Positions 1 to 36,127 of a stretch of DNA of 36,127 nt are shown piece by piece. The notes beneath the pieces were generated by a model. That model was not told where the DNA came from. It saw only the letters and a list, made by a program, of their open reading frames with translations, and made no database searches. Source of the DNA: a bacterium (GTDB lineage: Bacteria; Armatimonadota; UBA5829); the NCBI GenBank assembly GCA_021373255.1, contig JAJFTD010000147.1, positions 1 through 36,127 on the forward strand, read 5' to 3'. Every line of letters starts with the position of its first letter. The stretch's first letter is position 1. The translations under genes were made by a program, and so were the position numbers.

Positions 1-327
1 AAGCTAGACCCGGAGTTCCCTGAGGCTTATGCTGTTGGAACCTACATCTACGCAGACGGATGTAAAAACAACAAAGCCGCTATCAAATATGTGTGTGAAG
101 GCATTAAAAACAACCCCAAATCCTGGGATTTGGACCGCGTCGCCGCAATCATCTATGCCAGGCGCATGAATGATCCACAAAGCGCCATTCCCTACGCTAA
201 AATGGCCATCAGCAACTGTGACGACAAATGGTACCGCGTCCGAATGCACTGGCTTCTCAACAGCGTAGAGCGCATGGCGCGTGAAAAGAAGCTAGCTAAT
301 CAACCTCGCGCTTTACCGCAGCAGTAA
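1..327 (+). CDS. TPR-like protein, C-terminal fragment
   Basis: The reading frame is open from the first base, so this is the last 108 residues of a gene that begins outside the window. The residues form alternating amphipathic helices with TPR-like spacing (PEFPEAYAVGTYIYAD, then NNKAAIKYVCEGIKNNPKSW, then DPQSAIPYAKMAISNC). This suggests a tetratricopeptide repeat scaffold rather than an enzyme. The partner is unknown. Its last 32 bases overlap tail to tail with the cyclophilin-like gene on the other strand. The TPR call rests on the repeat pattern only; the N-terminal part could hold any domain. Confidence 0.55.
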   Translation, partial: KLDPEFPEAYAVGTYIYADGCKNNKAAIKYVCEGIKNNPKSWDLDRVAAIIYARRMNDPQSAIPYAKMAISNCDDKWYRVRMHWLLNSVERMAREKKLANQPRALPQQ

Positions 328-925
328 GAGCTGCGTAAAAATCTTTGCGATCGCGAGGAGTCAAAGGCCGAATTACGGCGTGCTTGATGGTGTCATTTTT
401 TGTTATAGACATCGCTACATCCAGCCCTCTGATCACCCGGCCAAAAGTAGTATACTCATAATCTAGACTCGGCTTGGGCTCAAGGAGTATGTAGAACACG
501 CTAGTTGCACTGTTTATATCGGCAGTACGAGCCATACCTACAGCACCTTTGACGTTGTTCAATTTAGACAGACATTCGAGGCCGAGCGTCGGAGCTTTCT
601 TTTTTGCGGTATCTGTCTGGATCAACTCATTCTTCTCCACGCGCCCGAACTTCACCCCGTCATAAGCCTTTGCGGAGACAAGTTTTGCTATTTGTTTTGT
701 GGTCTTCGGACAGTCTCTTTCAAAAAGAATGAAATCGATCTCGCCTTTACTTGTTTGTAGTTCGACTACCCTACCCGGCTGAAGTGTGGCAGGTTTGTCA
801 GTTTTTAATCCTGGTTGTGGCTCAGGCAGTGATACACGTTTAGGTTTTGTCTGCACAGCATCCAGGTAATTGTAAGCCGTGATCATACCTACAAACAGGA
901 TGATCAAGAGGATCCATCGCTTCAT
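296..925 (-). CDS. Membrane-anchored cyclophilin-type peptidyl-prolyl isomerase-like protein
   Basis: From the chosen start this is a 209-residue protein with an N-terminal hydrophobic anchor (KRWILLIILFVGMITAY), a proline-rich linker, and a cyclophilin-like domain over about residues 50-190. The core is recognisable: KGEIDFILFERDCPKTTKQ, YDGVKFGRV, GAVGMARTADINSATSVFYI and the closing TTFGRVIRGLDV. The catalytic arginine of the usual FHR-V motif is kept, but the preceding His is Gly and the usual aromatic-IQGGD stretch is ELIQTDT. Activity may therefore be weak, and a chaperone-like role outside the membrane is possible. The start at 925 has GAGG nine bases upstream; ATG at 940 is an alternative, and the frame is open to 1012. 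The gene overlaps the preceding plus-strand gene tail to tail. Confidence 0.75.
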   Translation of the reverse strand: MKRWILLIILFVGMITAYNYLDAVQTKPKRVSLPEPQPGLKTDKPATLQPGRVVELQTSKGEIDFILFERDCPKTTKQIAKLVSAKAYDGVKFGRVEKNELIQTDTAKKKAPTLGLECLSKLNNVKGAVGMARTADINSATSVFYILLEPKPSLDYEYTTFGRVIRGLDVAMSITKNDTIKHAVIRPLTPRDRKDFYAALTAAVKREVD

Positions 926-1171
926 TAATAATAACCTCATACTATTCCCGCGACCGGTAGCCCGGCTGGGACTTTTCTTTTTCAGGATAACAAATGCCGA
1001 CTCTGCTATCAAGTAACTATCGTGAGATTGGATTCAAAAGGTCAATGAATTGCTCACTTACTTTATATTATACGCAAATTACAAGCAATGGTTGCATGCT
1101 GATTTCGTCCGATGATATGTGAGGAAGATGTTGCACCGGGTTTTCCGGGTTGAGAGTGAGGGGGTTATAAA

Positions 1172-2086
1172 ATGAGACACACTGTATTAGCAGTGGCTAT
1201 TTCACTATGTTTATTGGCTAGCCAGGTTCTAGCGGGCCCGAGCATACAAAAGCTCAACGATACGCGGATCAACTGGACTGACCTTGTCTACACCGCAACC
1301 GGCGAAGGCGTGATGCCGTCCGCCAAGGAAGAGCCCAACAGGGCTAGAGCACTTCTTAAGGCAAAAGGCTATGCAAGGATGGCTGCCATAGCCAACCTCT
1401 TAGCCGCGATTGAAGGAACCACCATCAGCTACGAATCCACTGGCAAGGATTACATGGAAGATGCCACTATTCGCCAGCGGATCGAGGGTTACGTCAACAA
1501 TGTCGAAGTGGTGGGTGAACCCAGAATGGAGAAAATCGACGGCGACACCATTGTGATCGTTACCGTGCGTGCTCCGATGTTTGCTCAGAGCGGTCCGGGA
1601 TCAGTGTTCCTCCAGAGCATGATGAGCCAGGCCCAGCCTGCCGGCAAGCAGGATGTTAACGTGACTTTGAAACCAGACCTCAAGCCGGCTACAGTGGAGC
1701 CTTACGCACCAGCAAAATCCTCTGAACCGGACAAACCATACACATCTGTGATATTCGATACCACTGGTTATAAACTTGACAGGTGCATGAGCCCCAAGAT
1801 TCGCCGTGGCGATGGATCGGAAGTTTGGGGAACGGTGAAAGCAGACTTCGATATGGTGCTGGAGCGTGGAATTGCCTCTTATGCCACTTCAATGGATGAT
1901 GCTAAGAGCAACGCCCGGTGCGGCTCTAATCCGTTGATTATTGAAGCTATCGGCCGCGCTGGTGGCAAGTTCAACTCTGATCCGGTTATCTCTGATGCCG
2001 ATGCCGATCTGCTAATTGCAGAGAACGCTAAGAGCGGTTTTCTGGACAAATTCAATGTGATCATCATCAAAGATGGTAGGCTGTAA
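1172..2086 (+). CDS. Secreted protein with LPP20/FlgT-N-like domain and a paralogous C-terminal domain
   Basis: This is a 304-residue exported protein. Residues 1-21 are a signal peptide ending ASQVLA. Residues about 35-135 (ATGEGVMPS, RARALLKAKGYARMAAIANL, IRQRIEGYVNNVEVV) resemble the LPP20/FlgT N-terminal type of envelope domain. After a proline-rich linker, residues about 185-304 form a second domain that is repeated almost alone in the next gene: YTSVIFDTTGY, MSPKIRRGDGSEVWGTV, SGFLDKFNVIIIK. The start has a strong GAGGGGG eight bases upstream. The 107-base gap to the paralogue suggests co-transcription. Molecular function is unknown; the family resemblance points to an envelope or surface role. 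In related proteins this kind of tail domain accompanies LPP20-like regions, but I know no biochemical assignment. Confidence 0.7.
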   Translation: MRHTVLAVAISLCLLASQVLAGPSIQKLNDTRINWTDLVYTATGEGVMPSAKEEPNRARALLKAKGYARMAAIANLLAAIEGTTISYESTGKDYMEDATIRQRIEGYVNNVEVVGEPRMEKIDGDTIVIVTVRAPMFAQSGPGSVFLQSMMSQAQPAGKQDVNVTLKPDLKPATVEPYAPAKSSEPDKPYTSVIFDTTGYKLDRCMSPKIRRGDGSEVWGTVKADFDMVLERGIASYATSMDDAKSNARCGSNPLIIEAIGRAGGKFNSDPVISDADADLLIAENAKSGFLDKFNVIIIKDGRL

Positions 2087-2113
2087 TATACCTCTAATTC
2101 CAGCACTGGTACG

Positions 2114-2127
2114 GGTATAGTTATACC
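2114..2127. promoter_or_regulatory. Short perfect palindrome between tandem paralogues
   Basis: GGTATA-GT-TATACC lies in the 107-base gap between the two paralogous secreted-protein genes. The two-base centre makes it a poor RNA hairpin but a plausible dimer-binding site. No factor can be named. Confidence 0.25.
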
Positions 2128-2193
2128 AACTGGCAGGGAACAAGTGAGTATAATCCGAACAGGACAAACCTCTTGTGGAGGTATCGAGAGCCT

Positions 2194-2694
2194 ATGCGTA
2201 CACTTGTTATTATAATTCTGATGACCAGTCTTTGTATCGCTGCTACATCCGCAGCGATTTGTGAGGACGCAACAGGAACACCAGCGCCCACTCAGCAGCT
2301 TGCAAAGCCATCTGATCCGGGAAAGCCATATACTTCGTTGATAGTCGATGCAACAGGTCTGGGACTGGAACGAAGTATGAGCCCCAAAGTCCGCAAAGAC
2401 GACGGCAGTGAAGTTTGGGGAACAGTTAAGGTGGACTACGACTTCATCGAAGAGCATGGGCTTGTAGCTTATGCATCTTCTTTAGAAGACGCTATGAAGA
2501 ACGACCGATGTGGTGAAAACCCGATGGTGGTGAAAGCTGTGGGCGTTATGGGCAAACAAACATCAGACCCACTGGTGGCCGCTCAGGACGCAAACTTAAT
2601 AATTGATGAGAACAAGAAGAGCGGCTTCCTTGATAAGCTCAATGTCGTATTTGTAAAGGCAGCGCAGCCGACAATGACAGCCAGCGCTAAATAA
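2194..2694 (+). CDS. Small secreted paralogue of the preceding gene's C-terminal domain
   Basis: This is a 166-residue protein with a signal peptide (MRTLVIIILMTSLCIAATSA) followed by one domain that aligns along its length with residues about 185-304 of the upstream gene. Shared blocks include KPYTS-I-D-TG, the near-identical MSPK-R-DGSEVWGTVK-D, SS-EDA--N-RCG-NP, DA-L-I-EN-KSGFLDK-NV. The preceding linker also has the same Ser/Pro-rich DPGKPYTS entry. It looks like a local duplication that lost the LPP20-like half. The start at 2194 is chosen because the signal peptide begins there; GGAGG lies 12 bases upstream. A TTG at 2173 is in frame but precedes the ribosome site. A terminator hairpin follows. 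Function unknown. Confidence 0.7.
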   Translation: MRTLVIIILMTSLCIAATSAAICEDATGTPAPTQQLAKPSDPGKPYTSLIVDATGLGLERSMSPKVRKDDGSEVWGTVKVDYDFIEEHGLVAYASSLEDAMKNDRCGENPMVVKAVGVMGKQTSDPLVAAQDANLIIDENKKSGFLDKLNVVFVKAAQPTMTASAK

Positions 2695-2737
2695 TGTGAT
2701 TCCAGCCTCCTGAAACGCAGTTCTCTCTCCTTCCAAC

Positions 2738-2776
2738 TTGGGCCTGGGGTATCTCTCAGGCCCAATCTTTGTTTTC
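2738..2776 (+). terminator. Rho-independent terminator
   Basis: A 9-bp perfect stem (TTGGGCCTG / CAGGCCCAA, 10-base loop) is followed by TCTTTGTTTTC, 43 bases after the stop of the secreted paralogue. It probably ends the two-gene transcript and separates it from the convergent MoeA-like gene. Confidence 0.75.
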
Positions 2777-2793
2777 AATATATCATCTGCTTA

Positions 2794-3717
2794 TTATTGC
2801 TCGTAATCCACAAGCGGTCCAAGCATAATTACATCCACCATCTGACCCTCCTCAATATTATCTACATCAGGAGGGATTTTTATAATAGAGTTGAAGTTGG
2901 ACCACTGGCGATGATTATGGATGGGATGCGTTACCAGACACCTATCCTTCAGCGATGTTATGGCTCTTACATAATGCCAATAATCCTTAGGGACGTGGAT
3001 ACATTCATCAATGATGACACATGCCTCACTGCGGGAATTCTTGAGCGTCCGACCCAGCATGGTAAGAAGAGCGGGCCTTATGAGTGCTTCGAACACCTCC
3101 AGCACGCTATCCCATGGCGTTACAAACACTGGCTTTCCATCTACTGTACCAAATGCTGTTGCAGAACCGGGTTCTATGCAGACGCCATCGAACACCAGTG
3201 TCCCCGCACTACCAAGCGACTTCACACAGCTCTCGTAAGACACATCTGGACCAATTGCTATTATTGTGAGGTCATACGAAGAGCATTTGGAAACCATGTT
3301 TTCGAAGTCGCGCCCATAATCACGCACGTGAACAAGCCTGCCGAGGTCGCAGCCTGACTCGAGCACCATTCCGACAAGTTCATAACGCACGCTGTTGCGC
3401 ACCTGGCTTTGTCCGATTTTTTCGACAAGCTCGACTACATCAGGCCCTGTAGTTACCACTGCTACTCTGGGTTTTCGACTAACAGCCACGCCGGGCTTGC
3501 CAATGGACGCCAGTGCACCCATTTCGCGAGATGTAATGAGCGTTCCCCTAGGCACGATAATCTCGTATTCAGCAGGCTCATCACCAAGGCCAACTCGCTT
3601 TGCCTGCACTTGCTCGGCCAGAGTTCTGCCAAGTGCATTTATAATTCCCGCTTGCTCAAGCCCTATCTCTCTTACAGTTTCGAGAACGACCGCAAGCGCA
3701 CATTCTAAATCATACAT
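2794..3717 (-). CDS. Degenerate MoeA-like protein lacking domain II and catalytic motifs
   Basis: At 307 residues this is about 100 shorter than molybdopterin molybdenumtransferase MoeA. The MoeA order is still visible: an N-terminal helix with ALGRTLAEQV (residues 28-37), the segment ITSREMGALASIGKPGVAV, the MogA-fold domain (83-220) with KPRVAVVTTG, RNSVRYELVGMVLESG, EPGSATAFG and ALIRPALLTMLGR, and a C-terminal beta-rich domain. The whole domain II is missing between residues 41 and 55. Key motifs are replaced: TGDEL is TTGPDVVEL, GGVS-GD is AIGPDVSYE, PGNP is TPWDS. Molybdate insertion is therefore unlikely. It could bind a pterin or another ligand, or act as a structural partner. Its ATG overlaps the stop codon of the small upstream gene (TAATG), so the two are probably translationally coupled. 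Confidence 0.75.
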   Translation of the reverse strand: MYDLECALAVVLETVREIGLEQAGIINALGRTLAEQVQAKRVGLGDEPAEYEIIVPRGTLITSREMGALASIGKPGVAVSRKPRVAVVTTGPDVVELVEKIGQSQVRNSVRYELVGMVLESGCDLGRLVHVRDYGRDFENMVSKCSSYDLTIIAIGPDVSYESCVKSLGSAGTLVFDGVCIEPGSATAFGTVDGKPVFVTPWDSVLEVFEALIRPALLTMLGRTLKNSRSEACVIIDECIHVPKDYWHYVRAITSLKDRCLVTHPIHNHRQWSNFNSIIKIPPDVDNIEEGQMVDVIMLGPLVDYEQ

Positions 3718-3878
3718 TACGCACCGATGGTCTCCTCAACCTCTACGGTAGCGTCTTCATCGATCTCAAGCGCCATCTGCTCAATGGCTTCTTTTATATC
3801 ACCCTCAGTCAATCTACCACCCGACTCAGGCGACCACGCAACAGTAACCACAAATATCTGATCAACGGATTCTTCCAC
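3717..3878 (-). CDS. 53-residue acidic protein coupled to the MoeA-like gene
   Basis: A GTG start at 3878 has a perfect GGGAGG seven bases upstream, and the frame stays open for 53 codons to a TAA that shares its last A with the ATG of the MoeA-like gene. The protein begins MEESVDQIFVVTVAWSPESG and ends VEVEETIGA. It shows a hydrophobic beta strand, a glycine turn, a helix (LTEGDIKEAIEQMAL) and a last strand, with a strongly acidic charge. No family is recognised. Strong ribosome site plus 1-base overlap make it a likely real gene, and the coupling suggests a partner or subunit of the degenerate MoeA-like protein. Confidence 0.7.
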   Translation of the reverse strand: MEESVDQIFVVTVAWSPESGGRLTEGDIKEAIEQMALEIDEDATVEVEETIGA

Positions 3879-4239
3879 AACAAAACCTCCCTGTTTTCAA
3901 CACAAAGTGAGCTAGCTGCACACTGATAGTTCCCCCACTAAGGGCCAATTAACCTTCTGCTTTTTGCATACAGATATCAAATTGAATCGCTGAGGCACTG
4001 AATGGACATATTACAGATAGTGCGTCCGGCGGTTTCGGGAAAAGGGTTTCCCGAAACAACTTAATACACAACGCAGTGCGCCCGGCGGCTTCGGCAGCTT
4101 CGCAGTCCGAAGCAACGCATGTTATCACTTCGACTTTTTAACTCTGTGACTTTATGACCTTGTGATATTCTAATCTATTTCGCGCTTTCGCTCCTTCGCG
4201 TTGTCGCGATTAAAAGTACTTCTGTATTCGCTTGTTGGA
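3879..4239. repeat. Intergenic region with two related hairpin-bearing direct repeats
   Basis: No gene is seen in these 361 bases. Two similar 20-base words occur at 4019-4038 and 4075-4094 (AGTGCGTCCGGCGGTTTCGG and AGTGCGCCCGGCGGCTTCGG, two differences). Each forms one arm of a hairpin: GTTTCGGGAAA at 4032-4042 pairs with 4047-4057 (11 bp, 4-base loop), and GCTTCGG at 4088-4094 pairs with 4107-4113. This is REP-like architecture. The stretch from 4120 to 4239 is AT-rich with repeated TTCGC words. The promoter for the small gene at 3878 must lie here, but no consensus boxes are clear. Confidence 0.5.
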
Positions 4240-5817
4240 TTAATTATCTGGGAGGATTCGCCAGGATAGGCGGTCGTATTGACCAGTGGTAGGATAGAAT
4301 GGCGGAGGGGTTTGAGCCAAACGTGGGTCGTAGGAGTAATTCTTGGCATATCCAGAAGTAGTCTTTCCGGTATCTGGATCGAATGTCCCAACAGGTCCTC
4401 TGGACTTCTGGATGATTCCTCCAAGGACAGTTAGCGTCCCGATGGGCTTTTTAGAGCTATAATTTTCCACAAAGAAACTCCCATCGGTTGTATTCTGCCC
4501 ACCTGCCAGGCAGACAGCGTCGATCTCCAAATTCTGAGGTGCGGAAGAATCTATTATTATGTCTCTTGCTACAAGTCCTAATGTTCCGGCAGCCAGGTTT
4601 GATGGGTCATCGCTATCCTTGGTCTTGTCCGGGCGTGTATTGTATTTTATGTTACCCGTGACATTAATATCCTTGCCTGCGTTAACATCCGTAGCGATTG
4701 TGATCTCAGACTTCTTTTCTATCTCTCCATCATAAACTTTATTATCAGCTACTACACCATCCAATGAGGTGATATTGCCGGTAGTGTAGACCACGCCATT
4801 AGGCCATGTTGTGCTGCTTGTCGAACTTCCAGCACCAACCGGACCTGTCACGGTGGTTGCTCCGGATTGCTTATCCATGGTGATTGTTGTGACTTGAGTC
4901 TTCCTTTTTACGACCTGTGTCACTACAATCTGTTGATTACCAGAATTATCAACTGCGAGGTGAATTGCTGAATCTCCAACGATGTATATTCCACCGTCAC
5001 TATCTGCCCTCATGTAGACTCCGGTTGTACTTGGAAGACCAGCGGAGTTCCCCCATGCGGCATTTCTTTGAGCGTCGGTAGAAGGCGGAAGTTCTATCCT
5101 TGGAACACCCAACTTATATCCTTTGCTGCCGTTTTTGAAGACTCGTTTGAAAGTATCTTCATTCTTTGGCCTGCTTGGTGTATAGTTAATGGTCGGGCCG
5201 GCTGCAGTCACTATGTCTTGGAAAATTGGTGATTTGGAACCGTTATAGTTGATGTTGAAGTTCGATTTATTGCTGTTATTGCTATGTATAGGGCCGTCAA
5301 CCACTTCTCCAGCCTTCCACCAAATTTGATCATTATCTACGCTAGAACATTCGCTATCAGTAAAATAGGCAAAACGGCCAAAGGATGCCTGCCTGACCAC
5401 GACTTCTACAGATTTCGATGCCCCACTAAAACTTCCGATGGAGACTATTCTGTAGGTTTTCAGAAATACGGAATTATTATCCAAATCAGGTGTTATCGTC
5501 ACGCTGTATGTACCGCCACCTAGGCTTCGCACTCCTCCGAGGGGATCGAATGCGGTTGTCTGCGTGGGTGGATATGCCTGATCACGCAGCCACAATGCTG
5601 CAACCTCAGCACCGGATTCCGCGATATTCAACGCTATCGCACGGTATTGCTGCTTATTATTGGAATATATGGAGCCCGTTGTAACAGTGAGCACAGCCAC
5701 GGTCAATAGCGTTATTAGAAATAGCGCACCAACCATCAGCAAAAGCATTGCGCCTTTTTTTCGCTTTATGCTACGCGGATATGAAGCAATATTCAACGAA
5801 CACTCTTTTCTCGCCAT
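4240..5817 (-). CDS. PilX-like type IV pilus/pseudopilus-associated protein
   Basis: This 525-residue protein starts with a basic stretch and one membrane helix (GAMLLLMVGALFLITLL), followed by NIAESGAEVAALWL, the typical entry of PilX-type minor pilin partners. There is no Phe-Thr-Leu-Ile-Glu cleavage motif. The long Ser/Thr/Asn-rich rest contains WKAGEVVDGPIHSNN, GDSAIHLAVDNSGN and GTLGLVARDIIID, a pattern seen in large PilX/DUF4900-like proteins. It is the last gene of a three-gene prepilin operon and starts at an ATG overlapping the TGA of the preceding gene (TGATG) with GAGG eight bases upstream; a TTG at 5820 is less likely. It probably sits at the tip or base of a pilus or type II-like pseudopilus. 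The length suggests an added surface or adhesion role. Confidence 0.7.
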   Translation of the reverse strand: MARKECSLNIASYPRSIKRKKGAMLLLMVGALFLITLLTVAVLTVTTGSIYSNNKQQYRAIALNIAESGAEVAALWLRDQAYPPTQTTAFDPLGGVRSLGGGTYSVTITPDLDNNSVFLKTYRIVSIGSFSGASKSVEVVVRQASFGRFAYFTDSECSSVDNDQIWWKAGEVVDGPIHSNNSNKSNFNINYNGSKSPIFQDIVTAAGPTINYTPSRPKNEDTFKRVFKNGSKGYKLGVPRIELPPSTDAQRNAAWGNSAGLPSTTGVYMRADSDGGIYIVGDSAIHLAVDNSGNQQIVVTQVVKRKTQVTTITMDKQSGATTVTGPVGAGSSTSSTTWPNGVVYTTGNITSLDGVVADNKVYDGEIEKKSEITIATDVNAGKDINVTGNIKYNTRPDKTKDSDDPSNLAAGTLGLVARDIIIDSSAPQNLEIDAVCLAGGQNTTDGSFFVENYSSKKPIGTLTVLGGIIQKSRGPVGTFDPDTGKTTSGYAKNYSYDPRLAQTPPPFYPTTGQYDRLSWRILPDN

Positions 5818-6383
5818 CAACTATTCCTCAGATAAACAACACGCTCGGTCAGCTCCGTACGTTTCTTTCCCGTGGGGGTATTTGTCTCTGTAACTACTGT
5901 TATCTTGACAGAGATTATCTTGCCAGAGGCTGTAACACAATCGCTTTTGAACTCCAGAGCAACAACATTACGTTTCACTGGCTTACGATCATTGTCTTTT
6001 CCTCGCCACAGCCATGTGCCATCATGCCCTGGAACGCCGGTAGAGTCTGATAGATAGTAATCATATTGATGTGCTGTATCGGGTTTATATCTATTGTAAT
6101 AACCCTCTTCAGTAATTTCGGGGGGTATTATTCTGAGCCGGTTTCCGTTGGCAATAAATCTGACTTCGTTGGCTTCACGAATATCTGTTACGATCATCTG
6201 CATGGCTGTTGCGGCATCACAGTCAGTGAATGTCCGTGCGCTGGCGCTGTCGTAGCATTTCATCGACGCAATCATCATAGCCGCGGTGCAACCCATCACC
6301 ATCGCCATTATGCCGGTAGATATAACGACTTCAATCAGTGTAAATCCGCTGCGCCGTCTTCGTTTGATCGCATCATTCCACAT
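5817..6383 (-). CDS. PilW/PulJ-type prepilin
   Basis: The protein has 188 residues with a basic leader (MWNDAIKRRRRSG) and a class III cleavage and assembly motif G|FTLIEVVISTGIMAMVMG. It is therefore a prepilin processed by the PilD peptidase and packed into a type IV pilus or pseudopilus. The body is variable, with CDAATAMQMIVTDIREAN after the helix, resembling PilW/PulJ minor pilins. It overlaps the preceding gene by 11 bases and the next by one, so the three genes are translationally coupled. The exact subtype is inferred from order and size, not from specific residues. Confidence 0.8.
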   Translation of the reverse strand: MWNDAIKRRRRSGFTLIEVVISTGIMAMVMGCTAAMMIASMKCYDSASARTFTDCDAATAMQMIVTDIREANEVRFIANGNRLRIIPPEITEEGYYNRYKPDTAHQYDYYLSDSTGVPGHDGTWLWRGKDNDRKPVKRNVVALEFKSDCVTASGKIISVKITVVTETNTPTGKKRTELTERVVYLRNS

Positions 6384-6855
6384 TAGTGATCAGCCCCGTA
6401 AGTGACATTGTGCTTGTCTTTGAATTGTTAGATGAATTGTGCCATGTGATGGTTGCCGTTACACGCATAGTTTTTGCATCCACTGCTTCTATTTTCAGCG
6501 TGCTCATTGGATCTAAAAGGTATTTTTCAACCTCGTCGCTGGTGTTGTTGAATGTATATGGAGATGTCGTTGGATAATCGGCAATTATGCCGGCGTCGTT
6601 GAGTTCTGCATAATTGAGGCGACCATACCCGACTGCACGGAGTTGATCGATTTTGTGTTGGCAGAGACTGATAGCCTGCGCATATTGCCCATTAAGTCGA
6701 GCCGTTTTTTCTGCAAGGACTATTGATCCCGCAAAGATTAGCACTACTACCGCGAAAACCAGTAGTGAAACCACTGCTTCAACGAGCGTAAAACCCTTGT
6801 TAGATAGTCTTCGAGTTCGGCCTCGACCTATATAATACGCATCTTGCAATAGCAT
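6373..6855 (-). CDS. PilV/PulI-type prepilin
   Basis: This 160-residue prepilin carries K-G|FTLVEAVVSLLVFAVVVL with Glu at +5 and a long hydrophobic helix. The following QAISLCQHKIDQLRAVGYG is typical of PilV/PulI-like minor pilins. It is the first gene of the operon 6855-4240. The 18-residue leader before the cleavage site is longer than usual, and no good ribosome site precedes 6855, so translation could begin slightly downstream. The region 6856-7151 between it and the divergent HD-GYP gene holds both promoters, but I see no clear -35/-10 pair. Confidence 0.8.
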   Translation of the reverse strand: MLLQDAYYIGRGRTRRLSNKGFTLVEAVVSLLVFAVVVLIFAGSIVLAEKTARLNGQYAQAISLCQHKIDQLRAVGYGRLNYAELNDAGIIADYPTTSPYTFNNTSDEVEKYLLDPMSTLKIEAVDAKTMRVTATITWHNSSNNSKTSTMSLTGLITNVE

Positions 6856-7151
6856 GTATATTTATTCCATAGTTCATGACTCGGTGGTACCGGCATTTAT
6901 ACAAGAATTGTCGGCTTCGTGAACGTTCATCTTCACCCTTTACATGCGTCACTTGGCGTGAATTTGAAAGCTGATAGTTGCTCTCCAGTGCAACCGATTA
7001 TTTACCGATTATCTGAGTGAGCATTTCCAAAGGGACATATCCCAACAATTTCCTTCTGGATATGCGCAGTGTTGCACCACAAGAGACTTCGGAGATTCTC
7101 GGCTGCGTGAAGATTTCAGATCTGAGCGGGAGCCGTGTCAGGGAGGATGCT

Positions 7152-7757
7152 ATGGGTGTTGAACGCGCTGATCGAGGCGGATTGCACCGTCTGCATGAGC
7201 AGACTATAGACGCATTAATCGCTGCCGCAGGGCAGCGTGATCGGACGGCTGAAGGGCACAGCCGAAGAGTTGCCCGCTACTGTGTCGCTATCGGAAGAAT
7301 GATCGGCTTATCACAAGATGAAATGACCACCTTGAAGTATGCCGCAGGACTCCACGATATTGGTAAAGTAGCAATTTCACGTAAAATCCTTAACAAACTT
7401 GGTAAGCTCACTGAGCAAGAATTTTCAGTGATGAAGCAACACTCAACAATAGGACTCCGCATTATCGAGAAAATCGATGGATTCCAGGATGCAGCCCCCA
7501 TTATCAAGCATCACCATGAACGCTACGACGGCAGAGGTTATCCCGATGGACTGGTAGGAGAAGATATCCCACTTGGATCGAGGATTATATCCATAGCCGA
7601 GGCGTTTGATATACTCACATCCGATGTCCCCTGGCGCGATGCAATGGATCAGGAATCTGCGCTTGATGAGATTCGTGCCTGTGCCGGAACTCAGTTTGAC
7701 CCCACATTGGTAAGCGCCTTTAGTGAAGCTATAGTCAGTGGTGTGGTTGAGCGGTAG
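7152..7757 (+). CDS. HD-GYP domain phosphodiesterase-type protein
   Basis: The 201-residue protein consists almost wholly of an HD-GYP domain, which in known members hydrolyses cyclic di-GMP. Metal-binding and signature motifs are present: H36 in AEGHSRR, HD at 68-69 in LHDIGK, H97, HHH at 120-122, and GYP at 129-131 in ERYDGRGYP. The late motif reads SIAEAFD instead of the common VADAFD/YD, a mild change. There is no receiver or sensor domain, which is unusual. Start 7152 is preferred because GGGAGG lies five bases upstream; a GTG at 7017 would add 45 residues without a ribosome site. It stands divergent from the pilin operon, so it may tune surface attachment. A terminator follows. Confidence 0.85.
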   Translation: MGVERADRGGLHRLHEQTIDALIAAAGQRDRTAEGHSRRVARYCVAIGRMIGLSQDEMTTLKYAAGLHDIGKVAISRKILNKLGKLTEQEFSVMKQHSTIGLRIIEKIDGFQDAAPIIKHHHERYDGRGYPDGLVGEDIPLGSRIISIAEAFDILTSDVPWRDAMDQESALDEIRACAGTQFDPTLVSAFSEAIVSGVVER

Positions 7758-7783
7758 ATTTCGCGATATTCTTATACATAGTT

Positions 7784-7820
7784 GAGCCCCCAACGGCATG
7801 TCCACTGGGGGCTCTTTGTT
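7784..7820 (+). terminator. Rho-independent terminator
   Basis: GAGCCCCCA (7784-7792) pairs with TGGGGGCTC (7806-7814) across a 13-base loop and is followed by TTTGTT. It lies 26 bases after the HD-GYP stop and before the convergent PEP-CTERM gene. Confidence 0.75.
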
Positions 7821-7826
7821 AGCCTC

Positions 7827-8549
7827 TTACTTTGCCCGTCTGCGAACAACTCCGACAAGCCCGACCAGACCTGTAAGCAGTGCAATCCCTGCACCGGGCT
7901 CAGGCGCTGTAGAATAATTAACCTCTATATATGGCCGATAGACTTCATCCGATCCAGTGGCTTCTTTGGTCCATGCAAACTGCGATCCAAAGCCACCCTC
8001 CGGCATCAGCATCAATCCATTGTTAACCAGAGAACCATCCGCCCATTTCTGCACGATCGCTGTGATATCGATAGAAACCACACTCTTAAACGGCACTGCC
8101 GCTATATCTGCAAGGTGCACAGTCCCCTGCCCCGCCGTGCTTGAATCTACAAACCCGGATATGCTGTTACCGCCAATCATATAAACCCAATCGTAGCTGA
8201 CTGTGGATTCGTTCCATGCATACCTGCATGCAAATGGAGTGATAGTGATATTTGCGTCTGGAATACGCCTCTGACCGTCATTGAAGAAATACAGTTTTGC
8301 GCTACTCACGGCGCTTCCGCTAAAGCCTGCAAATATCGGCTGGGTGAAATCAAATTGGAACATCGCCAGCGCATTTGACTGGTCACGGCCCATCAACAAT
8401 GTACTGGCAGCTCCGTATCTGGTGCCCGAAGAATCGGAGTCGATCCACGTATCCGCACTTGGAAGCGAGATCACATCGGCCGAATAAGCTGTTCCGATAG
8501 TTGTGAGCAATACCAAGGCTGCAATCACGGCGGTTCTGAAGACACTCAT
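7827..8549 (-). CDS. PEP-CTERM sorted protein with DNRLRE-type jelly-roll domain
   Basis: This 240-residue exported protein has a signal peptide (ending GTAYS|A), a body of about 185 residues, and a C-terminal PEP-CTERM-type signal: APEPGAGIALL, then a hydrophobic helix and the basic end VVRRRAK. The body has the DNRLRE/CBM96-like pattern: ADTWIDSDSSGTRYG, LLMGRDQSNALAMFQFDF, VVSIDITAIVQKWADG, NGLMLMPEGG and a final strand before the tail. Such domains bind carbohydrate or build surface layers. The start has GGAGG six bases upstream. The exosortase that would process the tail is not in this window. It is one of three PEP-CTERM proteins here. Confidence 0.8.
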   Translation of the reverse strand: MSVFRTAVIAALVLLTTIGTAYSADVISLPSADTWIDSDSSGTRYGAASTLLMGRDQSNALAMFQFDFTQPIFAGFSGSAVSSAKLYFFNDGQRRIPDANITITPFACRYAWNESTVSYDWVYMIGGNSISGFVDSSTAGQGTVHLADIAAVPFKSVVSIDITAIVQKWADGSLVNNGLMLMPEGGFGSQFAWTKEATGSDEVYRPYIEVNYSTAPEPGAGIALLTGLVGLVGVVRRRAK

Positions 8550-8696
8550 CTTTTCCTCCTTGTATGTTGTTCACGCAGGATTTATCGCACCTATATTGGT
8601 GTGTTTGTTCAAATATGCCTGCCTGCTTAAATAATTATTAGTGGCACCGCAAACATATTCCTGCTATCTGTGTAATTTACATGGCTATATTATAAC

Positions 8697-8734
8697 GACC
8701 GCGAGCCCGCCGGAAGTAAACCGGCGGGCTCGCG
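8697..8734 (-). terminator. Strong hairpin ending the htrA transcript
   Basis: A 14-bp perfect stem, CGCGAGCCCGCCGG (8700-8713) with 8721-8734, has a 7-base loop. It follows the htrA stop by 37 bases on the minus strand. The run after it (GTCGTTATAAT) is only weakly T-rich and also contains a TATAAT that could serve the next gene at 8549. Confidence 0.65.
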
Positions 8735-8771
8735 AATTGCCCTGTTAGCTAGGAACAATGTAATTTTAGAA

Positions 8772-10232
8772 TTAATCTAACTGCAACTCTACGATCACAC
8801 TGCGGTCGCCACGTTGAACTACCACCAGCGCCGTATCACCACTGCCTAACTTACTCATCGCCTTACTGAATGTGGCAACACTTGTAACCGGAGTGTTATC
8901 TACTTCTGTAATGACGTCCTTAGGTTGAATTCCGGCGTGATCTGCAGCACTACCCGGATCAACTTTTCGGACTACCACACCCTGCACGCCATCGCCAATA
9001 CCAAGCTGCTTGGCAAGATCAGAAGTAAGCGGCTGGACCTGCATGCCGGTTTTGTCCGATCCGTCACTCGATGAAGCACTATCGTTTCCAGAGGGCGCTT
9101 CGCCCAACTTTACAGAGATGGTCTTTTCTTTCTTGTCCCGGATAACTATCATCTTTACAGTTTCCCCAGGAGCAAGTTTCTCAACAGCATGTCGCAGTTC
9201 GGAACCGCTTGAGATCTGCTGGTTATCAACCTTTATGATAATATCCTTGACCTGTAGACCGGCCTTTGCTGCCGCTCCATCGTCCACAACGCTGGTAACA
9301 AGTGCGCCCTCTTTGGCGCCAAGTTTGTCACCCAGGCTTGGGGTCAAATCCCTCATCTCAACACCAAGGAATCCTCTAACCACCTTGCCCTTATCTATCA
9401 ACTGCTTCATCACGAATTGCGCGGTGTTGGAAGGAATGGCAAATCCGATGCCCACATTTCCACCCGATGTGGAGTATATAGCGCCGTTGATACCGATCAC
9501 TCGTCCATCAAGATTTACAAGCGGGCCTCCTGAGTTGCCTGGATTAATGGAGGCATCTGTCTGAATAACTTCAGGGTAAGGAAGTGGGTCCTCAGGGTCC
9601 ACTTCTTTGCGAACGGCGCTCACAACACCGACTGTGAGGGTATTTCGCAGGCCAAACGGGCTGCCAATCGCCACCGACCACTGTCCCACTTTAACCTTGT
9701 CGGAATCTGCGAGTTGTGCGGCAGGTAAGTCCTTAGCATCGATCTTCACTAGCGCAAGGTCAGTGCGAGGATCGGTTAATACTTTTCCGTTGAATTTACG
9801 GCCGTCGGCTAACCTGACAGTCACCTTGTCTGCTCCAGCTACTACATGATTATTAGTGAGTATGTAGCCATCGGAGCGAACAATAACGCCCGAGCCGCTT
9901 GCGCGCTTCGTCTGCTTTCGGGTTTCAGGAGCGTTACGCGGACCGCCAAACGGGCCAAAATTGAAGAAATCGTCCAGACCGGACATCGGGTTGCTCACTT
10001 CAACAGTGGTTTCCGTTGTAATGTAGACAACACTTGGAGCGAGCTTGTCGGATATATCCTCGAATACAGTGCGCCAGTCGGACAAGGCTGTATCCTTTGT
10101 CGGTGCCGCAATGGCCGGGGACGGGGTGTGATGGTAAATATTTGCTGCAAGTGAGAAGCCGAGAGCCAGGCTGAGAAGTGCTACAATCACCAGACTCGGC
10201 TGTTTCAGCGCTTGTTTCAACGCTGTCCGCAT
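8772..10232 (-). CDS. htrA: HtrA/Do-family periplasmic serine protease with two PDZ domains
   Basis: The 486-residue protein has an N-terminal export or anchor helix (residues 13-31), a trypsin-like protease domain (about 55-290) and two PDZ domains (about 290-375 and 390-485). The catalytic triad is intact: H129 in TNNHVV, D158 in DPRTDLALVKI, and S234 in NPGNSGGPL. Length and layout match DegP/DegQ/MucD. It degrades or refolds misfolded envelope proteins. AAGGAGG precedes the ATG. Just upstream is an ECF-type promoter that matches the one before the sigma gene two genes away, so it is probably the main target of that sigma factor. Which of the Do subfamilies it belongs to cannot be decided here. 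Confidence 0.95.
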   Translation of the reverse strand: MRTALKQALKQPSLVIVALLSLALGFSLAANIYHHTPSPAIAAPTKDTALSDWRTVFEDISDKLAPSVVYITTETTVEVSNPMSGLDDFFNFGPFGGPRNAPETRKQTKRASGSGVIVRSDGYILTNNHVVAGADKVTVRLADGRKFNGKVLTDPRTDLALVKIDAKDLPAAQLADSDKVKVGQWSVAIGSPFGLRNTLTVGVVSAVRKEVDPEDPLPYPEVIQTDASINPGNSGGPLVNLDGRVIGINGAIYSTSGGNVGIGFAIPSNTAQFVMKQLIDKGKVVRGFLGVEMRDLTPSLGDKLGAKEGALVTSVVDDGAAAKAGLQVKDIIIKVDNQQISSGSELRHAVEKLAPGETVKMIVIRDKKEKTISVKLGEAPSGNDSASSSDGSDKTGMQVQPLTSDLAKQLGIGDGVQGVVVRKVDPGSAADHAGIQPKDVITEVDNTPVTSVATFSKAMSKLGSGDTALVVVQRGDRSVIVELQLD

Positions 10233-10282
10233 AGTGTGTGTTACCTCCTTGTTTGAGCCTTAATAAGAGGGTTATCTGTCCG

Positions 10283-10312
10283 TTTTGACGGAGATGGTGG
10301 TCTCTACGTTCC
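10283..10312 (-). promoter_or_regulatory. ECF sigma-type promoter of htrA
   Basis: On the minus strand GGAAC (10312-10308) and CGTCAA (starting 10290) are 17 bases apart. This fits the classical ECF -35 GGAAC and -10 CGTC pattern. The same elements with the same spacing stand before the sigma gene at 11561. The leader to the htrA ATG is about 45 bases. Confidence 0.7.
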
Positions 10313-10320
10313 ACAAACAA

Positions 10321-10389
10321 TGCACAAAGCGCCAGCCAAAATCTGGTTTTACAGGCCTGTTCAGAGCCCCCAGAATTTGCCTGGCGCTT
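10321..10389 (-). terminator. Possible terminator of the sigma/anti-sigma operon
   Basis: AAGCGCCAG (10327-10335) is complementary to CTGGCGCTT (10381-10389), with an internal AACAGGCCTGT palindrome in a long loop. On the minus strand it follows the anti-sigma stop and ends in CTTTGTG. The long loop and weak T-run make it uncertain; it would insulate the ECF promoter of htrA. Confidence 0.4.
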
Positions 10390-10409
10390 CGCGCTCAGAA
10401 ATCCGTAAT

Positions 10410-10952
10410 CTATCTCCCAGCCATGCTCACAAGTTCGATCTTGGGAGTAAGCTCTCTCCCGCTTTCATTAACTACCAGCGGTCGAGATGATGAACTTAAG
10501 GATATTGGGTTTCCTGGAATTTGGGGCACATACTTGACCTCAATGGCTTGCCCATCATACGGAGCAGACGCCACCATCTGGCTCTGATCCTGTTGGCCCA
10601 CATTGTCCATTCCACCCGCCGACATCAATACCAGTGCCACACCAGACACCGCGAGAGCTGCAGCGACCGGGCTGAGCTTACTACGAAAAATCCGCACAGA
10701 AGAATTAATAATTCGCTGATAGCGCGGCACTTGTACCACATCCAGCGTGGCCAACATCGAGTTGACGAAATCCTCCCGGGGCCGTATGGTCCTAAGTCGC
10801 GATACCGCCAGCTTCATCGCTAATGTAGACTCATGCTCTTCCGCGCATTCAGCGCAGTTATCAAGATGCCTTCTTATCTCTAGCATCTCAACTCCGGTAA
10901 GCTCTCCATCTACATACGCGGACATCAAACTAACCACACGACGGCAATTCAT
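10410..10952 (-). CDS. Zinc-finger (ZAS) transmembrane anti-sigma factor
   Basis: The 180-residue protein has an N-terminal zf-HC2 anti-sigma domain with H29, C33 and C36 in RRHLDNCAEC and an upstream C3, one membrane helix (about 93-113, SPVAAALAVSGVALVLM) and a short extracytoplasmic tail. Such proteins hold the ECF sigma factor encoded by the gene just upstream until an envelope signal releases it. The gap to that gene is 15 bases, and AGG lies nine bases before the ATG. Pairing with an HtrA protease downstream is the RseA/MucA style of arrangement. Whether release needs proteolysis or redox chemistry cannot be told. Confidence 0.9.
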   Translation of the reverse strand: MNCRRVVSLMSAYVDGELTGVEMLEIRRHLDNCAECAEEHESTLAMKLAVSRLRTIRPREDFVNSMLATLDVVQVPRYQRIINSSVRIFRSKLSPVAAALAVSGVALVLMSAGGMDNVGQQDQSQMVASAPYDGQAIEVKYVPQIPGNPISLSSSSRPLVVNESGRELTPKIELVSMAGR

Positions 10953-10967
10953 GCTCTAGCACCTACC

Positions 10968-11561
10968 TCATACTAACTGATTGGCATAACTTTTTAGTTT
11001 GTTCCTGAGAAGCCGCCTGCCACGGTGCAGCCGTGAACGAACGGTTCCAATGTTTGTGCTGGTAGACTCGGCTATTTCCTCATAGGACATACCCTCAATA
11101 TCAGCATAGATAACAGTTAATCTAAAAGCCTCAGGGAGGGTATCCAAAGCCGCCTGAATGCGGCTGTCCATCTCCCTGGAGAGAACAGTCTCCTCCGGGC
11201 CGGCAGAATTATCCGGCACATCGAATTGAGCTTCTCCCTCACTTGTCACTACGGGCTGATCCAGCGATCTTATCATCGCCTTAGGCTTTCTTCTCAGCCT
11301 GTCGATGAACACGTTGGACATAATCTTATACAACCAGCTATCAAAAGGAAGTTCCCTACGATATTGCCCAAAGAACCTGAATGCGCGTATAAACGCTTCC
11401 TGGGTTAGATCTTCAGCATCCGCATGATTTCCGGCCATGCGGTAGGCGATATTATAGGCTTGCTTATGATAACGCTGGACTAGCGCGTCAAACTCTTTCC
11501 TGTCTTCGCTCCGAGCCACATCGGAGACGGTCTCCGCAAGTTCCACCAAAGTGGCCTCCAC
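10968..11561 (-). CDS. ECF RNA polymerase sigma factor (RpoE/SigW-like)
   Basis: The 197-residue protein has region 2 at about residues 24-92 (FDALVQRYHKQAYNIAYRM, AEDLTQEAFIRAFRFF, FDSWLYKIMSNVFIDRLRR) and region 4 at about 132-183 (LPEAFRLTVIYADIEGMSYE, IGTVRSRLHRGRRLL). It directs RNA polymerase to GGAAC/CGTC-type promoters. Start is GTG at 11561 with AGGA six bases before it; a GTG five codons in, preceded by GGTGGAGG, is an equally good alternative. Upstream lie both a housekeeping-type promoter and an ECF-type one, so autoregulation is likely. It forms an operon with its anti-sigma factor, and htrA follows. Confidence 0.95.
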   Translation of the reverse strand: MEATLVELAETVSDVARSEDRKEFDALVQRYHKQAYNIAYRMAGNHADAEDLTQEAFIRAFRFFGQYRRELPFDSWLYKIMSNVFIDRLRRKPKAMIRSLDQPVVTSEGEAQFDVPDNSAGPEETVLSREMDSRIQAALDTLPEAFRLTVIYADIEGMSYEEIAESTSTNIGTVRSRLHRGRRLLRNKLKSYANQLV

Positions 11562-11577
11562 CTCTTATCCTATTTGA

Positions 11578-11605
11578 GTTACGCTGGGTAGCGAGCAGGA
11601 GTTCC
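11578..11605 (-). promoter_or_regulatory. ECF-type autoregulatory promoter of the sigma operon
   Basis: GGAAC (11605-11601) and CGTAAC (starting 11583) are separated by 17 bases on the minus strand, the same layout as the htrA promoter. The distance to the GTG start is very short (about 17 bases from the -10), so transcripts would have a minimal leader or use the slightly later start. Confidence 0.6.
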
Positions 11606-11707
11606 CGCTTGCTACATGGTATAATTACCTGTTTTTCAGTCCTTAGGACCACAAAACCGCCGAATTTATCGTTTCTGACCTAAAGCGGCGCAGCGTCTCA
11701 CACCATT

Positions 11708-11736
11708 ATTATACTGGTGTAGGCTTGATAATTCAA
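11708..11736 (-). promoter_or_regulatory. Housekeeping-type promoter of the sigma operon
   Basis: TTGAAT (11736-11731), a 17-base spacer and a perfect TATAAT (11713-11708) lie on the minus strand, giving a leader of about 140 bases to the sigma start. Basal transcription from here plus the ECF promoter downstream would give a two-promoter switch. Confidence 0.6.
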
Positions 11737-11792
11737 GTCTAAGCTGGGTCGTTATCGTGTTGAAAGAAGTACACAATAATTGACCATAAAAC

Positions 11793-11821
11793 TTGACAGG
11801 TGTGGATTACTCCAGTAAAAT
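11793..11821 (+). promoter_or_regulatory. Housekeeping-type promoter for the NlpC/P60 gene
   Basis: TTGACA, a 17-base spacer and TAAAAT lie within the 402-base gap 11562-11963. The leader to the TTG start is about 135 bases. It contains a 41-codon frame (GTG 11802 to TGA 11927) with protein-like composition but no ribosome site, and no known riboswitch fold that I recognise. The rest of the gap holds the two minus-strand promoters listed separately. Confidence 0.6.
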
Positions 11822-11963
11822 TACCAGCAAGCGTAAGGATGACGGGCGTTCATTTACTATTAGCGCCGAGATCAACTTCCAAGGAGACCACCCAGCGCCG
11901 GATGACTATTACATTAGCACAGTATGAAAAGTCGTTACCGGCGTCACGAAAGGAAGTGATGTC

Positions 11964-12848
11964 TTGAGAGGCATGAAGCTAAGCAGAGTTTTATTTATTA
12001 TTGCACTTATATCATCTTCAATAGCGGCTCAGTCAGATGGCTTGATTTATAAAGTCAAAAAGGGTGATACACTCTGGGATATAGCCGCTAAGCACCATAC
12101 TACCCCCAGCAAGATTGCAAAAGCCAATGGCATCAATGAGAACGCTACTCTGGCTCTAGGCAAAGCTCTACGTATACCCTCATTGAAATCATCTCTCAGA
12201 ACTGGCTGCGCGGCTAGAGCGGTTCAGGCGACCGGATACACGATTCATACACGCGCTAATGATGTTTGCTTACGGCAAGGGCCCAGCATTGGCCATGAAA
12301 GAATAGACTTATTGCGTAAGAACACCAATGCCAAGGTGCTAGCAATAGAAGGCAAGTGGGTCAAAGTTGCTCTTGAAGATGGCACTATTGGGTACACGCA
12401 CAGGTCATTGATGGCGATTGGCTCAGCTAACGACAGTGACAGTTCATCAAGCAACCCCACCGTGGTTGCAGATGCATCATCTGCTGACAACGGGCTGATC
12501 AGAACGGCCCTTGACTGCCGTGGATCAAGGTATATGCGTGGTGGAACAAGCCGTGGTGGATTTGACTGCTCAGGCTTCACACGATACGTATTCGCAAGAT
12601 ATGGTGTCGTGCTCCCGCACTCGTCAGCGGCTCAGTCAAGAATGGGTGAATCTGTTTCGCGAAGCGAATTGCGTTCTGGAGATTTAGTGTTCTTCCAAAC
12701 CAATAGGCGCGGGATATCACACGTCGGTATATATGTTGACGGTGGACGCTTTGTTCACGCAGCGACTTATGGACGAGGCGTGCGGGTTGATACATTAAAC
12801 TCGGGATATTATAACAGTCGGTTCCGATGCGCTAGACGCGTTAAGTAA
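11964..12848 (+). CDS. Secreted LysM-SH3-NlpC/P60 peptidoglycan hydrolase
   Basis: The 294-residue protein has a signal peptide (residues 1-22), a LysM domain (28-72, IYKVKKGDTLWDIAAKHH), a bacterial SH3 domain (about 92-152, CLRQGPSIGHERIDLL and GTIGYTHRSLM), a Ser/Asp-rich linker, and a C-terminal NlpC/P60 domain (about 177-294). The catalytic residues are C202 in FDCSGFT, H253 in SHVGIYV and H265 in FVHAA. It cleaves the stem peptides of peptidoglycan, probably gamma-D-Glu-diaminopimelate bonds as in the family. Start is TTG at 11964, with AGGAAG seven bases upstream; an ATG three codons later is possible. A terminator follows at 12883. Confidence 0.93.
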   Translation: MRGMKLSRVLFIIALISSSIAAQSDGLIYKVKKGDTLWDIAAKHHTTPSKIAKANGINENATLALGKALRIPSLKSSLRTGCAARAVQATGYTIHTRANDVCLRQGPSIGHERIDLLRKNTNAKVLAIEGKWVKVALEDGTIGYTHRSLMAIGSANDSDSSSSNPTVVADASSADNGLIRTALDCRGSRYMRGGTSRGGFDCSGFTRYVFARYGVVLPHSSAAQSRMGESVSRSELRSGDLVFFQTNRRGISHVGIYVDGGRFVHAATYGRGVRVDTLNSGYYNSRFRCARRVK

Positions 12849-12882
12849 ACATCTGAGATCAATAGAAGAATATGAATTTCTA

Positions 12883-12906
12883 CGAGCGGGGTAACTCGCT
12901 CGTTTT
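12883..12906 (+). terminator. Rho-independent terminator
   Basis: CGAGCG (12883-12888) pairs with CGCTCG (12897-12902), 8-base loop, followed by TTTT. It sits 34 bases after the NlpC/P60 stop and touches the end of the convergent membrane-protein gene. Confidence 0.7.
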
Positions 12907-12907
12907 G

Positions 12908-13225
12908 CTATTTATTGGAGATGCTGCGCCGGGCGCCGGTAAGCAAAGCGATGTACGAGAGGACTAACAGTAAACTGAAGAAACCGGGTTGATATGGTGC
13001 GTGGCTCATACCGCCGAAGTTAATGGTTATACAGAACTGGGCGAAATTGGTCACGCCGGCAGCAAAGAATACCGCTGAATACATCCAGTATATCCATCTC
13101 CGAGGTGAGACAGCCTTAGCGGCCTCTTGTTTATGCAGGTAGAACGCGTGCACTCCCATTGCCGCCGTTATAATAAGCGCCGACAGCAATCTCACTTCGT
13201 GTAGCCAGTCCAAACCACCATTCAA
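12908..13225 (-). CDS. Small three-helix membrane protein, function unknown
   Basis: The 105-residue protein has three hydrophobic helices: VRLLSALIITAAMGVHAFYL, WIYWMYSAVFFAAGVTNFAQF and FFSLLLVLSYIALLTG. It shows no enzymatic motif. Start is TTG at 13225, with GGGGGG about nine bases upstream. It is a single gene convergent with the NlpC/P60 gene and divergent from tyrS. No family is recognised; coding status rests on the ribosome site and the clean membrane pattern. Confidence 0.6.
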   Translation of the reverse strand: MNGGLDWLHEVRLLSALIITAAMGVHAFYLHKQEAAKAVSPRRWIYWMYSAVFFAAGVTNFAQFCITINFGGMSHAPYQPGFFSLLLVLSYIALLTGARRSISNK

Positions 13226-13369
13226 TTTATCACGCCCCCCGGTTAGGCCATCAAGGCAATTCTACCACAACACCTTAAGCAAGTGAACAGAAATTGAGCC
13301 TACAGCCACATTATAACCCGCATTATTGTAATTAGCCCATATTCGGCTGGAGTTAGTAATGCGGAGTAA

Positions 13370-13399
13370 TTGACGCTCAAGCTGATTACGTGTTAGGAT
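13370..13399 (+). promoter_or_regulatory. Probable tyrS promoter
   Basis: TTGACG and TAGGAT are 18 bases apart, 31 bases before the tyrS ATG. No T-box leader is visible in the 200 bases upstream. Confidence 0.45.
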
Positions 13400-13429
13400 A
13401 ATGCAGAAATCGATAGGCGCGGAGCACTC

Positions 13430-14647
13430 ATGTTGACCATAGATAAACAGTTCAATGCAATCAAGCGAGGTACGCTTGAAATAGTCCCCGAAGAGGGGCT
13501 AAAGGCAAAACTCAAGAAAGCGCAGGAGACCGGCAATCCACTAAAGATCAAGCTGGGCCTTGATCCTACAGCCCCCTACATCCATTTGGGGCACGCTGTA
13601 GTATTGCGAAAGATACGGCAGTTCCAAGACCTTGGACATGAAGTCTATATTATAATTGGAGATTTTACGGCATCTATTGGCGATCCCAGCGGAAAGTCGG
13701 TGACTAGACCTCAACTTACGGCTGAAGAGATTGCTGCAAATGCCAAGACATACTACGACCAGTACTGCATGATACTCGACCCTGCGAAGACCAAGGTCGT
13801 ATTCAACAGTGAATGGCTGGGACCACTTAAATTCGCTGATGTAATCAAGATCGTTTCAAAGGTAACGGTGGCCAGAATTCTCGAGCGTGATGATTTCGAG
13901 AAAAGGCTCTCCGAAGGCAGACCGATCAGTATGCACGAACTTCTCTACCCAGTGTGCCAGGCCTATGACTCTGTATTCCTTCACTCGGATGTAGAGTTAG
14001 GTGGAACAGATCAGAAGTTCAATATTCTGATGGGCCGAGATCTGCAGACGCAGTATGGCCAGGAAGAGCAAGTTGGTCTGTTCATGCCGATCCTACCGGG
14101 TCTAGACGGCGTGCAGAAGATGTCCAAATCGTTGGGTAACTATGTGGGAATCACCGAGCCACCCAAGGATATGTTCGGCAAAATCATGTCCCTGAGCGAC
14201 GAGATGATGCCTACCTACTTTGAACTATGCACAGATGTGCCTATGGAAGAAGTGGAGTCGATCAAAGCCGGGCTCACCAATGGCACTGTTCATCCTATGG
14301 ATACAAAAAAGCGACTGGCTCGCGAGATTGTAACCATGTATCATTCAGCCGAAGAGGCAGCCCAAGCACAAGCGGAGTTCGAGCGTGTATTTAGCCAGCA
14401 TGAGATCCCCACGGACATGCCTGAACTAAAGCTCAGCGACGAACTCACTGATGGCAAAGTCTGGATAGTAAAGATGCTCGTAATGGCAGGAATGGTTCCA
14501 TCCAACAGCGAAGCCCGCAGACTGGTTCAGCAGGGCGCTGTGTCCATAGACGGCGAAAAGGTCTCAGACCCCTCAGCCAACATCGAAGTCAAAGACGGCC
14601 AAGTGCTGCGTGCAGGCAAGCTAAAGTTCGCTCGCCTCACCCTGTAG
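13430..14647 (+). CDS. tyrS: Tyrosyl-tRNA synthetase
   Basis: This 405-residue class I aminoacyl-tRNA synthetase charges tRNA-Tyr. It has the HIGH-type motif HLGH at 52-55 in PYIHLGHAV, IGDFTASIGDPSGKS at 76-90, the tyrosine-pocket segment QAYDSVFLHSDVELGGTDQ, KMSKS at 230-234, and a C-terminal S4-like RNA-binding domain (about 340-405, SNSEARRLVQQGAVSIDGE). Length and motifs fit the TyrZ-like bacterial branch. GGAG lies five to six bases before the ATG. An initiator tRNA gene follows 92 bases later but has its own promoter. Confidence 0.97.
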   Translation: MLTIDKQFNAIKRGTLEIVPEEGLKAKLKKAQETGNPLKIKLGLDPTAPYIHLGHAVVLRKIRQFQDLGHEVYIIIGDFTASIGDPSGKSVTRPQLTAEEIAANAKTYYDQYCMILDPAKTKVVFNSEWLGPLKFADVIKIVSKVTVARILERDDFEKRLSEGRPISMHELLYPVCQAYDSVFLHSDVELGGTDQKFNILMGRDLQTQYGQEEQVGLFMPILPGLDGVQKMSKSLGNYVGITEPPKDMFGKIMSLSDEMMPTYFELCTDVPMEEVESIKAGLTNGTVHPMDTKKRLAREIVTMYHSAEEAAQAQAEFERVFSQHEIPTDMPELKLSDELTDGKVWIVKMLVMAGMVPSNSEARRLVQQGAVSIDGEKVSDPSANIEVKDGQVLRAGKLKFARLTL

Positions 14648-14699
14648 CCTGCCCATTTGCTAAGATTTGCACTTTCGAGCGATTATAGCGCCTAAGGGG

Positions 14700-14728
14700 T
14701 TTACATTCCTTGAGCGGAGTGTTATAAT
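14700..14728 (+). promoter_or_regulatory. Promoter of tRNA-fMet
   Basis: TTTACA, a 17-base spacer and a perfect TATAAT end 11 bases before the first tRNA base. This is close to the best housekeeping promoter in the window, as expected for a stable RNA gene. Confidence 0.75.
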
Positions 14729-14739
14729 TGTCCTGTTGA

Positions 14740-14816
<77 letters not shown>

Positions 14817-14822
14817 AGTTAG

Positions 14823-14851
14823 AAAGCCGATCCGTTTGGGTCGGCTTTTTT
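14823..14851 (+). terminator. Terminator of tRNA-fMet (family copy 1)
   Basis: AAGCCGATCC (14824-14833), loop GTTT, GGGTCGGCTT and a run of T. The same stem with different 4-base loops recurs at 18056-18088 and 31459-31489. Confidence 0.85.
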
Positions 14852-14887
14852 GTTGTACGAGTAAGTTTGTGATTGCCTTCTACATGC

Positions 14888-14937
14888 TATAATAAAGGTG
14901 ATGCCCAGCAGTTTCGGGATTGACTCGAATGCTGGGC
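14888..14937 (+). promoter_or_regulatory. TATAAT box and 5' stem-loop before the HAF-repeat gene
   Basis: A perfect TATAAT at 14888-14893 lacks a good -35. Starting about seven bases downstream, GCCCAGCA (14903-14910) can pair with TGCTGGGC (14930-14937), followed by a T-rich stretch. The transcript would thus begin with a hairpin, which may stabilise the mRNA or act as an attenuator. Confidence 0.45.
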
Positions 14938-14993
14938 TTACTTTTTGGCTGTTTGTTGTTCCGCAGTCTATTATAGGCATTCAGGAGATACAT

Positions 14994-16094
14994 ATGGCCA
15001 CAAATCCATCTTTCACTGCTTTGATATACCGAACATTATTACAAGTCTCAATTGCCACTTCTGCATTGCTTGTCTTGATGACATGTCAAACTTCCGCACT
15101 GGCTGCAGACAGCTATCGCGTCATTGACCTTGGAGTATTGGGAATATCTGAATCGAGCTATGCAAGGGACATCAATGATAAGTGTGAGATTGCTGGCGAT
15201 CTGAGTGATAGTAGCACATTTATCTGGGATGCAGCCACAGGAATGCGCTATCTAGATAGGAACTACAGCGAAGTAAACGCTATCAACAATTCTGGGCAGG
15301 TTGTTGGACGCAGAGTATACACTGATGGACGATATCGCGCTACTATGTGGGACAGCGGCACTGTCCACGAACTTGGCGCATTTCATCTCTTCAGCATCGC
15401 ATATGGTATCAATAACAATGGCGTAGTGGTTGGCCATTCTTACAAGTCCAATTTCCAGAACTACAGCTTCATGTGGAGTTCAGCACAAGGGTTCTGTGAT
15501 GTGCCAGGGCTTAGCAGCACACAAAGCTATGCATATAGTATCAATGATAATGGGCAGGTGGCAGGTAGGGTCGGCAATGCCCGCACGTCGTATATATGGG
15601 ACAATACACACGGACTGCGCCTGATAGATGGACTGTATGAAGCGAATGACATTAACAATTCGGGCACGGTAGTAGGAACATCGCAGCAAGGACGTGCTGC
15701 GATGTGGAACGAAACTTCAGGACTGCGCGAGATAGACCTGCTTCCTAACTGGAGGTCTGCCATTGCGTGGAGAATTAACGATGTGGGACAAGTAGTAGGC
15801 GAAGCTACTACTCTGAATTGGGACACAACCTGGTTCGTTTGGGATGAAACCCACGGTATCCAGGTTCTGCCACAAACATGGGGAGATGCTCGAATATGTG
15901 GAATTAACAACCTAGGCCAGATGGTTGGCTACATCTATCACAGCACAGTCTACGAGCCTCACTATGGCTATCCGATGTATGACACCTACCATGCCGCGCT
16001 CTGGCAGCCCGTTCCTGAACCATCCAGCTTAATGCCTTTACTTGTCGGCATCAGCAGCTTCGGCGTTATTGCTTGGAGCCGAAAATCAGCCTAA
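14994..16094 (+). CDS. PEP-CTERM sorted protein with HAF repeats
   Basis: The start at 14994 is set by GGAG six bases upstream; it gives a 366-residue protein with a clean signal peptide ending in TSALAA. Seven HAF-type repeats follow, each of the form (A/G/S)INxxGxVVG...xWD: AINNSGQVVG, GINNNGVVVG, SINDNGQVAG, DINNSGTVVG, RINDVGQVVG and GINNLGQMVG among them. The repeats should fold as a beta-propeller-like surface structure. The C terminus is a PEP-CTERM-type tail, VPEPSSLMPLLVG plus hydrophobic helix and basic end SRKSA. Its function is unknown; it is probably an extracellular or surface protein. Confidence 0.8.
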   Translation: MATNPSFTALIYRTLLQVSIATSALLVLMTCQTSALAADSYRVIDLGVLGISESSYARDINDKCEIAGDLSDSSTFIWDAATGMRYLDRNYSEVNAINNSGQVVGRRVYTDGRYRATMWDSGTVHELGAFHLFSIAYGINNNGVVVGHSYKSNFQNYSFMWSSAQGFCDVPGLSSTQSYAYSINDNGQVAGRVGNARTSYIWDNTHGLRLIDGLYEANDINNSGTVVGTSQQGRAAMWNETSGLREIDLLPNWRSAIAWRINDVGQVVGEATTLNWDTTWFVWDETHGIQVLPQTWGDARICGINNLGQMVGYIYHSTVYEPHYGYPMYDTYHAALWQPVPEPSSLMPLLVGISSFGVIAWSRKSA

Positions 16095-16487
16095 AGGCTT
16101 CGTCTTCTTTACAACAACATCAGTCATCCTAAGCGGCGGATAGTTCGTAATATACTCTTCCGCCGCTCCCATTTCTTCAGTTATTGCGAACTTAGAACCG
16201 TGAACTTCTGGGATTGTAGTCAAAACCAGTGAGACACGGTTCTTTTCGCGTACCACTACTTCTTGCACAAGGCCCTGCATTATCTGTTCATTCCGAACGC
16301 ATTTCTCGCCTCTGAGAACTGTGTCCGAACATCTATGTGCCTGCCATTCTTCTGCACAACTTTCCACCTCCATTCCTTGCTTGGCTCTTCGTTGGCAGCG
16401 CGTATTGGGATCGTCAAAGCAGCACTAGCATTCAATCAGCTTTCGCCCATAAATTCGCGGCCAACAGGCACATACGCGAAACGGAAC
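16086..16487 (-). pseudogene. Frameshifted gene remnant of unknown family
   Basis: Joining frames on the minus strand gives a continuous protein-like reading: VPVGREFMGES, an in-frame TGA, then LNASAALTIPIRAANEEP, EWRWKVVQKNGRHIDVRTQF, and after a frameshift near 16285 EQIMQGLVQEVVVREKNR, ending MTDVVVKKTKPLG. The end overlaps the stop region of the convergent HAF gene by nine bases. No single frame has a good start with a ribosome site. I do not recognise the family. It could also be two short genes. Confidence 0.35.
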
Positions 16488-16531
16488 TTTTGAGGTGAGT
16501 TTTTCTCCTATTCAGAAATCTCACCTCAAAA
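16488..16531. repeat. 12-bp perfect inverted repeat
   Basis: TTTTGAGGTGAG (16488-16499) and CTCACCTCAAAA (16520-16531) flank a 20-base pyrimidine-rich spacer. It stands between the two gene remnants. It could be a terminator-like hairpin or the trace of a mobile element end; no transposase or target duplication is seen. Confidence 0.45.
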
Positions 16532-16552
16532 CAGCCGTTCACTGTATCAGCC

Positions 16553-16856
16553 TTGAGCGATGAGCTACAAACCGAAGTGAAGACAGAGATGAAGATCAAG
16601 ATACTACCGGCATCAATGGACTACATCGACCATGAGAAGCAATCAGCGAGATTGCCAAAAGCAACCGCGAACAAACAACTTCGTACGGTTCTTCGATTAT
16701 TTACTGAACGACTGCGGGGCGAAGCGAGAAACGGTTCGAGTATATCTAGAGGCATTGTGGTCGCTATTTGCTTATCTGTATGAGCACAAGCATATTCCCG
16801 AGTCGCTCAAGGAGCATATTGAACGATTCTCGAATTGCACAGGCCGTATCGGGTGA
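16553..16856 (+). pseudogene. Broken small gene with a helical, integrase-N-like segment
   Basis: One frame reads MKIKILPASMDYIDHEKQ then LPKATANKQ; a neighbouring frame continues with NNFVRFFDYLLNDCGAKRET, VRVYLEALWSLFAYLYE and ends HIERFSNCTGRIG. The second part has the heptad-like pattern of the SAM-like core-binding domain of tyrosine recombinases, but no catalytic domain follows. A frameshift near 16680 would join the parts. It is a remnant or a very small unknown gene. From 16857 to 17005 nothing else is seen. Confidence 0.3.
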
Positions 16857-17005
16857 TTCTGACCAAGAAGTAGCGATTCTCATACACCACACCCCTGCAA
16901 TTATATTATAAGATAATTCATGAAAGTTATCGGTCGATATCGCTTAAGACTTCAGGCTCAGCTGATCATAAGTCGACTGCATATCAGAAGGAAATAGTAC
17001 AACGA

Positions 17006-17038
17006 AAAACACCCCGATATCTTCTATCGGGGTGTTTT
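17006..17038 (-). terminator. Bidirectional terminator
   Basis: A 14-bp perfect stem, AAAACACCCCGATA (17006-17019) with 17025-17038, 5-base loop, with A- and T-runs on both sides. It lies 20 bases past the stop of the PEP-CTERM gene on the minus strand and also closes the remnant region. Confidence 0.85.
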
Positions 17039-17058
17039 ATAACTAGTTTGTTTTTACT

Positions 17059-17751
17059 TTAGCTTCTCTTGCGAGCGGCAAAGCCTACAAATCCAACCAG
17101 GCCGCTGAGCATTGCGAGAATGCTGGCAGGCTCCGGTACCGGTGCATTGTCATACATTCTGATGTTGTCTATCCAAACAGTTCCCTTACTCAAACTAAAC
17201 GTAGGGCCAACATAGTCAATGCTGTATCCTGCGTAGGTGGGAGCAGTAAAGGTATAGGAATAATAACCCCAGGCCGACCCTAGACTCGTCCACTGATTGA
17301 GGACAGTATCAACAACATTCAAGTTGCCATTATTGTAACCTGCCGGCATCTGTACCTGAACGCCGCCAATATCAGAGGCATCCGTATGTGCCCAAAAGTC
17401 TATGGTATACGAATGCCCGGGAGTAACCTGGTAAAAAGCGTTGAGGTTCCATGCGGGCAATAGGTTCCAGGGAAGAGGATTACTATCAGTCCTTATGCTC
17501 TTGAAGCATTTACCACCATCCTGAGCACCGGTGTTGACAATATTGTAGGTACCAGTGGCACCGGTAGCATAACTCGCACTCCAGGCAGCAGAAGTATCAA
17601 ACCATGTTCCGTTAACGGTGTAGCTGCCTACGATGCAGTTTTCAAAACTTCCATCTACCATCAGATTGGTGAGTGCGTAGGAATACCCTACCGATAAACC
17701 CATCAGAACGGCACATAAGACAGCAATACTAAACAAACGATTCTTCAACAT
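17059..17751 (-). CDS. PEP-CTERM sorted protein with CBM-like jelly-roll domain
   Basis: The 230-residue protein has a signal peptide ending GYSYA, a beta-rich domain of about 175 residues and a PEP-CTERM-type tail (VPEPASILAMLSG, a hydrophobic helix, then AARKRS). The domain begins LMVDGSFENCIVG, has GTWFDTSAAW, FYQVTPGHSYTIDFWA and closes with GTVWIDNIRMYDN, the pattern of carbohydrate-binding modules of the CBM4/9/22-like jelly-roll type. It should sit on the cell surface and bind glycan. GGGGGAG lies eight bases before the ATG. Its promoter at 18013-18042 carries the same GTTGACAAC word as the divergent promoters at 27.4-27.6 kb, so it may belong to the same regulon. The leader is about 250 bases long. 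Confidence 0.8.
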   Translation of the reverse strand: MLKNRLFSIAVLCAVLMGLSVGYSYALTNLMVDGSFENCIVGSYTVNGTWFDTSAAWSASYATGATGTYNIVNTGAQDGGKCFKSIRTDSNPLPWNLLPAWNLNAFYQVTPGHSYTIDFWAHTDASDIGGVQVQMPAGYNNGNLNVVDTVLNQWTSLGSAWGYYSYTFTAPTYAGYSIDYVGPTFSLSKGTVWIDNIRMYDNAPVPEPASILAMLSGLVGFVGFAARKRS

Positions 17752-18012
17752 TTAAGTTCTCCCCCTTCGAATGTGTTGGTTTGTAATTGCAAGCTGTTTT
17801 CGCTTGCTAAACCTTGCTTTTTTAGCTTCAATAGCATCTGTCAGAATAATTGGATGCTCTAGTCTGACCGCCTCCTTTCACGCGATCCGAATGCTACAAC
17901 TTCTGATAGATTATCATCTACTCGTGAAACCAGAACAAGCACCACTGGCATCCATTATAATCTGCTGGTTCTTTGTGATCCAGTCTGGTATGTACTGGTG
18001 TATTTCTTTAGC

Positions 18013-18042
18013 GTTATACCACATGAATTTTGCGTTGTCAAC
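18013..18042 (-). promoter_or_regulatory. Promoter with candidate operator GTTGACAAC
   Basis: On the minus strand TTGACA (18041-18036), a 17-base spacer and TATAAC (18018-18013). The -35 is embedded in GTTGACAAC (18034-18042), an odd-centred palindrome also found in both promoters at 27.4-27.6 kb. In the 364-base gap 17752-18115 it is the only promoter seen; the remainder is a long leader and the terminator at 18056-18088. Confidence 0.6.
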
Positions 18043-18055
18043 TGGTTACTCCCTA

Positions 18056-18088
18056 GAAAAAAAGCCGATCCAAATGGATCGGCTTTTC
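18056..18088 (-). terminator. Terminator of the carbohydrate operon (family copy 2)
   Basis: AAGCCGATCC, loop AAAT, GGATCGGCTT, with seven A before it, that is seven T on the minus strand. It lies 28 bases after the WbsX-like gene stop. It shares its stem with copies at 14823 and 31459. Confidence 0.85.
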
Positions 18089-18115
18089 TATGAATGTATC
18101 ATTCGTTCTTATAGG

Positions 18116-19258
18116 CTACCCAACAAATACATCTCGAATAGCTTCAAGGTATCCCATACCATATTCGGTATCAGGCTCCAGGTAACTTCCTTCAGTCCAT
18201 TCATTCCATGCGTTTATGGTGAGAAACTTAAAGTCTATCTCCTGGTCCATGAAATCTTTTGCTATTTGCAGGTATTCACTGAACGCTTCAGGAGTGTTAT
18301 TGCTGAGAATTGGAGTAAACGGGCCACCACCCATATTGATGAAAGTATCTGATTGCACTGTTCTCGGTGATGAATCCCATCCCATCGTCACGTGTGGATA
18401 ATATGATACTCCGGAGCCTTTTAGCTTATTCTTCCATAGCTCGATCACTTGAGATTTAATGGAGCTGTAGTCGGTCGTTGGGAAATCAGGCCTTGGAATG
18501 TCATGTATCCAGGTATATGAGCCAGTGCTATCGAAATTCAATGATTTTATAGTGTCTGCATAATCTTTGACAGCGTACTCCTGTGGCAAATTTGGAAGAG
18601 CAAATGCGATGGAATTCAGGTGCAGGTCTGGAAATCCCGCCTTTTTTGTCTTCGCACGGAAAGTCTCCAGAGCCTTTGCCGCACCTGCTACTCCACCGAA
18701 ACTCTTCAACAAGTCTGCAAGGCTGTATATCGAAAAATACGGGCATCCATTGATTTTCCAATAGGATGGATGCTTGAAGTATTTATCTATAACATAGTCC
18801 GTAAGGTCATTAAACTCAGCTTCATTTACTGCACCATGAAATAGCATCGGACTTGTGCCGAATTTTGCATCGTAGTAGGACGCAGGGTGCATGTGAAGCC
18901 AGTCGTGATTGGCCCACATCAGTGAAAAGCCTATGCGCTGGTTGTTCTGAGCGCCCATGAAGCCATTCTCAAGCGCCTTGTGCAGATATGGCTTGTTTTC
19001 ATACCAATACCAGTCGAATATGAAGTTTGTAACCCCATGATCCGCTGCTGCATCTATCTTTTTCGCCATTACAGTCGGATCAGACTCGTCTTCATAACCC
19101 CATGCAGGAACAAGCGGCTGGCGATGTCCGGGAAAACGGGGCACTGCACGCTTCATCAGTTCCCATTCATTCCAACCCGGGCCGTGAACTTCCTCATTAC
19201 GTGGATCGATATGGAAATTCGGGAAATAGTATACTCCGATTTCGTATTTATTCTGCAT
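18116..19258 (-). CDS. WbsX/GH99-like domain protein, cytoplasmic
   Basis: The 380-residue protein matches the Glyco_tran_WbsX / GH99-like family: IGVYYFPNFH at the start, GWNEWELMKRAVPRFPGH, DPTVMAKKIDAAADHGV, FIFDWYWYENKPYL, MWANHDW, and near the end TINAWNEWTEGSYLEPD. The pair E353 and E356 (ExxE) matches the glutamate pair of GH99-type enzymes, so hydrolysis of an alpha-linked sugar or a transferase-like role is possible. There is no signal peptide, so it acts inside the cell, perhaps on imported oligosaccharide. It is the last gene of the regulator operon, 31 bases after the secreted homologue; the ribosome site is weak and suggests coupling. The family name WbsX comes from O-antigen loci, where no reaction is firmly proven. 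Confidence 0.8.
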   Translation of the reverse strand: MQNKYEIGVYYFPNFHIDPRNEEVHGPGWNEWELMKRAVPRFPGHRQPLVPAWGYEDESDPTVMAKKIDAAADHGVTNFIFDWYWYENKPYLHKALENGFMGAQNNQRIGFSLMWANHDWLHMHPASYYDAKFGTSPMLFHGAVNEAEFNDLTDYVIDKYFKHPSYWKINGCPYFSIYSLADLLKSFGGVAGAAKALETFRAKTKKAGFPDLHLNSIAFALPNLPQEYAVKDYADTIKSLNFDSTGSYTWIHDIPRPDFPTTDYSSIKSQVIELWKNKLKGSGVSYYPHVTMGWDSSPRTVQSDTFINMGGGPFTPILSNNTPEAFSEYLQIAKDFMDQEIDFKFLTINAWNEWTEGSYLEPDTEYGMGYLEAIRDVFVG

Positions 19259-19289
19259 TTATGATCTACTCACTCCTGTATTACAAGAC

Positions 19290-20894
19290 CTATTGGCCTA
19301 ATAAACTCGCTTTTGTACTAACCCAATTTAGATATGTTTGATCGTATGGCCCCAACCCTACGTCTTCAGGCAGGATATCAATATGTGTTGCGGCAGGTGA
19401 TTGCGTGAACACATCCCGAATCGCATCTATAAAACCGAATCCGTATTCTCTGCACGGGGCCAGATAGTGCCCTTCGCCAAATTCCGCCCAGTTATCCAGC
19501 AGGACGAAATTGTGAAACGGGCTCGATGATGGACCAGAATCAACCAGAGCTTTCATCTGTTCTGCTTCTTGCTTAAAATAGCGAGGTGACATACGCAATT
19601 TAGGGCTATCAGCAGTACCGAATGGATATTGCGTATAGTCTATCCACGGAGACGGGTCCCATTCAGACGACAGCGTCGGTATTACAGGCAGGACATTGGC
19701 ATTTATTCTAGTGGTTGTGTTGTCGATAATACATTGCACTGCTGCCTCATCAACCACTGTTTGTTGTGGCGAGGCACAGTATGCCCAGTTCGCATCAAAA
19801 CCTGAGTCTTTCACATACTGGAAATACTGTGAATAGCTGCGCATTTCAACGGCTATCCACAGACCGCCAAGACCCTGTTCCACACACTTCTGCCGCCAGC
19901 CATCCAAATATGCCTTGCATGCGCTTGGCCCACCAAGGTCGTCTATTAATTCCCATGGCGAATAGAAGAAGATAACTGGTTTTCCGTCAATCTTCAAATA
20001 GTTGGATTTCTTGAAATAGTTATCAATCCAATATTGTATCGCCCCATCAAACTGTGTCAGACCACTCATCCAGTGCGTGTAGGTAGGTGCGATGCAGAAT
20101 TTGATCTTTGAGTTATACTTCGCTTTGGGAAACGTTTGATCGATAGCCCAGTTTTCCGAAGGCTTGATTGGTCCTGGAACGCAGGTATAGTCCCTACCCC
20201 AGATGTAACAGAAGAACTCTATCCCGTGCTCCAAAGCCCACTTAATCTGCCAATCAGTGCACTCGGGATTGCTGTCATCGAACCAGCCAAGCGCAGGTTG
20301 GCGCTCCGGGTAAGGCTCGATCATAGACCAGCCGCCGTAATAATCGAACGTAGCCACATTGTAACTTGCCCAGTAGATCATGCCGATGTGATACGGATTC
20401 ACAACAGGCCGTGGCTCCGGTACGTATGGCGCAGGCTGACTGATTACGGCGGGTTTGAATGATGCCTCCACAGTGGCATTTGTAGCGATGCCGTTAGCGG
20501 TAGCAATAACTTTTACCACGCCATCAAATGGCTTTCCGGCTGTAACTCTCCATGAAAGGGTTGAATTACCGCGTAGTTCGTATTCTTTTATAACCGGGTT
20601 CGGAAATGGACATGATGCATACACGGCTTTCTTTGTCCATTTACTAGTCTGCTTTACAGCCGGATCTAGCAGCTTCAGCTCGGGTGGAAGCACTATCCTT
20701 ACGCTGACGTTGAGAGGGTTTTCGGTTGGATTCTCAAGTCTAACGTTCAACGTCTCTGTACGCCCTGCGCGTAAGATTGCCCTGTTCCAGTATGGTTTCA
20801 CGATCACGGCCGATTCAGCCGCAGCCACTTGAGCCATCATCAATGTCCCTATCACCAACACGCAGAACAGAGCTGTGATCTTATACTTTCTCAA
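19290..20894 (-). CDS. Secreted GH99-like protein with N-terminal beta-sandwich
   Basis: The 534-residue protein has a signal peptide ending in AQVAAA, an N-terminal beta-sandwich (about 30-145, ETLNVRLENPTENPLNVSV and NSTLSWRVTAGKPFDG, NEW3/CARD-like), a proline linker and a GH99-like catalytic domain (about 165-500). Markers are YHIGMIYWASYN, WALEHGIEFFCYIWGRDY, YWIDNYFKKSNYLKIDGKP, and LLDNWAEFGEGHYLAP with the conserved ExxE pair (E471, E474). It probably cleaves glycan outside the cytoplasm; substrate unknown. TTG at 20894 is preferred since GGAG lies six bases before it and the signal peptide begins there; a TTG at 20906 is an alternative. It follows the prepilin gene by 30 bases. Confidence 0.8.
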   Translation of the reverse strand: MRKYKITALFCVLVIGTLMMAQVAAAESAVIVKPYWNRAILRAGRTETLNVRLENPTENPLNVSVRIVLPPELKLLDPAVKQTSKWTKKAVYASCPFPNPVIKEYELRGNSTLSWRVTAGKPFDGVVKVIATANGIATNATVEASFKPAVISQPAPYVPEPRPVVNPYHIGMIYWASYNVATFDYYGGWSMIEPYPERQPALGWFDDSNPECTDWQIKWALEHGIEFFCYIWGRDYTCVPGPIKPSENWAIDQTFPKAKYNSKIKFCIAPTYTHWMSGLTQFDGAIQYWIDNYFKKSNYLKIDGKPVIFFYSPWELIDDLGGPSACKAYLDGWRQKCVEQGLGGLWIAVEMRSYSQYFQYVKDSGFDANWAYCASPQQTVVDEAAVQCIIDNTTTRINANVLPVIPTLSSEWDPSPWIDYTQYPFGTADSPKLRMSPRYFKQEAEQMKALVDSGPSSSPFHNFVLLDNWAEFGEGHYLAPCREYGFGFIDAIRDVFTQSPAATHIDILPEDVGLGPYDQTYLNWVSTKASLLGQ

Positions 20895-20924
20895 TATCTT
20901 CTCCAAAAGAAGTGAAGTCCTATC

Positions 20925-21653
20925 CTACCAGTCGTTTTCGATATGGCCTGGCCACCAACTGCCGTCCGCAGACTTTACAACTGTTTTTGCATAATTCTGA
21001 GCATCAGCCTCAGTACTCCAATAAGGAAGCCATGGGTATGAACCCTTTGTGTTCCACAAAACTTTCGGGAATATGGTCTGGCTGACTTTCAACTGTTTCG
21101 CATGCCCATCAAAGAATACGAAAGACGCCCGGCCACCATGATATTTCCTTGCCAGAACTACCGGCACTGGAAGGTCCCACAGAGTCTCATAGTATTTCTC
21201 GTATATGGCCTCCGACAGCATAATAACCTGGCTAGACTGCCTTACCATTGATTGATCGAATGTGCGAGCTTCCTCTATGTCTCTATTCATCGCATAGCCG
21301 AACTCATGAGCAGACTTCCAAGTCTCTTTATGAGAAGGACACATGAAAGTATCATAGTTCTTTACATACTTAAATATCATATCGGCCCATATCAGAGTAG
21401 GTGGTGTCTGGTTCTGAAGAAACTTTCCTCTTACCTTACCCGTCTGAAACGCATGGGGCAGTTTGTTGTTGTTGTCCTGTGCATACATCATAAAGCCAAT
21501 TCCAAGCTGCTTACAGTTGTTCGCGCATCTTGTAGTATTCGCGGCTTGCTTAGCTTTTAGAAATACAGGAAAAAGAATGGCTGCCAAAATCGCTATAATG
21601 GCAATCACGACAAGTAACTCGATTAATGTAAACCCTGATTTCTTACAACGCAT
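20925..21653 (-). CDS. Prepilin-like protein of the long Armatimonadota/Planctomycetota type
   Basis: The 242-residue protein starts [19 protein letters not shown], a class III prepilin signal, followed by [20 protein letters not shown], and contains [15 protein letters not shown], the C-terminal FFDGH mark of the DUF1559-like/H-X9-DG prepilin group, common in many copies in these phyla and often beside sugar-related genes. ATG 21653 is chosen because GGAGG lies nine bases upstream and the leader is then of normal length; the frame is open to 21695. It lies between the regulator and the secreted GH99-like gene. A role in displaying or anchoring the locus products is inferred only. Confidence 0.85.
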
Positions 21654-21712
21654 TTCCTTACCCTCCAATTTGTAGCGGCACAAAGTTCTATCCATAGCGA
21701 CTAATATCTGGT

Positions 21713-22837
21713 CTAGTTAACCAATTGCTCATCACGAATACGTGGCGAGATTCTCCCGGTTCTCAATACGATAGGTGCAGGCAGCATATATGTAATAGGT
21801 TCTTTCAGATGACCGGAAATGTGCTCCAGTGCAATCTCCACTGCCAATGCGCCAGCCCTTACAAAGTCCGGATCTGTAGTCGGGAAAGAAGGCCGACAGG
21901 ATTGGCCATATACTAGATTGTCAAATCCAACTACCTCAAGTTCGTCCGGGACGCTCACGCCCAGTTCTTTAGCTATATGGGTCACATTTGTGGCCATCTT
22001 ATCTTCCAATGCGACAAGGGCTGTTGGGCGATCTTTCGTTTCTTTCCACTTCATCAGTAAATCGATCAGAACATCATTTCCAGCGTCAAAGCCTTCGATT
22101 AGCCACTCGTCCTCGGGCCTTGCTTCCACTCTCGCCATTCGCAAAGCATCCATATATCCGCGATGCCTTTCTGCGTTCGACTTTACAATGAGGTGGCTGT
22201 TTGTGCTGTTGCAAAGAGCGAATGCGACATGCTGGTGCCCATCATTAAGGAGCATTTCAGTCATCTCGTAACCCGCTCTATAGTTATCGAACATAATCTG
22301 CGAGCGTCCCTGCTCACGGAATGCGAGGTCAACGAGAACTATAGGGAAATCCTTGAAGTCGGTCTTGAGATAATCATTTGCTAATTGTTCGGGTGTTCGT
22401 AGGGCTGGATACAGAATAATGGCCTGGCAGCCTGAATTTATCATTCTCTGTACTTCGGCGCGCTCCGCATCATAGCTATCACTGCCGTCTGCAATCATCA
22501 CATTGTAATCAAAACGCTGCCGGATCGACTCAACGCCTCTATACACACGCATCGGCAGCTCGCTTGATTCATTTTGTACAATCAGGCCAAGCATACGGTA
22601 ACTGGCATGAAACTCCTGCCTCGGACCATCGGCGATGTAGCAGCCCACCCCATGGCGCTTTTCAATAACACCCTGCTCTTCCAGTACACTCAACGCATGT
22701 ACAATAGTAGTGCCTGATGTATTGTATCTTTTCCTCAGCTCGCGCACAGTAGGCAGGCGGTCGCCTTTCGATAGCGACTGGTTCATAACATAGTCGCTGT
22801 AAATTGAGTTTACAATCGTTTGCAGTAAGTTTGCCAT
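21713..22837 (-). CDS. GntR-type HTH / LacI-type sugar-binding transcription regulator
   Basis: The 374-residue protein joins a GntR winged helix (1-70, [36 protein letters not shown]) to a LacI/periplasmic-binding effector domain (about 80-365, [44 protein letters not shown]). This AraR-like architecture senses a sugar and controls catabolic genes. It is the first gene of the operon that includes the prepilin and two GH99-like proteins, so autoregulation is likely. The ribosome site AGGGTG lies five to six bases before the ATG. The candidate operator GTTGACAAC occurs in three promoters of this locus, though not directly upstream of this gene. Confidence 0.9.
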
Positions 22838-22889
22838 ATTACACCCTGTATTCTATATCACTCATCAGTGACCTATTCATTTTCTCTAG

Positions 22890-22966
22890 CCCTGCTTTCT
22901 GGAGCCGCAAATTATCTTGTTCCGGCCACTGGTTCAAATACAATAATGCAGCTCCAGAAAGCAGGG
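22890..22966. repeat. 16-bp perfect inverted repeat with 45-base centre
   Basis: CCCTGCTTTCTGGAGC (22890-22905) and its exact reverse complement at 22951-22966. The inner bases extend the pairing imperfectly (ATTATcTTGT against ACAATAAT). It lies upstream of the regulator start. On the minus strand TTGAAC and TAATTT, 17 bases apart, lie inside the loop, so the structure may carry the regulator promoter. Confidence 0.6.
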
Positions 22967-22990
22967 TCCGGGGCGGTTTTTCACCCCGGA
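22967..22990 (-). terminator. Possible terminator after the 825-residue modular protein gene
   Basis: TCCGGGG and CCCCGGA (7 bp, 10-base loop with GAAAAACC) lie 16 bases past the stop on the minus strand, immediately beside the 16-bp inverted repeat. No T-run follows, so it may pause rather than end transcription. Confidence 0.4.
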
Positions 22991-23006
22991 TCTGCGATAC
23001 ATATAG

Positions 23007-25484
23007 TTACTCTTGGATAGTGTTAATATCCTCGTCCCGGTTGATCAAGACCAGTCTTTCACCGGAAGCATTCAATGATATAATGCCTATCACGCTGACA
23101 TATGCATTATCAGCGGGAGCAGTTGCGCCAATACACTTCACATTGACTTTCGCGCCTGAGCCATCAGCCAATGTGAAATCAGTCGTGCTGCCGGACGGAT
23201 TTGATACACGGCCGGTAGTTTTGATAAGCAAACCGATGTTGTTCAGGCCAACGCCATCAGATATGCCCGGCTGCCCGATTAGATCGTTAGCAGTGCCACC
23301 CAAGGTCTTGTTGGTCATAAAGTGCACCGGAATTGTCGCAGAAGTCCATACACCCTGGGCGCTGCCATTGGTGACATCTATCACACGCTCATTTGTTATC
23401 GGGTCGTGAGACATAACACCAACGATGGTCATGCTAAAACCCTCTCCCCAGTTCCAATTAGGAGGGGTATTAACGCGAATACCGGTTAGCCCATCAGCCG
23501 ACGATACATATATATAATCGGAGAAAGGCCTGGACAGATACACGTTGTCCAGCATTACATCTGCACCATCGGGGAGCATCAGAGCATCTTTGAGACTTGG
23601 AGTGAGCTCAGGAGTAGGAACAACTCGATCTACCTTTACATCGAGCGTAACTTCCTTGTCATACCATCGATCTCCACCACCCCACATTGAGATGTAGTCA
23701 AAATCAGTCGGAACGCCAAATGCGCCTCTGAAATCGAGGGTGTCGCCCTGGGTAAGGTAGAGCATGCCATTCTTGTATACATAATCGTTAGCGCCGGTTA
23801 CATCGCCGACAGCCAGGTTCATAAACCAAGAATCGAAATTCTTCGATACAGCGACGCTACAATCCGGTGAGTTCACTCCGAGCCCGTAGGTCGCTAGTAC
23901 TGAATAATAACCAGTATACGGTGCGACAAACTGAACCACAGGCTTTGCCACTGACCAGCCATCAGAGCTCGAACCATCGTGCAGAGCGAGAAGCCCCGGA
24001 TACTTTGTATCTGAAACGCATGGAGTATTCTCAGCGGCTGTGGTTTGGTCATACCAGGCAGTAAAAGTGGCCCCTACCGGGAATGTTGGAGTGCCATAGG
24101 TGCTCATCGGCGATATTGCACCGGTGCCTCTTCCGGCATCATACTTATCCCATACATAGTGCCAATTACCGCTAGAGCTGGATGTCTTGGAGAAGTCACG
24201 AACAGCGTCGAACTGCGCGGTTGTGGCTTCGGCTTTCTTAATGGATACCGAAACGGTGACGCCTCTATTGTCTGCGTCTGTTACATCGAATCTATCGGAA
24301 CCATAGGCTCCAAAGAACTCCAGTGTTTCATTTGCCGCCATCGACAGTCGGCGCGAGACTTTATAATCTTTGCCCACGGAAACCGTGCCAATTGCGAGAG
24401 CCTTTGTATCCCAATTATCACCATCAACAAGATTCTTGGTGATGCGTACATTCGATGCCACTGTTCCTGTCAGGTGATAAACTACATCCAGTGTGTATAT
24501 AGCAGTACATGGCGATGTCCAACGCACGACCGGCTTCCAGAGCATGTTAACGCCTTGAGTCGTCTGGAATACGCCAGTGCCGGGCTTGAGAGTAAGAACG
24601 CCATCTCCACCAACAGTAATGGCAGGTTTGGTAGTAAGAGTATCGTACCATGGCATCCAGCCATAGGTTTTGTCATAAACGTTGCATGTTTCGAGTACGG
24701 GCCAGCCCCAGTGCGGATCATCGAACATATACTTCCAGGTGCCGTCCCAGCTCGGGTTGATATCCTGCGAATAGTCGTAAGCGGCGTTCCAATTCGTCCA
24801 TGCCGATGTGTCATCCGGCATCAAATCTACCTTGGCATTCAGATATACATTCCTGTTCCACCATCTGGTGCTGTCAAAGCCGACATAATCCGTAGTTGCG
24901 GCATTGTAGGCACCCTGAAACTCGATGGTGTCACCAGCATAGAGGTTCATCAGTCTATCAAATGCCCACGTGCGTCCGTTGGACTCCACGATACCGCTGG
25001 CGAGGCAGTCACTCCAATTACTGCTCGAGAAGTTCTGAGAAACGCGAACAGAGGACATCTCGTATGCGCCGTTGTTATCCCAGTTCCTTAGATCTGGAAA
25101 AGCGGTGTAGGTCGCTGCGATCCTGTATAGACCGTCAGTAAGCACTTTCCACTGAACAGCAGGATTGAGCAGATCGCCTGGCCCCCATTGATCCCGCGAA
25201 CCGGCTTTCATTGAAATGCCGTTTGCTGTGTCTTTGCTGAGCCACGGTAGATTGGTATAACCTGTGGTTGTCCAGCCGCTAGGGGTGGGAACGCCGAGTT
25301 GCGACATATACGGAGGATTCCATATGGCGTTCCAATCCGTGTATCCATAAGTCCATTGACCATTTGGATTTGCGGTTGCGGAATAGTCTCCAGCCGCATC
25401 CCAGTGGCTAGCTCCGCAGGGCATCGCCAACGACAATACCACCACCATCGTAGCAAGAGCTAACGTCCATTCACCTTTTTTCAT
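23007..25484 (-). CDS. Large secreted protein with three DxxxDYS-type modules and OB-like tail
   Basis: The 825-residue protein has a signal peptide (1-25) followed by three modules of about 200 residues starting at WDAAGDYSATANPNGQWTYG (28), WNAAYDYSQDINPSWDGTWK (about 233) and FDAVRDFSKTSSSSGNWHY (about 427). Each goes on with a (A/P)VVRWTSP-like strand, Y-V-ATY, V-KNF, and GDT(I/L)(E/D)F(Q/R)GA(Y/F). The last about 200 residues form two OB-like units: TGIRVN, IVGVMSHDPITNERVIDVTN, then LNNIGLLIKTTGRVSNP, FTLADGSGAKVNV. Aromatic richness suggests glycan binding; no catalytic motif is seen. It lies 42 bases after a gene sharing first module and tail; AAAGGAG precedes the ATG. No named family is assigned. 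Confidence 0.75.
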   Translation of the reverse strand: MKKGEWTLALATMVVVLSLAMPCGASHWDAAGDYSATANPNGQWTYGYTDWNAIWNPPYMSQLGVPTPSGWTTTGYTNLPWLSKDTANGISMKAGSRDQWGPGDLLNPAVQWKVLTDGLYRIAATYTAFPDLRNWDNNGAYEMSSVRVSQNFSSSNWSDCLASGIVESNGRTWAFDRLMNLYAGDTIEFQGAYNAATTDYVGFDSTRWWNRNVYLNAKVDLMPDDTSAWTNWNAAYDYSQDINPSWDGTWKYMFDDPHWGWPVLETCNVYDKTYGWMPWYDTLTTKPAITVGGDGVLTLKPGTGVFQTTQGVNMLWKPVVRWTSPCTAIYTLDVVYHLTGTVASNVRITKNLVDGDNWDTKALAIGTVSVGKDYKVSRRLSMAANETLEFFGAYGSDRFDVTDADNRGVTVSVSIKKAEATTAQFDAVRDFSKTSSSSGNWHYVWDKYDAGRGTGAISPMSTYGTPTFPVGATFTAWYDQTTAAENTPCVSDTKYPGLLALHDGSSSDGWSVAKPVVQFVAPYTGYYSVLATYGLGVNSPDCSVAVSKNFDSWFMNLAVGDVTGANDYVYKNGMLYLTQGDTLDFRGAFGVPTDFDYISMWGGGDRWYDKEVTLDVKVDRVVPTPELTPSLKDALMLPDGADVMLDNVYLSRPFSDYIYVSSADGLTGIRVNTPPNWNWGEGFSMTIVGVMSHDPITNERVIDVTNGSAQGVWTSATIPVHFMTNKTLGGTANDLIGQPGISDGVGLNNIGLLIKTTGRVSNPSGSTTDFTLADGSGAKVNVKCIGATAPADNAYVSVIGIISLNASGERLVLINRDEDINTIQE

Positions 25485-25526
25485 AGATACTCTCTCCTTT
25501 CGTCTCCTTAAGAATCAGATTACTTT

Positions 25527-27335
25527 TCACAACCTTTGAATGCTGCCACCGCTGTCGCCAACGATAATCAGCCTTGAACCATGAAGACTGCTGCACGAGC
25601 TGATGCCGGTTATCATGACATAAGCATTGTCTGCTGGTGCCATGCCCTCGGGACAGATTACATTTACTTGCACTCCAGAGCCGTCAGTGATGGCAAATTC
25701 ATTAGTGTTCGCTGTCGGGTTGGCGACCTTGCCCCATGTCCGAACAAGAATGCCGATATTGTTTAGTCCGTAGCCACTACTTACGCCAGCTTGAGCGAGT
25801 GTGGCTTCATATAATAGATCACCTCCACCAAGGGAGCAATTGTTCATTGCGACAGGTGTCAGTGCCTTGCCTTGAGCACCACTTGCACTGCCGTTCGTTG
25901 CATCTATATAGCGTTCGCCGTTCGGCATTGTCGCCATAATCCCTGTTATGGACGCCGTATAACCGACCTCTAGCGGATGCCCGGCTTTCTTGACCCTTAT
26001 GCCGCAGCTTCGAGTAGCATCTTCGATGAAGAAATAATCACCAAGGAGGGTGGTCACGGTCATATCATTGCAACTGGCCATTCCGCCGTCGGTAGTTTTC
26101 TTGATGTTTGAAATCGATGTCGGTTGCGCTGAAATAGTCGAGTTAACAACAAGTCCCCTCGCTGCAGGAAACTCGAAACGGTTGTATGCGCCACGACTAA
26201 TGGATGTGCTCCAACCATTTGTGCCCGGGTAGTTCCATAACGCAATTGTTTGGGAGCTTCCCGCCGGAATATTGTTTTTAAGTGTAATATCGCAGAGCCT
26301 TATCGGAGTTGTTGCTGTGATGGGTGACGCTGTGGTTAATACAACATGCGCTCCGTATGGTCTTGTGCCGCTTCCGTCACCTCCACCTAATCCGTTTGCA
26401 GTTGCACTCCATCCTGATGCAAACGCTGATGCGGGTGAGTTTGATGCCGTGACTGTGCGCTGAGTCGCTGATGCCGATGCGCCCATTGTTGTCGCTGTAT
26501 CGAAGCCCAGAAGCAATTCAGCTTTATCAAATTGGGATGCATCCGGGGTTTGACACCATACAGAGACAGTGAATGTGGAACCGGGCGCAATATCAAGGCT
26601 GTTTAATTGAACTCCGTTGGCATCTCCCAGCCACATATCCAGATTCCCGCGCATGTCTGCAGCCTGGTCCACAACCACACCCAGCTTCATTATTCTTTTC
26701 TCTGAGCGGGTTCCATTAAAGCCTATATAACTGAGGACTGGCGGGTAGGCTCCTTGAAACTCCACGGTATCTGCAATGAGCAACGGCAGGATGGAGTCAT
26801 AAGTCCAGCTTGGTCCACCTGATGTCAAGGTTTGTTCTGCAAGGCACTGGTTCCAGGTGACATCGGTGAAGTTCTTGGTGATACGCACTGCTGATTGTTC
26901 AGAAGCATTTCCATTCATAATGCCGGGCGCATGAGTGTATGTTGCGACGACATGATATTTGCCCATTCCGGGGCTGGTCCATTGGATTACCGGCTTGACT
27001 TCGTTGGATTTGAGTGCCAGCGAAGAGTTCAAGCCTGATTTTAATAGTAATGAGCCTGAGTCCAATGATATTGATGGATTAGTAGTGTATGCAGTAGATG
27101 TCCAGGCGTTTGTCGAAGTGTTATATGATGAAAGCGGAACGACAAACGGGCCACCAGTCCAGAGAGTGTTCCAGTCAGTGCAACCATATAGCCATGCACC
27201 GCTCGCTGATGGATTGTTAGTTGTAGAGAAATCAGCAACACAATCCCAATGATCGGCTGAGAATGCTGCTTGGATTAATGACAGGAATGTCACTGCAACG
27301 GCCGTTATTCCAAGTATTTTTGTTGCTTTCAGCAT
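25527..27335 (-). CDS. Secreted protein with one DxxxDFS module, cohesin-like domain and OB-like tail
   Basis: From the chosen start the protein has 602 residues: signal peptide (ending QAAFSA), one module homologous to those in the next gene (DHWDCVADFSTTNNP, PVIQWTSPGMGKYHVVATYT, SAVRITKNF, DTVEFQGAY), a cohesin-like beta-sandwich (LDIAPGSTFTVSVW, AELLLGFDTATTMG, ALWNYPGTNGW), and the same OB-like pair at the C terminus (CGIRVKKAG, GERYIDATNG, LNNIGILVRTWGKV). A scaffold or glycan-binding role is inferred. ATG 27335 is preferred with GAGG six bases before it; ATG 27350 with AGGG also fits. It is the first gene of this operon, under the promoter at 27412-27441. No dockerin partner is seen nearby. 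Confidence 0.75.
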   Translation of the reverse strand: MLKATKILGITAVAVTFLSLIQAAFSADHWDCVADFSTTNNPSASGAWLYGCTDWNTLWTGGPFVVPLSSYNTSTNAWTSTAYTTNPSISLDSGSLLLKSGLNSSLALKSNEVKPVIQWTSPGMGKYHVVATYTHAPGIMNGNASEQSAVRITKNFTDVTWNQCLAEQTLTSGGPSWTYDSILPLLIADTVEFQGAYPPVLSYIGFNGTRSEKRIMKLGVVVDQAADMRGNLDMWLGDANGVQLNSLDIAPGSTFTVSVWCQTPDASQFDKAELLLGFDTATTMGASASATQRTVTASNSPASAFASGWSATANGLGGGDGSGTRPYGAHVVLTTASPITATTPIRLCDITLKNNIPAGSSQTIALWNYPGTNGWSTSISRGAYNRFEFPAARGLVVNSTISAQPTSISNIKKTTDGGMASCNDMTVTTLLGDYFFIEDATRSCGIRVKKAGHPLEVGYTASITGIMATMPNGERYIDATNGSASGAQGKALTPVAMNNCSLGGGDLLYEATLAQAGVSSGYGLNNIGILVRTWGKVANPTANTNEFAITDGSGVQVNVICPEGMAPADNAYVMITGISSCSSLHGSRLIIVGDSGGSIQRL

Positions 27336-27411
27336 TACAAACCTCAACATGACCACCCTGTAAGTGATAGGAACACTGCGTAACAATCACTCCGGTGTCA
27401 CTACCACTCGC

Positions 27412-27441
27412 AATATAGCATGCGACCGAACGGTTGTCAAC
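27412..27441 (-). promoter_or_regulatory. Promoter of the modular-protein operon, with candidate operator
   Basis: On the minus strand TTGACA (27440-27435), 17-base spacer, TATATT (27417-27412). The -35 is within GTTGACAAC (27433-27441), and the longer CCGTTGACAACC is identical in the divergent promoter. In the 324-base gap 27336-27659 there is also a near-palindrome TATACCGGTTATA at 27496-27508 in the middle, a possible LacI-family-like site. Confidence 0.7.
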
Positions 27442-27567
27442 GGCATGTTCCTAACACTTAGAAAAATGTTTTTTGTGCCCTGGTTTACACCCTCGTATAC
27501 CGGTTATATTCCATCACTCCCTCACAAAACGCCAATTATTTAACATGAAACCATTATGAAGAATACC

Positions 27568-27597
27568 GTTGACAACCCCATAGTTAGCTGCTATCCT
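27568..27597 (+). promoter_or_regulatory. Promoter of the GH99-like/symporter operon, with candidate operator
   Basis: TTGACA (27569-27574), 17-base spacer, TATCCT (27592-27597). The -35 lies in GTTGACAAC (27568-27576), in the 12-base word CCGTTGACAACC shared with the divergent promoter. Confidence 0.7.
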
Positions 27598-27613
27598 GCA
27601 GTTAGTCACACTG

Positions 27614-27630
27614 CTGTGTACAGAACACAG
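27614..27630. promoter_or_regulatory. Palindrome just downstream of the predicted transcription start
   Basis: CTGTGT-ACAGA-ACACAG lies about ten bases after the expected +1 of the plus-strand operon. Its position fits a second repressor site or a leader hairpin. No matching copy was seen elsewhere in the locus. Confidence 0.3.
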
Positions 27631-27659
27631 GCTGGCATTAATCACACGGAGGATTCAGA

Positions 27660-29933
27660 TTGAGAGGAGTTACCAGAATCATAATACTAATGGTCGCAGG
27701 TCTTATACTTTGTGCCGGCGCTCAAGCCGAAAGAAGAGAAAGGCCGCTGTTTGGCGTTATTCGCTGGGATATGTACTCCGGACACCCATACACGACCTAT
27801 TTTCAAGAATTTGGACAGTTTCTATCGCCTGAGAGATATCAATGGCGTGCCCCATTTTTTGTTCGCAAGACTGGTGACCCCGCAAAGCCTCTTGCGTTTA
27901 ACCCTGATTACGTTCAAGAGCCAATACAGAAGGCAATGGACCAGGAGATTATCTTCGCTTCATCATGCGGTGTCGACTATTGGGTCTTCAACTATGAATG
28001 CAAACGTAAAGACCCCGATACCGGATGTTATCGCACAATTAAGGCTTATCTGAATTCTCCCAATAAAGGCTTGATCAACTTCTGCATCACCGGACAGCCA
28101 TCTGTAGCAGCAACTAAGGGTTATTGGGAACCTGCAGATACAAAACATGACCCTGCTGAAGTTCTTCAAGACTGGAAAATCATTGTAAGTGAATACGTTG
28201 AGTTGATGAAAGAGCCGACATATCAGAGAGTGCTTGATAACCGTCCTCTGCTTTATCTCCTGGGTATCGATCAATTGGCGGCAAGACTCGGCGATTCTGA
28301 TAATTCGACTACGCATGCTAGAGAGAGTATTCAGTATCTCCGCGACCAGTGCCAAGCCGCTGGTGTAGGTAACCCGTATATCGTCTCAATGATGTTGAAT
28401 GGCACAAGTTACCTCAAGGAAGGAATTATTGACGCAATTAACCCCTACCATTACAGAGATCGCGGCACACCACAGGGCAGGCCGTATTCTTTCTTATGGC
28501 AGGACATACAGGATGATTATCTGGCTAAAACAGGCGATAAGAAAGTGGTGCCGCCACTTATGTCGGGAGCGAACTGGGAGCCTAGAGTTCTCGCTATGCC
28601 TAAAGACTTCCCGGACTGGTATTACGACGAGCCCGAACCCGGCGAACTGGGCCAACATCTATCATCCGGCCTTGATTATGTAGCCACCCACCCCGAAAAA
28701 TGTGAAGCCAATACAGCGCTGATGTATGCCTGGAACGAACACTCCGAGGGCGGGTTCTTCTGCCCGACTATGGGTAATCCCCCCGATTATAAACCTGTCA
28801 CCAATCACATAGACGACGCATCACGCGCAATAAAGAACTGGACAGCACCAGCATCCAGAAAAACTGACGGCGTAGTGCTCGCGAACTACGCATTCGGTGA
28901 CCGTGAGACAACACTTGCTTCAATCGCCGATGAACCCGGCTACACAGCAAGCTCACTCACTCTGCCTAAGTTCGCATATTATGTTCCCGAAAACCATGAA
29001 GTCGAAGGCAGGTTGGGAAACGCTGTTCTGTATAACGTCCGTCAATCAGCCGGTGATGTATTCAAATTCGAAGTGAAGTCAAAATCCGGTAAGATGGATA
29101 TCCGCGTGCTTGAGGTTGCGCTTAAGGGCGCTTCAAAAGAATCACCTATCGACCTGACCGTAAAAGCCAAGGCAAACAAGGGAGCACTTCAGAATATTGG
29201 GGTTGCTCACGTTGTAGATTCAGACAATTATGGATGGACAGTTTCATCAATTAAATTCCCGAGCGCATTTGGAAAAACAAACAATATCTCAGTCGAGATT
29301 AGTATATCCGGCAAGCAGGGCCAGGCGGTAATTATTGATGATATCCGCTTGCGAGGTCTCGTGAACCCATCATTCAGGCCGCCAATCCGCACAAAGTGCA
29401 CATTCAAGGGCGCTCGTCCGATTAAGGCTGTAGCCGGCTACTCATTCGAGAGTGATAAACCGATAGTTGACACCAAGATTACCAGTTCAAAGCTCTCGCT
29501 TAGGCCAATGATTTCGCCCAAATCAGCTCAATTCTTACCCGCTGACAAGAATGACGGTCGCAGGGTTCGGTTTGTCGTTACAAACAAGCCGGAAGATTAC
29601 TTTGAGTTCAGTGTGAAGCCCATTAACGGAAAGCTGAACCTGTCAGGAATGGGAATGCTGCTTCACCGCGATCCGGATTCACCTCATATAGCCGTGTTTG
29701 TTCTAGCCAGTATCGGCGGTGGGGAATTCAAAGAAGTAACAAGGCTCTATTGCAGCAATCTCGACGTAAAAAATTATCAGGAAGCCGCAGCAGATCTTCC
29801 TGGTGAATTTGCGAATCTTGATAAAGAGGTCACGTTCAGGTTCCGTGTTGAGTGCAGAGTGCCGGGATACTGGGTCGACATCCGTAAGGTATGGCTCGGC
29901 AGCAGCGTAATTGATCAGAAAGCTTCGAGGTAA
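27660..29933 (+). CDS. Large secreted GH99-like protein
   Basis: The 757-residue protein has a signal peptide (1-23, CAGAQA), a GH99/WbsX-like catalytic region (about 28-395) and a C-terminal part of about 360 residues with two beta-rich domains (for example VFKFEVKSKSGKMDIRVLEV and FEFSVKPINGKLNLSGMGML). The catalytic region has PLFGVIRWDMYSG, CGVDYWVFNYECK, RVLDNRPLLYLLG and ALMYAWNEHSEGGFFCP, where E360 and E363 form the ExxE pair of the other two homologues. It likely attacks a glycan outside the cytoplasm. Start is TTG with GGAGG seven bases upstream. It forms an operon with a sugar symporter ten bases on. Specificity is unknown; GH99 itself acts on alpha-mannosides. Confidence 0.75.
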   Translation: MRGVTRIIILMVAGLILCAGAQAERRERPLFGVIRWDMYSGHPYTTYFQEFGQFLSPERYQWRAPFFVRKTGDPAKPLAFNPDYVQEPIQKAMDQEIIFASSCGVDYWVFNYECKRKDPDTGCYRTIKAYLNSPNKGLINFCITGQPSVAATKGYWEPADTKHDPAEVLQDWKIIVSEYVELMKEPTYQRVLDNRPLLYLLGIDQLAARLGDSDNSTTHARESIQYLRDQCQAAGVGNPYIVSMMLNGTSYLKEGIIDAINPYHYRDRGTPQGRPYSFLWQDIQDDYLAKTGDKKVVPPLMSGANWEPRVLAMPKDFPDWYYDEPEPGELGQHLSSGLDYVATHPEKCEANTALMYAWNEHSEGGFFCPTMGNPPDYKPVTNHIDDASRAIKNWTAPASRKTDGVVLANYAFGDRETTLASIADEPGYTASSLTLPKFAYYVPENHEVEGRLGNAVLYNVRQSAGDVFKFEVKSKSGKMDIRVLEVALKGASKESPIDLTVKAKANKGALQNIGVAHVVDSDNYGWTVSSIKFPSAFGKTNNISVEISISGKQGQAVIIDDIRLRGLVNPSFRPPIRTKCTFKGARPIKAVAGYSFESDKPIVDTKITSSKLSLRPMISPKSAQFLPADKNDGRRVRFVVTNKPEDYFEFSVKPINGKLNLSGMGMLLHRDPDSPHIAVFVLASIGGGEFKEVTRLYCSNLDVKNYQEAAADLPGEFANLDKEVTFRFRVECRVPGYWVDIRKVWLGSSVIDQKASR

Positions 29934-29943
29934 GAAATAATCG

Positions 29944-31395
29944 ATGTCTGATGCAACACACCCTAACCCGAAGGATTCCAATAGCAAGGTTCCATTGAGA
30001 ATCAAGCTGGCATACGGCATGGGCAACGCCGGAGTCAACTTGATGGCGAACGGTATCAACAACCTTGCCAACTTCGTGTTCAATATCGGGCTTGGTGTAA
30101 ATCCTGCCCTCATCGGTATAGCACTATCGCTTCCCAGGCTCTGGGAAGCGATTACCGATCCTTTTATGGGCTCGATATCTGATAATTACAGATCGCGTTA
30201 TGGCAGACGCCGCCCGTTTATGTTTATAGGGGCTTTCTTAAGCGCTTTTCTGTTTGCGATAATATGGTGGGTGCCACGCACTTGGGGACATTCCGCCTTA
30301 TTCTATTATCTGCTTGCTACATCGATACTATTCTGGACGGCATACACGATCTACTCCATACCATTCTTTGCTATGGGCTTCGAGATAACAGATGACCAGC
30401 AGGAACGTGTCAAGGTTATGGGGTATGGCGCTGTGCTCAGCACCATCTTTGGATTCGGATTGGCATGGGTGTTTGCCCTTGTGAAGTTGGATGTATTTCA
30501 CGATATCGTAGATGGAGGCAAATACGTCAGCCTTGGATTAGCTGTTATTATGCTCATATTCGGGCTGATACCAGTGTTCTTTGGTAGAGAAAACTACAGC
30601 AACGAAGTTCAGCGACAGGAAAAAGTGCCTCTTATCAAAGGCTTGCGCGAATCACTGAGTAACAAACCGTTTATGCTGATTGTCTACACTGTAGTTTTCA
30701 TGCTCATTGGCATAATGTCGATCGGTACAATCGGCAACTATCTGAATATCTATTATGTCTACGGTGGAGCACAAAAACCCGCTTCTGTGATGCAGGGATG
30801 GGCAAATACGTCATATATGGTCGCGAGTCTTATTGCATCTTTTCTTGCTCCAATGCTTACCGCAAGGTTCGGAAAAAAGAAGCTACTTCTTGCGTTTCTT
30901 ATAATTGCATTCGTGGGTGCTTTATCAAAGTGGTTCTGCTACACTCCAACTTATCCTGTGCTGCAGCTTTTGCCTAATATGCTTATAGGTTCAGGATTTG
31001 CTGTAATGTGGATGCTCACTTCGTCAATGACAATGGACACATGCGACCTCGATGAGCTGATCAATGGCACACGCCGTGAAGGCACATTCTGCGCGGCAAA
31101 CGCATGGGTGCAGAAGATTGGGACATCTTTTGCGTTTTACCTGTCGGGAGTCACATTGAACATCGCCGGTTTCGACATAGCCCGCGGAGGCGCTCAGACT
31201 GCACACGCAATTCTTATGATGCGAATACTGGCGGTTTCAGTACCTGCTTTGGCTACGTTTATAGCAATAGTCCTTATTGCCAAGTATCCAATCACTGAAA
31301 AACGCGCTAGAGAAACCCGTGAAGCTCTTGATGCGCGCAAACAGAGTAAAGAAGCATTGCCATTGGAAAGTGAGCTTTGCAGCCAGACTGAATAG
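29944..31395 (+). CDS. GPH-family (MelB-like) sugar:cation symporter
   Basis: The 483-residue membrane protein has twelve predicted helices and the features of the glycoside-pentoside-hexuronide:cation symporter family: LAYGMGNAGVNLMANGI near the N terminus, SISDNYRSRYGRRRPFMFIG in the first cytoplasmic loop, and a late loop with DTCDLDELINGTRREGTFCA. It imports a sugar or small oligosaccharide with sodium or protons. It starts ten bases after the GH99-like gene and has a weak ribosome site, so coupling is likely. Within the locus it supplies uptake of cleavage products, which the cytoplasmic WbsX-like protein could process. The substrate cannot be read from the sequence. Confidence 0.9.
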   Translation: MSDATHPNPKDSNSKVPLRIKLAYGMGNAGVNLMANGINNLANFVFNIGLGVNPALIGIALSLPRLWEAITDPFMGSISDNYRSRYGRRRPFMFIGAFLSAFLFAIIWWVPRTWGHSALFYYLLATSILFWTAYTIYSIPFFAMGFEITDDQQERVKVMGYGAVLSTIFGFGLAWVFALVKLDVFHDIVDGGKYVSLGLAVIMLIFGLIPVFFGRENYSNEVQRQEKVPLIKGLRESLSNKPFMLIVYTVVFMLIGIMSIGTIGNYLNIYYVYGGAQKPASVMQGWANTSYMVASLIASFLAPMLTARFGKKKLLLAFLIIAFVGALSKWFCYTPTYPVLQLLPNMLIGSGFAVMWMLTSSMTMDTCDLDELINGTRREGTFCAANAWVQKIGTSFAFYLSGVTLNIAGFDIARGGAQTAHAILMMRILAVSVPALATFIAIVLIAKYPITEKRARETREALDARKQSKEALPLESELCSQTE

Positions 31396-31458
31396 CCAGC
31401 ATTCCGAACTAATTGCATATGTTTGCGTAAGTATTATTGCTAAACATATACATGCATT

Positions 31459-31489
31459 GAAGCCGATCCTTATGGGTCGGCTTCTTTTT
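31459..31489 (+). terminator. Terminator of the GH99-like/symporter operon (family copy 3)
   Basis: GAAGCCGATCC (31459-31469), loop TTAT, GGGTCGGCTTC and TTTTT, 64 bases after the symporter stop. It has the same stem as the tRNA-fMet and WbsX-like terminators. A TATAAT at 31509-31514 just after it may serve the next gene. Confidence 0.85.
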
Positions 31490-31544
31490 ATGCCTGATGG
31501 TTATATGTTATAATACATAGCAAACTCAACTGTAGGGAGAGATA

Positions 31545-32066
31545 ATGGGCAATGTCATAAGCCTGATTGGATTTGTGATAACGATATTAGTGGTTTTGCT
31601 TAATGCATATCTAACCATTAAAGTATCACGGAAAGTAGAACGGCTGAAAGCATCTCTGAGCAAAGAAGTAATTGAGCATGAGATAGTTTTTACCAAGTGG
31701 CACAATGATAGAGTCGCAGTTGTTGAGGGCCTTTATAAACTTCTCTTGCCTTTGAAAGAGGCTTTCGTACGCGTTCTAATATACGAGGAGCCTGATGATG
31801 GTAATGATCCGGGTTATGATTGGTATATAAACGAGCTCGATAACCATCGCAGAACCTTCATGTCATATTACAAAGAGCATCTGCCTTACCTGGGTGAATT
31901 TAAGGAGATAGTAGAACAGTTTGACAGGTGCACAGGTGTATTACGCAAGAAAAGTACAGTCATAGCTTATTCTAACGCACAAAAAGAGGCAGACTCAATA
32001 ATGAATAGCATTGTCCAAAAGATTGAGGGCATATTGAAGGGAAGTTATATACGTCCTTCAGCTTAA
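31545..32066 (+). CDS. Membrane-anchored coiled helical protein, unknown function
   Basis: The 173-residue protein has one N-terminal membrane helix (SLIGFVITILVVLLNAYL) and then a charged, mainly helical cytoplasmic part: KVSRKVERLKASLSKEVIEH, a segment rich in aromatic residues (DDGNDPGYDWYINELDNHRR) and a C-terminal helix. GGGAGAG precedes the ATG and a TATAAT lies 31 bases upstream. The last base of the gene is six bases from the end of the convergent glycosyltransferase gene. Such single-helix proteins of 150-180 residues occur widely as hypothetical proteins; no role is assigned. Confidence 0.65.
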   Translation: MGNVISLIGFVITILVVLLNAYLTIKVSRKVERLKASLSKEVIEHEIVFTKWHNDRVAVVEGLYKLLLPLKEAFVRVLIYEEPDDGNDPGYDWYINELDNHRRTFMSYYKEHLPYLGEFKEIVEQFDRCTGVLRKKSTVIAYSNAQKEADSIMNSIVQKIEGILKGSYIRPSA

Positions 32067-32072
32067 TGAGTA

Positions 32073-33647
32073 TTAGAACTCATAGAGAAGTAATTTACCA
32101 TGGCTTGCGATCAGTTTTCCGCCTTGGGGAATGCCTTGTTTTGTATTGTCTTGAACTACTAACAGGCATTTTCCGGGACGATCGAGAATTTCTGAAAGAT
32201 TATGCTTGCTTAGCACTTTTGGCACAGGTCTTTGTGCGTAGAAGGCAAGTGCTGGTTGTGGATGGGTCAGGTCGAATGCGTAGGCTGCGTCGCATTTTGA
32301 TGCGCTAGCGGATATATCCTGGCCCATTGCAGCGACAGGATTGTAGATAGTTTGTGCAGCTATGGGAAGCCCTAACTTGAATGCCACTATAAGAAATCCT
32401 GCTGTACCCGCACAAAGGGCTGCAAATGCCGCTTTGCCATGGCCTCTGAAAAGCATTATTACTGCAATTGTACTGCTTACAACAAGTGATGCACCCATCA
32501 GCAAGAGCACAGTTGAGAGACCTGGAATGGGTTTACGAAGGTATTGCTGACCAATTTGTATTGCGGCTGCAATCAATACGGCGATTGCTAAAGCAACCCA
32601 GGCGTAGCGCCTAAGCGAAACTAGTTTACCGCTCTTGATGCACGCTGACCACATTGCCCCAACCAACACGGCAGAAGCAGGGAACATGGGGTAGATATAG
32701 CTGGGCAGCTTGGAGCGTGCAGACGAGAATACAATAAAAATTGTAGCCATCCACACAGCGATGAACAAGAAACCTTCTTGTAGTTTGTCTGATGGACGCA
32801 ATCTGACTCGAGCCATCCAGCCAAGCGGCACAAAGACACTCCACGGAAAGAACCCCATTATGAATATAGGGATATAGAAGTAGAACGGAAGATTATGGTG
32901 AAAGTCTTCGCCCATCGCACGCTGGATGTTCTGGTGGATGATAAATTCACGCAGGAACGCCCCACCCGTCTCGTTTTGAACGAGCACATACCACGGGACC
33001 GCAATGGCGAGAAATATAATAATGCCCAGAACTGGAACAGCTTCTTTCACCACACCCCACCGGTGGCGTATCGCGATAAATGCAAATATTGTGGCACCGA
33101 TCAATACAGCTCCTGCCGGTCCCTTGACGAGCACCGACAAACCTACCGCTGCCCAAAACCATACATATCCATGTCGGGATATCAGGCCCAAATACGTGAG
33201 AATAAAGAATCCCAAGGCTGCGGTGATTGTGAGTGCAAATAGTTGGTCCATTATAGCCATTCGCGCGAGGCCTGTAGTGAGAATGCAGCTTGCCAGCACG
33301 AATCCAGATGCAACACCTGCGGATCTGCCCGAAAGTCTCGTGCCGATGAACACAGTCAAGGCTACTAAAAGTGCACCAGCAATAGCCGATGGCAGCCTGG
33401 CAGCGAACGAGTTGACTCCAAATGCGTGCATGCTTCCCGCTTGCAGCCAATAGCAAAGTGGGGGTTTATCAAAGAATGTTTCTCCGTTACATTGCGGCAC
33501 GAGGTAATTGCCGGTAGCCGTCATTTCCCGGGAGCATTCCGCATACAGGCCTTCGTCAAGGCCAGTTAGTGGAACCCCTCCGAGTCTCCAGAAAAACAGC
33601 ACAGCGCAGAGTGCCGCGAGAAGCACATAATATAAATACCGAGGCAT
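32073..33647 (-). CDS. ArnT/PMT-type family 39 glycosyltransferase
   Basis: The 524-residue integral membrane protein has about 12-13 helices. Family marks are in the first external loop: D31-E32 in LTGLDEGLYAECSREM and FFDKPPLCYWLQ. GT39/ArnT-like enzymes use these acidic residues to transfer a sugar from an undecaprenyl- or dolichyl-linked donor to lipid, protein or glycan at the outer face of the membrane. The loop after helix 7-8 contains HHNLPFYFYIPIFIMGFFPW, also typical. Donor and acceptor are unknown. The start ATG has no strong ribosome site. It lies downstream of the PAP2 phosphatase gene, which could dephosphorylate a lipid carrier, but the 108-bp repeat separates them. Confidence 0.9.
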   Translation of the reverse strand: MPRYLYYVLLAALCAVLFFWRLGGVPLTGLDEGLYAECSREMTATGNYLVPQCNGETFFDKPPLCYWLQAGSMHAFGVNSFAARLPSAIAGALLVALTVFIGTRLSGRSAGVASGFVLASCILTTGLARMAIMDQLFALTITAALGFFILTYLGLISRHGYVWFWAAVGLSVLVKGPAGAVLIGATIFAFIAIRHRWGVVKEAVPVLGIIIFLAIAVPWYVLVQNETGGAFLREFIIHQNIQRAMGEDFHHNLPFYFYIPIFIMGFFPWSVFVPLGWMARVRLRPSDKLQEGFLFIAVWMATIFIVFSSARSKLPSYIYPMFPASAVLVGAMWSACIKSGKLVSLRRYAWVALAIAVLIAAAIQIGQQYLRKPIPGLSTVLLLMGASLVVSSTIAVIMLFRGHGKAAFAALCAGTAGFLIVAFKLGLPIAAQTIYNPVAAMGQDISASASKCDAAYAFDLTHPQPALAFYAQRPVPKVLSKHNLSEILDRPGKCLLVVQDNTKQGIPQGGKLIASHGKLLLYEF

Positions 33648-33680
33648 AAGTTACTTATCGAGCGGCTGAGGCCGCAGACT

Positions 33681-33910
33681 CCTGATTTCGGGTAGTGGCA
33701 TTATTTGGCGTGATAGTTAATCTTGCTGCGAAGACGAGTGTTGGGCGTAAGCTCACGCCTGGCTCACATCACATTATAGACGCCCAATTCCTGATTTGGA
33801 CATCGGCATTGTATGGCGTGATAGCTTTTCTTCCTGCGAAGACGAGTGTTGGGCGTAAGCTCACGCCTGGCTCACATCACGTTATAGACGTCCAATTCCT
33901 GATTTCGGGT
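33681..33910. repeat. 108-bp tandem repeat, two copies plus part of a third
   Basis: Copies start near 33681, 33790 and 33898 with the word CCTGATTT. The core, GCGAAGACGAGTGTTGGGCG and the following 30 bases, is identical between copies. Each copy can fold: GGCGTGATA at 33707 and 33815 faces ATTATAGACGCC-like ends, and GGCGTaagctcACGCC makes an inner hairpin. The second copy and start of the third form the last codons of the PAP2 gene. No gene is seen in 33648-33871; an open plus frame exists but looks like a by-product of the 36-codon period. Confidence 0.75.
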
Positions 33911-34468
33911 ATTGAATGATCGCACATAATTCGCCATCGCCAGACCGATCAGCGCGCCAATCAATCCACCGTAGGTTACGTCCAGTGGGTAATGGACTCC
34001 GCAATATACCCTTGATAATGCCGTGATAAACGCCATTGGAATAAGGACGTAGCGAAACCTTGGAAGAAATACCGAACATGCGAATGCAACTGCGAAGGCG
34101 GTAGTAGTGTGCCCTGATGGGAAGCTGTGCGTAAATAATGGCCCATCAACGATCCGCACATCAAAAAGCGAGAGCAATGGCCTGGGGCGGTCCCATATAA
34201 ACTTTCCAATCTGCACAGCAATACCCGAAGCCGCAAATGCCAACAAACCAGCATAACCAGCCCGGCGGAGGTTGACTCTATCTAGATACCACCCAAATAT
34301 AATAAAGGCGAGGCTCAACCCTGTCTGGATAATGCCAACACCCATCCACGTGGCTGCCAGCATCACGTGGTCCATTACGGGGTGACCGGCGCTGCCATGG
34401 ACAACCTTAAATACAATAGCATCTATGCTTTGAATAGCAGCCTTAAACCCAGCCAGTGTAGAAATCAC
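33872..34468 (-). CDS. PAP2-family membrane phosphatase
   Basis: This protein of about 198 residues has six hydrophobic helices and all three PAP2 signature motifs: KFIWDRPRP, FPSGHTTT and SRVYCGVHYPLDV. The histidines in motifs two and three form the phosphohistidine intermediate and proton relay. It probably acts on a lipid phosphate, perhaps undecaprenyl pyrophosphate, at the outer membrane face. The GTG start at 34468 has GGGGGA seven bases upstream and lies after the predicted transcription start; a TTG at 34483 would coincide with the start of the transcript. The last eight residues (ELDVYNVM) come from the tandem repeat, so the original C terminus may have been replaced. Confidence 0.9.
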   Translation of the reverse strand: MISTLAGFKAAIQSIDAIVFKVVHGSAGHPVMDHVMLAATWMGVGIIQTGLSLAFIIFGWYLDRVNLRRAGYAGLLAFAASGIAVQIGKFIWDRPRPLLSLFDVRIVDGPLFTHSFPSGHTTTAFAVAFACSVFLPRFRYVLIPMAFITALSRVYCGVHYPLDVTYGGLIGALIGLAMANYVRSFNTRNQELDVYNVM

Positions 34469-34488
34469 TCCATTTTCCCCCAACCAAG

Positions 34489-34518
34489 ATTATATACCAT
34501 TGAGCTCGAACACGCCAA
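34489..34518 (-). promoter_or_regulatory. Promoter of the PAP2 gene
   Basis: On the minus strand TTGGCG (34518-34513), 18-base spacer, TATAAT (34494-34489). The expected start near 34482 leaves room for the ribosome site only if translation begins at GTG 34468. Confidence 0.5.
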
Positions 34519-34551
34519 GAGTTAATGCGCGCCTCATGGGCTTTGCAGGGT

Positions 34552-34585
34552 AAAAAAAGAGGCCCGGTATATGCCGGGCCTCTTT
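34552..34585 (-). terminator. Terminator of the pyruvate:ferredoxin oxidoreductase gene
   Basis: AAAGAGGCCCGG (34556-34567) pairs perfectly with CCGGGCCTCTTT (34574-34585), 6-base loop; seven A before it give seven T on the minus strand. It lies 21 bases past the stop. Confidence 0.9.
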
Positions 34586-34606
34586 GTCTGCTTTATTCAA
34601 GCCTGA

Positions 34607-36127
34607 CTATGCGTCAGCCTTGACCTCCGCATTGGCAGCCTTGCTGGCGCCGTTGCCGGACGGTTTCTCCTCGCACATGCCCATGTTAGCAAGCTCCTGG
34701 TACATCTTCCAGCGATTCTTTGCATCCTGCTCCGCGAGTGTCATCAGCTTGGTAGCCGCATCGGGATTGATCTTCTTCAGGACCCGATAGCGGTTCTCAC
34801 CGTATGCATACTCCTCGAAGCTCATCGTTGGCTCTTTGCTGTCCAGGCTGAGCGGGTTCTCGCCACTAGCACACTTGTCCGGGTTGTAGCGGAACAGTGG
34901 CCAGTGACCGCAAGCGATTGCCTTCTTCTGTTCTTCAACACCGAATGTGTTGTTGATACCGTGCGCTATGCAGTGCGCGTAGGCGATTACGATGGACGGG
35001 CCATCATATGCCTCGGCTTCGACCAGGGTCTTCACCAGGTGAGCCGGGTCAGCCATCGAGACGCGAGCAACATATACCGTGCCGTATGTCATCGCTATCA
35101 TCGCCAGGTCCTTTTTGCCTGTGGCTTTACCGCCAGCAGCGAACTTGGCAACAGCACCTCTCGGGGTCGACTTGGACATCTGACCACCGGTGTTGGAGTA
35201 GACTTCAGTGTCAAGAACGAGAACGTTCAAGTTCTTGCCACTCGCGAGCACGTGGTCAAGTCCGCCGTAACCAATGTCATACGCCCATCCGTCACCACCG
35301 AGGATCCACACCGACTTCTTCACCAGATAATCAGCCAGGCTGGCCAACTGCTTGCCGGTTCCACAAGCCTTGCACAGCGATTCTTTAAGGGTCTTGACCC
35401 TTTCGCGCTGCGCTTCGATGCCTTCCTGGGTGGACTGATCAGCGGTCTTAATCGCCTCAGCCAACTCCGCACTTACCATCTTCTCTTCGACAGCCTTGTC
35501 TAGCATCTCACCGGCATACTCATTGAACTTGTCAATGGTCAGCCTAAAGCCCATACCGAACTCGGCGTTGTCTTCAAAGAGGCTGTTGCTCCACGCGGGG
35601 CCACGGCCATCCTTGCGAGTGGTGTAAGGAGTCGTCGGCAGGTTGCCACCGTAGATCGACGAACAACCGGTGGCGTTCGCGATAACGGCCCTGTCGCCGA
35701 ATAGCTGGGATACCAGCTTCACATACGGGGTCTCGCCGCATCCGGCGCACGCCCCTGAGAACTCGAACAACGCAGGCAGGAACTGGCTACCCTGAACGGT
35801 ATTGGCAGCCCACAAAGCTGAGCCCTTATCCTCGATATCAAGGAAGAAGTCCCAGTTTGCTCTCTCAGCCTCTCTCAGCGGCTCCTGAGCGACCATATTG
35901 ATCGCACGCTTGCCGGTAGGCTCTTTCGTTACAGGGTCCTTAATGGCTACCGGGCAGTTCTGGACGCAAAGTCCGCATCCAGTACAATCCTCGGGAGCAA
36001 CCTGCACCGTGAACTTGAGGCCCTTCTGCTTGGCCTTGCCGTCTATGCTCTTGAATGTAGCCGGAGCGCCAGCGAGTGCACTCTCTTCATAAGCCTTCAT
36101 GCGAATTGCCGCATGCGGGCAGTAGAG
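34607..36127 (-). CDS. nifJ: Pyruvate:ferredoxin (flavodoxin) oxidoreductase, C-terminal part
   Basis: The frame is open to the right edge (LYCPHAAIRMK before the first Met), so the N-terminal two thirds lie outside; full enzymes have about 1,170-1,200 residues. Visible are the ferredoxin-like domain with CPHAAIR and CTGCGLCVQNCP, binding [4Fe-4S] clusters, then the thiamine-diphosphate domain: GACAGCGETPYVKL, NATGCSSIYGGNLPTTPY, GDGWAYDIGYGGLDHV and DTEVYSNTGGQMSKSTP, and a C-terminal tail with NPLSLDSKEPTMSFEEYAYG. It converts pyruvate and CoA to acetyl-CoA and CO2 while reducing ferredoxin, central to anaerobic metabolism. The short tail after the usual end carries an alanine-rich extension. 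A strong terminator follows. Confidence 0.95.
   Translation of the reverse strand, partial: LYCPHAAIRMKAYEESALAGAPATFKSIDGKAKQKGLKFTVQVAPEDCTGCGLCVQNCPVAIKDPVTKEPTGKRAINMVAQEPLREAERANWDFFLDIEDKGSALWAANTVQGSQFLPALFEFSGACAGCGETPYVKLVSQLFGDRAVIANATGCSSIYGGNLPTTPYTTRKDGRGPAWSNSLFEDNAEFGMGFRLTIDKFNEYAGEMLDKAVEEKMVSAELAEAIKTADQSTQEGIEAQRERVKTLKESLCKACGTGKQLASLADYLVKKSVWILGGDGWAYDIGYGGLDHVLASGKNLNVLVLDTEVYSNTGGQMSKSTPRGAVAKFAAGGKATGKKDLAMIAMTYGTVYVARVSMADPAHLVKTLVEAEAYDGPSIVIAYAHCIAHGINNTFGVEEQKKAIACGHWPLFRYNPDKCASGENPLSLDSKEPTMSFEEYAYGENRYRVLKKINPDAATKLMTLAEQDAKNRWKMYQELANMGMCEEKPSGNGASKAANAEVKADA

Follow-up and report, generated by a model that had tools for sequence, protein, structure and literature searches.

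A probably repurposed MoeA-fold protein encoded next to a new family of small acidic proteins in a genus of Armatimonadota apparently without a molybdenum-cofactor pathway

The window, by which the whole analyzed stretch of 36,127 nucleotides is meant (contig JAJFTD010000147.1 of assembly GCA_021373255.1), originates from a bacterium of the Armatimonadota (UBA5829) and carries near its beginning a MoeA-like gene with a small gene directly upstream (Table 1). The stop codon of the small gene and the start codon of the MoeA-like gene share base 3717 (TAATG) in ...GCGTAATGTATG..., and this one-base overlap, together with the good ribosome site of the small frame (GGGAGG, 7 nt before GTG), was confirmed as first described from the sequence. 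Two paralogous genes, divergent to a cyclophilin gene, are located between the latter and the MoeA-like pair, and their products are 57% identical over the C-terminal 120 residues. Below, the genome of the window is designated G000 and its same-genus relatives G001–G004; G017 belongs to the same order. By tblastn, the paralogues were also found beside the cyclophilin gene in G001, G003, G004 and G011. The remainder of the window includes a sigma-E-like factor, a zinc-finger anti-sigma factor and a DegQ/HtrA-type protease in a row (8772–11561), adjacent WbsX/GH99-like proteins (18116–20906), two large neighboring proteins of 825 and 619 aa that look secreted and resemble each other in their sequence features (23007–27386) and a separate secreted-looking protein of 757 aa (27660–29933); neither the 825-aa nor the 757-aa protein had a Pfam match at 0.001.

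Table 1. Features of the locus, with positions counted from the first letter of the window.
Feature	Positions	Strand	Description	Basis
Cyclophilin-type peptidyl-prolyl isomerase	296..1012	-	Hydrophobic N-terminal stretch	PF00160, synteny
Two paralogous genes	1172..2694	+	304 and 173 aa, signal-peptide-like starts; no Pfam match	ORFs, tblastn
MoeA-like gene	2794..3717	-	307 aa, ATG at 3717; domains I, III and IV, no domain II	ORF, Pfam/NCBIfam, AlphaFold2, Foldseek, VIA-align, orthologues
TPWD replacing the LPGNP loop	3109..3120	-	Codons 200-203	Alignment
IGPDVSYE replacing GGVSxGDxD	3232..3255	-	Codons 155-162	Alignment
TTGPD replacing TTGDE	3439..3453	-	Codons 89-93	Alignment
Domain II junction	3571..3606	-	Codons 38-49	Alignment with full-length G003 and G004 proteins and E. 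coli MoeA
53-aa acidic protein	3717..3878	-	GTG at 3878; not in Pfam or NCBIfam	ORF, homologues, alignment of ten
Ribosome-binding site GGGAGG of the small gene	3886..3891	-	7 nt before GTG	Sequence

In Pfam, the MoeA-like protein passed the MoeA_C cut-off with 22.2 bits against 22.1, and MoeA_N (only positions 132–160 of 160) and MoCF_biosynth scored below their cut-offs; PADLOC and PHROG searches gave no match. The phmmer search against the PDB placed Glp/MoeA2 of C. glutamicum first (8bve, 2.6e-14), followed by MoeA, Cnx1E and gephyrin. The AlphaFold2 model, built from a 13-row alignment, reached a mean pLDDT of 87.8 and a pTM of 0.87. Its comparison by VIA-align with Cnx1E, MoeA and the gephyrin E domain gave Z values of about 28–30 over about 300 residues, so the predicted fold is that of MoeA with domains I, III and IV. 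The gephyrin E domain and plant Cnx1E thus share their fold with the protein, and E. coli MoeA (PDB 1g8l) represents the ancestor type, with the same three domains and the same chain topology. The sequence-only reading had described the frame as unbroken and its fold-defining segments as intact, in agreement with the 307-aa ORF, the kept glycines and prolines of the fold and the confident model.

Orthologues of the MoeA-like gene, all with the same catalytic changes, were present in three of the four same-genus relatives (G001, G003 and G004) at 43–48% identity, and the reading frame is open in all four carriers. Residues were compared in an alignment of the window protein with E. coli MoeA and 65 MoeA rows. 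About 95 E. coli positions, corresponding to domain II, have no counterpart in the window protein, and the losses that had been read from it earlier (domain II gone, TGDE turned into TGPD, GGVSxGD into IGPDVSYE and PGNP into TPWD) were all confirmed. The E. coli catalytic set used here (D59, T100, D142, E188, D259, K279 and P301) consists of mutants named in PDB titles, apart from D259 and P301, which we take to be catalytic positions as well; none of the seven is retained. The window protein has D at the position of E188, E at those of both D259 and K279, and Q at that of S371; P301 falls into a gap, and D228 and R350 are kept (E. coli numbering). At the E188 position, D in all four members of the group stands against E in all 60 other rows, and at the D259 position, E in the four against D in the 60, whereas none of the four retains K279, S371 or P301, which is the second PGNP proline. 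Of 26 columns that contained a window residue and showed a conservation of 90% or more among the 60 other rows, 12 were kept in all four members, 8 in none and 6 in some, whereby glycines and prolines of the fold persist and catalytic positions do not. Moreover, 19 residues are invariant in the group of four, yet have a frequency below 10% in the 60 other rows, as expected for a new constraint.

Markers of the molybdenum-cofactor (Moco) pathway were sparse in the genus. MoaC was absent from all five genus genomes, against 7 of 28 genomes of the class. The MoaA C-terminal family was found in 6 of the 28 class genomes and, within the genus, in one of five (G000). The molybdopterin-oxidoreductase family PF00384 was present in 19 of 28 and, within the genus, in G000 and G002 only, with no match in G001, G003 and G004. 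The match in G002 is a protein of 749 aa; of those in G000, one is a fragment of 48 positions and the other an iron-sulphur fusion of 964 aa that bears a TAT signal and is presumably ActB of alternative complex III, which is without Moco. MoCoBD_1 was found in none of the 28 class genomes (controls were positive in 5 of 14), and Oxidored_molyb in one of them, outside the genus. MoaE was dropped as a pathway marker, with a match in only one of the 28 class genomes although seven have MoaC; six of these seven had no match to PF02391, so MoaE would be very divergent or replaced in the class.

A nitrate-assimilation-like cluster with an apparently intact moaA was found on contig C157 of G000 (L038, 10000–29000; 11798–14206). 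The moeA of this cluster is without residues 63–286 of the G005 protein and has a frame change in addition, its match to the molybdate transporter MOT1 covers residues 9–242 of 353, and its molybdopterin oxidoreductase is a fragment. This state results either from a recent loss of Moco use in G000 or from an assembly fault. Whether the genome encodes a second, complete MoeA had been posed as a check on the locus, and none was found besides this internally deleted, frame-changed copy. The assemblies are drafts with some contamination (completeness and contamination of 100% and 4.62% for G000, 98% and 6% for G001, 98% and 1% for G003, and 99% and 1% for G004), so absent pathway genes are not proof. 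Overall, the genomes carrying the MoeA-like gene appear to be without a usable cofactor pathway. Since the catalytic residues and domain II are lost and the pathway is apparently absent, the MoeA-like protein should be unable to make the cofactor; these same three features, all missing here, set it apart from the bacterial MoeA molybdotransferases, and judged by sequence it is not a MoeA enzyme.

The history of the gene was followed in a tree of 65 rows (one fragment was dropped, and no Glp sequence was among the rows). The group of four formed one clade with a domain-II-less protein of the same order (G017_short) at a support of 100/99, and this clade adjoined canonical MoeAs of the same class (G005, G016 and G021) with a moderate support of 96/75. 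A further MoeA of G017 is full-length and distant, and its gene has a MoaC gene as neighbor. G003 and G004 possess domain II, which is missing from G000, G001 and G017_short. A single loss common to the three proteins without it was rejected with the domain II columns removed (AU p 3.5e-6), and a single loss for G000 and G001 alone was compatible with the data (AU p 0.224). At least two independent losses of domain II are therefore required by the alignment, and the best tree suggests three. A search of contigs with a single protein gave no further loci, and that with the alignment of four gave 12, of which 11 were other MoeAs and the remaining one (L070) looks like the own contig of G001, with an identical length and the same flanking small gene. 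In G002 (80% complete), the locus is present up to the next gene and contains no MoeA-like gene, so the gene can apparently be dispensed with. For a degenerate moeA remnant downstream of the small gene in G002, the best blastn match had an E-value of only 0.86, and none is claimed.

Selection was estimated (dN/dS, Nei-Gojobori) from the closest pair, G003 and G004, the remaining pairs being saturated or nearly so, and amounted to 0.13 for the MoeA-like gene (dS 1.24), 0.11 for the cyclophilin gene and 0.03 for the small gene. Within the MoeA-like protein of this pair, domain II was 67% identical with a dN/dS of about 0.2, and the remainder 77% identical with about 0.11. On these estimates, the remaining MoeA fold is under purifying selection and is maintained rather than decaying. 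The opposite explanation, a functionless gene that has been decaying since the loss of the Moco pathway and is merely still unbroken, would agree with the loss of this pathway in the genus, with a second moeA in G000 that is truly broken, with the repeated loss of domain II and its lower conservation in G003 and G004, and with the missing gene of G002. However, decay is disfavored because the orthologues in three of four relatives share the losses and because of the dN/dS of 0.13, which strongly argues against it; the frames that remained open in all four carriers at such divergence, the 19 newly fixed residues and the confident fold are likewise against decay, which we consider improbable. 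The earlier idea that motif losses unique to this strain would indicate gene decay does not apply either, as they are common to G001, G003 and G004.

The closest non-enzymatic counterpart to be weighed is the actinobacterial Glp. The sections of PMC10522489 and PMC11733289 cited here describe it as a MoeA paralogue without active site, whose binding partners are the tail of FtsZ and GlpR, a membrane protein, and in PMC11733289 it is judged to be repurposed and not moonlighting. Our protein resembles Glp as a MoeA descendant with an altered active site, and if it were a member or close relative of Glp it would act at the divisome via the C-terminal tail of FtsZ. This would fit the NCBIfam search, in which the Glp model NF045515 was the top-scoring one for the window protein and for G001, G003, G004 and G017_short, and the Foldseek search, in which Glp with the FtsZ tail (8bvf) had the best E-value. 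However, the NF045515 score was 132 bits against a cut-off of 475, and even the full-length proteins of G003 and G004 reached only 201 and 191. A canonical MoeA of the class scored 407, so the match is not specific. VIA-align, moreover, ranked Cnx1E, MoeA and gephyrin (Z 30 to 28 at rmsd 2–4) above Glp (Z about 27 at rmsd 5). The FtsZ contacts M361, Y369 and L370 given in PMC10522489 align to I253, R259 and C260, and the hairpin loop is two residues shorter. Regarding the Pro-rich hinges of the Glp type, there is no proline near residues 17–24, and the second linker has P75 and P83, of which P75 is group-specific. Glp also retains its domain II, occurs alongside a functional MoeA and has GlpR as its receptor, whereas in our case the complete pathway seems to be lost, some members of the group have no domain II and the FtsZ loop is not recognizable. 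Because of the score below the cut-off and the differing FtsZ-loop positions, the protein was not assigned to Glp, and such an identity seems very unlikely.

Binding of a pterin, nucleotide or metal, with a role as sensor or scavenger, would be another way of using the fold without catalysis, and a pterin-binding module had been considered in the sequence-only reading. The model shows an intact MoCF fold, D228 and R350 have been retained, and at the E188 and D259 positions all four proteins still have an acidic residue (E to D and D to E), leaving room for the binding of a ligand or metal of some kind. On the other side, none of the four has GGVS, K279, the second PGNP proline or S371, and the Moco pathway appears absent. 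With the pterin and molybdenum positions gone, the pterin-binding idea could not be upheld, and a sensor or scavenger has a low probability.

Homologues of the 53-aa protein were found in 10 of 28 class genomes, and the same ten were the only ones among 291 genomes of the phylum: all five of the genus, four more of the family and one more of the order. The doubt whether the small frame is conserved in relatives was thereby removed, with the protein present in four of four same-genus relatives at 63–69% identity to that of the window. Their common core is F-x-(V/I)-T-(V/I)-x-W-S-P-E-S-x-x-R-x-T-E-G-D-(I/V), and Q7, F9, W15, S16, E18, R22, D40 and E49 are invariant in ten homologues. A search of all ten homologues against Pfam and NCBIfam for a known family gave scattered matches only, the best stray ones at 0.061 (2 of 10 members) and 0.0075 (MurU, 3 of 10 members). 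A ferredoxin-like or EF-hand identity was also rejected, the profile search against the PDB giving calmodulin at E 0.23 and worse, which was taken as chance from the acidic helix composition. There was no PADLOC or PHROG match, and the AlphaFold2 model from a two-sequence input contained one sure helix at residues 25–39 (pLDDT 80.8, pTM 0.54) and had no Foldseek match. From its conservation, the small protein is real, more conserved than the MoeA-like protein and older than their association, and it constitutes a new family conserved within an order-level lineage.

In all four genus genomes that carry it, the MoeA-like gene lies immediately downstream of the small one; the one-base overlap of the window is replaced by a spacing of 33 nt in G003 and G004, and the start in G001 is uncertain (TTG). 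Judged from gene content, the pairing is far beyond chance because three of four same-genus relatives have the MoeA-like gene and four of four the small protein. The other six of the ten genomes that have the small gene (G002, G006, G007, G010, G011 and G015) gave no MoeA-like match, and G017, the carrier of the sister MoeA-like protein, has no small gene. In the vicinity, a convergent gene for a FliA/WhiG-like sigma factor adjoins the end of the small or the MoeA-like gene in G001, G002 and G004 (L034, L035, L033, L049); in G003, the same sigma gene is about 4.4 kb off.

The more widespread neighbor of the small gene is the cyclophilin gene, which is directly upstream in 8 of 10 genomes (G001–G004, G006, G007, G010 and G011), against 4 of 10 with an adjacent MoeA-like gene. 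It might accordingly be asked whether the small protein is functionally tied to cyclophilin, the MoeA-like gene having merely joined an existing operon. Both exceptions are against such a tie: in the window, the pair stays together with its one-base overlap and two genes separate it from the cyclophilin gene, while in G015, which has the small gene, the 13 kb covered contain no cyclophilin gene. Furthermore, the two proteins are probably separated by the membrane, with the cyclophilin domain on the outside and the small protein on the inside. We regard the cyclophilin tie as a serious contender with somewhat less than an even chance. The "dedicated small partner" proposed from the sequence is thus only half supported: the adjacency in four of four genomes and the pairing away from the cyclophilin gene in the window stand, but the small gene is older, occurs in six of ten genomes without a MoeA-like gene and mostly follows cyclophilin, and it is missing from G017.

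Our preferred reading is that a former MoeA has left Moco synthesis and, with its MoeA/gephyrin fold, has probably been repurposed for a non-enzymatic role. That the protein is functional and non-catalytic is very likely, while its working by peptide or protein binding is an evenly balanced question. The non-catalytic, maintained fold foreseen in the sequence-only reading is supported by the shared losses, the purifying selection and the absent pathway. In this reading, the former MoeA, its catalytic positions lost, would no longer serve Moco synthesis and would still form the homodimer of domains I, III and IV. Like gephyrin and Glp, this dimer may hold a short peptide or a small protein. In the sections of PMC12441120 cited here, gephyrin without subdomain II still dimerises and binds the receptor peptide but no longer forms filaments, and half of the substrate site lies in subdomain II. 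By this analogy, the forms without domain II would bind and dimerise but not polymerise. Gephyrin differs in that it keeps catalysis, the filament-forming subdomain II and a fused MogA domain, whereas the ORF of the window holds MoeA parts only. The likeliest ligand on genomic grounds would be the acidic protein encoded directly upstream, the two genes presumably being co-transcribed and the small gene being linked to that of a putative membrane-anchored cyclophilin. To name the small protein as the direct partner is a guess, and we would sooner expect it to be wrong than right.

Repurposing of MoeA is described in the cited sections of PMC11733289 for eukaryotes (gephyrin) and Actinobacteria (Glp, with further MoeA copies in the genome), and those of PMC6147048 describe partial Moco traits, mostly orphan molybdoproteins. 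In our searches of open-licence PMC papers, we found no comparable case of a repurposed MoeA in a lineage without the Moco pathway. The most far-reaching version of our reading would be a third independent repurposing after gephyrin and Glp, in which a Moco-less genus uses a minimal dimeric peptide receptor that repeatedly shed domain II, needed only for catalysis and polymerisation, and adopted an older acidic protein of about 50 residues as its ligand; taken with all its parts, it is slightly more doubtful even than the direct partnership. As the pathway is apparently absent and only a dead copy is kept, the function of the protein could not be cofactor synthesis, which would remove the enzymatic confounder from this lineage. 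The repeated discarding of domain II, with the rest under selection, would separate the binding core of the MoeA fold from its catalytic and filament-forming part, and the small protein would represent both a new family and a candidate ligand.
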